A stretch of DNA of 64,000 nucleotides from Zygnema cylindricum (lineage: Eukaryota; Streptophyta; Zygnematophyceae; Zygnematales; Zygnemataceae): the NCBI GenBank assembly GCA_037447655.1, contig JBBHKE010001760.1, positions 75,646 through 139,645 of the forward strand. Direction: 5' to 3'. The translations under genes were made by a program, and so were the position numbers. How positions within the stretch are numbered: position 1 is the first letter of the stretch; each line of letters begins with the position of its first letter. Shown here in pieces: positions 1 to 64,000 of the stretch. A model generated the notes under the pieces. The model was not told the origin of the DNA, made no database searches, and saw only the letters and a list, made by a program, of their open reading frames with translations.

Positions 1-317
1 ACTTGTAGTGTAACTTACATTTTCACTTTGTAGTGTAAGTTGCATTTTTCTCTATGCATAGCTTGCTGCATGATTTCATGATTTTCATAACATTTTAAAT
101 GTATCTGAATGTACTTTGTTTTTTTTTTAATATTCTTAGCTTTGCGTTTTCGTATTTTCAAAGAATTACTTTGATTTACTTTTTTTACCCAAATGTGAAT
201 ATGCGCACAACTTTGAAACTCTGGAGGTATTCAGGAGTCTCACCTGTCGAAGCTTCTTCGGAGATCCTATTGGGACTGGGGAAACACTAAGTCGTTCTTG
301 TTGACGGTGGGAGCTTC
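1..317. other. AT-rich intergenic DNA
   Basis: No gene is supported. The first 50 bases hold two copies of a short GTAGTGTAA-type direct repeat. The rest is AT-rich non-coding sequence up to the LTR tail that starts near 318. Confidence 0.5.
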
Positions 318-569
318 TGTTTTAGAGACTGGTTTCTGTACAAAAGGTCAACTTTGACCCTCCATAACTTACTGCTCAGGGGAGCAAATTCAGAGATTCT
401 TTTTGCTATCGACTCAGAGGAGTCTTGCCTTCACAAAGGTGAAGTTGGTCAGAGATTTTGTCTTCGAGGGTGGCAGTTGTTCTTGCTGAATCACAAAGGG
501 GTCAGGGTTATCCTAGAGGCTTCTTCGAAGCTGTCCACTCTGAGGACTTATGGAGGTCTCAAAGTTTCA
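318..569 (+). repeat. 3' tail of a family-A copia LTR (fragment)
   Basis: This stretch closely matches the last 240 or so bases of the LTRs at 52230-53272 and 58896-59963. The shared parts are a TATA-like TGTACAAAAG, the block around AGGGGAGCAAATTC, and the terminal ATG GAG GTC TCA AAG. The 5' part of the LTR is missing. It keeps the short reading frame (ATG at 550) that other copies of the family use to begin gag inside the LTR. The right edge at 569 is set by comparison with the solo LTR that has a target duplication. Confidence 0.75.
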
Positions 570-1363
570 ACACGCGTATAAGTGTAAACCCATTTTTTTC
601 ATTTAGTTTCATTAAGAAACTTTTATGCTTTTGCGTTTCGATTCTTATAATTTTTTTTTTGTTTCATGTAAGTCTATGTAAATTTTACAATACTTTTAGT
701 ACTTTAGTACGTCGTTCGATACGTATCTCTTTTTACGTTGAATGTGATGTTTCACTTTTACATTCAATGTGATGTTCACGAATTAAAATTATATTTTGCG
801 GCAAGTTAAAAGTCAACATGCGTATAAATTGTGTTGTTCAGAAACCCTTTGTCCATTAATTTGGTGAGAAAGTGAGCTTGCTCACAATTTTATTTACATG
901 TTGTCATCCTTGTTTTGTCAACGTTTAACCTGGCCGGCCGTGTGAATTGTTGATATATTATGACGGTCGATGTTCACAAGCGATGCAAAATTTCAACCGG
1001 TTGACTTCCTTTTTTAGCAAGTCAAAACTGTTCAACGGATTATGTGTCAAATTCAATTCAAAGGCACCAAGCTTGTGGTAATGTGTACGTTAAATGTAAA
1101 AATGTTAAATGTATTATCTTTGTCAAGCTGACGTAGGCACTTGCTTCCAAACAAAAAGATGTTTCGCTGATCATTTTTTTCTTTTAATTTGGTACCAGTA
1201 AAGTGCAAATCAACATGTACTCGTATCAACATGTACTCGTGCCTACTTGACAGCTATTGCATGTGTCGGCCGTTGAACACGCCACATCCAGTTCTACATT
1301 GCGACGTGGTAGTTTTTACTGCTCGTAGTTTCAAACAGTTCAACCAGTTTCATATGGGAAAGG
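570..1363. other. non-coding intergenic DNA
   Basis: No open frame with coding character, RNA gene or repeat boundary was seen in this stretch. Confidence 0.4.
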
Positions 1364-1371
1364 CTCTGAAC

Positions 1372-1735
1372 CATAGTTCAAAAGTAGGCGTTTTTTGGTA
1401 GGCCTTTTGTAGGCCGCCTTTAGCGTAAGTTGTGTTATGGGCTTTCCATGTGATATTCTTAGATCGCTACTTACATCAGCGACCGTCCGATCGTCCGGAT
1501 CTGACGGTTTACATAAAAAGTCCCTCAAAACTCACAGAAAAAGATTTTTTGTGTGATTTTTTTTTTCAAATTTAGACATGATGTTTAATTCTTTATTGAT
1601 CCATGTTCAACTCAACCCTGTTACTATTTGATTTCATATTGCGGCCAATACAATATGGGTCTTAAGGCCATATTGTATGTTTTGAATACAATAGGCATAT
1701 TGTATGGGCGTACGGTCACCTACTTTTGAACTATG
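1372..1735. mobile_element. MITE family M1, copy a (hAT-like)
   Basis: A 364-bp non-coding element bounded by inverted ends: CATAGTTCAAAAGTAGGCG on the left and the inverse of CATAGTTCAAAAGTAGGTG on the right. It is flanked by a perfect 8-bp direct repeat CTCTGAAC (1364-1371 and 1736-1743). Eight-base target duplications are typical of hAT-superfamily DNA transposons. No transposase is present, so it would need one in trans. Its interior matches copy b at 2478-2983. Confidence 0.85.
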
Positions 1736-1743
1736 CTCTGAAC

Positions 1744-2469
1744 CATAGATGTCTCATTCGTACGGATTTCGACATTTTACGAAATTTCATTAATTTTTTC
1801 AGTTTTTGAATCTTTCGTATAATTAGCAAACTTTTCCTACGGATATCATGTAAGGGTTAGATGTACAAAAGATTCCAAAAAAGAGACGTCGCTTCATTTC
1901 CGTGTAGGAAGACAGTCTCGTCTTATTCGTAAAGATTTTGACTTTTTACGAATTCGTCGCGTTCTTACTTTCGTAAATTTTGTATAGTTTTTGCTTTACG
2001 AAAATGAAACGGAGATGTACGAAGATATACGAAAGTGTCACCCACAAGAAATCCTTAAAAAACGTGAAAAAGAATTGCAAAAGTAAGGTAATGTACAACA
2101 TTATACGGAAAGTGTATTGTTAAAACCCTAGAAGTACGGAAAAATTAAGCATTTGTACTGCAATCAACGGGCAAAGTATTGGAATGTACCTTGAGAGTTG
2201 AAAACACTAATATTCCCCCCCCTGAAATAACCCTAAAATGTAGGATCATATACGGATACCGTGCGTAAATGTACCACAAAATGAACGGGTGCAAAGATGT
2301 TATCAGCATTTCAAAATCGTTCGATGCGCACTGTACGTAATATTGATTCGTTTACTCCGTGCGTAATATGCGCACGGGACATCTACGTTCTGGTCGTTTG
2401 GTTTCCTTTATAACTTTTGTCATCGTATTAATCATTAGTGATAAAATAATTAAATGATTTTCACTTTTA
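1744..2469. other. non-coding intergenic DNA
   Basis: AT-rich sequence with many TACG/CGTA tetramers. No supported gene. Confidence 0.4.
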
Positions 2470-2477
2470 CTATAAAG

Positions 2478-2983
2478 CATAGTTCAAAAGTAGGCGTTTT
2501 TATGGTAGGTCTTTGGTAGGCGCACAAAACTTGGCACAAAACTCGCGCAGAGTAGGCATACTGTATGTGTGTGTGTTTGTGCACACTTTTGTACGAACGT
2601 ACGAATCTGACGTACGATCATAGTACAGCGCACGCCGCTGGACGAAATTTTAGCGAACTAACTCAGCGTAGGATGAGTTGTGTTATGCGCTTTTCATGTG
2701 ATCTTCTTAGATCGCTACTTTGATCAACGACCGTCCGATCGTCCATATCTTACGGTTTAAATAAAAAATGCCTCAAAACTCACAGATTTTATTTTTTTGG
2801 TCCGAATGTTTTTCAAAATTTAGACATGACGTTTAATTCTCTATCGATCGATGTGCAACTCAACGCTGTTACTATTTTCTTTCATTTTGCGACCAATACA
2901 ATATGGGTCTTAAAGTCATATTGTATGTTTTATATACAATAGGCATATTGTATGGGCCTACTTTCACCTACTTTTGAACTATG
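2478..2983. mobile_element. MITE family M1, copy b (hAT-like)
   Basis: Second copy of M1. The same terminal inverted repeats bound 506 bp. The interior matches copy a apart from about 140 extra bases near the left end (roughly 2515-2655). The flanking 8-bp repeats are CTATAAAG (2470-2477) and CTCTAAAG (2984-2991), differing at one base. There is no coding capacity. Confidence 0.8.
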
Positions 2984-2992
2984 CTCTAAAGT

Positions 2993-3473
2993 CATAGTTG
3001 TTCAAATCGCGCAATTTTTTCCTTTTTTCCGACTAAAACGTATAATTCGTGACTTTTGAATAAATCGGAAAAAAACACGATGTACGTTTTGTCAGGTAAA
3101 CTGAACGGCTAATTCACAGAAACTGTACGGTATTTTACGATAGCTGTACGGTTTTGTACGGTAAATGTACGGAATTTGACGAAAAGATACGTTGCACTTC
3201 GTAGTACTTTCTGTCCAGTAAACTGAACAAGAATTTTACGGATATGTACAGAATTGTACCAAAAATGTACGGAATATTACGAAAGATACGGAAAATGTAC
3301 GAAAATGGTACAAACTGCGATATATGTGAAATTTACTTTTGTTTACATGTACGGAATAGTACGGACGAAAATTCATTAACGATTTTTACTATTTTTTCAA
3401 AAGGTTCAATGCGTTTGTTACGTATAATTCGTCGCGATTAAATCGTTCGCACTAAACGCCGTGAACAACTATG
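2993..3473. mobile_element. MITE family M2, copy a
   Basis: A 481-bp element starting CATAGTTGTTCAAATCGC and ending with the inverse of CATAGTTGTTCA. It lies two bases from the right target repeat of M1 copy b. The interior is rich in short GTACGG/GTACGA motifs and shares blocks such as AGTACTTTCTGT and TAAACTGAAC with M2 copy b in inverted order. No clear target duplication is left, so the insertion is dated less securely than copy b. Confidence 0.7.
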
Positions 3474-4078
3474 ATTCAAAGTCTGTCAACGCATTTTAAA
3501 AAATGTGAAATTTTGAATAATGCGCATATGCATTTTTTTTCAAAGTTATTTACCGTGCGCATACTACGAATAAAACCATTAAGGATTCCACGGAATCACA
3601 GGAACTATAGAATAACCAGCCGGATACATTACAGACAATATGACCGTAACGCCAGGCTGGAAACAGTATTGAGTGTAAATTCTAAGCACCAAAAAAAACC
3701 CTCGTTCAAAAGTTTAAAATCCTCGTAAAAACTCTTAGCTTAGGGTGTGAATTGTGTACGCACTCCTTTTCAATTTGATGTTAGGGTATTCTTACATCAG
3801 GAGGTCTTTGTAATATAACAGATACATCGCTTATCGTCTGTTAAAAAAAAAAATACATACGTGTTCTGATTTGAGTGGCTCCACGTAAGTTGACGATCAA
3901 ATCTCTAAAATCATGAAAGATTTGGAAACCGACCATTTTCATATGGAAATCCGTACTTGCGTATTACGTACGTGTACTTCGCAAGTGTACCGCGTCAATG
4001 TACCTCAAAGATCTCCTTCACTCTGCTAACTTTTAGGAAAAAAACGTATTTATTTTAAGCAAAGATTTTACTGTCACC
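3474..4078. other. non-coding DNA before the polypurine tract
   Basis: No supported gene. The missing 5' exon of the LRR-papain-LysM gene could lie here or beyond, but I could not recognise a signal-peptide exon. Confidence 0.35.
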
Positions 4079-6365
4079 TTGTCCGAAGGCAGGGGGGACG
4101 GGGAAGGGGGAATCGGGGGGAGGGATGAGGAATGTCGTTCAATGACCGGGGGTGCGAGGAGGGAAGAGAGATGTTGGGATATCACGAGGAGAGGGATGGG
4201 GGAGAAGGTTGAAGGAGTGGAGTGGGTGAATGGAGGAAGGGGAAAGGGTGAGGGAAAGGGAGGGGAAAGGGTGAGGAGGGAGGATAAAGGACAACGCTAG
4301 GTGAGGGGGGAGGGGAAGGGAAGTGGAGGGGATGGGGGTGGATGTAGTACTAGATCTTCTCAGAGAAAGTCAGTGCAAGGGGAGAGAGGAGGGGGAAGGG
4401 GAGAGAGGCAAAATATGGAGGATTGGGGAACCGTAGGGTTGGCGAAAATCTCTAAGTATAACTTTAAGAGGTGGAGGCGGAAGAGGAAGGGGAAGGAGAG
4501 TGGGGAAGAGATTCAGAGATGGGTTGGGGTAAAGAGTGATAATGTTTGAAGGAGGATGGAGGTAGGGGGGGTGGGAGAGAGATGGAAAGGGGGGAGTAGA
4601 AAACGATTGATGTCACTGGGTGAGGGATGATGTCATTAGGCGAGAGAGGGGGGAGGTGGAGGGGGAGCGTGAAGGAAGAGGATACGGCAATAAGGGAGAT
4701 GATTAGGAGAGTCAAGAGAAAAAGGGAGGTAGAGGAGAGAAGAGAAAGAGCTATGTTGTTTGGAGAGAAGGGAGGGGAGAAGTGAATGGAGAACCCCGAA
4801 CGGGGATGGAGGCGGAAATGGGAGAGAGAGGGAGGAGGGAGTTGGAGTGAATGAGGGAAGAAGGGTAGAGGAAGCAGGGAAAGAAATGGGGAAACTTGTT
4901 AGGAAAGGGAAAGCGTGGGAGAAAGGGGAGAGAATATGGGATTTACTTAAGAGAGGGAAAGTGGGGGGGAGGGGGAGGGATAAAGGTTAGGGAGTGAACG
5001 AGGAATGTTATCTAGAGGGGGAGTGGGAGGGGAGGGGGAGGTTGAGGGAAGGGAGATGGAGGGGCGATGAAAGAATGTGGTATGTCTTGGAGAGGGGTTT
5101 AGCGGATGGATCTTGTTCAATGGAAGAGGGAGGCGGTAGAGAAGGTAGTGAGGCAACAAAAGGTTTTTTTCAGGAGAGAGACAAGAAAAGGGAAAGGGGG
5201 GGAGGAAGGGACGGACTTCTTGTGGTGTATAGGATGAGGGGATCACGAATCTAGTAAGGAAGGGGGGGCGGGTAAGGGAAAGGGAGAGAAGAGAATGAGG
5301 GAATTCATGAGGGAGAGGAAGGGGTAAGGGATGAGCGAGAGGCGGACGGGGAGGTAGAAAGGATTTGGGAGGAGGGAGTGGGGGAAGGGGAGGGGTAGAG
5401 GAAGCGGCAGGGGGGAAGTAAGAGAACAAGGGATCTCGTGAGTACAATGAGGCTATACGGCTGGGGTAGAAGGATTGCTTATTTGAGAGAAGAGGGATGG
5501 GGCAAGGAGGGTGATAAAAAGGAAGTTAAAGGAAATCTGGAATATCCTAAGGTGATGGAGGAAAAAAAAGGGAAAGGGAGTGAGGGGGAAAGGCGTGGAG
5601 AGGGAATGAGGGATCTCGTAAGGATAGGGAGGGATGAGGTGGATATTATGGAGACAAAGGTGGGAGTTTGAAAGGTAACGATTGGCAAGGGGAGGGGGGA
5701 GAAAATGGGGATTTTTTTTAAGAGAGGATGGGGGAGGAATTAAAAGAGAGAGGGCAAGGGGAGAGAGAGGAAAAGAATGTCGGATGTCGTTAGGTTGGGT
5801 GGGAGGGGGAGGGGCATGGGTGAGGGAGAGGGAAAGAGGGGGGAAGAAGAGATCGTTAGGAGAGGAAGGTGGTTTGTTGGGAAATTTTGTTCGAAGAGGG
5901 GAAGGAGGATAGAATAGAATCAGCATAGCCGTGAGAATTGAATCAGGCGGTCAAGAGTGGGAGGGATGAATGTGAAATCGTTGGAGAGAGAGTAAATCAA
6001 AGACTATGTCAAGACAGAGTGGTGAATGGAGGAGGTGGAAGTAGAGGGAAAGGGGTTGGGGGGAGGGAATGAGGGACTTTTTTAGGGGAGGTAGGTTGGA
6101 TGAGAGAGGGAGATAATTAAGGATCCTATGGGGAGAGGGGTCGTAGTGGAAGGAGGTGGGTTCGGGAGAGGGAAAAAGAATGAAGGATTATTTTTGGAGT
6201 GAGAGAGGGGAAGGGGAGAATAAAGGCCGTGGGAGGAAAATGGAGGAAGTTGTCAAAGGATCTTGCTATTAAAGATAATGGTGAGCTAGGAGAAGAAAGA
6301 GAGGTGGTGGGACATGGAAGAGCGGAGGTGGGATGGAAAGATACTTTGAGTGGAGTAATGCTCAA
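4079..6365. repeat. 2.3-kb polypurine (GGGA/GGAA-rich) degenerate repeat tract
   Basis: The + strand is overwhelmingly G and A for about 2.3 kb. The tract is not a pure microsatellite. A degenerate phrase like GAATGAGGGATCTCGTNAGG recurs (for example near 4933, 5295, 5605, 5775 and 6068) between GGGGAGGG stretches. Long open frames inside it arise from the lack of stops in purine-rich sequence and are not taken as genes. It ends about 150 bp upstream of the first recognisable LRR exon. Long homopurine tracts can adopt triplex or G-quadruplex structure. Confidence 0.8.
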
Positions 6366-6518
6366 TTTGGTTGTGAGATCCGCAGGTTACGCAACTTAAA
6401 TTGCACTAATCTTACACTAAACTCTATATTGTCTTTGTTGTGATGAATTTTGAGACAGATGAGGGGTTATGGGGGTGAGTGGAGGGAGAGGAAATGGAAG
6501 GAGAGGAAAGGTGTGAAG

Positions 6519-6629
6519 ATGGAATGAATGGCTATTGACAATCGGGAGGGGGTGTAGTGGTCTTAGTTCATTAGATTTGCAGGGGAGCATTGCGGTAGAA
6601 ATTGGCAACCTCACACGACTGAAAATCTT
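6519..6629 (+). CDS. exon: first recognisable LRR segment
   Basis: The acceptor is AG at 6517-6518 and the donor GTGAGT at 6630. The frame reads a Trp-rich lead, then CSGLSSLDLQGSIAVEIGNL and TRLKIL, which resembles the end of a plant LRR N-terminal cap followed by the first repeat. It begins with the last base of a codon and ends with two bases of a Leu codon, the phase shared by every LRR exon here. The acceptor choice is less sure than in later exons. Confidence 0.6.
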
Positions 6630-9600
6630 GTGAGTGTAGGCTGAACGGGGAAATGTATCTCATATGGCAATTTGTTATAACACTAATTCTATAACCTTTC
6701 TTAGTGTCCCTTATCTGAAAGGGATGGAAATTGTTGACTATGTTTGTGTTCCCTTTAAGTACATAGGATTAGGGTGGTATTGCAAAAAAATGGAAGTGTG
6801 GGAAAAAGGAAAAGTTCTTTTTCTCATAATAGCTAAACAAATGCCGATGAAACATTGTAAGATCGAATGAAAACTTGTAAATGTTTTATTTTGGAATTAC
6901 TTGTTGCTTTCAAGAAAATCCTTTTTAACAAAGAAATGAAAAACTATGTACTCATCCTTGCTATAGGGGAGGCGTTGGTAACTCGGGGCAATCATCACTT
7001 AAATAATTAAATCTTTGAAATGAAAAAAATTTGACCCAAAGTCTAAGTGTTTAAAAGGCTAGCTTCATTTTTTGTATTTTTCTCATTGTTATTTGATTTT
7101 GGTAGGTGGTGGGACAGAATAGAGGGATTTTGTATCATCGGAAACAAAAATTCAGCTTTATTTTTTATTCGCGCAAGTTAAATATTCGATAAGTGCAACT
7201 ATATAGGAATTGGCCAGATTATTATTAGTAGGTTTTTTTACAATTACTTTGAGATGAAGGCACGTGGGAGTTGTATGGGTGGAGATGCGATGTGTCACAG
7301 AGCTCTATCAGACAACGGTTTCACTGGAAGAATTCCAACATCAATCGGTCGACTAACATCCCTCGAAGCATTGTAAGCAATATAGGAGACGTTTTTCTCA
7401 TTGGAAACACCCCTCGAAATATTGTAAGGCAGATTTAAATGATAAAAAATACAATAATGATGTTTAAAAAAATATTATCTAATTTACGGGTCGGGGATAT
7501 GGAAAGGCGAGAGGGTGCTGCGGGGGGGGTGGGGTGGTAATTGGCCAACAACTGGTTATGATCATAACAATTTAAAATTAAAAAAGAAATTTACAATAAA
7601 CACAAAATTTTACAACTAATTTAAAGTAATTAAAATAATTAATTTTATGAACACTTAATTCCAAATTATAACAACACAAATGAAAGAAGTTTTTTTTAAA
7701 TCGACAAAATTAATCAATTATAACAACTAATTTTCATATTAATAATTTATTAATATAAATATAGCAAATACAATAAACCGATAAGTTACTTATGAGTATG
7801 GATTATAAATATTTAATAGGAAATAATGCTTAGTAATATATAGCAGTTGATTTAAACTAATGACAAAACAGGATGATGATAATAACTTCATACACAACAA
7901 TATTAAGTCGGTTTGACTTAAAGGAGTTTGTGAAGTTTGCCTGTGGGGATGCGAGGAGACATAGTGCTCTAAATCAAAACCATTGGAGTGTAAGCATTCC
8001 ATCGTCCATCTGGCAATTGGAATTACTTATGACAGTAAACAAGTGATAATAATTAGTATATTCAGTATAAAAATAATCATTAATAATAATTGATAGTAAC
8101 AATAACTAATAATCAAATATATATTGATGTTAAGTATAATTAATAAATGTAAAACAATAGTAAATTATCAATAAATATTGGAGATAAATAATTGATTGCA
8201 AAATAATCAAATATAAGTGGTTATGCTAATATATAATTGAAGTTAATAAAATACAAAAATAAAATGATAATGTTAATTCATAATAATAAGAAGCTAGTTT
8301 GACCACAAGGGGTTTCTAACATTTGTGGTTCGGGATGGAAAGTGCCACAGAGAGTTGGATGGAAACCAGTTGAGTGGAAGCATCCCATCGTCCATAAGTC
8401 AACTAAAATCTCTTCAAGAATTGTAAGAAACACAAAGAAAATCACCTTTTTCTAATTGGAAACACCTCTCAAAACGTTGTCACACAGATTTTGTAATGGA
8501 TATCATGAAAAAAACAAAAAATACCTTATACAAATTATTATCTATTCTACGTGTTAATCTTGTTGAGGGGTATGGGTATAGAAAAAGGGGCTTAGTGGGG
8601 GGTGGGGAAAGGGTGGTGTCCCGCCAAGGATTGTAAGAAATTTCAGAGATTTATTTTGTTTATAAATTTGAAACACCCTCGAAGACATTGTTACCCAGAT
8701 TTTGTAAATTGGTACCATTTAAGTATAAAACAAGAATAATTCTTTTAAATTATTTTCTATTCTTTGGGGTATCAAAAGTGGGGGGAAGGGGGAGAGGGAG
8801 GGAGGGGTTGTTGTAATAGGTAAGTAAAAACTAATTATGATTATAGAAAATCATAGAAAAAAAAAACATAAATTTTTAGTTTTTGACAAATAATTATTTT
8901 TTTTATTCAATTCTAAATCAATTCTAAACAATATTTTATAAGTCATGAGAGTAACTAGCAGAAAAAAAAAAAACAACGATTATTGATAAAAATAATAAGT
9001 TATAATCAATAATTTATCTATATAAATTAAAAAAAATAACATAAACCGATAACAAATTATAGCCAAATATTAACGACAAATATTCAAGAGATAACCTTGG
9101 AAAAAAATTATCAAAAATAATAGTAACTAGCATTGCTAAATAAATTCTAATACTGTAAATATGAATCATAGTTGTTCAAATCGCATACTGCGCATGAAGC
9201 GAACACGCGAATAATACGTGCATTTAACGATTGAAAAATTCGTTAAAATGCGCTGTACGATTATGCATCCGTACTACTCCGTACATTTGTCAAATTTGAA
9301 TGACTCATGTGCCGCAGTTTGAACATTTTCCGTTAAATGAGCGCTCTCCAATTGTAAATATTTATATAGCTATCGCACTCCATGTGTGTATCGGCTCTTC
9401 TACATCAACTGGTTACGGGCTACCTATCGATAGGCTAGTACGGCAACTTGTAGGGCCAGGTTCAAGACCCGGCCAATACTACTCATTTTGGCAGTTTCAG
9501 TGGCCTTTTCTGTGGCGTCAGCAATGGCGGCTTCTTTGTAGAGGAGTTTTAATGGCGGCTTCTCTGTGAAAAGATATACGTACAGGAATTTAATGGCGAC

Positions 9601-12600
9601 TTCTCTGTGAAAAAGACACGTACAGAAATTTAATGGCGGTTTTTCTATGAAAAGGACACAAGTACAGAAATTTAATGGCGGCTTCTCTGTGAAAAGGACA
9701 CACGTACAGAAATTCAAACTTACCGCGCGTCTCTTTTCGAAAACTGGTCCAACGTCTCTTTTTCAAAAAAAATCGTACAGTTTTTCCGTACAGTTCCCGT
9801 TCAGTTTACCCAACAGAAAGTACTAACAAATTTTCAAAAAATTCCGTACAGCTTTTCCGTACATTTCCCGTTCAGTTTACCGTACAGGAAGTACTAAGGG
9901 AATTTTAACGAATTTTTCAAAAGTCACGAATAATACGTAGTAAACGGCAAATTTGAAAAATTCGTGCGAATTGAACAACTATGATATGAATTAAACTCAG
10001 AAATGGATCAAAATAATAATTCAAAATTATTAATAAGAATCTAGATGGCCGAAAAGGATTTTGGGATGTTTGATTTTAGATGTTTGAGGGCGGGAATGCG
10101 AGGCGTCACATATAACTAGATTACAATTGATACTAATTAATCGTAAAACGTGGATGATTTAAACATTAATAACAACAGTCAACCAGTCTGACAGGTTTGG
10201 AGTGGGGATGCGTAATGTCACAGAGTGCTAGATAAGAACCAGTTGAGTGGAAGCATTCCATCGTCCATTGGTCAACTCACATCCCTCCTGTATTTGTAAG
10301 ATATATCGAAGTATTTTACAATTTTGAATTGGTAGAACAATTTTGTAAATTAATACAAATAATGTAGAAAAAACAAACTATCCTTTTAAAATATTATCTA
10401 TTCCATGGGATATCGAGGGGGGGGGGAGGAGGGGAGGGGCAGAGCGGCTGGTGTTAGATGCATGTTAAAACTAGTTACGATCATTGAAAATCATAGAAGA
10501 AAAAGGACAATCACCTAAAAATCCAACTAATTATATTAAGTTTTTATAAATAATTAAATTTTTATTCGTATTATAAATCAATTGCTAACAATAATCAATA
10601 AATCACGAGAGTGATTAGCATAACAAAAAAAGAAAAGCAACAATTATTGATCATGATAATAACTTATACTCGGTAATTTTTCGATATAAAAATAAATAAA
10701 TAACAAAAACCAAAAACAAACTATAACCGATTATTAATGATAAATATTCAAGAAATAAATTCAATAATAACAATGAAAAATAACAGTAACTAGCATTGCT
10801 AATTAAATTCTAATACTGTACATATAAATTAAACTCAAAAATGGATCAAAATAAAAATTCAAAAATATTAATAAGAGTCTAGATTGATTACGAAGAAGTT
10901 TGGGATGTTTGATTTTGGGATGTTCGAGGGCGGGAATGCGAGGTGTCAAAGAGGTCTATCTGAGAACCAGTTGAGTGGAAGCATTCCATTGTCCATCAGT
11001 CAAATGACATCCCTCCAGTATTTGTAAGATATATGAAAAAATATTTTGGTTTTCTAATAGGAAACGCCTTTAAAACTTTGGTAAGATAGATTTTGAAATC
11101 GATAATAGTAAAAAAAAAACACACGAAAGATCTTATAAGAAATGTTATCTATTCAATTGGTTAGGGTTGTAGATGGTTGGAGCGAGGGTTTGGGGGGGGT
11201 GGTAATAGCCAAAAAGAACTAGTTATGATTTTAAAAATCTATATCAAAAATAAATTAATAACCAACAACAGATATTACAACTAATTGATAGTCATCTTGA
11301 TAAATGATAAAAATAGGTAATCATATCAATAAAAGATTATAAAAAATAACATCAAATAGATGACAAGAGTAATTTTTAGAATCATTAAAATTAATTAGCA
11401 AAACAATTGATATTAAAATTTAGTAATTCATTGAAATAAATAGAAATAAATAAAATAATCCAATAATTTAATAATCATATTTATTTAAAATATTTATGAG
11501 TATAGAATCTTAATTAATATTAAACAACCCATATTGATTCATCGTAGAACATGGATGATTTATAAATTCATTGTCACAAAAGACTATCTACGAACAATTT
11601 GAGTAGAAGCATTCTATTGTCCATTGGTCAACTCATATCTCTCCAGCACTTGTAAGAAATAAAAAGGAAATGTATGCTTTTATAACTGGAAACACCCCTC
11701 GAAACATTGTAAGATAGATTTTGTAACAGATAATAACAATTACAAACAAGAATGTTTCTTTGCAAAAAACTATCTATCTTACGGGTTAGGGTTAGTGGAT
11801 GAGCGGAGGGGCGGGGGTCACCTCCTCTTCCCATATAAAATAAAACGAACAAAATACCCCACTTTGCGTTAGATCAAATTAATAGATAATTGTGAGGTAA
11901 TGATAGATTGTGAGCAAACAATCTTATCTAAAACATTACACTATTTTGGTTAAATTACATGCTTGAGGAAAAAAATACACATTTATGTACATATTGACAC
12001 TTAACTAAAATCAATCCACATTAGAGGGGTAAGTAGCCAAAAGAAAACTAATTTTGATCATAAAAATTAATATGAAAAAATAAATCAATGTAAAAAAACA
12101 TATGTTACAAATAATTTATTGCAATATTATAAATGATTAAAATAGCTAATTTTTTCAACATTTCAATCCAAATAATTACCACAAATAGTTGATACAAGTA
12201 ATTTTTAGAATAGAAAAAAATAAATTAGTGATAATAATTGATAATAGTAGTCAGTATTTATTAATATAACAAAAAAAAAAAAAACCAATACGTTACTAAT
12301 ACTATCTAAAAAAATTAACGAGTAAGTGAATTTTAATTAATACTAGACAATTGATATTAATTAATCGTAAAAAGTGGATGATTTAAACATTAATAACAAA
12401 GTCAGCCAGTTTGACATGTTTGGGGTGGGGATGCGCAATGACACAGATATCTAAATTACAACCAGTTGAGTGGAAGCATTCCATTGTCCATTGGTCAACT
12501 CACATCCCTCCAAATATTGTAAGAAATAAAAGGGATAAAGACGCTTTTGTAATTGGAAACACCCCTCGAAACATTGTGGGATAGATTTTGTAACAGATAA

Positions 12601-15600
12601 TAGTGAATAGAAACAATAATGATCCATTGGAAAGTATTATCTATATCACGGGTTAGGGATGTACATGGGGGAGGAGGGGGGGGGGGGCACCTCCCCCTCT
12701 CATAAAAACTGAATTAGACGAAAAAACCAACGTTGTAGGAGATAAAAAATAGATTGTGAGCAAACAATTTTGAAAAAATTTACAATATATTGGTTAAATT
12801 ACATGCTTGAGGAAAACATTATATATATTCACACGCAAGTATATATGTATATATATATATATATATAGATATATATATATACATATATATACATATAAAT
12901 ACATAATGACACCTAGTAAAATCTAATAACGCGCAAACGTCAACAAAAATGGAAATAATAATGAGCTGAGTAAAGTAGAAAGCTATCGGTAATGTGTCAA
13001 AGACATAAAATTAGAATAGAAAAAAATCAGTTAGTGATGATAATTGATAATAGTAGTTAGTATCTATTAATATAAACATAAAAAGTTAAAATAACTAATA
13101 CGTTACAAATACTATCTATAAAAATTAATGATGAAGTAAATTTTAATTAATACTATACAATTGATATTAAGTAATCGTAAAACGTAGATGATTTAAACAT
13201 TAATAACATCAGTCAGGCAGTTTGACAAGTTTTAGAGGGATGCGTAATGTCACAGAGCTCTAGGTAACAACCAATTGAGTGGAAGCATTCCATCGTCCAT
13301 CGGTCAACTGACATCGCTGCAATACTTGTAAGAAATAAAAGGGAAAAATACGCTTTCGTTATGGGAAACACCCCTCGAAACATTGTGGGATAGGTTTTGT
13401 AACAGATAATAGTAAATAAATTCAAGAATCATCCTTTGGAAAGTATTATCTATTTCACAGGCTAGGGATGTGGATGGGCAAGGGGAGTGGTGGGGGTGGG
13501 CGCCTCCCCCTCCCATAAAAACTGAATTAAACGAAGTAACCAACTTTGTTGCAGATCAAAAGAATAGATTGTGAGCAAACAATTTTCAAAAAGTTTACAA
13601 TATATTGGTTAAATTACATGCATGAGGAAAACGTGATACACATATATATATATCTTTAAATCTAAATACATAATGACACCTAATGAAATCTAATAACGCG
13701 CAAACGTCAACAAAAATGGCAATAATAATGAGCTGAGTAAAGTAAACAGTTATGGGTAATGTGTTAAAGACATAAAATTAATTAGAATAGAAAAAAATCA
13801 GTTAGTGATGATAATTGATAATAGTAGTCGGTAATTATTAATATAAAGATAAAAAATTAAAATAAACCAATAAGTTACTAACATTACCTATAAAAATTAA
13901 TGAGTAAGTAAATTTTTATTAATACTATACAGTTGATATCAAGTAATCGTAAAACATGGATGATTTAAACATTAATAACAACAATCAACCGGGTGGGGAT
14001 GCGCAATGTCACAGGTATTTAGGAAACAACCGGTTGAGTGGAAGCATTCCATCGTCCATCGGTCAACTAACATCCCTCGAATACTTGTAAGAAATATAAG
14101 GGAAAAGTACGCTTTTCTAATTGGAAACACCCCTCGAAACATTGTGGGATAGATTTTGTAACAGATAATTGTAAATAAAAACAAGAACGATCCTTTGAAA
14201 AGAATTATCCATTTCACGGGTTAGGGATGTGGATGGGCGGGGGGAGAGAGGGGGGGGGCACCTCCCCCTCTCATAAAAAATGAACAAAACGAAATAACCC
14301 GCTTTGTAGCAGATCAAAAGGATAGAGCAAACAATTTAAAAAAAGTTTACAATATATTGGTTTAATTACATGCACGAGGAAAACATGATACATATACACA
14401 CACACACACATATATATATATTATATATATGTATTTATATCTAAATACGCAATGACACCTAATAAAATCTCATAACGCGCAAAATTCAACAATCATGGCA
14501 ATAATAATACGATGAGTAAAGTATAAAATTATTAGTATTATGTTAAATGCATAAAATCAATTGCTCTTTTCGTATAGCTCAAGGTGGTACCACAATGGTT
14601 TAGAGTAGGCTAAGATTCTACCTTTTCCTTTTATTTTATGATGTTCTATATATCGGTGCTAAGTTTTCACCGTATGGAATTTTATTTTTCACCAGTCTAT
14701 ATCAGTTCCAAATTTCACAAAATAGTGGTAATTAATCGTTTTCTCATTATTTTTGTGTGCAGGTATTTGAATAATAACCTTTTAAGTGGCTTTATTTCTT
14801 TCCCCCTCGATTCTTGGATAACTATGCCTGTCTTTGACTTTGCCAACAACTTTCTTTCCGGTTCTGCAATAGTGTATAGAGTTAACCCAAATGTTTGCAA
14901 AGCCACTCGTGGGAATTGCTTCAATGTCAGCGATCCTTTGCTGAAAGAATGTTCTTCAACCGTGCAAAGGAATAAATCCCTATGTTTGCAATTTTGTAAT
15001 GCTTCTCAACCAATGGGTGCATGTGGTGGCCGCGGCATCTGCCCCGGTTTGAAAAGATCATGCCTATGCGATGATGACTATTCCACGGACGTGAGTAACA
15101 ACACGTGTACTTTCAGTAAGTCTCTACACTATTCACAATATCCAATCTAATTGATAAGGTGATTGTTTTTGTTTATGGCCCTTTGTCATAACCAACTATG
15201 AGAGCAACACCTGTAGACTCATGTTTTGTGTATTGTGAAGCTTTGTCCACATAAGAGATACTAAGCGGTAGGGAGTTTGTTTTTTATAACGTCTATCACA
15301 AACATGCAGAATAATCAGAGAAACTTATTTTATGTGTTGTAATAGCTTCCTTTACACAACAAGCCTCCCAAAGCCATGAAAATAACTAGTGATTTGCCAC
15401 TCTACGTGTGTGGAGCTGAGTCAATGAATTTCTCACATATGCCTATTTTTGTTCGTTTCTCGAGTCTACGATTAAGTTTTAATAAGTTACCATTGCCTCT
15501 TGCATGAATTGTTGCCTGCCTAAATTGTGTGAGCTGTCCACAATTTTATAGATAGTTGATTTGTGAAATAATTTGGTTATTTTAAATTTGTAGAGCTAAT

Positions 15601-18600
15601 ATCTTAGCTGGTCAACAAGTAGGACTTGGGCATTTTTAAGGGATCACATTTCAATGCACTATACACCATCACGGACAACAACGTGTAAATGTATGTTTTT
15701 TGATGCAAGCCTTTAATCTTTAGTTCTTATCCTTCTTATAAATTTTGCAGAACCTCGTGGATTAGGATTATTAACACCGCCGCAGACATTGTCTAACAAA
15801 ACAAATCAATTTTTCCGTTACGCAAGTTCTGGATATTTGTATTCTAAGGATAAAAAACCATCATGGCTGGTGGCGACCTCATGGAATTGGGTTGCTCAAC
15901 TTCCTCGCAGCATGGTCAAGGACCAATATAGCTGTAGTAAGCACTAAAACACCTTAAATTTCACCCTACATTATTATGGTTGAAATCAAAACTTATTTCA
16001 TTCTCTTAAAACCAACTTTCATAAATGAGTTAAACAACAATTAGGATTAATATAGCGTCACAACCATCGTAGAATGGATTTTCTTGTCTTCATGTTTTTG
16101 AGATTAGACACCAAAGCACACTATGCCAATAGTTGCCGATAAGAAAAGGTTGTTTGTCCCTGTTGTTTATCTTTTGCGATGTGTAGACATATGTTGGATC
16201 GTTACCGCTTTCACTGCCATTGAACATGCATTTTACATTGCAAACGCGGGAACGCAACCTCTCCTTGACTTTCCAGCCGAGCAAATGCTTAATTGCTCTA
16301 AAATTAACTGTGCTAGAGGAGGATGGCCAAACGAAGCTTTTGATTACGCAGCAAATATTGGTCTTATACCATCAAAAAGTTTCATAAATGGAAGTACGTG
16401 CCAATTGGTTAGTGTAAGTCAATGCTAATGCCCTTCTAAACATCCTCATTCTTCTCTTGTCTCTTTCAACTTGTTCCCCTATAAGTATTTTGCCCTCTTT
16501 CCTTTTTTTTCAAATAGATAAATGATATACCAAGGGACCACATAGTTTGTGATGTTGCTTCCTGTTTTCCTTCATGCTTTCTTTGAAGTTTCTTTTTTAA
16601 TATATTTATTTTGATTTTCTTAATGATCTTTTGTGTACTTCGTTCTCTCTCTATGCTTAAGATTACTTTTTGTAATTTTTCAACGACCTTTACAACATAA
16701 GATTCATGGATGAATTTTGCAGAAATTAAACGGATTAAAAATCTTATCGTATGATAGAATTCAAATGAATGGCTGGAAGGGCCTTTTATTGGCTCTTCAA
16801 CAACAACCAGCTGTGGTGGCTATCGAGGCTAGTTCTGATACTTTCAACAACTATGACCCTAAAAACGTGAGCACTATGCTCAAATGTTTAAGTTTTTAGA
16901 ATCAACACATGCCGTTTGGGGAATATCTATTTGATGTGGGACCAGCTTGAAAGTGATGTTGCAAACTTTTTGAAATGCGGAATTTAAATCATTTCGAATA
17001 TCAATGGGATATCCTCAGATGTTCATTGTATCAATCTTCACGGGGTTGTGTGCATTTCTGTGAACTAATTTCACGTGGTACACTATAATTTGTTGTAACA
17101 TGCATGTGTTTTTGATTGGTGTAGGGTGTCTTTGATGACGAGACTTGCTTCTCAAACGGTGTGGACCATGCGGTGTTAGTTGTTGGTTACGATTTGACAG
17201 CCGAAACGCCATATTGGCTCATCCAAAATTCTTGGGGAATCAATTGGGGGGATAATGGATACATGCGTTTAAAAATTTCGAGTGGTTATGGAATTTGCGG
17301 AATAAATACACAACCAGCTATCATACCAATAATAAAGCCGAAACGTAAGTTTGTTGAAAGACATTTTTTCCTTCAAGTTTTGTATGAATCCAAAAGGCTG
17401 TTTAGGAGCATGTAACTATAATCGTAGTTGCTTATTAGTGAATCAAATGAATTTGCGCAATATGAGATAAGATAGATTTGCAAGTTACGTCAGTGGGTGG
17501 AAGTCAAGGTGCGTGATTGGATCCTTACGATTTTTTCCTTTTATACCTTGGGAGCATTTCAGCCAGCGATCTTTGCAACGTAAGAAGTTTTGCACAAATA
17601 CAACAGAATGCTACTTCTGGTCCTGGAAGCATGAACCCATGTGGCAATGGTTTATGTACATCGAACAACAAAACATATACTTGTAAATGTATGGATCAAT
17701 TTGTAGTCGTGAACAACTCAGATGGAACACAAACTTGCGCTCCAGGTGCGAAACAGCTTAGTTGCTTTCAGACTCTGTTTTCAAGCATGTAGAATTAAAA
17801 TTGAAAAAAATAATGAAATTACACACTAAAGTTTTTGGTAATGGTTGAGATTGAGTAAACAACAGAGTAAAAAATCCATAGATGGTGGCGTGAAAGTGCA
17901 TTTAAAAAAGCAATTCGTCCTTCTTTTTATTTTTTTTGGTTATATAGTACTGCAAAATGCATGTTTTTTATTGGAAATTGTTGTACAACTGATATTGGAA
18001 TACAATTTCACTGGCGCGTTAACTAAAAAGCCGTCTCGCATATCCCATATAATTTTTATGCTAAATCAATCACTTTTAATTTTCGGACCACGTGGACTTT
18101 AGATTGTTGCCTTCATTTTCTTATTTTTCTCATGTCACCTGTTTTATTTACTGAACAAGGCCTACGAAATATTCGAGAGGATTATTCTCTAAATGACAAA
18201 AAAAAGCTTCTTGCGAAGGAAAAAACCAAAGAAAAATATTTTTTAATAAACAGTGCATAATCTGCCAACATAACTTCTCCTCCTTGATATTTGCATTTAA
18301 CACAATATCAATCTGCACATACCTTCTTTATTTTGGCTGGTGGAGTTCCTTTGACGAATCTACTTCTGCAAAGAAAAAAAAAAAAAATTCCTAGCTCCCG
18401 TTTGTGCTTTTCAAGCATTATTTTTTTACCCTATTATGGACGTTTGTTATCAAATGAAATTTATCGCACCTTTTTTAACGGCAATTGGCACCGGAACATT
18501 TTAGCTTATTTGTTGCGAGTATAAGTTCAGCGATGAATACTTATATTTGATACATATAGGTGATGACGTTTTCTCCAATTTGTTTACCTAACATAACATT

Positions 18601-21600
18601 ATTGTTTGGTTTTGGGAAAAAAATGATATTTGCTGATTCTAGAGTTAAACTTCGCGGCACTTGAATCAAAGGAAGGAATTTTTTCTTTTGGTAAATTGCC
18701 GTTCACACTTTTTTGGGATATAACGCTCAAAATTTATATGTATTGTATCGGTAGATTTCCTATCGCGAATTAAGATGACCTATATTATCGCTTATTGAGA
18801 GGCGAGGGGGCCCAATATATCGCACGAGACGAATAAGCTTTTAATCATCGATACATACGGAAACACATTATAAATATATACACTAGGACTTAATAATATA
18901 AAGTATTCTGTTGTATACATGTCACGTATCACAATCCGGTATGTACCTTGTGGAACGAATGCATGGAAATATATTATGGACTGTGACACTTAGAACAAAA
19001 TATTTGTACTTTTTAAGACCAAAAGTACAAGCCAGATTAGAACAGGTGTACGGTATGTATTGTACAGTTATCGTGGTAATTTTTTATTTGCATTTCGAGC
19101 CAATATGTTGGCAGAATATTGTGATGAATTCCTTTCCAATATACCCAAACAATAAATCTATTACCGGTAGGTCCAAGAAAGGTAATATAGACTCTGGGTA
19201 TGAGCCTACCGATACACAACACTAGAAAAAATAACCATAGGCTGGTTGAACATTTTTGGTTATTGGAAAGTTTATCCCTAAAGAACCAAGTGAGTGTAAT
19301 CAAAGTTGAAATCTATATTTTCAAGAAAATGGGGAAACGTTATCAGTTTACAAAACACAAGTTCTGTTTAGCCCAAGAAAAATGGATCTGGAGATTTCTT
19401 CTGTAATTTAAGTATTAAGAAGGAAAACGTGCCTTATTCGAAATAGACATGTGTTCCATAATCAAGAATGTGGTTTTCAGCCCGTAATTCTAGCTGTGTG
19501 AGCTTGCTTTGTTCAAGAAAAATCTCAATATAATTTGGTTTCAACACTAGCAATTTTAAATATCTATTTTTCGTTCTATAGGAAGTCTACTGAAACGTAG
19601 AGCGGACTGTTCTCAAGTGGTTCAAGATTGTTTTAATGGCCCCATATTTTTTTTTGCTTAGCCTCTCCATGTACCTTCACATCGCGCAACCCTTGTGGTA
19701 TGGGAACATGCGTGGACACGAAGGACAAACCGGGAGCATATGCTTGCGTTTGTGTGATTGGATATGCTGCGGACGATTCACACGGCTCTCTTTCATGTAT
19801 TCCAGGTGGGTTTTGTGTAATTTCGCCTTGTTGCACATGGTTGGTAACGACTTTCACTCTCACACCATCCGGAAAAGGAATGACATCCTTCAATGATTAT
19901 GATGAGTTGATTATTCCAACAGCTCAAATAGAGAATAATATTTGATCAAAATTTCTACTAATCTAGTCTCAGAAGCAAAACTTATCCTTGTAGATAATTG
20001 AATGGCCTTGCAGACATATATGTTTTCGAAACTCTTTATAGAGTTATGGTTGTCAATTTAAACAAACTTAAGTTCCAAAACGGCCGTTTTATTGATGAAT
20101 CAAATGAAATTTATTGCGCTCTTCAAAGACGCAAAGAAAGTCGTGTGTACATACATTTATATATTTGCTCATTGTTGGGTGGTGACTTGAATTAATTTTA
20201 GGTTTATTTAATGTTGTGAGAGTCTTGTGGTGGATCTTATGTAAGACCCATTTGGTCCTAAAAGAATATGTATGGCAGAACATTTGAGGATAATAACGCC
20301 TCTCGCCTCCCTTTGTCGCTGCCTCTCTTCTGGGCACATTGTGCTAATCAGCGGATCGATAGAAGGTGCATTAGTCTGGTTTTTATCGGTTGTCTGTCCG
20401 TCTGTGTATCGTTTCGTTTCATGCGATCTGATTCTTATTTAGTGCGAAGGACGTGGTATTTAGTCTTGGTCCAGCGCAATCTTAGTTTGTGTTTACTATG
20501 GCGAGTGTCTATCCTTTGGTTAGCTCTCAGTGAGTGTTCGGTGAAGGTTGTTCCCTCGCTGGTAGTAGAGCGTGTGCACTAACGTACCTGCCCTGTCAAC
20601 ATGTTCATGAGCGAACCTGATAGAAGTGTATTTGGTTAAATCTTCTTTGTCTTATGGTGATGCAACGAATCTTCTGCATACGCTTGTGTTGTGCATATCT
20701 TTGGATTGATCCTATTACCACGCTCTCTCTCTCTCCACTTCCCCTCTCTCTCCCTCCCTTTCTTTTTCTCTCTCCTATTGTCTCTACCTTCTCCCTCTCT
20801 CCCTCTCTCCCCTTTTCCCTTATATTCTACCTCTCTATCTCTCTCTAGTTCTCTTGCCTCACCTCCATTCCTTCCTCCCTCCCCCTCTCTATCCCTCCTC
20901 TCTTCTCTCCCCTCTCTCCCTCTCTATCGCTCCTCTCCCTAGTTGTATGAAATGTAACTGTCAGTCGAATCATAAGTTTCCAAGATACAGACGAACATAC
21001 TAGTACGGTAATTTTATGTGGTTCCTTGCACTACTTATGTGGTTGGTAGAATGTTGTATCATATGCTATATAATGCCATAGATATTTTTGTTTTTCCTTA
21101 CTCTTGAATTATTCAAAAATTATAGGAATATTGATGGTCTCTTTTGTTGCACGAGGATAAATGATAACAAATGACCTCATTTAACCCTTTTTTCTTTCAT
21201 TTTGAAGGGTATTGCATTGTTGAAGAAACAGTCATTTAAGATAGATAAACCAAACTGTAGAAACATTCACATTCAGGTAAAGACATAAAAGAATAAATAA
21301 TATGTTGAATTGACGTCACATGTAATTGCATTACCTGAACTTGTAGAGATTCTAAATTGAAATGCTTTCTTGGATATTAAAACGTTTTAGTAAGATCTAA
21401 CTGATATCCACCAATGTCTTCACTTTAACTGGTTTGCTGCAGCTGCCTCTACATTAGGGGCAAAGGAATATGTTGTGCCCGTTGGTGGATCTATTTCTTG
21501 CTCGACCATCTTCACAACATATGGCATCTCACAACAGAAGTTTCTACAACAGAACAAGGTTTCAGTTCTCTGAATTTTATGCACCGTTGTTTGACTTTCC

Positions 21601-23152
21601 TTAGTCAAACTCCTGGTTTTGTTTTCCGATGATGTCTCAATAGAAATTGTCATGATTTTTTGAGAAGGGAATAGTGCAATGGTAGTAGTCTTGATTTCAC
21701 AAATTTATTGTATTTGAATGCTGGCCTAATTCCACTGGGAAAGTACATTTTGGCTGATTTTCAGAACTTGAATTGCAACCAACTTCTTCCAAAAGGTGCC
21801 AAAGTTAATGTCACCAACGCTGTGGAATGTTCTCTATATTATGCAGTGCAAGAGGTAAGTTTTTATTTTTGTGAACCATTCCTAATTCAATTTGTTTTAC
21901 ATTTTTTTAAAGCTTTGCTTGAGCCCTTTTTTCGGTTGATTGCTACTTGTTATGTTCTTGAAATATAGCAATTCTATTATAGGATTTGATTACTTTTGGA
22001 TAGCTGACCTATACAAATTCGAACTTTGTAGGGCGATACATGTCAATCCATAAAGTTTGCTTTTAAAATCGGCAGCAGAGTAGATCTCGGAGGCCCGAAT
22101 TCTCCAAATCCGGACTTGGATTGCTCAAATTTGGTACCTTTTCAACAGGTGCGTCTGGAACACTACAATTCGGAATCTTGTTGCATGAATGGACATTGAA
22201 AGAGAGTACGATGTAAATTTCCCTAATATTTAACGAGGCCGTGTACTTTTGTGTCAACATATCATCATTTAATCATGCAAAACTATTAATGATTTTACCC
22301 TCACTGTTTGTAAAATAAATCCATCTTTGCTAGATATGCATTACGAAGGGAAAATTACCATTTCGTGGACCTTGTACGCGTCCATACATCCTTATGCGCG
22401 GGGAAACGTGTGCAAGCATTATTCGTGATTATATGGGTGGGGACGTGAAAACATTTTATACTCTAAATTCTGGTGTTTATTGTGGTCGTATCCGGTTATA
22501 TTCGAACGATGACAGCACTTTTAAACAAGAGGTGAGATTAATTTGAACACATTAATATTTACCCGATATTGTAATGTCCATAACCAATAGTCATTCTTTC
22601 GAAACACACAAACTATGTTATTTCCCTTTTTGAAGTTTAAAAACAAGGTTGTTCCCATACATTGCACGTATTTTGTATACCATACCCTGTGATTAGGCTT
22701 CACATATTACTATCATGGATGTGAGAATACTATGGTCTTTGCAATCTTCTATAATAAATGATTTTGGCCCTTCTGGTTGCCTTTTCTTGTTAAACTATGG
22801 CTAGCGATTTCTACTACACAACGGCTCTCCACATAAGTGTGCAAGAACTAAGTGCGGCGCATAATGTTTTTTGTGGTTGTTGTATCTCTTTTGCGTCCAG
22901 GTTTGCTTAGACAGTGTGGACCTTGGGGGTGGAGTAAAAAACTGCAATGGAACAGCTGTCACATTGGCAAGCTCAGACACCTGTCCAAGTTTGTCAAAAT
23001 TCTTTAAAGACAATCATAAAACAAAAATAAAGCCCGCATCCTTTCTCACTCTGAATAATTTTGCATGTACCAAGAGTGCACTTGCGAGTGTTCTTGCCAA
23101 AGCCAAAACTAAGGGTACAATTGCCAAAATTTGTACTCCAAAACTGAGATGA
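6519..23152 (+). CDS. LRR - EGF-like - papain (C1A) - EGF x2 - LysM gene (21 exons, 5' incomplete)
   Basis: The gene encodes a predicted secreted or cell-surface multidomain protein. I assembled 21 GT-AG exons whose phases match at every junction, giving about 970 residues to the TGA at 23150-23152. Domain order: about ten 24-residue LRRs, an LRR cap with a Cys-rich EGF-like segment, a C1A cysteine protease with Gln, Cys, His and Asn in their family places, two EGF-like modules, then about four LysM-like modules. LysM binds GlcNAc polymers (chitin, peptidoglycan). LRR and EGF modules mediate protein contacts. A job in recognising and cutting targets at the cell wall or surface is inference. 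The usual I29 propeptide is not visible between the EGF segment and the mature protease. No kinase or membrane segment was seen. The start codon and signal peptide were not found. Unbroken frames across all exons argue that the gene is functional or recently so. Confidence 0.85.
6630..7300 (+). other. intron between the first two LRR exons
   Basis: AT-rich sequence without a further LRR-like reading. It begins with donor GTGAGT and ends with GTCACAG. Confidence 0.55.
7301..7372 (+). CDS. LRR exon (72 bp)
   Basis: It encodes one plant-type repeat, ALSDNGFTGRIPTSIGRLTS then LEAL, with the Leu codon split across the donor GTAAGC. The acceptor is GTCACAG. The sequence differs more from the later exons than they do from each other, so it is probably an older unit. 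Confidence 0.85.
7965..8036 (+). pseudogene. decayed LRR exon copy
   Basis: The sequence still reads as an LRR remnant (SIPSSIWQL) after ATAG, but the usual TT-GTAAG donor is gone and the nearest GT would break the frame. It sits in a duplicated exon+intron unit and is best viewed as a dead exon inside an intron. Confidence 0.65.
8351..8422 (+). CDS. LRR exon (72 bp)
   Basis: Acceptor GCCACAG, donor GTAAGA. It encodes ELDGNQLSGSIPSSISQLKS then LQEL, one 24-residue LRR in the shared phase. Confidence 0.88.
8423..9158 (+). other. LRR intron with truncated unit copies
   Basis: The intron holds partial copies of the duplicated unit: the block GGAAACACC(C/T)CTC...TTGT recurs near 8459 and 8669, and a lone TT-GTAAG-like end lies near 8630. 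These look like further exon+intron duplications whose exons were lost. Confidence 0.55.
9167..9983. mobile_element. MITE family M2, copy b, in an LRR intron
   Basis: An 817-bp element with inverted ends CATAGTTGTTCAAATCGC and the inverse of CATAGTTGTTCAATTCGC. A perfect 8-bp duplication ATATGAAT flanks it (9159-9166 and 9984-9991). The sister intron at about 10811-10850 has the uninterrupted site with one copy of the target, so insertion is shown directly. It contains a minisatellite at about 9520-9716 and no transposase. Confidence 0.9.
9520..9716. repeat. minisatellite of about 42 bp inside M2 copy b
   Basis: Four to five imperfect units built on AATGGCGGCTTCTCTGTGAA followed by AAGGACACACGTACAGAAAT. 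The units vary by a few bases and in length. Confidence 0.85.
10224..10295 (+). CDS. LRR exon (72 bp)
   Basis: Acceptor GTCACAG, donor GTAAGA. It encodes VLDKNQLSGSIPSSIGQLTS then LLYL. A truncated sister unit lacking its exon lies just upstream at about 10085-10130. Confidence 0.88.
10952..11023 (+). CDS. LRR exon (72 bp)
   Basis: Acceptor GTCAAAG, donor GTAAGA. It encodes GLSENQLSGSIPLSISQMTS then LQYL. The intron before it is the empty-site partner of the intron carrying M2 copy b. Confidence 0.87.
11583..11651 (+). CDS. LRR exon, short form (69 bp)
   Basis: The acceptor AG is at 11581-11582 and the donor GTAAGA at 11652. It is one codon shorter than its sisters but stays in frame. It reads LSTNNLSRSILLSIGQLISL then QHL. 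Gly-to-Arg and Pro-to-Leu changes in the GSIP motif suggest relaxed constraint or a weaker repeat. Confidence 0.72.
12447..12518 (+). CDS. LRR exon (72 bp)
   Basis: Acceptor GACACAG, donor GTAAGA. It encodes YLNYNQLSGSIPLSIGQLTS then LQIL. Confidence 0.88.
12836..12905. repeat. (TA)n microsatellite
   Basis: TATATA-rich simple repeat with ACA/GA interruptions in an LRR intron. A related CACA/TATA block lies at 14394-14440 in the next-but-one unit. Confidence 0.85.
13256..13327 (+). CDS. LRR exon (72 bp)
   Basis: Acceptor GTCACAG, donor GTAAGA. It encodes ALGNNQLSGSIPSSIGQLTS then LQYL. The following intron is nearly a copy of its neighbours. Confidence 0.9.
14015..14086 (+). CDS. LRR exon (72 bp)
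   Basis: Acceptor GTCACAG, donor GTAAGA. It encodes YLGNNRLSGSIPSSIGQLTS then LEYL. It is the last of the amplified set before the LRR cap exon. Confidence 0.9.
14763..15115 (+). CDS. exon: last LRR, LRR cap and Cys-rich EGF-like segment
   Basis: Acceptor TGTGTGCAG, donor GTAAGT at 15116. The 353-bp exon starts in the LRR phase with YLNNNLLSGFISFPLDSW. It continues through a second degenerate repeat (FDFANNFLSGSA) into a Cys-rich stretch with about ten cysteines, ending with an EGF-like CGGRGICPGLKRSCLCDDDY. This is the joint between the LRR solenoid and the protease. The phase changes here, which suggests a domain-fusion boundary. Confidence 0.88.
15751..15936 (+). CDS. exon: start of papain-like catalytic domain
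   Basis: Acceptor TTTTGCAG, donor GTAAGC. After a linker of about 40 residues it reads TSWNWVAQLPRSMVKDQYSC, matching the family start (W..VK.Q..C). The oxyanion-hole Gln is codon 15924-15926, six residues before the catalytic Cys in the next exon. Papain zymogens normally carry an I29 propeptide of about 100 residues before this point, and none is evident. Confidence 0.85.
16187..16413 (+). CDS. exon: papain-like catalytic Cys segment
   Basis: Acceptor GTGTAG, donor GTAAGT at 16414. The first codons read N-I-C-W, so with the previous exon the motif is Q-Y-S-C-N-I-C-W, and the catalytic Cys is 16192-16194. Downstream FPAEQMLNC and CARGGWPNEAFDYA match the conserved SEQ.L.DC and GC.GG..  .AF.Y blocks of C1A proteases, including the Gly-Gly of the S2/S3 region. 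Confidence 0.93.
16723..16866 (+). CDS. exon: papain-like middle segment
   Basis: Acceptor TTTTGCAG, donor GTGAGC. It is 48 codons in phase 0. GLLLALQQQPAVVAIEASSD and FNNYDP match the C1A block L..A...QPV.VAI.A....F..Y. Confidence 0.93.
17125..17344 (+). CDS. exon: papain-like catalytic His and Asn segment
   Basis: Acceptor GGTGTAG, donor GTAAGT. It reads GVDHAVLVVGYD with the catalytic His at 17167-17169, and YWLIQNSWGINWGDNGYMRL with the catalytic Asn at 17227-17229. It then closes with GYGICGI. Cys-to-His spacing is about 136 residues and His-to-Asn 20, both normal for the family. Confidence 0.95.
17563..17745 (+). CDS. exon: EGF-like module 1
   Basis: Acceptor CATTTCAG, donor GTGCGA. 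It has 61 codons of phase 1-1 type, common for EGF exons. It reads NPCGNGLCTSNN, YTCKCMDQF and a final C, with the six-cysteine spacing of an EGF-like fold. Confidence 0.88.
17746..19661 (+). other. intron of 1.9 kb between the EGF-like exons
   Basis: AT-rich sequence. No additional in-phase exon with recognisable domain character was found. Confidence 0.5.
19662..19805 (+). CDS. exon: EGF-like module 2
   Basis: Acceptor TTGCTTAG, donor GTGGGT. It is phase 1-1 and reads NPCGMGTCVDTKDKPGAYAC then VCVIGY and a terminal SC, an EGF-like pattern akin to the preceding module, so the pair probably arose by exon duplication. Confidence 0.87.
19806..21442 (+). other. intron of 1.6 kb with a pyrimidine tract
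   Basis: No exon was recognised. A CT-rich simple-sequence stretch occupies about 20719-20940 (runs of CTCTCTC, CCCTCTC). Open frames across it are composition artefacts. Confidence 0.5.
20719..20940. repeat. (CT)n / CCCTCTC-rich microsatellite
   Basis: Polypyrimidine simple repeat inside the intron between EGF 2 and LysM 1. Confidence 0.85.
21443..21558 (+). CDS. exon: LysM 1, first half
   Basis: Acceptor GCTGCAG, donor GTTTCA. It reads EYVVPVGGSISCSTIFTTYG then ISQQKFLQQN, the LysM start (Y.V..G.S..C..I....... .L...N). Confidence 0.82.
21765..21854 (+). CDS. exon: LysM 1 end and LysM 2 start
   Basis: Acceptor GATTTTCAG, donor GTAAGT. NLNCNQLLPKGAKVNV completes the first LysM (N..LNC..L..G..V). 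It is followed by ECSLYYAVQE, which begins the next module. Confidence 0.85.
22032..22148 (+). CDS. exon: LysM 2
   Basis: Acceptor CTTTGTAG, donor GTGCGT. Joined to YYAVQE it gives GDTCQSIKFAF then NPDLDCSNLV, a clear LysM with the GDTC and N-P-x-L-x-C signatures common in plant proteins. Confidence 0.87.
22334..22531 (+). CDS. exon: LysM 3
   Basis: Acceptor TTGCTAG, donor GTGAGA. It reads CTRPYILMRGETCASIIRDY then FYTLNSGVYCGRI, a third LysM (Y....GETC.SI...L.N..V.C..I), whole within one exon. Confidence 0.85.
22901..23152 (+). CDS. terminal exon: LysM 4-like and stop
   Basis: Acceptor GCGTCCAG. It reads VTLASSDTCPSLSKFF then FLTLNNFACTKSAL and GTIAKIC, a diverged fourth LysM-like unit. 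TGA lies at 23150-23152. No C-terminal membrane segment or kinase follows, so the protein is predicted to be soluble or wall-bound. Confidence 0.82.
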   Translation, partial: VCLDSVDLGGGVKNCNGTAVTLASSDTCPSLSKFFKDNHKTKIKPASFLTLNNFACTKSALASVLAKAKTKGTIAKICTPKLR

Positions 23153-24129
23153 GATAGTGTATCACGGGTTCGGATCAAACGCGACAAAAAAGAAAATCAT
23201 TCTTCCATGTTCTCTCGAAGTTTGTAGCATCGCATAGGTGCCTTATGACTTTAGAGTCACTTACTATTTTGTGAACTTGGATACCTTTTTTCCTCGAAGT
23301 ATGTGTTGAGAATTGTAATGAGAATCTGAAGACTCTTACTATTACTTACTCTTATAGCAACAACCTCTTTGCAAGTTTTGGGTTTTTATTTACCGGAAGC
23401 GTAATGCTATGACTTTCAAGACTGATTTTGTGGCATTTTCATATTTTTAAGTCACTTGAAATTTTGCAGATTTGGTTACTTTATTCACGTTAAGCATGAA
23501 CATGTCGAAACAATGCTAGGAAATTTGAAGTCTCTTTTTATTGATTAGTATAATTTTCCACAAAATGCTAAAAAAATTGATGTCTTTTCCTATTGATTCT
23601 TACAAGTTTCCACAATATAATAAAAAATCTCAATTTTTTTTGAAAGCTTGTTATAATTTTCCACAAAATCATAATTTAGTTGAAGTTTGTTTTTCTTGTT
23701 TCTTGTAATTTTCTGCAAAATACCACAAAAATTTGAAGAATATTTTTATTGCTTCTTCTGAATTTCCATACAATGTTATATGTTTGTATGCAATATTTGT
23801 AAATTTTTACTTTAACATTACATATTAATTATTATATTCGGTGGCTTCTATATGTAATAATAAATAATGATCGATTAACAAATAATAATAACTCTTAATT
23901 AGAAATAGTAATAATAATACTAATAATAATTATTCATTACTTGTTAATAATAATTAACAAATAAAATAGACAAATAATCGTGAACTAATAGTAATCGACA
24001 ACTAAGACATTCAAAAGGGTAAAGCTTAAAAAAAAAGAAAAACAATGCTTCAAGAGCTGACATTTTTTCATTACAATTTGAAATATCCAAAGGTAGTCAT
24101 TTACATTTAAAAATTCACATTTCAAACTT
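23153..24129. other. 3' flank with degenerate AT-rich repeats
   Basis: After the stop there is AT-rich sequence. From about 23440 to 23770 a degenerate unit of about 55-60 bp recurs four to five times, built on TTATTGATT...TTTTCCACAAAAT. AAT-trinucleotide-rich DNA follows to about 24000. Confidence 0.55.
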
Positions 24130-24480
24130 GTCTGAAAAAAAAAATCATAAGAAAAAAAATAGCTAAATAACATGCGAGCAACTTACATTTCTAGCCAGAA
24201 GGCGTCGTTAAAATAAAGAAGGGATGGGAGGGAGCAAAGGTACGGTTTTAACGCAGAGACGAGAAGAGGGGAGGGGAGAGGAATGGAGAGGAATGGAGAG
24301 GAATGGAAGCGAGAGGTGGGGAGAAGAGGGAGAGGAGAGACGGTGAAAGGGAAAGGGGGGGAGGGGAGGGGAGGGGAGGGGAGGGGGGGGGGGGGGGGGG
24401 GGGGGGAGGGGAGGAGGGACGGAAGGAGGGAGGCAGGCAGGGAGGAGAAAAGTAGAGGGCAAGATAGGGCAGAGAGAGAG
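24130..24480. repeat. direct repeat, copy 1, with GGGGA tract and G-run
   Basis: The block from GTCTGAAAAAA through AGCCAGAAGGCGTCGTTAAA and ACGGTTTTAACGCAGAGACG to the GGGGA repeats recurs at 25219-25570. This copy holds an uninterrupted run of more than 20 G residues (about 24383-24406), a strong G-quadruplex candidate. The two copies lie 1.09 kb apart in the same orientation. Confidence 0.85.
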
Positions 24481-24544
24481 GAAGAGGTACAGTAGGAAGA
24501 GCGAGAGACAGGATATGGATATTTCAGATTTGGCATTTGGCAAA

Positions 24545-25054
24545 ACATTTTAGGCAGCGGTTTGGGATTCCTGAATACCGAAACGTATTACCGAACTTGA
24601 AACGTCAAAACCTATTTAAAACGTTTAAACACTCGCAAAGCTGTCTTAACCTACGTTTTTTTCTTGTTTTTTTAAGTGATGAGTAGTTTTACGTCAAGTC
24701 GAACAAACTTTGGAAATTTCGAAATTAAAACTAAAGTAAAAAAAATATTTTTCACTTTTTATCTCTTGATTTTTTTTATGTATTTTTTTAGTTTTCCCTT
24801 ATAATTTCTTACGACTATATTTATAAATTCCGTATGTCCGTACAGTACCTTTAGTTAAGGTTACAGTATGGACAGAAACATCGAAGCCCTAAAATTAAAA
24901 TAAAATGTTGACGACGATTAGAGTTTAGACTTTAGACCCTTTTTTTTAATGTTGAACTTGAAAAATACGAAGCACAACAGTAATTTAGTGCGGAAATTCT
25001 AACTGCCATCAAAGGTAAAAGACAAAAATCCTAAAGGACTAAAGTACTAAACGC
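24545..25054. other. non-coding spacer between direct repeats
   Basis: No gene was recognised. Confidence 0.4.
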
Positions 25055-25195
25055 TACACCGTGAATCGCTATTAGCGTACATGACGCTAATTGGGGTACC
25101 CCTTTTTTTGGGGCAAATTCTCAAATAGAATAAAGTACGCTAAATGTTTTTGCACGTTATTTGAGGTACCCCGCTCAATGCGGTTCATAACTGTA
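25055..25195. mobile_element. MITE family M3, copy b (TA-flanked, diverged)
   Basis: Starts TACACCGTGAATCGCTATTA and ends in a diverged inverse of the same sequence (TACA...TGAA.CGC..T.AGCG). It shares the internal GGGGTACC motif with the better-preserved copy at 35941-36151. At 141 bp it is shortened. There is no coding potential. Confidence 0.65.
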
Positions 25196-25218
25196 ATTTA
25201 GTGTCCTTTTAAATAGTG

Positions 25219-25590
25219 TGTCTGAAAAAACAAATCATAAGAAAAAAAATAGCTAAATAACATGCGAGCAACTTCACATTTCTAGCCAGAAGGCGTCGTT
25301 AAAATAAAGAAGGGATGGGAGGGAGCAAAGGTACGGTTTTAACGCAGAGACGAGAAGAGGGGAGGGGAGAGGAATGGAGAGGAATGGAAAGGAATGGAAG
25401 CGAGAGGTGGGGAGAAGAGGGAGGGGAGAGACGGTGAAAGGGAAAGGTGGGGAGGGGAGGGGAGGGGAGGGGAGGGGAGGGGAGGGGAGGGGAGGGGAGG
25501 GGAGGGGGAGGGAAGGGGAGGGGAAAGGGGGGGGGAAGGGCATGTGAAAGGGAATGGAGGAGAGGGGAGGGGAAAGGGAAGCGGGGGGAA
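25219..25590. repeat. direct repeat, copy 2, with (GGGGA)n
   Basis: Second copy of the block at 24130-24480, close to identical up to the GGGGA tract. Here the pentamer GGGGA is repeated about 13 times in a row (25450-25512). The tract difference (G-run versus pentamers) fits replication slippage after duplication. Confidence 0.85.
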
Positions 25591-25805
25591 AGGGAAAACT
25601 GGTATCAAAAAAAGGAATTAGATAAAAACCCCGCGGAAGACTTGTATAGAAAGTATATATATATAAAAAGACAAGAAAAAAGGTCAAAATAATGATAAAA
25701 AATACAATAAAAAGATAAACAAAGGTTAACAAAAGCACAAAAGAAAGTTTGGGAAAAGAGAAAAAAAAAACGAATGTTAAGAGAAGGATAAAAAGCATTC
25801 AAAGG

Positions 25806-25945
25806 GGAGGGTGCCCTTCCAACCCCTCCACCCCTCCCACCCCTCTCCCACCAACCCCTCCCCTCCCAACCCCTCCCCTCGCCCGAGGAGGGAAGGGAGG
25901 AGAGGAAGGGATTGGAGGGGGGTTGAGGGAGGAGAGGAGAGGATT
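25806..25945. repeat. polypyrimidine-to-polypurine inverted block
   Basis: CCCCTCC-type repeats switch at about 25880 to GGAGGGAAGGGAGG on the same strand, giving an imperfect inverted repeat able to fold back. Frames here are composition artefacts. Confidence 0.6.
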
Positions 25946-25959
25946 GTGTTGGTTTTGGT

Positions 25960-26725
25960 GATCTCGGGCGATACATTTTGTACCACAGAATCGGACCGAT
26001 ATATCATTGTGAATTCACCGAACGATTTGTACGGAATTGAACAGACGATTCCATGAAACATTTACTGTACTAGTGCACTGAATCGGCGTGTGGCTGAAAG
26101 ACGTGGAAATGTGACACGTGGCAACATTACATTTGACCACACACCATCAAGCATTCAATTACAGAGAGCATAGGTTGCTATATAGCATACACATGCAATA
26201 GGAAATGCATCTCACATAACCATTACAATCATTAGAGGACCATTGTTCATAGAGATTGAAACATTAGGAATTTAGGAGGAGAAACACAACTTTTTATTAG
26301 GTATAAAGTCCTTTGGACAATTGTACATTTCTTTTCTTATTAATGGGTTTCTACAAGTTGCTTTAAACCAACCTGCCCTCTAATCTTCTGTCTATTCCTT
26401 CTCCCTATTCGTGTCTACTTCTGTGATTCACTACATAGGACTCTTTTTGCGGTGTATGGTTGGAATATTGCTACACCTGTCTGCGGCCACAGGCTCGTGT
26501 AGGCTCATGTGCTAGACCCAGATTGGAGAGGGGTTGAGAGAGTAGAGGAGAGGATTTGAACTACCGCCAGTTTTGTTCTAAACCCACCCGAATACTCTCT
26601 ACCTAACCTCTATCGACCGTACAAAACACAAAAAATACGAAATTATGGAAAAATTAAAACTACAACAACGCAAAAAAATACAAAAAAACGGAAAAACGAG
26701 AAAATGGAAGTGGAAAACCAAAAAA
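25960..26725. other. non-coding intergenic DNA
   Basis: No supported gene. Confidence 0.4.
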
Positions 26726-26736
26726 ACTGTCTAAAG

Positions 26737-27048
26737 AATCTCTCTCTCTTTCTCTCTCTCTCTCTCCCTCCCTCTCTCTCTTTCTCTCTCTGTCTCTCTC
26801 ACTCTCTCTCTCTCTCTTTCATTTTGAAATCGCCATATCCTCAATTTTAGAAGAGCCTCGGTCTCTTTTGGAGCTTTCCCACTACCGCTTTCACTCCCTC
26901 TCCCTCTTTCTTTTTCTTCCTCTTCCTCTCTCAATCCCTCTCCCTTTCCCTCTCCCTCTCGCTTTTCCTCCTCTCCCTCTCCCTCTCGCAATCCCTCTCC
27001 CTTCCTCTCTCCCTCTCCCTTTCCTTCCCTCTCATTCCCTCTCTCTCA
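26737..27048. repeat. (CT)n / CCCTCTC polypyrimidine repeats
   Basis: Two CT-rich blocks (26737-26822 and 26890-27048) split by about 65 bp of mixed sequence. A looser CT-rich region goes on to about 27480. Confidence 0.85.
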
Positions 27049-27489
27049 TGCACACCTATTTTTATTTGCAAACCACAGTAGTCCATTAATTTTTATTCAA
27101 TTTTGAAAGTTATTTGTCTTTGTAAAGTATATGATTTTTTTTTTCGGAAAGCCTACTCAAGTTGAGATGTCGCAAATCCCCATCAACACAGAACTTCCGT
27201 CGGTATCTTTATATTTGATCCTTCCCTCCTCTCTCTCCCCCCTCTATCGGTATCCTTAAAATCAATCCTTCCTTCTTCTCGCTCCCCCTCCAATTCCTCT
27301 CGTTATCCCTGAAACCTGTCCTTCCACCACCCCCTGTCCCTTGTCACTACCTCTGAAATTGAACCTCATAATCCATTGAGGTTTTCTTTCCTTCGATGCC
27401 ACATCTTTTTCTCCCTCCAATCTCCTCATCTCTCTTATACAGAAGATTCCTCTTTCGTTTCAACCTCGTCCTCCTTCCTCACATTTTGA

Positions 27490-28500
27490 GACTTTAGGAC
27501 GTGATGTGATGTCACGCGACATGAAACAAAGTGAGGTGAAGTAAAGACAAACGAACTCACGAGACGTGATATTCGGTGCGAGATTGGCAATAAGGATGGT
27601 CGAAAGAATGGCCATAGAAACTCTCACATGGTTGCCGCGGGAATGCCGTCTCCTTGCAGCCCGTATTGCTCGTATCACATATCGTAGAAGATATGACATA
27701 CCGGTAAATCTTTATTTGCATACCATTACGATACGAGTGGCGTTTATGAGTGAATAAAAAAAAAATAGATACGACGCCGTAGAGTAGAATACAATATGTT
27801 TGGCTAGCGTAAATGTTTTTTTTTACAATTCAAAGCATCTTTTCTTCATGCACATATTGTGTTTTTATTGGATATCACTCGAAAGGTGAGTATCTTGCTT
27901 TTTAATACAAGCGCTACATTAACAGTTCGACGATTGTGCACAAAGAAAAAACGTTTTTAAGTAGCGACAAGAAGATTTTGACACTAAAACGATGCACAAG
28001 TGTATTGCACAATCCACTATTTATCTCTATTAAATGTTAATAACATTGACTTGGCGCCCCTTAATATTACCGCTAAAACCTAAAAATAAAATCAATAATA
28101 TTATTTTTTTACGCTAAAATAGGTACAGTTTTATGAATGTCAATTATTTTAATCTGAGTGGTCTTAAGTAGTGTTGCGTACGAAATATGTTAGTTCATAC
28201 AAAAATTGCTCATTGCTACGAAAAATCGTACAAAAAAAATGTTGTTAAACAAGGTCGACGCGGGAAATTGCACTCACACTTGATTCTTAAAAAAGAGATG
28301 GACAAAAAATTGTGCAAACTTGTTAGCATATTTTCAAAAGTCGAACATGTGAACATAGTCCACATCGACTACGATGTGAAAATGAATTTCCAAATTAGTG
28401 TTAAATGTATGACTTAAAGTTAAATATATGTTGGAGGTAGATCTTGAACTCAAAATAGAGTTAATAACACTACTTATTTCTTTACTCTATAATTTTTTTT
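27490..28500. other. intergenic DNA with one unassigned short frame
   Basis: An open frame at 27566-27757 (+) uses mixed codons and is not low-complexity, but it matches no family I recognise and has no clear gene context. The rest is AT-rich. Confidence 0.35.
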
Positions 28501-28502
28501 AC

Positions 28503-28524
28503 CCTAATCGCAATTCATGGTGTA
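28503..28524. mobile_element. MITE family M3 end fragment
   Basis: CTAATCGCAATTCATGGTGTA is a right-hand M3 terminus (inverse of TACACCATGAATNGC). It lies six bases from the gypsy 5' LTR. I did not find a matching left end. Confidence 0.5.
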
Positions 28525-28530
28525 CTGAAG

Positions 28531-29518
28531 TGTTGTAACAAGAATAAGGGATCGAATTTGTTCATATACGAGTATTTAAGGGTTAAAAATATAGAGTTAT
28601 GAATTAAGTAGACGTCCGCAAAAGAACCGCACGATTTCGAGTTGTATTTAAAAAGTTATGGCGAGTGAGGTATTTAGGTGTGAGCGCGAACTCAAAGTAA
28701 CCAATAAATGTTCGTTGTAGCAGGTTAAGGGTCAAATTAGTAGCGGAATTTCAAGCGTACGTTTTATAAAGTACTAATGAATCAATTAGTCGTTTGGAAC
28801 GAGTGATGGTTCGCTTCGCACAATTTTAGTACGAAATGTCCTTGTCACTTTATTTAATTTTGTAGGTAGTTTTGCGTGTGAAATTTGTGATACCCGTTTG
28901 TGTGAAGTCGCGTTTCGTTTCGCGCTCATTTTTGCACGAAAATGCTACGCACTGAAAAGTAGCGTTTCTTTTGTTAGAAGATGCTATATAGTTAGTCAAA
29001 AATTTCGCACACTTTGGCATTGGTCAGTGTGAGTCATAGATTATCACTAATTAGCCCAGGTGAAAAACAGTTCAATGAAGTTCAATGAAGAGTTGACTGC
29101 GGCCTGGCTGCTTTAGGGTGATGATGGATAAATAGGGAAATCGTACAGAAGTTAAACATATTTTCCTTTTGGAAAGGTTTGTGGAAGCGACTAAACTTGG
29201 TCCTAAGCAAATAATCCCATAATGTAAAAATGGCATATTTTGTATTCGAAATCCCTAACTAATTGTTAGTGTTTTGGTAGTTAAGAGTGGGAATTACTGA
29301 AGAGTAGAGGACAATGGAAAAAGACTTGAAAATAAGGGTCGAGCCAAAAGGGCAAGAGACTAAGCTAATGTTATGCAGACAAAAAGCTTCTTCTTAATAT
29401 AAGTTTATCTTTAATGTGAGTGCTTTCTATGTGAATGTGTGTTTTCCAATTGATAGAATGTATGGTTGGGAAAGAATTAAGTAATGGGAATTTTTGAGAG
29501 GTAGAAAATCCTGTTACA
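28531..29518 (+). repeat. gypsy 5' LTR (988 bp)
   Basis: Begins TGTTGTAACAAGAATAAG and ends TCCTGTTACA, followed by TA and the primer-binding site. It aligns end to end with 50427-51402, with scattered differences. Confidence 0.88.
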
Positions 29519-29520
29519 TA

Positions 29521-29532
29521 TGGTATCAAAGC
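29521..29532 (+). other. gypsy primer-binding site (initiator Met tRNA 3' end)
   Basis: TGGTATCAAAGC differs by one base from the usual plant site for the 3' end of initiator Met tRNA (TGGTATCAGAGC). It is the reverse-transcription start site, two bases after the LTR. Confidence 0.9.
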
Positions 29533-29961
29533 TTTGGTTCAAAGCCAAGGAGAAGCTTGCTCACCCGAAAATTGACTGCCATGACAAGTGAGGGTGCTTT
29601 GACCCATGTTGGTGGAACCGGAATGTGAAGTGGTAGGGGATTTGAGGGAAACTAAATGACCACATTACTAGTGGCTGCTGGTGAGATATGGGGTTTGCTT
29701 AGGTCCTTAGGACTCAAGCAGAGTCGGGAGTGTAACCATCAATGAACTTCACCCTGATTACCTAGAAGCCACACAAACACGCCTTCTCGTAGCGATGATT
29801 TATGTGTAGATGGAGGGCTTAGAGCCATGAAAGGTGAGGATGTGAGGTTAGATTTTGAAAGATCCTTATGTAGTGGAAAATGGGTAATTTTCAAATGTAG
29901 AAGAAGAAAAGTGGAGGAATTTACATCTTCAAGAGCAAAGGAGTCCAGAAATGACTCAAAC

Positions 29962-30241
29962 CTTTTCAAAACCTAATTTGTTACCTTTGAGAGCTTTTAA
30001 TTTTCTATTGCAAAATTTGTAGAGAAATCTTACCTTTGAGATTTTAATTTTGCTGCTGCAAAATTTATGGGGAGATATTACCTTTGCATTTCAATGTTTG
30101 TCTTTTCAAAACCTAATTTGTTACCTTTGAGAGATTTTAATTTTCTATTGCAAAAATTGTAGAGAAATCTTACCTTTGAGATTTTAATTTTGCTGCTGCA
30201 AAATTTATGGGGAGATATTACCTTTGCATTTCAATGTTTGT
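29962..30241 (+). repeat. 140-bp tandem duplication in the gypsy leader
   Basis: Two head-to-tail copies (29962-30101 and 30102-30241) starting CTTTTCAAAACCTAATTTG, nearly identical. It lies between the PBS and gag. Confidence 0.92.
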
Positions 30242-30429
30242 AAAATTGAAGAATTGAATTTGCACTAACTTACTTTTAATGATTTATTGATTTCTCATAT
30301 TTTGTTTTTTTTTAAAGGATTTGTTAAGGTAAAGGAAGCCTTGGATTAGAGCAATCCGAGGACTTCAAATCTGTAGCAAACTCCTTTGGGATAGTTATAT
30401 TCTATTTTTCTTTTTGTTTGATTTAATTT

Positions 30430-31685
30430 GTGACATTGGCAAATTCTGCATGGAAACATAAAATAGAGAGTGCCATGATTGTGTTGAAGCAACGTTTTGT
30501 GAAATTGGTTGAAAAAATTAATAATCTCGTTGTTGCAGTGGATGAAACAATTTATGCATTGAAAAGTGAATTGGAAGATGTTAAAGAAAATGGGAATGTT
30601 TCATCAAAAATTGGATGATTTCCTTAACCTAAATCATACCAAAAATGATATTTAAGACCAAATAAATAAAAGTAGAAAAAGCAATGCCAGTTTTAGAGAG
30701 GATGATAATGATAAACCCAAGAAGATAAAAGATTTGAAATTGTCTATCAGTGAGGCACCATCCTTTGATGGTAAGAAGATTGATGAGTTGGATGCATGAA
30801 TATCACATATGGAATATTATTTGGAATCAACAAATTGTGATCGTGATGATTACACATTTTTTGCTCTTAGTTGTTTCAAGGGTGATGCTCAGATTTGGTA
30901 TTATACTCAAAGAAGGTATAATTTGATTCTTGATAATGTTGATTGAGAAGCTTTTAAAAGCGCGATTAAATCGCTTTTCTTCTATGTCACTTATAAATCC
31001 AAGATGAAAGAAAAGTGGTTGAATTGTAAATAAATTGGATCTGTGAAGGATTATATTGTGGAATCTTACTCATCCAATATTCATCTCATGGGTTTGACTA
31101 ATGAAATGGCTAAATTGCATTAATTAAAGTATCTGAATCCTATACTGAAATCGGAACTAAAATATCTAAATTTTGATAACTTAAGAAATTACAGGATAAG
31201 GCATTGGAATTAGAGGATCAGTTGGGGAATAACCGAGAAACTAAATCACTAAGGGGTAATTTCAATGAAGTTTCACAGAAGAATTAATAGGAATTCGAGG
31301 AAGAGGGTCTAAATGCAGGTTTGTTTATTAAACAAAACATTTTCATGGGAAAGCACACAGATGGACTGAGTGTTAATGTGGGAAAATTTTTCACAACAGA
31401 AGGGGATACATTAAGAGTCTTAAACCGAGCATTAATGCTCATAAACCTAATTTTACCATTCCCACATGCACGGTGTGCTAGAAAAAGGGTTATAGAGCAT
31501 TTGTGTGTGCACAATTGAAGAAGATTAATTGTTATAACTGTGGAGAGGAGGGACATTTCAACAAAGAGTGCACAAAACCCAAAAAGAAAATCACTTGTTT
31601 GGAATGTGGAGGTCTAACTCATTATGCTAACGACAATACTAACAAAAGGTCTCTTAAAGTAGTTGATGTTAGTGAAGATTTTTAG
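30430..31685 (+). pseudogene. gypsy gag (broken)
   Basis: The capsid region (about 30730-31120) reads in pieces like the Retrotrans_gag family, around CFKGDAQIWYYTQ, with several stops. A CCHC zinc knuckle, CYNCGEEGHFNKEC, lies at about 31530-31571. A second degenerate one (CLECGGLTHYAND) follows, in which the last Cys is lost. Confidence 0.82.
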
Positions 31686-31918
31686 GAAGATATTGCATTG
31701 TAGATAGTTAAGCAAGAAGCCTAAGAGGTGGGAAACGGAAAGGACTAGCTGAAAGTCTTCAGTTTAGTCAATAGGATCTAGAAGTTAAAGAGTTAACTTT
31801 GGAGGGCAAGTTAATGAATGGAAAGGCTACAATAACAGAATTTGTTATCATTATAACTACACTCCATAGTTTGAACAATCCTTCTGAGAAAATTATCAAC
31901 AATAGACCTTTGTAATGA

Positions 31919-32119
31919 TTGTTTAGTAACGAAGACACCACACACCGTTTAATCAGATTTGAGTCTTTAGTGGAAGGAAAACCATTAAGAGTTATAGTAG
32001 ATTCAAGTTTTACCCATAATTTTATTTCACATAAGTTTGTAGAGGAAAATAAAATTCCTACAATCATAAGGGAAACACCTTTACATGTTCAAGTGGCAAA
32101 TGGTAATAAGTCCATATAA
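31919..32119 (+). pseudogene. gypsy aspartic protease (broken)
   Basis: It reads VIVDSSFTHNFISHKFVEE. Family members have D-S/T-G-A at this point. Here the Gly-Ala is Ser-Phe, which should abolish activity. Stops flank the fragment. Confidence 0.7.
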
Positions 32120-32699
32120 GATTTATAAACTAATATAATGGAAGTTTATATCCACGGTCATAAAATAAAAGTTGTGTGAAATAATGAATTTCGGTTGTGA
32201 GGAGTTAATACTGGGAAAGCCTTTATTAACACAACATAATCCTCAAATTAATTTGGAAGCTAACACTTTGAAAGTGAAGGCTGAAAATAGTTGGAAGGTT
32301 TTGCAAGCATTACGTTTAAAGAGATTGCCTAGGAATCATATACATAACATAAAAAAATTCGGAGTGGAAGGTTTGATTTATGCTAAACAATTTAAAAAGC
32401 ACTTAGAAGATGAAACAAATCATGTTTTCTTGTTATAAGAAACTGAGGCAGGAAATGATAAATGGAGGTGAAAAAACACTAACATTGATGTAATTCCTAA
32501 ATCAGACACCACTAAAAATCTTGAAAAACTAAAATCTGATTTTGTAACGGACATTGATACATCTGATGGTGCTGTAAAAGATTTGATTTTTGAATTTCAA
32601 GATGTTTTCCCAAATGATTACCCCCATGAAGGCCACCTTCACGAGATGTGGAACATATTATTAACTTGGAACCTGGATGTAACCCTCTTGTCATAAGAA

Positions 32700-33180
32700 T
32701 TTAAACACAACTTCTTTGAACTAGAGGAGTTAAGGAAACAAATCAAGGTGCTTCTGGAGGAAGGACATATTCAGCCTAGTAAATCACCATATGGAGCAAT
32801 ATACCTATTTGTTAAAAAGAAGGACAGAATGTTAAGGATATGTGTCGGCTATCGTAGTCTTAACAAGATTATGTTGCGGGATAAGCATCCGCTACCACTA
32901 ATATCTGATTTGATAAATAGCTTGAAAGATGCCAAAGTATTTTCTTTTATTGATCTGCATAGTGGCTTCAATCAAGTGCCAATTAGAATTGAGGACATGG
33001 AAAAAATTGCTTATAGAACTAGAATCAGTCATTTTTAAAAGATAATGATGCAATTTGGCTTACCAAATGCACCGCCCACTCACCAAAGATTAATGAACCA
33101 AACCTTTTTAGATTATATAGATAAGTTTGTCTAAGTGTTTATAGATGACATTCTAATTTACAGTGAATCTAAAAAATATG
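32700..33180 (+). pseudogene. gypsy reverse transcriptase (broken)
   Basis: It holds the RT blocks YRSLNKIMLRDKHPLPLISD and FSFIDLHSGFNQVPI, and the catalytic F-I-D-D-I at about 33139-33153. A stop splits the blocks at about 33037. Confidence 0.87.
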
Positions 33181-33559
33181 ATGTTACTCATTTAAGATAA
33201 GTGTTGGAAAGGTTAAGGGAAAGAAAATTGTGTGGAAGATTATCAAACTCTAGATATCTTAGAAGTGAACAATTATTTTTGGAACATATTTAGTGAGGAA
33301 GGTGTTAAAACAAATCCATCCAAAATTAATGCAATCCAAAATTGGAAGCAACCTACTAATGTAAGAGAGGTTGGATCATTTTGGGATTGGCCACCTATTT
33401 CAACAAATTTATCAGGAATTTCAATATGATCCTCGCACCTTTGATAGATGTACTACGGGAGAACGAGACGTTTGTGTGGGGAGCCAATTAGGAGAAGCTT
33501 TCGAAGAATTTAAAGGGAAGTTGACCCCTGCCCGTACACTGATTTATCCCAATCCGTTG

Positions 33560-33960
33560 GGGAGTTTGAAGAATTAATCACCATTGGTGCAGGATCAAGG
33601 TTTAGGTGCAGTCATAAGTCAAAAAGTAGGTAAATATTTCTATCCAATTGCTTTTGATTCCAGGAAATTCAATGACGCTAAGAAAAATTATCTAGCTCAA
33701 GAAATGAATTACTTGCAATTGTTCACGCAATGGTGAAATTGCGTAGTAATTTGCATGATGAATAATTCACGATTCATTGTGATAATAAAGCACTTTTTTA
33801 TCTACATAGATTAAATGATGCACAGATTGTGACAGACAGACATGTTAGGTGAATGCAAAAATTGGCATATTTAAAATTTAACGTCAAACTTATTCATATA
33901 AAGACAAATGTAGTGGCAGATCCCTTGAGCATATGTTTTGAAATAAGTATAATGGTGCAT
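33560..33960 (+). pseudogene. gypsy RNase H and connection (broken)
   Basis: It is recognisable in pieces (ELLAIVHAMVKLR, HCDNKALFYLHRL) with stops and a frameshift. The order after RT is as expected for gypsy. Confidence 0.7.
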
Positions 33961-34179
33961 GATGAATTTTTTTTAGAAGCCGTTAGAACCTGTTATAATA
34001 AAGATCTTTAATTTGTTGTAATTTGCAAGAATGTTATAATAGATATCTTTAATTTGTTGTAATTTGCAAGAATATTTCTCATTGAATGTGAGGCATGTTA
34101 AAAAAATTAAAATAAAAGACGGTTTACTTTATTTCCAAATAGGGGATAGGTTATACATCAAGAGGTGGGAGTCTTAAGA

Positions 34180-34282
34180 AAACAACTTTTACACGAAGCT
34201 CACGAGCATTTAGGACATCTACACTGTGATAAAACTCTAAGTCAGTTGTAGAGCAAATTCTTTTGGCTATAGATGGCAAATG
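34180..34282 (+). pseudogene. gypsy integrase N-terminal zinc finger, 5' part
   Basis: H-E-H-L-G-H-L-H and the F-W-x-x-M-A-N stretch of the HHCC finger. It is cut by the nested copia insertion at 34283 and resumes at 49204. Confidence 0.75.
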
Positions 34283-34990
34283 TGTTGAAATTTATGTATT
34301 TTCTAAGTCTGTATTGGAAAAATAAAAAGAGTATGTCAAGCAAAGGTTGCCTGCTTCTCGCTCCACTCTCGAGTCCGTATACTTGTGGCACTCACTGAAG
34401 ACTTGAGAGAGAGCTAGAGCCATCGCTGCATATGTTGTCCAAGGAGGTCTAGTCTAGAGCCATCGCTGCATATGTTGTCCAAGGAGGTCTAGTACCTAGA
34501 CGTTTTTGGGTGCAGACTGAGCCTTCAAGACCCGATTTAGTGAGATATTAGTTTGGAAGGGAGTATACAATTTGCGTCCATTCACGAGACACGCGTCAGT
34601 TTGTGGGAAGGTCAATTTTGTATGATTCGGTTGTTGGTGCGCGATTTCACGTGAGGACCGGATTTACAAATGGAAAATCATCTTCTCCGTTGAACGAATA
34701 AATGGACGGCGGAAGGAGACCGCCATAATTTTTACGGAAAAAAGTTGATTGTACAAATTATTGGTTGACGCGGCACTCAGTTTTCTATATAGCTATTAAT
34801 ACTAGCACCGTTGACAGTTATCTTTTGTGTGTTAGAATTTAGTGTAGACAGTTTACCACATTATCATTGGTACGAAGTAGTTCAGCTGTAGGTTCACTTG
34901 TATATGTGTAGGACTTATAATTTTTGAGTAGGTATCTCCTTGTAGTGAAAAACTGTGAATACAGTTTTTATGTGATTTTTGATTTAATAG
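34283..34990 (+). repeat. element C 5' LTR (truncated, mosaic)
   Basis: The first 180 or so bases match the LTR starting at 48057. From about 34495 to 34990 it matches 45100-45610 instead. A 40-bp tandem duplication (34415-34452 and 34455-34492) sits at the switch. The 3' end and PBS are missing. Confidence 0.72.
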
Positions 34991-35009
34991 ATCTTTTAGA
35001 TCCATTCCC

Positions 35010-35540
35010 CCCTTATCATCAGGCAATAATATTGATGAGGGGGCTTCTTGTGGAATATAAAGCAGCCTCCGATAATGTGAGCAAACTTGAGAAAAGCAAA
35101 TAGAATATATCGATTTCTCAATAGTACGTCTTACAAGAGGAGGCAACTCAGTTAGCATTAAACAATGAAAAATCTGTAGCTTATAATGCTCAGTCAGAGG
35201 CAGAACAGATTTTCGGAAATCAAAATTTTAATAAAAATCACAATTTTACACAATCTGACAACTGTGTTTACTGCTAAGGCAGTGGTCATGTATTTCGGCA
35301 ATGTCTTGCCTTTATAAAAGCGTGTGAAACAGGTGTTTATCGAGCAAGATGGCGAGTACGTGGAGTGTTTTCACCACAAAAACCGCCGATAAAAAATGCA
35401 TCATTTTTCGCGGAAGACGACAAACCAAAGGAGGAGCTGCAAGAGGAAACACTGTTGTCTATAGCCTTTTTCAGCCATGGATTTATCCTCGGAAGCACCA
35501 CGGACTACCCCACAGACAGTCTACTTTGAATTCACTACAA
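35010..35540 (+). pseudogene. copia gag fragment with zinc knuckle
   Basis: One frame reads a gag-like linker and then CVYC-stop-GSGHVFRQC (35262-35303), a CCHC knuckle with one stop inside it. The part after it leads toward the protease but is broken. Confidence 0.7.
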
Positions 35541-35940
35541 AGATAACAAAAGATACCAAAACTACATAAACTGATAGTTTTTATGTCATTAATTATCCTC
35601 ACAAAGTTTTACACAACAATACTTAATAAAATGATCACATCATCCAGTCAAAGTTGAAAAAAAAACAGTCTGCCGCAACTCTTTGATAAATCTGACAACT
35701 TCACAATGGAGTTACACACAATGGAGTTACACACAGATCACACACACAATAGGTCCGAAAATCTGTGGAAATGTAGACATTAAAAGGAGGAACTCACATG
35801 CAAGATTTCACATCATTCTGCTCACAAATCTGTGAGATATCTCAGATTAACAATACAAAAAAAAACACATACAGTTTTTGTACAGAAAAATTGTTCCTAT
35901 TTTCCAAAAACGACTAAGTCCTAGTATATACTCTCACAGC
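35541..35940. other. unassigned retroelement interior
   Basis: AT-rich sequence with a short ACACAATGGAGTTACACACA duplication near 35710. No domain was recognised. Confidence 0.4.
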
Positions 35941-36151
35941 TACACCATGAATCGCTATTAGCGTAATGAAATAGAAACCGTAATGAAACAATTAGCGTTA
36001 TTTACGCTATTTGGGAATTTGGGGGTTTTGAGGGAAATCATTTACTCTAATTTGTTTTTTAAAGGGTTTTTATTAATTCTATTTAAGAATTTGGGTAAAA
36101 AACGGGGTACCGCAATTAGAGTCATAGACGCTAAAAGCGATTCACGGTGTA
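35941..36151. mobile_element. MITE family M3, copy a (TA-flanked)
   Basis: The 211-bp element has 24-bp terminal inverted repeats agreeing at 22 of 24 positions: TACACCATGAATCGCTATTA left, and TACACCGTGAATCGCTTTTA read inward from the right. The ends include TA, as expected if the target duplication is TA (Tc1/mariner-like). Related copies are at 25055-25195 and 28503-28524. Confidence 0.85.
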
Positions 36152-36357
36152 CCTATCTACTAACAATAGCCAATCAGAAACTGACACGTAATCTTTCTAT
36201 TCCTAAACCCTAAATTTCACTTAATTTAGTAGCGTCGCTATTTTTACCCTAGGTGTACGGTTTTGTGTAGGACGCCTCTCGTAGTGCGCCACTTGTCGTA
36301 ATAACGCCAAAAGGAAATCAGCGCCTCTGTCGCAATCTTGTAAAAATTCGCCACGTG

Positions 36358-36590
36358 TCATTCCGAGGTATCTTTTGTCATTCCGCAATTTGCGGGTAGA
36401 TCCGTACTCAGCGATTTTGCGAACCGTCCGATGAATCCTTCGATCGTCGGATTTCCGCCGTATGTAATGTTGTACAGTGTGCTCTGTACAACATTATTCT
36501 CCACTGTATTTCTCCCAGTGAGAACGCCTAGGACGGCGTTCCGTGCATATTCTTTTTCCAATGTCGTTAACTCGCAAATGTAGCATAGTA
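36358..36590 (-). CDS. unrecognised ORF remnant
   Basis: On the minus strand about 77 codons are open from near 36590 to a TGA at 36358. Composition is mixed and protein-like (for example KEYARNAVLGVLTGRNT, IEGFIGRFAKSL). It has no ATG at its start and no recognised family. It lies between an M3 element and a copia protease, so it may be a captured exon or an unknown transposon ORF. Confidence 0.35.
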
Positions 36591-36599
36591 TTAGTTTAG

Positions 36600-37037
36600 A
36601 TAATTCTTAGACCACGTAATTATAATGGCATCATGACTCAGATTGGTTTGTACAACGGATTGCAACGGTTAGAAATTATGAATTATTCAAATCTCTTGCC
36701 AACCATAATGTCTCGGAAAGGAATTTTGGTACATCCCACTTCCTAGCCACATTAATTTTGGGACAGGTCAGTTCGCGGCCTTTCTTTTTATCGATGCCAT
36801 GGCTGCCTCACTGAAGCAGAAGCTATGATTTCACCCGTGTCCTCACGTAAATAATAAATGTGTCCCTCTGTCCTCACATTTCTCAGAACAGAGAGGATTA
36901 AAGCTTTCATAAAACAACAAACACTAGATAATGTCAGATTTCCACAATGTGATGACGATGAGTTCTTTGCTCTTGCCAAAGATCTCATGGAGGGAGACCA
37001 AGATCCCGGTTGGATTATGGATTCTGGGAGCTCATCT
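36600..37037 (+). pseudogene. element C gag end and protease start
   Basis: The last part reads W-I-M-D-S-G-S-S-S, the copia aspartic-protease motif, at about 37011-37037. It is interrupted there by element D. The rest of the protease resumes at 42584. Confidence 0.78.
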
Positions 37038-37483
37038 TGTTAAGGGACATTTAGCGTCAAGTTATTTTTGTCTTGTCCGTACTTTTTCTTATGTCGGTCA
37101 AGTCTTGTTGACCGTCTTATCTGGACGTCTCACTTTTGGTCCTATCCGTACTTCCATACGTTGGTCCTGTCATTTGTACTTTTTCTTTACATACGTCGGT
37201 CTAGTCTTTTTACGTTGAAGTCCTATGACCGTCGATCCAGTCTTTTGGGCGACGGTCCAATCTTTTATCTTACATACATTTGTTAGAATCTAGACTAGGA
37301 TTCCCTTGTCACAGCGCACAATAGAGCGCTTAGACTCCACAGTAATTAGCATTGTATATTTTGTATATAAGTGACTCTTCTCACTTAATTAAATCATCCC
37401 AAATACAAATCAATTCCTCTCTCCAATGCATTGATCTTTCTCTTGTGTACAATTTCATGGCTTCCGCCAATCCACCTCCAATA
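37038..37483 (+). repeat. element D 5' LTR
   Basis: Begins TGTTAAGGGACATTTAGCG and ends CACCTCCAATA, immediately followed by GGTTATGGGCC. The gag ATG (37458) lies inside the LTR. Confidence 0.93.
37364..37370 (+). promoter_or_regulatory. TATA box of element D LTR
   Basis: TATATAA, placed about 90 bp before the gag ATG. It is conserved in the 3' LTR at the equivalent position. Confidence 0.55.
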
Positions 37484-38240
37484 GGTTATGGGCCTAGCCA
37501 TGCCACTTCTAATAGTATCCAGAAGTTAGATGGCCAAAACTTTTATGATTGGTCATTTTCAGCCATGCATTTTTTCAAACTCGAGAAGATTTGGGACCAT
37601 TTTATAGGAATTTCAAAACCTCCTATCCTTTCCTCTACTGATACACCAACAGAAAAAGCTACCAAAGAGTTGGCGATAGCTACATGGAAACAAAAGAATG
37701 AGGATGCGCACGCTCGTCTAGTGATGTCACTTACTACCAAACGCACTCGTCTTATTCGCGGCGCCTCCTCTTCCACTGAGGCTTGGAGTCGTCTTTAAGC
37801 AGCTTACATTCAAACCGGATGGGCCGCTTCGTGAATTCAAAAACGAGCGTTTTTTAACTTCATGAAAAAGTCGTCGGAATCTATGCAGGATTGGATTAAC
37901 AAAGTCAAATTGTCGGCCGGAAAATGCACCATGATAGGCATGCATCTTTCCGACGAGGACCTCTCTCAACCCTTTTGGGAGGACTCCCTGAAACCTTTTC
38001 CCCTTTCATTTCCTCGTTTGACAATCTAGACCAATCCATTCCCTTTCACTAACTTTGTAGCAAACTTTTGCATGAAGAGACAAAACTTCTCTCTTTTTCT
38101 GCTCCAAATCTTTCTAATACAAATGCCTTTATTGCCGAAAATCAGAAGACTAACTCTGGGGGGGAAGGCGTTTGTTTTGCGCCTACTGCAAAACAAAAGG
38201 ACATTCCGTTGAAGACTTTCAAAAATTGGCGAGGCGGAAA
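37458..38240 (+). pseudogene. element D gag (frameshifted)
   Basis: The first nine codons are inside the LTR and the frame crosses the PBS. It has a copia gag start (Y-G-P-S, then LDGQNFYDW) and runs to a TAA at 37796. Later pieces are in other frames. The zinc knuckle CAYCKTKGHSVEDF (38176-38217) has Phe for the final Cys. Confidence 0.82.
37484..37494 (+). other. element D primer-binding site (initiator tRNA anticodon arm)
   Basis: GGTTATGGGCC starts right after the LTR. It is the exact complement of GGCCCATAACC, the anticodon stem-loop of eukaryotic initiator Met tRNA. No site for the tRNA 3' end (TGGTATCAGAGC) is present. The same bases are gag codons (Gly-Tyr-Gly-Pro). Confidence 0.8.
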
Positions 38241-38625
38241 GCAGCCGAGGCTTCCAATCCCCCTAAAACTGGGGGGAATGCCAACGTTGCCCATGTCAAC
38301 CCACCAGTTCTTCCCACCCCTCCACTCCCTCCACACATTTCTTTCCCTCCAATTTTCCTTATCCTCACCATTATTCCCCTTCTCCATCCCTTCCACAATC
38401 TTCTAACGCCGCAGCGCACTATGCCTCTTCAAACCCCGTTAACCTCCCTTGGTCCACCACTTTCTCCCCACATTTTCCCTCTTATTATCCCACTCCAGTA
38501 GCTTCCCCTTTTATCCTCCCTCCCTCACTTGAATTAGGATATAGAAATGTTCCCCATCATATCCCAAATTCTGTCACTGTGGATACTCAATTTCCACAAG
38601 GGTATGCTTTTCTATCTCAAACCCT

Positions 38626-38690
38626 GTCGATTGGCTAATGGATAGTGGTGCAAGTCACCACCTTTCGCCACAATGTGATTGGTTCACTCA
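38626..38690 (+). pseudogene. element D protease active site
   Basis: WLMDSGASHHLSPQCDW is the intact copia-type D-S-G-A motif and its flank. Confidence 0.85.
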
Positions 38691-38745
38691 CCTTTCTCCT
38701 CTTTCATCTCCTATATAGATTCATTTAGGCGACGACCGCATTCTA

Positions 38746-39850
38746 TTGGCTAGTCATTCTGGCAACGTCAACGTCCCTAATGTGTCTATTCACATTCGGA
38801 ACGTACTCTTTGTTCCTGGTCTAGCTAGGAATTTATTTTCTGTCAAAGTCGCCACTTCTAACAGCTTAAAAGCTGAATTTAATAATGATAGAGTAAAGTT
38901 TTTTGATAGAAAAGACAATAGTACTGTAGGTTTTGGAGTAGCAAGAGATTCTATGTACGTCCTACAATCCTATAGTACGCCAAAGATATTTGCTTTAAGT
39001 GTTACGGTCGAAAAGTTTCCCCTTTGGCATTTAAGATATGGTTATTTAAATAGCGAAAGTTTGAATACTTTGCCAAATCTTGTAACACGACTTAATTCAT
39101 TCTCTAACAAATCTTTAGATTTTTGTCACGGTTACGTGCAAGGAAAAATGCCGCGTCACTGATTTCCCACTAGCAATATTGTCATCACTTTACCACTTGC
39201 GCTTGTACATACGGACGTGTGTGGACCCACGCACTAGTGGATCCGTTTATTTTGTCACTTTCATTGACCACGCAACTCGTTTTTCACACGTGTATCAAAT
39301 CTGTCATAAATCTGATGCTTTTGCTCGATTTCAGGAATTTAATGCGTTGGCATAAAATTTTCACAACAAACGAATCAAGGTCTTACGCAGTGATAACGGT
39401 GGCGAATTTTTGTCCAACCAATTTTATGAATTTCTCATGCAACATGGAATCTCACGTCATTTAACGGCGCCTCGGACGCCACAACAAAACAGCATTGCAG
39501 AAAGGTACAATCGAACATTACATGACATGTCACGCTCTATGCTGTACTTTGCGAATTTGCCTTATGAATTTTGGGTAGAGGCTGTCGTTTGCGCAAATAA
39601 CTTACGCCGTCTTTTTCCCACTAACGCTTTACCAAAATCTACTCCAATGGAAGCATGGTCCTCTGTCAAACCTGATATACGCCACCTTAAAATCTTGAGT
39701 TGTGAAGCGTGGTACAAAGACCTCCAATCGAACAGCAAATTAGGCGCTCGCGCATTTCGTGGAATTTTCGTTGGGTACGCTCCAAATTCCAAAGCGTACC
39801 CCATCTGGAGTCTTCTCAGCATCGCGTCATCACCACCAAAGAAGTAATTT
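38746..39850 (+). pseudogene. element D pre-integrase and integrase
   Basis: It holds a degenerate gag_pre-integrase finger (WHLRYGYLNSESL) and then the core SDNGGEFLSNQF and QQNSIAERYNRTLHDM with its catalytic acidic residues, in two frames. Confidence 0.85.
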
Positions 39851-39859
39851 TCAATGAAA

Positions 39860-40380
39860 CACCACTACTCCAAACCTTGTCTCGTATGCCTTTCCCTTCC
39901 CCTCTTCCCCCATTATCCAACATTCCTTCCCTCACCCTCTATGACCCTCTTCCCCCAAACCTTCCCCTTCAATCTCTTTAGCCATCAGAATTCACCTACC
40001 TTACACCTTCCCACCCCTCTCCTGTTAATCCTCCCATATTTTCCCCCTCATCATCTTCAAGTCTCCCTCCTCCTCCATCTTCTCCTACTACCTTTATTTT
40101 CTCGACTGCTCCCATCACTCCTACCAGCCACTCAACTGCCCTTCCTCTTTATCCTGTCACAAATTCTGAAGATAATTCCTCCTCTCCCCCTCTTTCCCAA
40201 GATGATCCGCTTTTTGACAATCTTTCTTTCACAATTTTTTCCCACTCACCTCTTCTTGGGCCTTTTGATCCTCTTGAGCTTTCACTTCCCGATCCTTAGC
40301 CTTCCCTTCTTCCTGACCCCTCTCGTATACCTCGCCGAAACCCCGCACGCTCTAGAGTTCCCCCCTCTCGGCTTATAACT
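39860..40380 (+). repeat. element D Pro-rich linker, C/T-biased
   Basis: Pyrimidine-rich DNA between integrase and RT encodes a Pro/Ser-rich linker, broken by shifts. Such a linker is usual in copia elements, but it is unusually C/T-skewed here. Confidence 0.65.
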
Positions 40381-40469
40381 TCCATAGGCCACGCCTCTCT
40401 AGCTTACGCTTACTCGACTCGGGCCTCCGCCTCTCTTATTTCAACCCCTCTCTCTCTCAAGGCTGCCCT

Positions 40470-42060
40470 AAAACGATCTGATCCCTCCCTTTGGAAAACT
40501 GCCGCTGATGCTGAATTCAATGCCTTACTTTCCAACAAAACATGGAATCTAATTCCCCTTCCCCCTGGAAGAAAGGCAATCGGTTCGAAATGGGTCTTCC
40601 GTGTAAAACAAAAAGAGGATGGATCCGTGGACAAATACAAAGCTCGCTTGGTGGCGAATGGCTTTTCCCAAATCGAAGTTATAAATTTCACTGAAACCTT
40701 TGCTCCTGTTGCCCAGTTAACATCTATCCGCACTTTACTTGCTTTAGTTGTTGAACATGATTTCCATGTTTATCAAATGGATGTTAAAAATGCTTTTTTA
40801 AATGGGATCTTGTCCGAGGACATTTACATGCATCAGCTTGAAGGCTATATTTCCCCTGGATCTGAACATCTTCTTTGCCATCTCATTAAAACAAATTATG
40901 GATTAAAGCAATCCCCCCGTGTCTGGAACCATAACATAGATGCCACTATGCGAAAAGAAGGATTTACCCGAATTGATGCCGATTTTAGCATTTACTCTCG
41001 TGGCTCAGGCACGTCATTGATCATTGTTGCCATCTTTGTTGACGATCTCCTTCTTGTTGGTCTTTTCCTCTCTGGAATCTCCACTGTCAAATCTCTCCTT
41101 CAGACCCATTTTGACATGGCGGATCATGGTGAGCTCACTTATTATTTGGGCATACAAGTTTCATGTAATCGCTTGACTCGCACCCTCTCTCTCTCAAGAG
41201 ACCTTTATCTCTGATCTTTTGGAACGCTTTGGCATGGCAGAGTGCTCATCTTTTTCCACTCCTTTAGATGCCTATGCCCCTCTCCTCCCTTCCACCGGCT
41301 CTCTTCTCTCCCCCTCCCTCTATGCCACTTATCGCTCGATGGTCGGGGCCCTTATGTACGCCATGCAGGCCACCCGCCCTGTCATTGCCACAGCTGTCAC
41401 TAAACTCAGTCAATTCCTTAAACGCCCTTCTCTTGATCATCTTGCCGCGGCCAAACGTGTCTTTCGTTATCTACAGGGCACTAAAACTCTTTGTCTCACA
41501 TATTCTTCCTCTGGCTCCAGTGCTCTTACAGGTTTTGTTGATTCAGATTGGGCACAAGATGAGGTTTCCTGCCGTTCCACCACTAGCTCGTGCTTTTTTT
41601 TGGGCAATGGTCTTATCTCTTGGTCATGCATAAAGCAACCTACCACGGCATGCTCTAGCAGTGAGGCAGAATATATGACTGCTTGTCACGCCGCCAAGGA
41701 AGCTGTCTGGCTTCGGACTCTACTTTCCAATCTTGGGTTTCCCTCTTTAGCCTCACTCCTATCTTTTCCGATTCCCAGGGAGCTCTTGCTTTGATGCGCA
41801 ATCCTGTTCACCACCAGCGGACAAACCACATCGACATTCAGTATCATTACTCTCAAGAGCGGGTCGAAGATGGCACTCTCCTGTTTCTATATGTCAAATC
41901 CGTCGACCAAGTGGCCGAGTATCTCACTAAGGCTATTCATCGCCCTCACTTTGAGCAGCACCGCCTCTCCTCTATGTCAAATTCGCCGACCAAGTGGCCG
42001 ATTATCTCACTAAGGCTCTTCATCGCCCCAACTTTGAGCAGCACCGCCGCTCCTCTAGCC
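40470..42060 (+). pseudogene. element D reverse transcriptase and RNase H
   Basis: The RT runs from the LSNKTWNLI region through QMDVKNAFLNG and the catalytic FVDDLLLVG (about 41035-41061). RNase H reads SDWAQDE, SSSEAEYMTA and HIDIQYHY. A frame change lies at about 41214. The end carries an 81-bp tandem duplication (about 41892-41972 and 41973-42053) that repeats the VAEYLTKA(I/L)HRP tail. Confidence 0.9.
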
Positions 42061-42138
42061 TGCGTCTTCCTCTTCCTCCTAGCTAAATTTCCTTTGTTTT
42101 CATCTCAATCTACTTTCTAGTTTTCGCTTGAGGGGGGG

Positions 42139-42583
42139 TTTTAAGGGACATTTAGCGTCAGGTTAATTTTGTCTTGTCCGTACTTTTTCTTACGTCGGTC
42201 AAGTCTTGATGACCGTCTTATCCGGACGTCTCACTTTTGGTCCTATCCGTACTTCCATACGTTGGTCCAGTCATTTGTACTTTTTCGTTACATACGTCGG
42301 TCTAGTCTTTTTACGTAGAAGTCCTTTGACCGTCGGTCCTGTCTTTTGGGCGACGGTCCAATCTTTTGTCTTACATACATTTGTTAAAATCTAGACTAGG
42401 ATTCCGTTGTTACAGCGCACCGTAGAGCGCTTAGACTCCACAGTAATTAGCATTGTATATTTTGTATATAAGTGAATCTTCTCACTTAATGAAATCATCC
42501 CAAATTAAATCAATTCCTCTCTCCAATGCATTGATCTCTCTCTTGTGTACAATTTCATGGCTTCCGCCAATCCACCTCTAATA
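42139..42583 (+). repeat. element D 3' LTR
   Basis: The first base pair has changed (TTTTAAGGG for TGTTAAGGG). It ends CACCTCTAATA. It keeps the gag ATG, as expected if that codon belongs to the LTR. Confidence 0.93.
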
Positions 42584-44445
42584 CATCTCACATGTGTGAA
42601 AACCGAGCCTATTTCAAAAACATTAAATCCCATTCCCACTCGTTGGATCTACTATGCTGATAATAGCAGTCTAGAGGCTATAGCTAAAGGAGGTGTTGAG
42701 TTAGCTTGTGATATCAATGGTCAAATTGTTAAAAGGTCTTTGCATGATGTGTTGTATATTTATAAATTCAAGAAAAATCAGTTTTCTACCTCGGTAGCCG
42801 AAAGTAAGGGCTTTGAGATTTTACAGAAAAATGGAAATAAAATTGTGAGCAAAGATGGTACAATAGCTCTGCTAGGCACAAGAGGCCTAAACATTTTGTA
42901 CCGGATGGACCTCGCTAATGAAATTGATTTTGTGTACTCTAGTGTCTTTCCTGAAAATATTTTGTGGCATAAGAGGCTTGCGCATGTTCACTATGAAAGA
43001 CTTGATAATATGGTTAAGCAAAATATTATAGGTGGTGTTAAGTTGGGACAGAAAGACACGCATGTATGTGATGGGTGTGCTTTGGGGAAGCTTTACAAAC
43101 TTCCTCTACCTCAGATTGCAGATAACCTTGCATATAACCAAGTCACGGATCTACTTCAATTAATCTACTCGGATGTATGAGGACCATCTAAAGTCCCTTC
43201 ACTCGGTGGAAGCAAATATTTGGTCACCTTTACAAATATTTTTTCCAGATTCAACAGAGTTTATTTCATGAAGAAGAAAAGTGAGGTATTTACTCACTTC
43301 AAACATGACCGGATGTGGGCGGAAAAGCTTCACCGCAAACAGATCATCTCTCTCACGTCTGATGATAGTTGTGAATATAGTTCAAATGCTTTTGCTGAAT
43401 ATTTGAAAGATAATGGAATATCTCATCATTTTACGATTCCCTATACTCCGGAACATAATGGATTTTCAAAGAGACTTAATCCGACACTAAGAGAAAGTGC
43501 TTAGTCTATGATGTTGGATAAATGTATGGGTTTAAATTTTGGGGAGAAGCTTTTTTATGTGCCTCATATATCAGAAATAGAATAGAAACAAGGGTTGTAA
43601 AGGAAAAAACCCCTTATGAAGTGTGGGCTTGAAAGAAACCAAATGTAAGTCATTTTCGTGTTTTCGGAAGTACGTGTTTTATTTCAGATAATCTTCCGAT
43701 ATCTAAACTCAGTCCAAAGTCTATTCTCGGGATATTTTTGGGGTATGACAATAAATCGGTTGGATATAGAGTGTATAATATTGAGCAAAAGTCCCTTCAG
43801 GTTTCTACAAATATTTAGGTGAAAGAAGAAAGCAATTTGTTGATGTATTTGGTATGACAAATTTGGAAAAACAGTCTTAACTTTAGGAATGTGTCATTTT
43901 AGAACACATTCCTTTCATTTCTTCAGCCCTCTCTACCTCCATTTCGGGTAGTGGGTCAACTCTGCTTCCTTCTATGAATGGGCAAATTCCCTCTAATTTC
44001 AATCCTCCTCCTCCTCCGCCTCTTCCTCCCCCTCCTCCCCCACCTCAGCCCACACAACTAGGTCCAACAATTCTAGCTTTGGATTTTCCGAGGGGAAGAC
44101 AACAAAGTAGCAGGCTGCGGGGTAACCCAGTGGAGCATGCTCTACTCTCTGCCCGCACGCACAAACCACTCACAAACAAACCACTCACAAACTATACAGG
44201 AGGCTTTTCAAGAGGCTTTTTTGGCTCTTGAAAAGGAACAATGGTCCCAGCAGTGAACGATGAGAAGAGGTTCATCATGGAAGCACAAACTAAGGAACAA
44301 TGGTCCCAGCAGTGAACAATGAGATGAGGTTCATCATGGAAGCACAAACTTGGGAGCTAGTGGAACTATCGCTGGATCAGAAAGCGATCGAGTGTAAGTG
44401 GGTTTTCAAAGTCAAGCTGCATCCAGATAACTCTATTATTACTTA
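42584..44445 (+). pseudogene. element C protease end, integrase and RT start
   Basis: It continues the protease cut at 37037, then a gag_pre-integrase finger (LWHKRLAHVHYERL, CDGCALGKLYK), the integrase core around YTPEHNGFSKRLN, and a broken Pro-rich linker. A 56-bp tandem duplication follows (about 44234-44344). The RT starts at FIMEAQTWELVE and CKWVFKVKLHPDN and stops at 44445, where LTR-like sequence begins. Confidence 0.83.
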
Positions 44446-45901
44446 GTTATTACTGTTTCACTATTCATTTAATGGCAAGTAGCAATTAGGGTTTTGGAAT
44501 TACCTCAAGTACAATGATGTATAATTTAGGTACTTTGTCGTACTACAATACAGTACTATACTGTAGTACGACTATTTAAGATACAGACATCTGATTGGAC
44601 AGCGTGGAGTAGATACTCACTCAGTGTATAAAAATTAGGACTTCGATTATTTTGAACATCACAGTTGTATTTATCAAAGTATTGGCAAACTGTTTTTCTG
44701 CAACTTTGACTTGATGGTGTGATCACCCTGATTGTTGTTTTTGTATAAAACTTTGTAGAGATAATGTTTTATCTAAAAAAGATTTGTTTACGTAGTTTCA
44801 GTCTGTTGTGTCAATTTTGTAGAATTATCTGGGAAGTCTACTTGTTTAGTTTGATTAGTTGTTAGCTGTTTTTGGGAAGCTATGGAGCTTATATCTTCTA
44901 GATTCCTTTATGTATTTTACTGTTACTTAGGGAAATCACAGTTTTAATAGTATAAAGCATATAAGTGAAGTTTGAGGTGATTTTATCTATTGCGGAGTAT
45001 TCTGTGTTGTCTGAAACAGAACTATTTTAGGGTAGTCTGTGGGTATTTTCCGTGAGTAATCCATGGCTGAAATTGGCTATAGACAACAAAAAAGAGGTCT
45101 AGGACCTATTCGTTTTTCGGTGCAGACTGGGACTTCAAAACCCATTTTAGTGTGATAGTAGTTTGGAAGGGAGTACACAATTTGAGTCCACTTCCGAGAC
45201 ACGCGTTAGTTTGTGGGAAGGTCAATTTTGTATGATTCGGTTGTTGGAGCGCGATTTCACGTAAGGACCGGATTTACAAATGAACAATCATCTTCTCCGT
45301 TGAACAAATAAACGGACGGCGAATGGAGACCGCCGTCATTTTTGGGTACAAAAGTTGACTATACACATTGTCCGTTGACGCGGCAGTCAGTTTTCTATGT
45401 AGCTTTAAATACTAGCACTATTGACAATTGTTTTTTTTTTGTGTTAGAATTTAGATTAGACAGTTTACCGCATTATCATTGGTAAGAATTAGTTCAGCTG
45501 TAGGTTCACTTGTATATGTGTAGGACATTGAATTTTTGAGTAGGTATCTCCTTGTAGTGAAAAATTGTGCATACAATTTTTATGTTATTTTTGATTTAAT
45601 AGATCTTTCAAATTTGTGGGCAAAATATTGTAAACTTTTGCATGTGTGTTGAGTGTTATATTGTTTATCTTGCCAAATATTTGCAAGCCTATTGTAATTC
45701 TTATCTCTGTGTATTTTCATTGTGAAGTTGTGAATTTTATGGTTTTTTGTGAGAGCTTCCTCTCTATAGTAAGTTGTCTATCATGACTTTTGCTGCAGCT
45801 TCTTCTTCTTCTATAATTGTGGCTCTCACAAACCAACACTATCTAGATAAGCTTATTTGGATCTGCGATTTCTGTGGGGGAATGGACCCCAAAGAATTTT
45901 A
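44446..45901 (+). repeat. LTR sequences: B-like piece then element E 5' LTR
   Basis: Roughly 44446-45090 resembles the 3' half of the element B LTR (TTAGGGTTTTGGA, AGTACTATACTG blocks). About 45095-45901 matches element C's LTR body and ends TTTTA just before a PBS. A gag ATG (45783) lies inside the LTR and reads about 40 codons to its end. The boundary between the two LTR pieces is approximate. Confidence 0.62.
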
Positions 45902-45919
45902 TGTTATCGGCCCACCATC
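45902..45919 (+). other. element E primer-binding site (anticodon-arm type)
   Basis: TGTTATCGGCCCACCATC matches GTTATGGGCCCACCA at 14 of 15 bases, the complement of the plant initiator-tRNA anticodon arm. It is read as gag codons Val-Ile-Gly-Pro-Pro. Confidence 0.78.
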
Positions 45920-46699
45920 TAAGGTGCTTTTGTTTGATGGAACAGACTTCACTTATTAGGGATTTATGATGGAGGATTTGCTTTTGGAAAAGCACTTATG
46001 GGGAATTTTTTTGGGACAATTGAGGAGTCCACCACCGGCTTTGGTGGAATTCACTATGGAGATTCATCTGGGCTTCCCAAAAAACCAACTAGAATTCAGA
46101 AGCAACGGAAGGTGAAGGGAAAATCATTGCAATGGAAAGGGGGAAATGGGAAAGGGTAAAGAAACACCTGTGGTGAGGGAGCTAGGCTCTTCGCTATAGT
46201 TCTACTTGTAGAGGTTGAAACTAAACCAAAAACAAAAGAAAATGAAAAAAAAATATCGGACTACAAAAACACTTTAGGAAAACATCTCATACTTAGAAAC
46301 ACGTCTAAGTCGATAGCTGTCGCCCTTATAAACTTAACCAAGTCTTCATAAATCAGGGAAACATAAATTTAGACTTATAATAGTGAGACAATACAGAGGC
46401 TGCAGCTAGTAAAACATAAAATAGAGGACTATGTTTATAAAAGAGGTAGCATAAAAGAGTTTTGTAGTGATATTGTTGCATTATATGCTGAGCTTGTTAG
46501 TGCAGAATATGTAGAATATGAGGTGATAAAGATTAACACACTAAACATGAAACTCCCAAATGAGTAAGAAAACATCATTAATGGTATGCATGAAATGGAT
46601 TACTCCTCATGGAATTGGAGCACTACCATGGGGATGATTCTTGAGAGGGAAAGCACTTTGGAGCTTCGTAGGGGAAGTGACAGACTGAATATATTAACA

Positions 46700-46948
46700 A
46701 TTGGTGGTGACTAGTGGAAGCGTGATGAGAGGAATGGTGGTGACTGGCAAAAGCGTGATGAGAGGAATGGTGGTGAATGATGAGAGGAATGGTGGTGAAT
46801 GGCAGAAGCGTGATCACAAAAATGGTGGTGACAGGCGAAAGCGTGATCACAAGAATGGTGGTGACTGGCGGAAGCATGATCACAAGAATGGTGGTGACTA
46901 GCGGAAGCGTGATGAGAGGAATGGTGGTGAGTGGCGGAAGCGTGATAA
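46700..46948 (+). repeat. 33-bp minisatellite in gag linker
   Basis: About seven units of AATGGTGGTGACTGGCGGAA plus GCGTGATCACAAG, encoding N-G-G-D-W-x-K-R-D-(E/H)-(R/K). The unit length is a multiple of three, so copy-number change keeps the frame. One unit is shortened. Confidence 0.9.
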
Positions 46949-47490
46949 AAATAAACCTTATCGGAATTTCGAAGGAAAGAGAGAAAGGGGAAAATAAAAG
47001 GGGGCTTTCAAAGGAGGAATTTGCTACTTTTGAAGGGAACCAGGTCACTATATGGCGGAATGTTGTTCGTTGGAAGAAATTATAAGTTGGAATGTGAATA
47101 AAGATGAAAAAGGGGAAGAGGATAAACATGATGATGATAGTGAGGAGCTTCTATACATTGTTAGTATAGGGAAGGGAGAAAAGCACATAGAAATTCCACG
47201 AAAGCAACAATGTGCTTTTGGAGGTATAAGGGAAGTAAAGAGAAAGAAGGTATTTGAGGGAGTTAAACATGATGAGGATTTCAAAGAGTGTAAAGTGTAT
47301 GACTTACAAATTAGAAAGTGAGATCTAGGATCCATAATTGAAAAAGGGAAAAATAAAATATTGAGGATATTCTCATAGATATTTTGGAATAAAAAATTGG
47401 TCGAAAGAGGAGATTTCAACGGATTCCGAGGAAAAGGGAAAAGTAATTATAACGGGGGCTTTAAAGAATAGGGGAGAAAAGGGAAGTTTA

Positions 47491-48027
47491 ATGAAAGGTT
47501 TAGAGGAGGAGAAATATTCTTTGGGAATCAAAATGAAAAGTGATAGTGAAAAGACTTATATGAATCTGAAAAGGGAAAGTTGGGAAAAATCAAAAAATGA
47601 GGTAATTATCATAGATAACCATTTAAGTAGGGAAGATGTAGAATTTATAAAAACTTTGGTAGGGACTAGTGGTTTTGGGATAAATTTGGGGAAAGGAGGA
47701 TTTGATATCACTACTTGGTGTGATGTCACTTATGAAAAAGTGTTTGTAAAATAGTTAGTATCTGGGTATGTGTTGCAAATTTGTGATGGGGCTGGCTCTT
47801 GGAATTGCAAGCGAGAATTTGGATTTTGCTTTGATGAAAAAGAGATAAGGTGGATAAAATCTTTGCTTGGATTTATAAAAAGTGGCATGCGAAATAAAAT
47901 GTGTGATCAAAAAGATGCATTGTTTATTTCGGCTCATCTAATACACCTCTTTAAATACAAGGGTAAACACTTAAAATTTTGCGAGGAGAAAAAAAAGAAA
48001 AAGAAAAATGTTTTTGGTAGGAGTTGA
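47491..48027 (+). pseudogene. unrecognised ORF at the 3' end of element E
   Basis: One frame is open for about 179 codons with a single TAG at 47752-47754. It sits between gag and the 3' LTR, where pol is expected, but shows no RT, RNase H or integrase motif. Stretches such as SREDVEFIKTLVGTSGFG and FDEKEIRWIKSLLGFIKSG look like ordinary protein. It may be a captured gene or an accessory ORF. Confidence 0.45.
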
Positions 48028-48056
48028 AAGAAATAAAGACCAGAAAATAAGGGGAT

Positions 48057-49203
48057 TATTGAAATTTATGTATTTTCTAAGTCTGTATTGGAAAAATAAA
48101 AAATGTGTCAAGCAAAGGCAACCTGCTTCTCGCTCCACTCTTTAATCCCCATACTTGTTGTAGTCACTGAAGACCGAGAGAGAACTAAAGCCATGGCTGC
48201 CTATGCTGTCCAAGGAGACAGAGAATAGGCAAATATTAGTCTCTATCTAAATAAGGGCTGCCGGAACCAAGAATTGATCTTGGTACTTACCGTCTATAAA
48301 AAAAAGGCGGTAACAGTTAGCGTTATCTAATAGTTGAGGACCAATGTTGAGGTATATAGGATTCGATAGATATTTAAATGTTCACACGCTAAAGATTCCA
48401 TTTAACTCATAGAACAGAATATTAAAGCATATAATCCACTGTACCTTATATACCCTAAAAAAAGAATGATACGGATATTTATTTCTACTGTCCTTATCAA
48501 AAGTCGGCTTTGATCAAGGCCATGGTGCGAGCGGAAATTTTGGAATGGCTGCCTTGGCGGTTTTCGGACGCCGCCACTTCAAACGACATGTGGCAACATC
48601 TTATAGGTTTACAGAATCTACGGAGCGCACGATAACAAATTTGGATGTGACGGATGTCACCAGTATGGCCATGCCGTAGAAATGTCGTATAAAAAGTATT
48701 GCAGCACCTGTAATTTTGTATACGGTAGAGTCCTATGATTGGTGTCGTACTTCAGTAGTATAAAGTTTAGAGAGGGGTTTACGACTTAGTGAAATAGTAG
48801 GTAGCTGCCTCTCTCCTAGAGTGCTTTTATATATATGCTCTTTTTGGCCAACCATAACTATCAATTAAGTTTACCATTTTTATTTATTCTTTTGCTGCGG
48901 ACTCAAATAAGTTGAAGCTACACACAGGTGTAATCTGTCAAAGTATTTGCCTGCTAGGGTGGCGATATTTATAAAGGAAAGTCAAAGTGGGGGAATGTGT
49001 CCAAATACTTATATTCTAACTTTGCATTTTGTGGGGGAACTCAGCACACTTAAAGTTTTCTTTCACACTGGTGAAGTTGTATTGGGGTTGTGACAGTGAG
49101 GGTGTTAGTGATTTGGGTTTATACCAATTTGAAGTCGATACTATATAGATAAGTTTCTTTAGATCTACAATTTCTATGGGGGGGTACACCCAATATAATT
49201 TCA
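48057..49203 (+). repeat. 3' LTR of the composite copia insertion
   Basis: The start TATTGAAATTTATG follows a purine run (AATAAGGGGA). The body resembles family-A LTRs (CCTTGGCGGTTTTCGGACG, GATAACAAATTTGGATGTG). The last 75 bases instead match the end of element E's 5' LTR. It ends AATTTCA at 49203, next to the gypsy integrase. Confidence 0.75.
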
Positions 49204-50240
49204 AAAAGAGGTGTCTAAATATGTGAAAAGTTTTATCCTCGCCAACATAGTAAACCCAATAACCAAAACCCTAGAGGTCTATTAAAACCTTTCGATATCC
49301 CCGAAAGACATTGGGAGTCTTTAAGTATGGAATTTATGGTCATGTTGCCACCTAGATCTGGAAAAAATGACAGCATCATGGTCGTAGTTGATGGGTTCAG
49401 TAAAATGGCAATATTTAGCCCTTGCAAAACCACCCATTCAATTCTAGATATTGCAAAGTTATACATTGACAACACTGTTGGGCATCATGGCGTTCCTCTG
49501 TCCATAGTCAGTAAAAAAGATTCTAAATATACGGCTGCAATTTCGAAATAATTATTACAAAACATAGGCATTGAATTAAAAACAAGTACCTCATATAATC
49601 CTCACACAGATGGGCAGATAGAAAAAATGAACCGTACTTTGGAGAAAATGCTTAGGATTGTTTACAGTGGAGTTCAAAACACCTAGGAATCTACATTAAA
49701 ATACAATTCATGTAAAGATGCAAGTTCAAGATTCTCACCAGTTCAAGTTGCATATAGATATCAACATAGGAAAGCATTAGACTTAATAACAGGGATCACT
49801 CAAAAGAATAGAGGTTCAAGAACAGATTACTGGGAAAACATTCTAAGAGTTTGGAAAACCATCCACGATGCATTAGTGGGGGCACAAAGGAGGCAAAACT
49901 TAAATACTAACCGCAAACACAATGATTTGTGGTTATCACAAGTGACATAGTTTCGATTTCAACAACTCATTACAAGTGAAAGATCGAGGGGCAATCAAAT
50001 GCTACGGGGAAATTGGCTCCTAAGTACATCAGACCATTTACTCCAATCGAGATGAATCGAGATGATATCGTAGTTGCTGCCAAATTGGACTTTCCACCTT
50101 CAACAAAAATTCATCGAGTGATATATATCACTCAAGTGAAACCAGCAACTCTTCGACTAAGTGTAGGAGAATTGGAATCGGACCACTTAATAACTATAGA
50201 ACTTGAGGTTTACAGATGGGTAATACATTTATTTGGTTAA
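49204..50240 (+). pseudogene. gypsy integrase, 3' part, and GPY/F-like end (broken)
   Basis: It resumes the zinc finger (EVSKYVKS), then the core: GLLKPFDIPERHWESLSMEF, VVDGFSKMA and the HTDGQ-type region with stops. The last part, KLAPKYIRPFTPIE and KIHRVIYITQVKP, matches the gypsy GPY/F module. Confidence 0.87.
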
Positions 50241-50426
50241 CGGTTTGAGGTCGGCAACAATGTATTTTAGCAAGTGCAATATCTATGACGACCTGATGAT
50301 GAGTTAAATTTAGAGGATAATTTTTTTGAGTTTTTACAAAGGTATTGGGGGGATTATAATATAGAAGTTGCTTCTTAAGTGTACAATGTGTTTTAACTGA
50401 GGTTAGCTAAAAAAATAAAGAGGTGA

Positions 50427-51402
50427 TGATGTAATAGTAATAAAAAATCGAACTTGTTCAAAAATGATTATTTAAGAGTTAAGATTATACAGTTATGAAT
50501 TTAGTAAACGTCTACAAAATAATTGCACGAATTGGTGTTGTGTTTAAAAAGTTATAGCGTTTGGGGTATTTAGGTTACAGCACTAGGTCAAAATAACAAA
50601 TGAGTATTTAATGTAGCGGGTTAAGGGTCAATTAGTAGCAGAATTTATGGCGTACGTTTCATAAAGTAATAATGAATCATTTAGTCGTTTGGTACGCGTG
50701 ATGGTTAGTTTCGTACAATATTAGTACAAAATGTCATCGTTACTTTATGTAATTTCTTAGGTAGTTTTGTGTGTGAAATTTGTGACGCGCGTTTGTGTGA
50801 AGTCGCATTTCGATTCACATGCACTTTTGCACGGAAATGTTACGTAGTGAAAATTAGCGTTTCATTGGTTAGAAAATGCTACGTAGTTAGTCAAATATTT
50901 CGTATTTCTTAGCATTGGTTAATGTGAGTCATAGGTGATCATTGATTGGCCCAGGTGAAAACTTGTTCAGCGCAGTGTTTACTTTAGCCTGGCTCTTCCC
51001 GATGATGGATAAATACGGAAGTCGGGAAGAAATGAAGCATCTTTTCCCTTTGGAAAAATTTGTGGAAATTCACCACCAAACTTGGTCTTGAACAAATAAT
51101 CCAAAATGGAGTAATGGCATGTTTTGCAGTGGAAATCTCTAACTAACTATTAGTGTTTTAGTATTTAAGAGTGGGAATTACCGAAGAGTGGAAGGTAGTG
51201 GAAAAAGACTTGAAAAGAAGGGTCAAGCCAAAAGGGCAAGAGACCAAGCTATTGTTAGGAAGACAAAAAGCTTCTTTTTAATAAAAGTTGATCTTTAAGG
51301 TGAGTGCTTTTTATGTGAATGTGTGTTTTCCAATTGATAGAATGTATGGTTAGGGGAGACTTAAGTAATGGGATTTTCTAAGAGGTAGGAAATCTTGTTA
51401 TA
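50427..51402 (+). repeat. gypsy 3' LTR (976 bp)
   Basis: Begins TGATGTAATAGTAATAAAAA after a purine-rich AAATAAAGAGG, and ends CTTGTTATA. It matches 28531-29518. Confidence 0.87.
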
Positions 51403-52229
51403 AGTGTAGTGGTAATTTGACATGAATTGGAGGCCCAATGAGAAAAGAAATTTGCCTTAAGTAGTGAATTCGTGTGGATACTTTTGTGGTACTTACCACA
51501 TTGGTACACCGTGGATTGTTTAAAATGTCAATAACAAAATATTTGCGCCCCTACATTTTAACCCTTGAACATAAGATTGAATTACTAATACTAATTTCTT
51601 TTTTATGTTTATGTATGTACGGTTTAATTAGCTTCAATAACACTATCATTGAAGGCATTTAAATAGTGTTATGTACTCAATTTTGCAATCCGTACGACAC
51701 ATGTTTCTTATTTTATACTAAAGTACAAAAACATGCTAGATACCGGAGTCAAGGTGTGAGAGTTAGTGGTGTTGCTCGAGGAGACGCATTTAAATTTGAC
51801 TCATATTAACAAAGACGAGGGAAATACACGCGTAATAGTTTTCACATGTTGAAATGTTGACTATGTCAAGATAAGGCATTGCAAATAATTTATGGGAAAG
51901 TGATTGAACTTCGTTTTATGCTTGCTAATTAGTGGTAAATTTTGTTGGCTCGATGGCATGAAACCCAACTTAGCATTAACAAGACTTTTTTTTTTTTACA
52001 CAAATATTTTATTTTCAATATAAGGGATTCCTAGTGTAGCTTTGTTGTACATGCCATCTTAGTAGTGTAGCTTTGTCAATCCTACGTAATTTCGTATGGT
52101 TATCATACACAATAAGTGGCGTATTCAAGTGAATCAATAAAAAATCTATACAATGAAATATTGTCTAATTTTGTGCTACAAATTTAATTATAAAATGAAG
52201 GCGCCAAGAGGAGAGAACGTTGCCATAGG
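51403..52229. other. spacer between gypsy and copia element A
   Basis: AT-rich sequence with one short frame (51474-51662, +) that is hydrophobic near its end. No family is recognised. Confidence 0.4.
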
Positions 52230-53272
52230 TGTAGAAATTAGTGGTTCTTTTAGTATTTTGTAGGTCTGAACTTGTAAAAATGAATGCAGAAAAGAACTAG
52301 AGGCAGTCTGCCTCTAACTCCCCCCTTCAAGCCCTCACACATATGGCAGTGAAGGTCAGAAGGAGAGCTACAGCCATGGCTTCCTATCTTGTCTAGAGAG
52401 AGACAGGCAGCAATTTTAGTAGGTTTACCAAAAAGGTAATTGACGGATCGAGGATTTGATCCTGGTACCTACCATCCGTCAAAGTCAAACATTTTCCGTT
52501 AAAGTCAAACAGTAGCTGTTAGCTTTGTTCTATAGTCTAAGACAAGTGGTGAGATATGGGGTTCGATAAGTATTTAAAGATATAAACGTAGACCAAATCA
52601 TTTAACGGCACGAATAAATTCTTAGCACATAGATATAGTTTAAGTATAGTACGATTTACAGTACCGCATTAAACAAATACCGCACATTTGTTTCAACGGC
52701 AAGAATTAAAAGCCGATTATGATCAAACAGCCATAATAAGAGCCGAGATCCCAAAATTAGCGTTTTGGCGGTTTTCGATCAAAGCCACGTTAAGTGACAC
52801 GTGGCACCATGTCACTGGCTTGCAACATCTCCAGGGAATATAAAAACAAATCCGGATATGGCAGGCGTCAACATTTTGGCCATGCCGTATAATGGTCTTA
52901 CAAAAAGTACTTTGACACCTATACCTTTCTCTACCATACAAGAATCTGATCGGTGCCTTACTCTAGTAATAGAGGGTTTAGAGAGGGGTTTAGGACTTAG
53001 AAAAATTGCTAGGTAGCCACGTGTTTTTGACAGTGTTTCTGTACAAAAGGTCAACTTTGACCCTTCATAACTTACTACACAGGGGAGCAAATTCATAGAT
53101 TCTCTTTGCTATCGACTCAAGGGAGTCTTACCTTCATATGGGTGAAGGAGGTTAGAGTTTTTGTTTTCTAGGGTGGGTGTTATGCTTGTTGAAACACCAA
53201 GGGGTCAAGATTATCGTAAGGGCTTTGTATGAACTGCTCATTCTAACGACTTATGGAGGTCTTAAAATTGCA
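52230..53272 (+). repeat. copia element A 5' LTR (family A, 1,043 bp)
   Basis: It matches the solo LTR 58896-59963 along its length (TGTAGAAATTAGTGG start, ATTGCA end). The gag ATG is at 53254, seven codons from the LTR end. Confidence 0.88.
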
Positions 53273-54260
53273 AGTTATGGTCCCACCATCTAGGGTTCCC
53301 ATCTTTAATCGATTATGCTTCGTATAATGGGATAATATGATAGCAAGAGCTCTATGTGAGAAAAGGTTATGGGGAATAATGAGTGGACGGGTGAGGCGTC
53401 CATCTGGTCTACCCATCCCTCCAGGGTTTGGAGGAAGCAGATTCACCAGAGATGCAGATCCATCTCCAACGGAGGAGACAACAGAAGGAGAGGTGGTGAA
53501 CATAAGACAGGAGAAGGAGACGATCACACCTATAACAAGTGGTTCAGCATTCATGTCACCTAATTCGAGGAACAAAGAGAATGATATTTTTACTTGGGAC
53601 TATAATAATATGGTGGTAAATCACTTCATCCTCCTCCATCTTACTCAAGGAATTGCATCTCCTCATTTGTAATTATAAAGGGCATCAGATTTATGGGTGA
53701 CTCTCATAATGATGTACCGGTTGATCCCAAAATAAATGCATATGTACACAAAGGGGGGAAGATATTGGATTTTTGTAATAAACTTGCAACACTTTTCATG
53801 GAGCTATACAGTGCTAGAAAAGTAGAAACTAAAAAGGAAAAGTGTAATTGCTTGCTCACGAAGTTATCACATGGGTACAATAATAAAGTCAACCATGTGT
53901 AAGACTTGGCCGACTCAAGGTGGACATGGAAATCAGTGGTAGGGATGATTCTCATTCGATAGAATACAATAGAGATCCGAAAGGGAGGAAAGAGTGGGCA
54001 AACCTTGGCAGCCGAGACCATTTAGAGGAACAATGATTCCAAAAAACTGGTCAAAAACTACGGAGGGGGGTGGAAAAAAAGCAGTCCGATGAGTCGAGAT
54101 CGAGGGCTCCTTAGGGGCTGTGTCATTTCTGTAAGAAACATGGGCAATATATGGTTGAGTGTTATAAGCTAACAAAACTCCAGTTAAAGGAAGGGAAGAT
54201 CGGTGGATCTTCGAGAGTAAAGAAATAGGCTCTTGTGAAACAAGTACATAAAGAGGAATC
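53254..54260 (+). pseudogene. element A gag (broken)
   Basis: The start in the LTR reads across the PBS into the copia-type region MIARALCEKRLWGIMSG. A zinc knuckle CHFCKKHGQYMVEC lies at 54121-54162 with all four metal ligands kept. Stops and shifts are present. Confidence 0.8.
53273..53290 (+). other. element A primer-binding site (anticodon-arm type)
   Basis: AGTTATGGTCCCACCATC agrees with GTTATGGGCCCACCA at 14 of 15 positions. It lies right after the LTR and is read in the gag frame (Val-Met-Val-Pro-Pro). Confidence 0.78.
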
Positions 54261-54369
54261 TGAGGACTAACACGATGAGCTTTTATTAGACGAGGTGTTG
54301 GAGACGAAGACCGTGTTCAAAATTCCACAAAAGCATAAATATACCTTTAGAGGATTAAAAGGTGAATGA

Positions 54370-55718
54370 GATTGGATTGTGGATTCAAGTGCCTCTATGC
54401 ACATGTGTAAGGACAAACACATGTTCATTAAGATATGAAAGATTCCCACTGTAGAGATACAGTGTGCGGATGGGAGGGTAGTCATAACTAGTTTGGTAGG
54501 ATTGGTTGATCTAAAAGTCTTAGTGGAGGGGAATACATCTATAGTGACATTCTCTGATGTGTTGTTTATTCAAGAGTTAACCAAAAACCTTATCTCAACG
54601 TCACTGTTACACGATAAGGGTTTTGAGACTAACACTAGATTGGGAACCTTTACTACTAGCTTTGAGGAGGAAGTTTATTTCACTGCTGAAAAAGGTAGCC
54701 AATGGATGTTTAGGCTGATTTTAAGCAATGAAAAGAAGAAACTTTATTATGCTGGTGTTTATGATATTATGTTGTGGCATAAGAGGCTTAGACATGTGCA
54801 TTTAGATAAGTTGAAAAAAAATAAAAATATAGGAATAGTTGAGAGAATTCAGTTTGGAGAAATTGAAGAAATAGGTGACTGTAGTGGTTGTGCTCTATGT
54901 AAGCCCACAGTTTACCCTTCCCAAAATAAGCCACTTTTAAAGGAAAAAAAGTTTTAGAGTTAGAAAACAGTGATATTTAGGGACCGGCCAAAGTGCCTCC
55001 CCCGGGGGTAAGAGGTTTATGATGACAATCACTAATGATTGGTCTCAATATACTAGAGTGTACTTTCTGAAAAAAAAATTAGTGGCCCCACAGATTTACA
55101 AAGAATATAAAGCATGGAGTGCAAAACTTCATGAAACCTTTATTAAGAGAGTAAGAAGTATTAATGGGGGAGAGTAAACCTCCAATCAGTTTGAGGACTT
55201 CCTTTGAGAAGATGGAGTGCAACAAAAAAAAACAGTATTTAAAAATCACGAGCAGAATGGCGTAGCCGAGAGATTAAATAGAACACTAAATGATAGTGCC
55301 ATGAGTATGCTGTGGGATAAGAAGATAGGAAAGAGATTTTGGGCGGAAAAAATGAAATGTGCTAATTATCTTAAGAATAGAGTTCATACTATGGGAGCAA
55401 AAGGCCAAACACCCAATGAGAGATGGACTCGTCCAAAACTAGATGTTTCACACTTAAAGGTTTTTGGTAGTGAAGTGTTCAGTCTAGACACAGATCAATC
55501 GAATTAGAAGTTAGTTCCGAAAGGAAAACCACGATATCAGCTAGGATATAACGAAGATGTAAAAGGATATAGAGTCTATGATCTCAATAAAGAAGATATG
55601 ATTCTGGTGAAGCATCTTGTGGCTATGAATAAACAAAAAACTATAGATCCCTTTAAGCATATAAAGACAGTAAAAATCAAGCTTGAGTCTGAAAATTCTG
55701 ATGACTTTGAGTTTCTTA
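54370..55718 (+). pseudogene. element A protease and integrase; RT missing
   Basis: The protease motif reads W-I-V-D-S-S-A-S (Gly lost). It is followed by a pre-integrase finger (LWHKRLRHVHLDKL, CSGCALCK) and an integrase core (NGVAERLNRTLNDS). The frame ends where element B begins, before any RT. RT/RNase H of A is not seen on the far side of B. Confidence 0.8.
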
Positions 55719-56709
55719 TGCTGGAAATTAAAAATCGTTAGATAGGGTTGTGAGACGGACTAAAATAACTTATAATATTTTTGAGTTATCTGCTGCAGTA
55801 CTTACTTTAATTAGTAATCTAGTAGCAAAAGTACAAATAGAGCGTATTGTACTTTAATAGAGACACGCGTCGGCTAGAGAAGCGTATGCACATTTTACAG
55901 AGTGACGCCGACAATCAGTTACACGCGTCAAGCAAAAAACGATAAGATTTACTGGATCGGAAAAATGAAATCTGAAACGGTTCTTTTAGAAATATATGGT
56001 ATGGTTTGATGTTATGATCGTTGATTATATTTGTGCCAACATACGGGATTCACCTGGGACCACAAGCATGATTCAAGTGGGACCACAAGTGACGAAGCAC
56101 TCAGGTGCTTCGTACTACACTACCACAATTGGCTATACTTTCGCAACTATCGTTGAATAAGCACATGGAACATTTTATGTACAGTTTGTTACCTGAGAAT
56201 ATTTGGAAAAAAAAAATTCGTAGTTTAGTGTCATAAAAATTAGTGTTTCATTAATTAGGTCTTTAAAAATAATAATTAGGTTTTGGAGGTACTCACGGTA
56301 CGAGAAAGTACAGGCTGATACTTTGTACTAAGTCAGGATAGTTTTGTAGAAGTGTTACCCGAAATATTGTGACCAGTTGATACTCATTGTGAGTATATAG
56401 TTTAGGACTTAGCCAATTTTGTAGCATCCACTTTTGGGAATATAATTTTTTAAGGTAATTTTTAAGAAACTTTCAGACATCATATCTTAAGGTTTACTTC
56501 GTCATTTAGGCTGTAATTTTGGGAATTGTCAGTTTAATGTATTGTGTATCACAGTGACAAATTTGAGTCATATTAGCCTTTTAAGTCATATTTTTTGTTG
56601 AATCAAATTTGGCTATTGAGTTGGTGTTTTGATAGCTTCTGATGTTTTTAATGTCTACTGCCACTACTAATGCTTGTTCTCCTCCTACAACGGTGGTTGT
56701 AGAACAACA
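55719..56709 (+). repeat. element B 5' LTR
   Basis: It aligns with 61907-62566 at several blocks (GATAGGG..CTAAAATAACTT, GAAGCACTCA.GTGCTTCGTA). The gag ATG is at 56651, 20 codons before the LTR end AACAACA. Confidence 0.78.
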
Positions 56710-57440
56710 AGTTATGGGCCTTTTGTATAGAATTCTTATCTTCAAAGGCCAATAGTATGCGTATTGGGCGGCGATGGTTGAATCGTCGTCTGAAACTGTT
56801 AACTTATTGGGGGTATTGGATGGCTCCCTTGATCAAACACATCCGAGTTGGGCGAAAAAGAATTCAATGGCAACAAACAATCTGATTCTTTGTATTTCTC
56901 AAAATCTGGTCTTGTCTTGCCTCAAAATGAAGAAAGGGAAGGATATTGTGACATCACTGAAATCTGCTTTTGAGAAAGCGAATGTCCAAGAGGAGCTCTT
57001 AGTGGTTGGAACAATTTGGGAGTATAAATACTCACGGGAAACTATGGTTGAGTATTGTGACAACTTTTGTGCACTTATTGATGCACACTTTTCTACACGG
57101 GGGTCATTTCCTGAGTTTCACTAGGCAGATCTGCTTATTATGAATCTTAGTAGTAGCATGAAAGGTGTGTCTGCTCAGTTAAAAACTCATGATAAAGCTA
57201 GCTGGTCATTTCAATTAGAATATAATTTTATATTGGAGAAGGAGTCTACTACTAAACTCCTTGAAGGAGAAGGAAAGGTCGAAGCTTTTATCATAGATTT
57301 TGAGAAACGAGCTCAGTTTAATCAGTATAGGAATCACTATCACCATAATTAGAATTAGTTTAATCAGAGGCCAAATAGACAATCTTCTACTGCTTGTTTT
57401 TATTTTTTTGAAAAGGGTCATGGATAGAGCTAATGTCCTA
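56651..57440 (+). pseudogene. element B gag (broken)
   Basis: It starts inside the LTR. Capsid-like pieces lie between about 56774 and 57350. The zinc knuckle C-F-Y-F-x4-H-x4-C near 57395-57437 has Phe at the second Cys position and two stops. Confidence 0.75.
56710..56720 (+). other. element B primer-binding site (anticodon-arm type)
   Basis: AGTTATGGGCC: ten bases match the complement of the initiator-tRNA anticodon arm. It is read as gag codons Val-Met-Gly. Confidence 0.75.
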
Positions 57441-57779
57441 AGCTGAAAAAGGCTAATGAGACAGGTTTATACAGGCTGGGTTGGCAGCAAAGCCCATATC
57501 ACAAAGGCTTTTCTAAGGTTCCTACTTATATGAATGCTCTATTTTTCTGCTTTTGCAACTGATGCAAACTTTGAGCTTCAATGAGCAATAGGAAAGGGAG
57601 TTATTTGCTATGGCGGCAGCAATGGAGGGTCACAAGAATTAAGGATGGATCATACACACGAGAGCATCGGCCCACATGTGGTAGAACAACGCGGTTTTTA
57701 CAAATCCGCAGCAAACGCCTCCAAAGAGTATATAATATACTTGTGGGATGAGTGTTCAAACCTCAGCTCAATGTGATGT

Positions 57780-58895
57780 ATCTTTAATGGTAGATGTGGG
57801 GGAAAAGTCGGTAGAGAGAACTCTTCACAATGTTTTGTATGATCCAAACCTTAAAAATAATCTTTTCTCCACATCCTTAGTAGAGAGCAAAGGCTTTGAA
57901 GTCATTCTGAAATGAGGTAGAACCGTTGTTAACAAGAGAGGAAAACTAGTAGTAAGAAGAACTAGAGATGCTACCAAAATGTACCGGACGGACATGGCTG
58001 AATATAAGTAAAATGATGTTCTCTTCAATAGTGTCCAATCTAATAATGAGTCGTGGCATAAAAGATTAGGACACATGAATTATGACAGTCTAAAGAACAT
58101 GGTGAATTCGGGAAAAGTTGATAGAGTTTCTCTCACCTCTCATCCTAAATAATCATGTGAAAGTTGTTCACTTGGCAAGATCCACATATTGCCTTTTCCA
58201 CAAAAAACAGACCACACATCGGAAAGAGTTTTGCAGCAAATACATTTTGATGTTTTTGGTCCTTCACAAGTGGCTTCGGCTAGAGGCGTCCACTATATGG
58301 TCACATTTACAGATGACTACTCGAGGTACACCAAAGTTTACCAAAGTGAAGTGTTTACTCACTTCAAACACTACAAAGTGTGGGCGGAAAAGCTTCATGG
58401 AGTTCTAATATTGGCGCTGAGACCAACAATGGGGGAGAATACACATAAAAAGAATTCGAAGAATTTGTCCTTCAAGAAGGTATCAGTCACAATCTTACAG
58501 TTCCATATACACCGGAACAGATGGTGTTTGTGAGAGATTAAATAAGACAGTGACAGAGAGTGCTCGGTCCATGCTTACAGATAAAGGGCTTGATTTGAAA
58601 TTCTGGGTTGAAGCACTAAACTGTGCTGTTTATATTAAAAATAGAATTGCTTCTAGATCTGTTATCACTACACGTTATGAGCTTTGGATAAGAGAAAAAG
58701 CTGATGTTATTCACTTTAAGATCTTTGGGAGCAAGTGTTTTATCTTAGATACTTCACAGGATAGATGGAAAATGGAGGCTAAAGGCCTACCTGGGATTTT
58801 CATGAGTATGATGATAATGCGAAATGATATAGGGTTTTTGTATTCGAGAAACAGAAAAAGATTATCTCTAGGAATATCCGGATTAAGGATGAACA
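57780..58895 (+). pseudogene. element B integrase, 5' of the solo LTR
   Basis: Pre-integrase finger (SWHKRLGHMNYDSL, CESCSLGK) and integrase core (FDVFGPSQVA, HYMVTFTDDYSRYTKVY, FWVEALNCAVY) in several frames. It is cut at 58895 by the solo LTR and continues at 59969. Confidence 0.85.
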
Positions 58896-59963
58896 TGTAG
58901 AAATTGGTGGTTCTTTTTGTATTTTCTAGGTCTAAAATAAAATGCAGAAAAGAAGTTAAGGCAGTCTGCCTTTAACTTCTCTCTCCAACTCCGACACTTG
59001 TTGCAGTCACTGAAAGTCGGAGAGGAAGTTAGAGCCATGGCTGCCTATGCTATCCTGAGATTTACGGATAGTAGAGTAGTTGATTTACGGTAATAAATTA
59101 GTTGATTTACAAAAAGTAAAGCTGTCGGACCTAGGATTTGATCCTGGTATCTATCAGCAGTTTGAGCCGCCAATAGCCGGAGCTCTATTCATTTAGTCTA
59201 TGACTAGTGTTAGACTATATAGCTTTTGATAATTAGATAAACATTTTTACGCTGACAAATTCATTTAACGGAAACTATTTACAGGATACATAGGTTCGGT
59301 TATGTAAAAGTACGGATTAAGGTACGGACAAGAAACAAGTACCGCGCATTTGTTTCGATAGCGAAACGAATACCGCGCAGGTATTTATTATGGCTACGAT
59401 TAAATTTTCATTTAATCGGACGGCCAGAATGAATGTCGAGATCGTAGAAGAGGATTTCGGCGGTTTTTGGTTATCGCCACATCAGATGACACGTGGCAGA
59501 ATGACATTGGATCGCGGCATCTCCGGGGATCAAGGAAGCGAATCATGATATAACACCTGTCGACATTTAGGCCATGTCGTACAATATCCGTACATAAAGT
59601 ACACCAGCAGCTGTACTTTTGTGTACGGAAGTGCAATATAATTGGTGCAGTACATCAGTAGATAGAGATTTAGAGAGAGATATGACTTAGAAAAATTTGC
59701 TAGATAGGACCCTCTCTCCTAGAGAGCTTCTGTATAAAAGGTCAACTTTGACTCAGCATAACTTATTGCTCACGGGAGAAAATTTAGAGATTCTTTTTGC
59801 TATCGACTCACGGGAGTCTTGCCTTCACAAGGGTGAAGGTGGTCAGAGTTTTTGTCTTCCAAGGTGGTAGTTATTCTCGCTGAAACACAAAGGGGTCAAG
59901 GTTATCCTAGAGGCTTTTTACAAGCTGCCCATTTTGAGGACCTAAGGAGGTCTCAGAGTTACA
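58896..59963 (+). repeat. family-A solo LTR (1,068 bp) in element B pol
   Basis: Begins TGTAGAAATTGG, ends GAGTTACA, and is flanked by the exact 5-bp duplication GAACA (58891-58895 and 59964-59968). Excision with one GAACA rejoins the pol frame of B. It has a TATA-like TATAAAA at 59733-59739. The gag ATG seen in sister LTRs is AAG here. A solo LTR forms when the two LTRs of an inserted element recombine. Confidence 0.93.
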
Positions 59964-60099
59964 GAACACGACTCGGTTGAACATTTTAAAGTGTCAGATC
60001 AAACGGCAAAAGAAAAGCACGAATATGTCATTTTTCACCATACGCTGCGAGTCTTCTTTCCACCGGCAAGTGGGACACCTATTTTTTCAGTTCCTCTAG

Positions 60100-61075
60100 T
60101 GCCTTCACATGATGCTTGACCACAAGCTACACCTCAGGCAGAAGGAACTGCTACACACTCAGTACAAGCTCAAGTTACGGTTCAAACAAAATAGAAAAAT
60201 CAGAGGTTGTAGAAAATTTCAGTCTCAAAATTTTCGGGGGGAAAGAGATCTAGCAGCCGTCTGCAAGCAAGCTCTCACTTTGCTTTTTCTGCAGCTACAA
60301 GGGAGCCTCTAACGATCCAGGAGGCCTTCTCATCACCTGAGAGAAATCAGTGGATCGAGGCGGCAAGCGATGAAATGAAATCTATTATGGAGGCACAAAC
60401 CTGGGAGCTGGTAGAAATTCCTCCAAACAGAAAAGCCATCGATAGCAAATGGGTATTCAAGGTGAAGCTGAACCCGGACAACACCTTTGAAAGGTATAAG
60501 GTGAGATTAGCGGCAAAAGGGTACAATCAAAAAGAAGGTATTGACTATGAAAGAAACATTCTCTCCAGTTGTTAGATTTCCCACTGTCAAAATTTTGCTA
60601 AGTCTAACGGTTATAGAGAATATGGAAATACATCAAATGGATGTTAGAACGGCCTTCTAGCATAGAGAGTTAGAAGAAACCATTTATATGAAACAACGAG
60701 AAATGTATATTGAAAAGGGAAAAGAAGAATAAGTGTGAAAATTGATGAAATCTTTGTATGGGCTAAAACAAGCCCCGCGTCAGTGGAATGTGAAGTTAGA
60801 TGAGTTTTTGACTAGGCTAGATTTTGAGAGAATTAGCTCAGATCAATCTGTATATGTCTTACAAGGGGAGGACGGGATACTATACATTGTGGTTTATGTG
60901 GACGACTTTTTATTAATAATCAAGTCAATGGATAAAATAAACCGCATTAAAGCGGCTTTAAGGTCTAAGTTCGAGATGAAGGATCTCAGAGAGGCCAAGT
61001 ATATCTTAGGAATAATAATAGAAAGAGACAGAAAAAAAAAGACTGATTATGTTAACGCAGAAACAAGCAATATGT
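60100..61075 (+). pseudogene. element B reverse transcriptase (broken)
   Basis: It runs from MEAQTWELVEIPPNRKAIDS through SLYGLKQAPRQWN to the catalytic YVDDFLL (60895-60915). One extra A at about 60549-60551 shifts the frame just before the ETFSPVV-type block. Confidence 0.88.
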
Positions 61076-61079
61076 AACA

Positions 61080-61850
61080 TGCTACAAAAATTTCAAATGA
61101 AAGATGTAAAGAGATTTGTAACTCCCATGGAATTCACGCAAAAATTGGAAGGAATTGATTCAGTCTCAGACCTAATGGTTTTTCGAGAGTCTAGAGACAA
61201 GAGAGGAAGAGTTTATGGCTTCAGAGCCATATAGACAGGTAGTCGAAAGTTTTATATATTTTATGAATTGTACGAGACCCGACATTGCTGGAGCTGTGGG
61301 AGTCTTAAGTAGAAGTCTACAAAATCCTAAAAAGACAGACTGGGAAAAAGAAAAAAGGGTGCTGAGATATCTTGCAGGTACTCGAAATCTTAAGCTTGTA
61401 CTCGGAGGAGGAGAGGTGAAAATACAAACGTGGAGCGATGCTACCTATGGAGACATGCCTAGCCAAAAATCTACAATCGGCTTTGTTTTGAAGATTGGAG
61501 ATGGAACTTGCTGTTGGAGTAGCAAATTACAGAAGGTTACAGCTGAATCCACAATGGAGTCAGAATATATGGATGTAGCTTCAACCCTCAAAGAGCTCCT
61601 ATGGGTCAAGTCGATTTTACACGAACTAAGGAATATGCAAACTGGTCCTCAGGCTATCTAGTGTGACAACCAGGCAGCCATTGCAATTGCCTCTAACCCG
61701 AACCATCACTTTAAGAGCAAACGCATGGATGTCGGACTTCGCTTTTTTAGAGAAAAAATACTTGAAAAAGTCATTAAATTGTATTATTTACCAGACAAGA
61801 AGATGGTGGCTGACATGTTAATAAAAGCCCTTCCTGCTGTTAAGCTATAG
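61080..61850 (+). pseudogene. element B RNase H (broken)
   Basis: It holds TRPDIAGAVGVLSR, WSDATYGDMPSQKSTIGF, ESTMESEYMDVAS, CDNQAAI and KRMDV, in order. A stop at about 61660 splits it. Confidence 0.87.
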
Positions 61851-61895
61851 TTTTGTAGAGACGATATTGGACTAAGTGAGTAACTGACTCTAAAG

Positions 61896-61906
61896 ATTTA
61901 GGGGAG
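61896..61906 (+). other. element B polypurine tract
   Basis: GATTTAGGGGAG directly before the 3' LTR start TGATGAAATT. This is the plus-strand primer site. Confidence 0.8.
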
Positions 61907-62566
61907 TGATGAAATTTATTTATCTTTATTTCAGTAGATAGGGCTAAAATAACTTAGAATATTTTCTAAGTAGTGTGTTGTAATACTTACCTTAATTAGT
62001 GTTACAGTAGGAAAAGTACAATAGAGTATATTGTACTTTTACAAAGACACGTGTCGGCAATAGAACGTATGCAGGTTTTACGGAGTGGTGTCGACAGTCA
62101 GCCTCACGGGTCACGCAGTTGACTATTGGATTCACAAGATCGGACGAACGAAATGAGAACCGGGTATTCCACAAAATTATGGTACGGTTCGACCGTACCA
62201 TCGTCGATTGAATTTGTTCCAACGGACGCGATTCACCTAGGACCATAAGCGTGATTCATGAGGGACCAGAAGCATGATTCACGAGGAACCACAAGTGAGG
62301 AAGCACTCAAGTGCTTCGTACTACATGACCACAGTCAGCTGGACTTTAGCAACTGCCGCTACTAAGCATCTGGAACGTTTTGTGTATCATTTTACTCTGT
62401 TGTGTATCATTGTGAAAAAATTGAGGCATATTGGCATTTTTTGTCATATTTTGTGTAAGCTGAAAGTTGGCTGTTATGTAGGTGCTTGATAGCTTCTTAT
62501 GTTTTCCATGTCTACTTCCACTACTACTGTCGGTCCTCCTGCTGCAGCAGTGGTTCTAGAACAACA
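61907..62566 (+). repeat. element B 3' LTR (internally deleted)
   Basis: It lacks about 320 bp relative to the 5' LTR, next to a TGTGTATCA repeat. It ends AACAACA and carries the gag start (MSTSTTTVGPP), as expected if the LTR includes it. Confidence 0.82.
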
Positions 62567-63134
62567 ATCTCAAGTCAGGTGAACCCGTAAGCTAAGACTG
62601 GGCGGTATATCCTAGAGACTGGACAAGATGTGAGCAGACAGGAATTAAATCTTGGTCTGGTCCAAGGTAAAGGCTTGAGCTTTTTGTTTTACTAGCCACA
62701 AACTGGAAATTGTTATAGTCTGTTGGCATGTAAATTGACAGTTGTCCGATCAGAATGAAACTAGATGCCGGACCCTACTTAGGATAAGTGTGCAATTGCC
62801 AACTGCCAGATCTAACAAACCACAGTGGAAGTCTTTAAATTCACGCTAACAGACACCCACGCAAACAGGCACGCCCCCCCCAACGATTCAATCTATTCTG
62901 TATCACCAGGTTTAGTCTAATCATGAACCCCCTAACAAGGCTTTTCAAAGCCAGATCTAAGAAATACCACAATAAGTCACTTCAAGCCACTCCAAGAAGA
63001 AACATGTCACTTATGCAAGGCCACTTGTGGCCAGATTTAATAAAACAAGAAACTATTCAAGGCCCACAAGGCCAGATGTTATAAAACACGAAACTGTCTA
63101 GGGCTAACAAGGCCAGATGTAATAAACAATAAGT
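62567..63134. repeat. spacer with degenerate CAAGGCCAGAT repeats
   Basis: Between about 62940 and 63125 a unit of 30-45 bp recurs four or five times (AAGGCCAGAT(G/T)TAATAAAACAAGAAACT). No retroelement coding sequence was recognised. It may be the tail of element A's interior. Confidence 0.6.
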
Positions 63135-64000
63135 TGTTGATATTTGGGTATTTTCTAGGTCTTTACTAGATAGAAAAAGAGTAGAGGCAGTCTGCCTCTG
63201 ACCCCCTTCTCCAAGCCCCCACACTTTTGTAGTCACTGAAGGCTGGGTAGGGCGATAGAGCCATGGCTGTCTAAAGCTTTGTAGCAGACACGTAGCAGAA
63301 AATAGATGGGTTTACCAAAAGTATTAACGGGCCTAAGAATTGATCCTGGAACTTGCCGTCCGTCAATGTAGTCGTTACCTTTGTCCGTTTAGTCTAGGAC
63401 TAGTGCTAGGATATATCGGGTTTGATAATTGTATAAATAGGTACGCGCAGACGAATTCATTTAACGGCGCGTATAGATCTTTAGTACATAGAAACAGTTT
63501 AGAGTATTACGGTTTACGCGAAACTAATACCGCGCATTTGTTTCGACGGCGAAACAAATACCGCGCACATATTTTCGACGGGTAAGAATGAATACCGGTT
63601 TTAATCGACGGCCGTGGTGGTAGCCGAGATTCCGGAATGGCCGCCTTGGCGTTTTTTGATGCCGCCACTCCGGATGACACGTGGAAATACGCTGGAGGAT
63701 TGCGGAATCTCCGGAGCGCAAGATAACAAATTTGGATGTGACATTTGTCACTTGTATGGTCCTGCGGTACAGTTGCCGTACAGAAAGTTCTCCGGCGCCT
63801 GTACTTTTATGTATGGTACAGTCCTGTGATTAGCGCCGTACATCAGTAGAAGGGGTTTAGAGAGGGACTAGAACTTAGAATATTTCTGGTAGGTAGCTGA
63901 CTCTCCAAGAGAGCACCTTGTATAAATGGCAAACTTTGGCCAGCCATAACAATCAATTCAGTTGACCAAATTCAGTGATTCTTGTTGATGCGTACTCAAG
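63135..64000 (+). repeat. family-A LTR, cut by the window end
   Basis: Starts TGTTGATATTTGGGTATTTTC and follows the family through AGGCAGTCTGCCTCT, GGCCGCCTTGGCG and the TATA-like TGTATAAATG (63910-63919). It could be the 3' LTR of element A or of another copy. The window ends before its last 100 bases or so. Confidence 0.85.

Follow-up and report, generated by a model that had tools for sequence, protein, structure and literature searches.

RD21, SAG12, CEP and Rcr3/Pip1 are groups of plant papain-like cysteine proteases; most such proteases have an I29 prodomain, and in some a granulin tail is added (PF08246 and PF00396 among the matches listed). Leucine-rich repeats (LRRs) are carried by the tomato protein Cf-2, and tandem LysM modules by the LysM receptors CERK1, CEBiP and LYK. 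To our knowledge, the extracellular weapons of streptophyte algae against chytrids and bacteria are poorly known. In tomato, the receptor-like protein Cf-2 and the secreted papain-like protease Rcr3, encoded by two genes, act jointly outside the cell (PMC7468133, PMC11371160, as far as accessible). A survey of plant lectins from 2019 reports C1A peptidase domains together with LysM and the absence of retained C1A-lectin combinations in vascular plants; the accessible part of this survey names neither LRR nor EGF modules with C1A-LysM, nor a missing I29 prodomain, a mechanism or a species (PMC6362431). In the accessible main text of PMC11096116 and PMC11289646, the word "papain" is not used.

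Here we describe a gene from Zygnema cylindricum, located in a stretch of 64,000 nucleotides (the window). It shares with the proteins of the 2019 survey a C1A protease and LysM in one chain (PMC6362431, accessible part) and adds LRR and EGF-like modules. The C1A-LysM combination is therefore already known. For its LRR form, no description was found in the accessible literature searched (main texts, few of them from subscription journals), relative to which it is new.

Gene model

A single gene on the + strand could be rebuilt from 22 exons (6567-23152) with 2,944 coding bases, which encode 981 residues followed by a TGA stop codon (Table 1). All introns have GT...AG borders, and the phases agree from the first to the last exon. 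The spliced protein contains ~11-12 plant-type LRRs, an EGF-like module, a C1A protease, two further EGF-like modules and four LysM-like modules, in this order. A preliminary description had proposed one gene with LRR, EGF, protease and LysM parts and with binding-type modules on both sides of the protease, and this is borne out by the rebuilt frame, the Pfam matches, the catalytic residues and the relatives of the same order (see below). Its consistent phases and single unbroken frame stand as well, while the 21 exons and ~970 residues given there become 22 and 981, and position 6519, where its interval opened, is not the gene start.

Table 1. Exons and tandem units of the LRR-protease-LysM gene (positions in the window).
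Feature	Positions	Strand	Content and remarks
Exon 1	6567-6629	+	LRR 1; 63 nt, phase 2-2; resembles first LRR of P0002 by eye
Exon 2	7301-7372	+	LRR, 72 nt; gene model and LRR-exon pattern
Exon 3	7965-8042	+	Degenerate LRR, 78 nt; donor AA/GTGATA; least certain exon
Exon 4	8351-8422	+	LRR, 72 nt; gene model and LRR-exon pattern
Exon 5	10224-10295	+	LRR, 72 nt; gene model and LRR-exon pattern
Exon 6	10952-11023	+	LRR, 72 nt; gene model and LRR-exon pattern
Exon 7	11583-11651	+	LRR short by one codon, 69 nt; gene model and LRR-exon pattern
Exon 8	12447-12518	+	LRR, 72 nt; unit U8 of tandem exon-intron duplication
Exon 9	13256-13327	+	LRR, 72 nt; unit U9 of tandem duplication
Exon 10	14015-14086	+	LRR, 72 nt; unit U10 of tandem duplication
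Exon 11	14763-15115	+	Last LRRs, Cys-rich LRR cap, EGF-like module 1; phase 2-1
Exon 12	15751-15936	+	Linker with FRYASSG segment, then start of mature C1A domain
Exon 13	16187-16413	+	C1A protease, opens at catalytic Cys (NIC-W)
Exon 14	16723-16866	+	C1A protease
Exon 15	17125-17344	+	C1A protease, catalytic His (VDHAV) and Asn (NSWG)
Exon 16	17563-17745	+	EGF-like module 2; phase 1-1
Exon 17	19662-19805	+	EGF-like module 3; phase 1-1
Exon 18	21443-21558	+	LysM 1
Exon 19	21765-21854	+	End of LysM 1, start of LysM 2
Exon 20	22032-22148	+	LysM 2
Exon 21	22334-22531	+	LysM 3, under Pfam cut-off; corresponding site of the P0003 model has a strand-helix-helix pattern
Exon 22	22901-23152	+	LysM-like 4 (no Pfam match by itself) and stop codon
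Tandem LRR exon-intron units	10224-14762	+	~630-860 bp each

The exon model, predicted from the genomic sequence, is open at its 5' end. Neither a start codon nor a signal peptide or an LRR N-cap could be detected in 1-6566 by motif scanning, by tblastn with the N-terminal part of the relative P0002 or with a profile of the N-termini of five relatives, and the best matches of these searches were the already known LRR exons. Exons 3 (with its weaker donor) and 7 are the ones of which we are least sure. As the ten LRR exons are all multiples of three with phase 2-2, the reading frame would survive the skipping of any one of them, and by itself it is therefore no proof that every LRR exon is used. 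Exon 11 encodes both the LRR cap and EGF 1 without interruption, so that the LRR/EGF joint needs no splicing. With tblastn of the model against the window, all matches at E up to 0.01 fell within the gene, and thus no second copy was seen there.

A pattern for LRR-type exons and their splice sites fitted nine places on the + strand of the window, all of them within the gene, and none on the - strand or in 30 shuffled versions of 6501-15200 (order-2 Markov); note that the search pattern was written after the exons had been seen, and that exons 1 and 11 fall outside it.

Domain composition of the predicted protein

Pfam models matched the spliced protein for Peptidase_C1 (E 1.4e-38), LRR_14 (5e-28), LRR_1 (3e-22) and LysM (5e-8), while its EGF-type matches stayed below the cut-off. 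When the modules were scanned singly, EGF 3 and LysM 2 were above the cut-off, EGF 1, EGF 2, LysM 1 and LysM 3 were below it, and LysM-like module 4 gave no match; the latter is backed by the alignment with relatives and by a strand-helix-helix-strand pattern in the structure model of P0003. The protein has 14 N-glycosylation sequons and 43 Cys residues.

The papain-fold domain retains the Gln-Cys-His-Asn catalytic set of C1A (papain) peptidases, as read from the residues and from alignments with PDB sequences, and has the same fold and catalytic residues as the plant papain-like proteases. An I29 prodomain is absent from the protein (Pfam, E up to 1), and the 150 residues preceding the protease contain no match to the ERFNIN motif; as this motif in its strict form picks up only 45 of 109 ordinary proteases, the Pfam result weighs more. 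No kinase domain was found by Pfam, and in a hydropathy scan the C-terminal part lacked any membrane-like stretch (highest 19-residue mean 1.09). The protein therefore differs from LRR receptor-like proteins and kinases, which have a membrane anchor (judged here by hydropathy only) or a kinase behind the LRRs. It resembles the LysM receptors in its tandem LysM-like modules, and some of its relatives weakly match LYK-type LysM models; in contrast to these receptors, it lacks a kinase and a membrane-like C-terminus, and its LysM modules sit behind a protease. Nothing beyond LysM speaks for the "wall-anchored" state suggested in the preliminary description.

A family of related proteins

At least 20 further family proteins were found in three homology searches (P0001-P0008, P0012-P0014, P0016, P0020-P0026, P0028). 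Among them P0001 is closest, with 55% identity over 69% of a 700-residue query, while P0002 has 41% identity over 91%. A name or a decodable label exists for eleven of the 20 and points in each case to Closterium or Mesotaenium, both zygnematophyte algae and as such near relatives of the land plants; the other nine have neither. The order LRR, C1, LysM recurs in P0002, P0005, P0012, P0013, P0020 and P0024 from a large mixed protein collection. Among these, P0002 (1041 aa, with LRRNT_2), P0012 (1468 aa, its LysM narrowly under the Pfam cut-off) and P0020 (1178 aa) are labelled by their source as complete transcript ORFs, P0013 (also with LRRNT_2) is a gene model labelled Mesen1, which we take to mean Mesotaenium, and P0005 and P0024 are Closterium proteins. 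As the same order is present in relatives from other sources, including three labelled complete transcript ORFs, the joints between the domains are no artefact. The search for this order elsewhere was thus positive; the preliminary description knew of no standard plant family with it, yet relatives that share it occur in Closterium and Mesotaenium. In one search 120 of 251 matches were listed (only candidates sharing most words being scored), so that land-plant members may be present among the other 131.

In a tree of the protease domain, 18 family rows were parted by one branch from 26 ordinary papain-like proteases (95/78, the SH-aLRT value of 78 being below the star level of the tool), and for 17 family rows without the long-branched P0006 the support was 98/92. 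The tree comprised 18 of the 21 family proteins (P0007, P0008 and P0016 were omitted) and 26 chosen from 111 listed ordinary proteases; P0005, P0006, P0014 and P0028 were flagged as long branches. Since this one branch separates the family rows, a single origin of the family is likely on the sequence evidence. The C1A-EGF-EGF-LysM core is constant in the family. The protein from the window, with its C1A domain, two EGF-like and several LysM-like modules behind, shares this core and stands apart from ordinary proteases, as does the whole family, which has LRR, lectin or EGF modules in front of the protease and EGF-EGF-LysM behind it. We are highly confident that the gene and its architecture are real and that it is one of a family of multi-domain, presumably secreted papain-like proteases from streptophyte algae.

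The N-terminal part varies: it consists of LRRs, of LRRs with a legume lectin (P0014, P0016), of two legume lectins (P0021), or of EGF only (P0003, a 690-residue form without LRR); in P0025 and P0026 it appears by eye to be low-complexity sequence. P0014 and P0016 have no LysM by Pfam at E up to 0.01, the sequence of P0016 itself being cut short. Hydrophobic N-termini were seen in several relatives; P0025 and P0026 have no hydrophobic stretch within the first 40 residues. The catalytic Cys is replaced by Ser in two of the 15 readable members (P0005, P0014) and kept in the protein from the window and 12 others. The Closterium predictions P0007 and P0008, in which C1A-LysM runs into an unrelated DUF3675-type tail (PF12428), are probably fused gene models.

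The I29 prodomain was found in none of 18 scanned family members, 14 of which (14/14) reach far enough upstream to be informative; P0006, P0008, P0022 and P0023 are uninformative, as their sequences start within the protease or immediately ahead of it, and P0001, P0004 and P0007 were omitted from the scan. It is present in 102 of the 111 other proteins among the matches listed.

The segment preceding the protease

A segment of the form FR(Y/H)xSxG precedes the protease. By eye, it is present in its strict form in seven of 15 rows (the protein from the window, P0002, P0012, P0013, P0016, P0020, P0021), in a looser form in six, and is not clear in P0025 and P0026. An origin as the tail of an ordinary propeptide was considered and is not favoured: a loose pattern for the segment matches just 4 of 109 ordinary proteases. 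The structure model of P0002 (11 rows; pLDDT 64.5, pTM 0.44, protease part low) was not used for domain packing, and that of P0003 (65 rows) was better. The structures among the matches listed, 50 in each of two comparisons, were papain-type enzymes, so that the absence of LysM structures from these matches carries no weight. Alignments of the structure model with pro-papain and procathepsin K were ~17 residues longer than those with mature papain and one mature cathepsin K entry. In the two pro-enzyme rows, low-confidence stretches had been retained and the rmsd was higher (2.3-2.4); in addition, the model has pLDDT < 50 at residues 68-86, an alignment starting at residue 98 is also seen for cathepsin K entries that carry N-terminal tags, and I29 proteases were part of the alignment from which the model was built. 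The longer alignment is therefore only a hint from modelling that the segment may correspond to the propeptide position.

Duplication and divergence of LRR exons

The ten LRR exons have phases 2-2, the EGF exons 16 and 17 phases 1-1, and exons 12-15 as a block 1-1, as module (exon) shuffling predicts; these phase classes agree with exon shuffling in the green line. Units U8-U10 are tandem copies including their introns, with ~80-82% identity over the parts aligned by blastn. The five ligand-facing codons of an LRR are the x positions of xxLxLxx. In U8-U10, 10 of 15 columns of such codons are variable, compared with 123 of 567 in the flanking introns (p = 0.0003) and 8 of 54 in the other (framework) codons (p = 0.0002; Fisher tests, U8-U10 only). 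In the same three units, non-synonymous change (pN) amounts to 0.47 for the ligand-facing codons and to 0.034 for the others, with intron distances of 0.12-0.14. Random five-codon sets reached the observed value in 0 of 1,500 trials (seven-exon set) and 0 of 3,000 trials (five-exon set).

The rate tests omit exons 1, 3 and 7, which are not 72 nt long, and the selection test is carried by three copies; taken by itself, the pair U9-U10 misses significance (p = 0.096). Framework columns do not change more slowly than introns, with p = 0.3 for the columns as a whole and p = 0.058 for codon positions 1+2. Moreover, pS is raised at the ligand face too and is higher there than pN in the seven-exon (0.61 vs 0.56) and five-exon (0.65 vs 0.52) sets; pN is higher than pS only in U8-U10 (0.47 vs 0.32, pS resting on 2.3 synonymous changes), and pN/pS pooled over seven exons is ~0.57. 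As the ligand-facing codons change faster than the adjacent introns, the sequences are suggestive of diversifying selection on the ligand face in the tandem copies; gene conversion of the flanks could mimic the pattern of U8-U10.

Possible function

We propose that the protein is a secreted protease that is held by LysM on GlcNAc-containing glycans, aimed by its LRR arm, and active in defence, and we give this scheme as a whole a probability of roughly one half. Secretion is suggested by the hydrophobic N-termini of several relatives, the leader of the protein itself being missing from the model. The LysM modules would dock the protease on microbial chitin or peptidoglycan at the cell surface, the concave face of the LRR arc may read a protein or peptide ligand, with which the faster change at this face is consistent, and the tethered protease would cut substrates close to the captured target. 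With no I29 inhibitory bundle, the short pre-protease segment remains and may lie in the cleft. The tandem copying of symmetrical exons, which is seen in the gene, would alter the LRR arm in length and possibly in specificity. An antimicrobial role appears more likely than housekeeping wall turnover, as the recognition arm varies while the catalytic and LysM core is kept. A protease with its own recognition arm and glycan-binding tail, without an inhibitory prodomain and with varied arms, is a testable candidate for algal defence.

The nearest functional analogy would be the tomato Cf-2/Rcr3 pair; in contrast to these two gene products, the protein described here is one polypeptide without an evident membrane anchor (PMC7468133, PMC11371160, accessible parts). 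It is conceivable, albeit unlikely in so specific a form, that it represents a cis-linked counterpart of this pair, i.e., an extracellular immune sensor-protease in which a receptor arm, a guarded or weaponised protease and a chitin-type anchor are joined. Its arm would be renewed as LRR exons are duplicated in tandem and diversified by selection, and in paralogues legume lectins would take the place of this arm or accompany it.

Alternatively, the same secreted protease could work in the alga's own matrix, with LysM on wall glycans and LRR/EGF on wall glycoproteins, and trim matrix proteins in growth, cell separation or gamete release. We regard this as possible and on the whole doubtful. Zygnematophyte algae such as Closterium and Mesotaenium have walls, and all 11 labelled family proteins come from such algae. 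However, we know of no GlcNAc polymers as main wall polymers in zygnematophyte algae, and a faster-changing ligand face and varied arms would not be expected with a fixed self-ligand. A precedent exists in Chlamydomonas, where a GNA-linked M11 peptidase takes part in wall degradation (PMC6362431, accessible part).

That the protease part of the proposed defence protein serves mainly as a sensor or decoy, to which microbial inhibitors or peptides bind so that binding rather than cleavage signals, would follow the precedent of Rcr3/Cf-2 (PMC7468133, PMC11371160, accessible parts) and fit the Ser found at the catalytic position in two members; the Cys kept in the other 13, together with the absence of a C-terminal membrane-like stretch and of a kinase, makes this improbable. 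Decay of the locus, with the LRR exons as remnants beside a working EGF-protease-LysM gene, would fit the missing 5' exon, the irregular exons 3 and 7 and the existence of the LRR-free P0003, yet it is most improbable given ten LRR exons that are all open, in phase and flanked by splice sites, one exon holding both the LRR cap and EGF 1, and relatives sharing the LRR-EGF joint.

Surroundings of the gene

A copia-type retrotransposon is located on the + strand at 37346-42117, with a gag-like ORF (by eye), integrase/SH3 and RVT_2 (E 2e-64), and a further ORF behind RVT_2 that resembles RNase H by eye. Copia-type fragments (gag pre-integrase, integrase, gag) are present at 42509-43501, 54439-54954, 56756-57121 and 58421-58897, and pieces within 60213-61658 appear copia-like by eye (61176-61658 has no Pfam match). 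The ORFs at 32697-33038 and 49219-49548 (the latter without Pfam match) resemble gypsy-type reverse transcriptase and integrase by eye. Long purine-rich, strand-asymmetric tracts lie on both sides of the gene, at 4081-6500 and 24200-25600, with a GC skew of +0.76 at 4001-6000, and a segment near 24140 is, as judged by eye, repeated near 25228.
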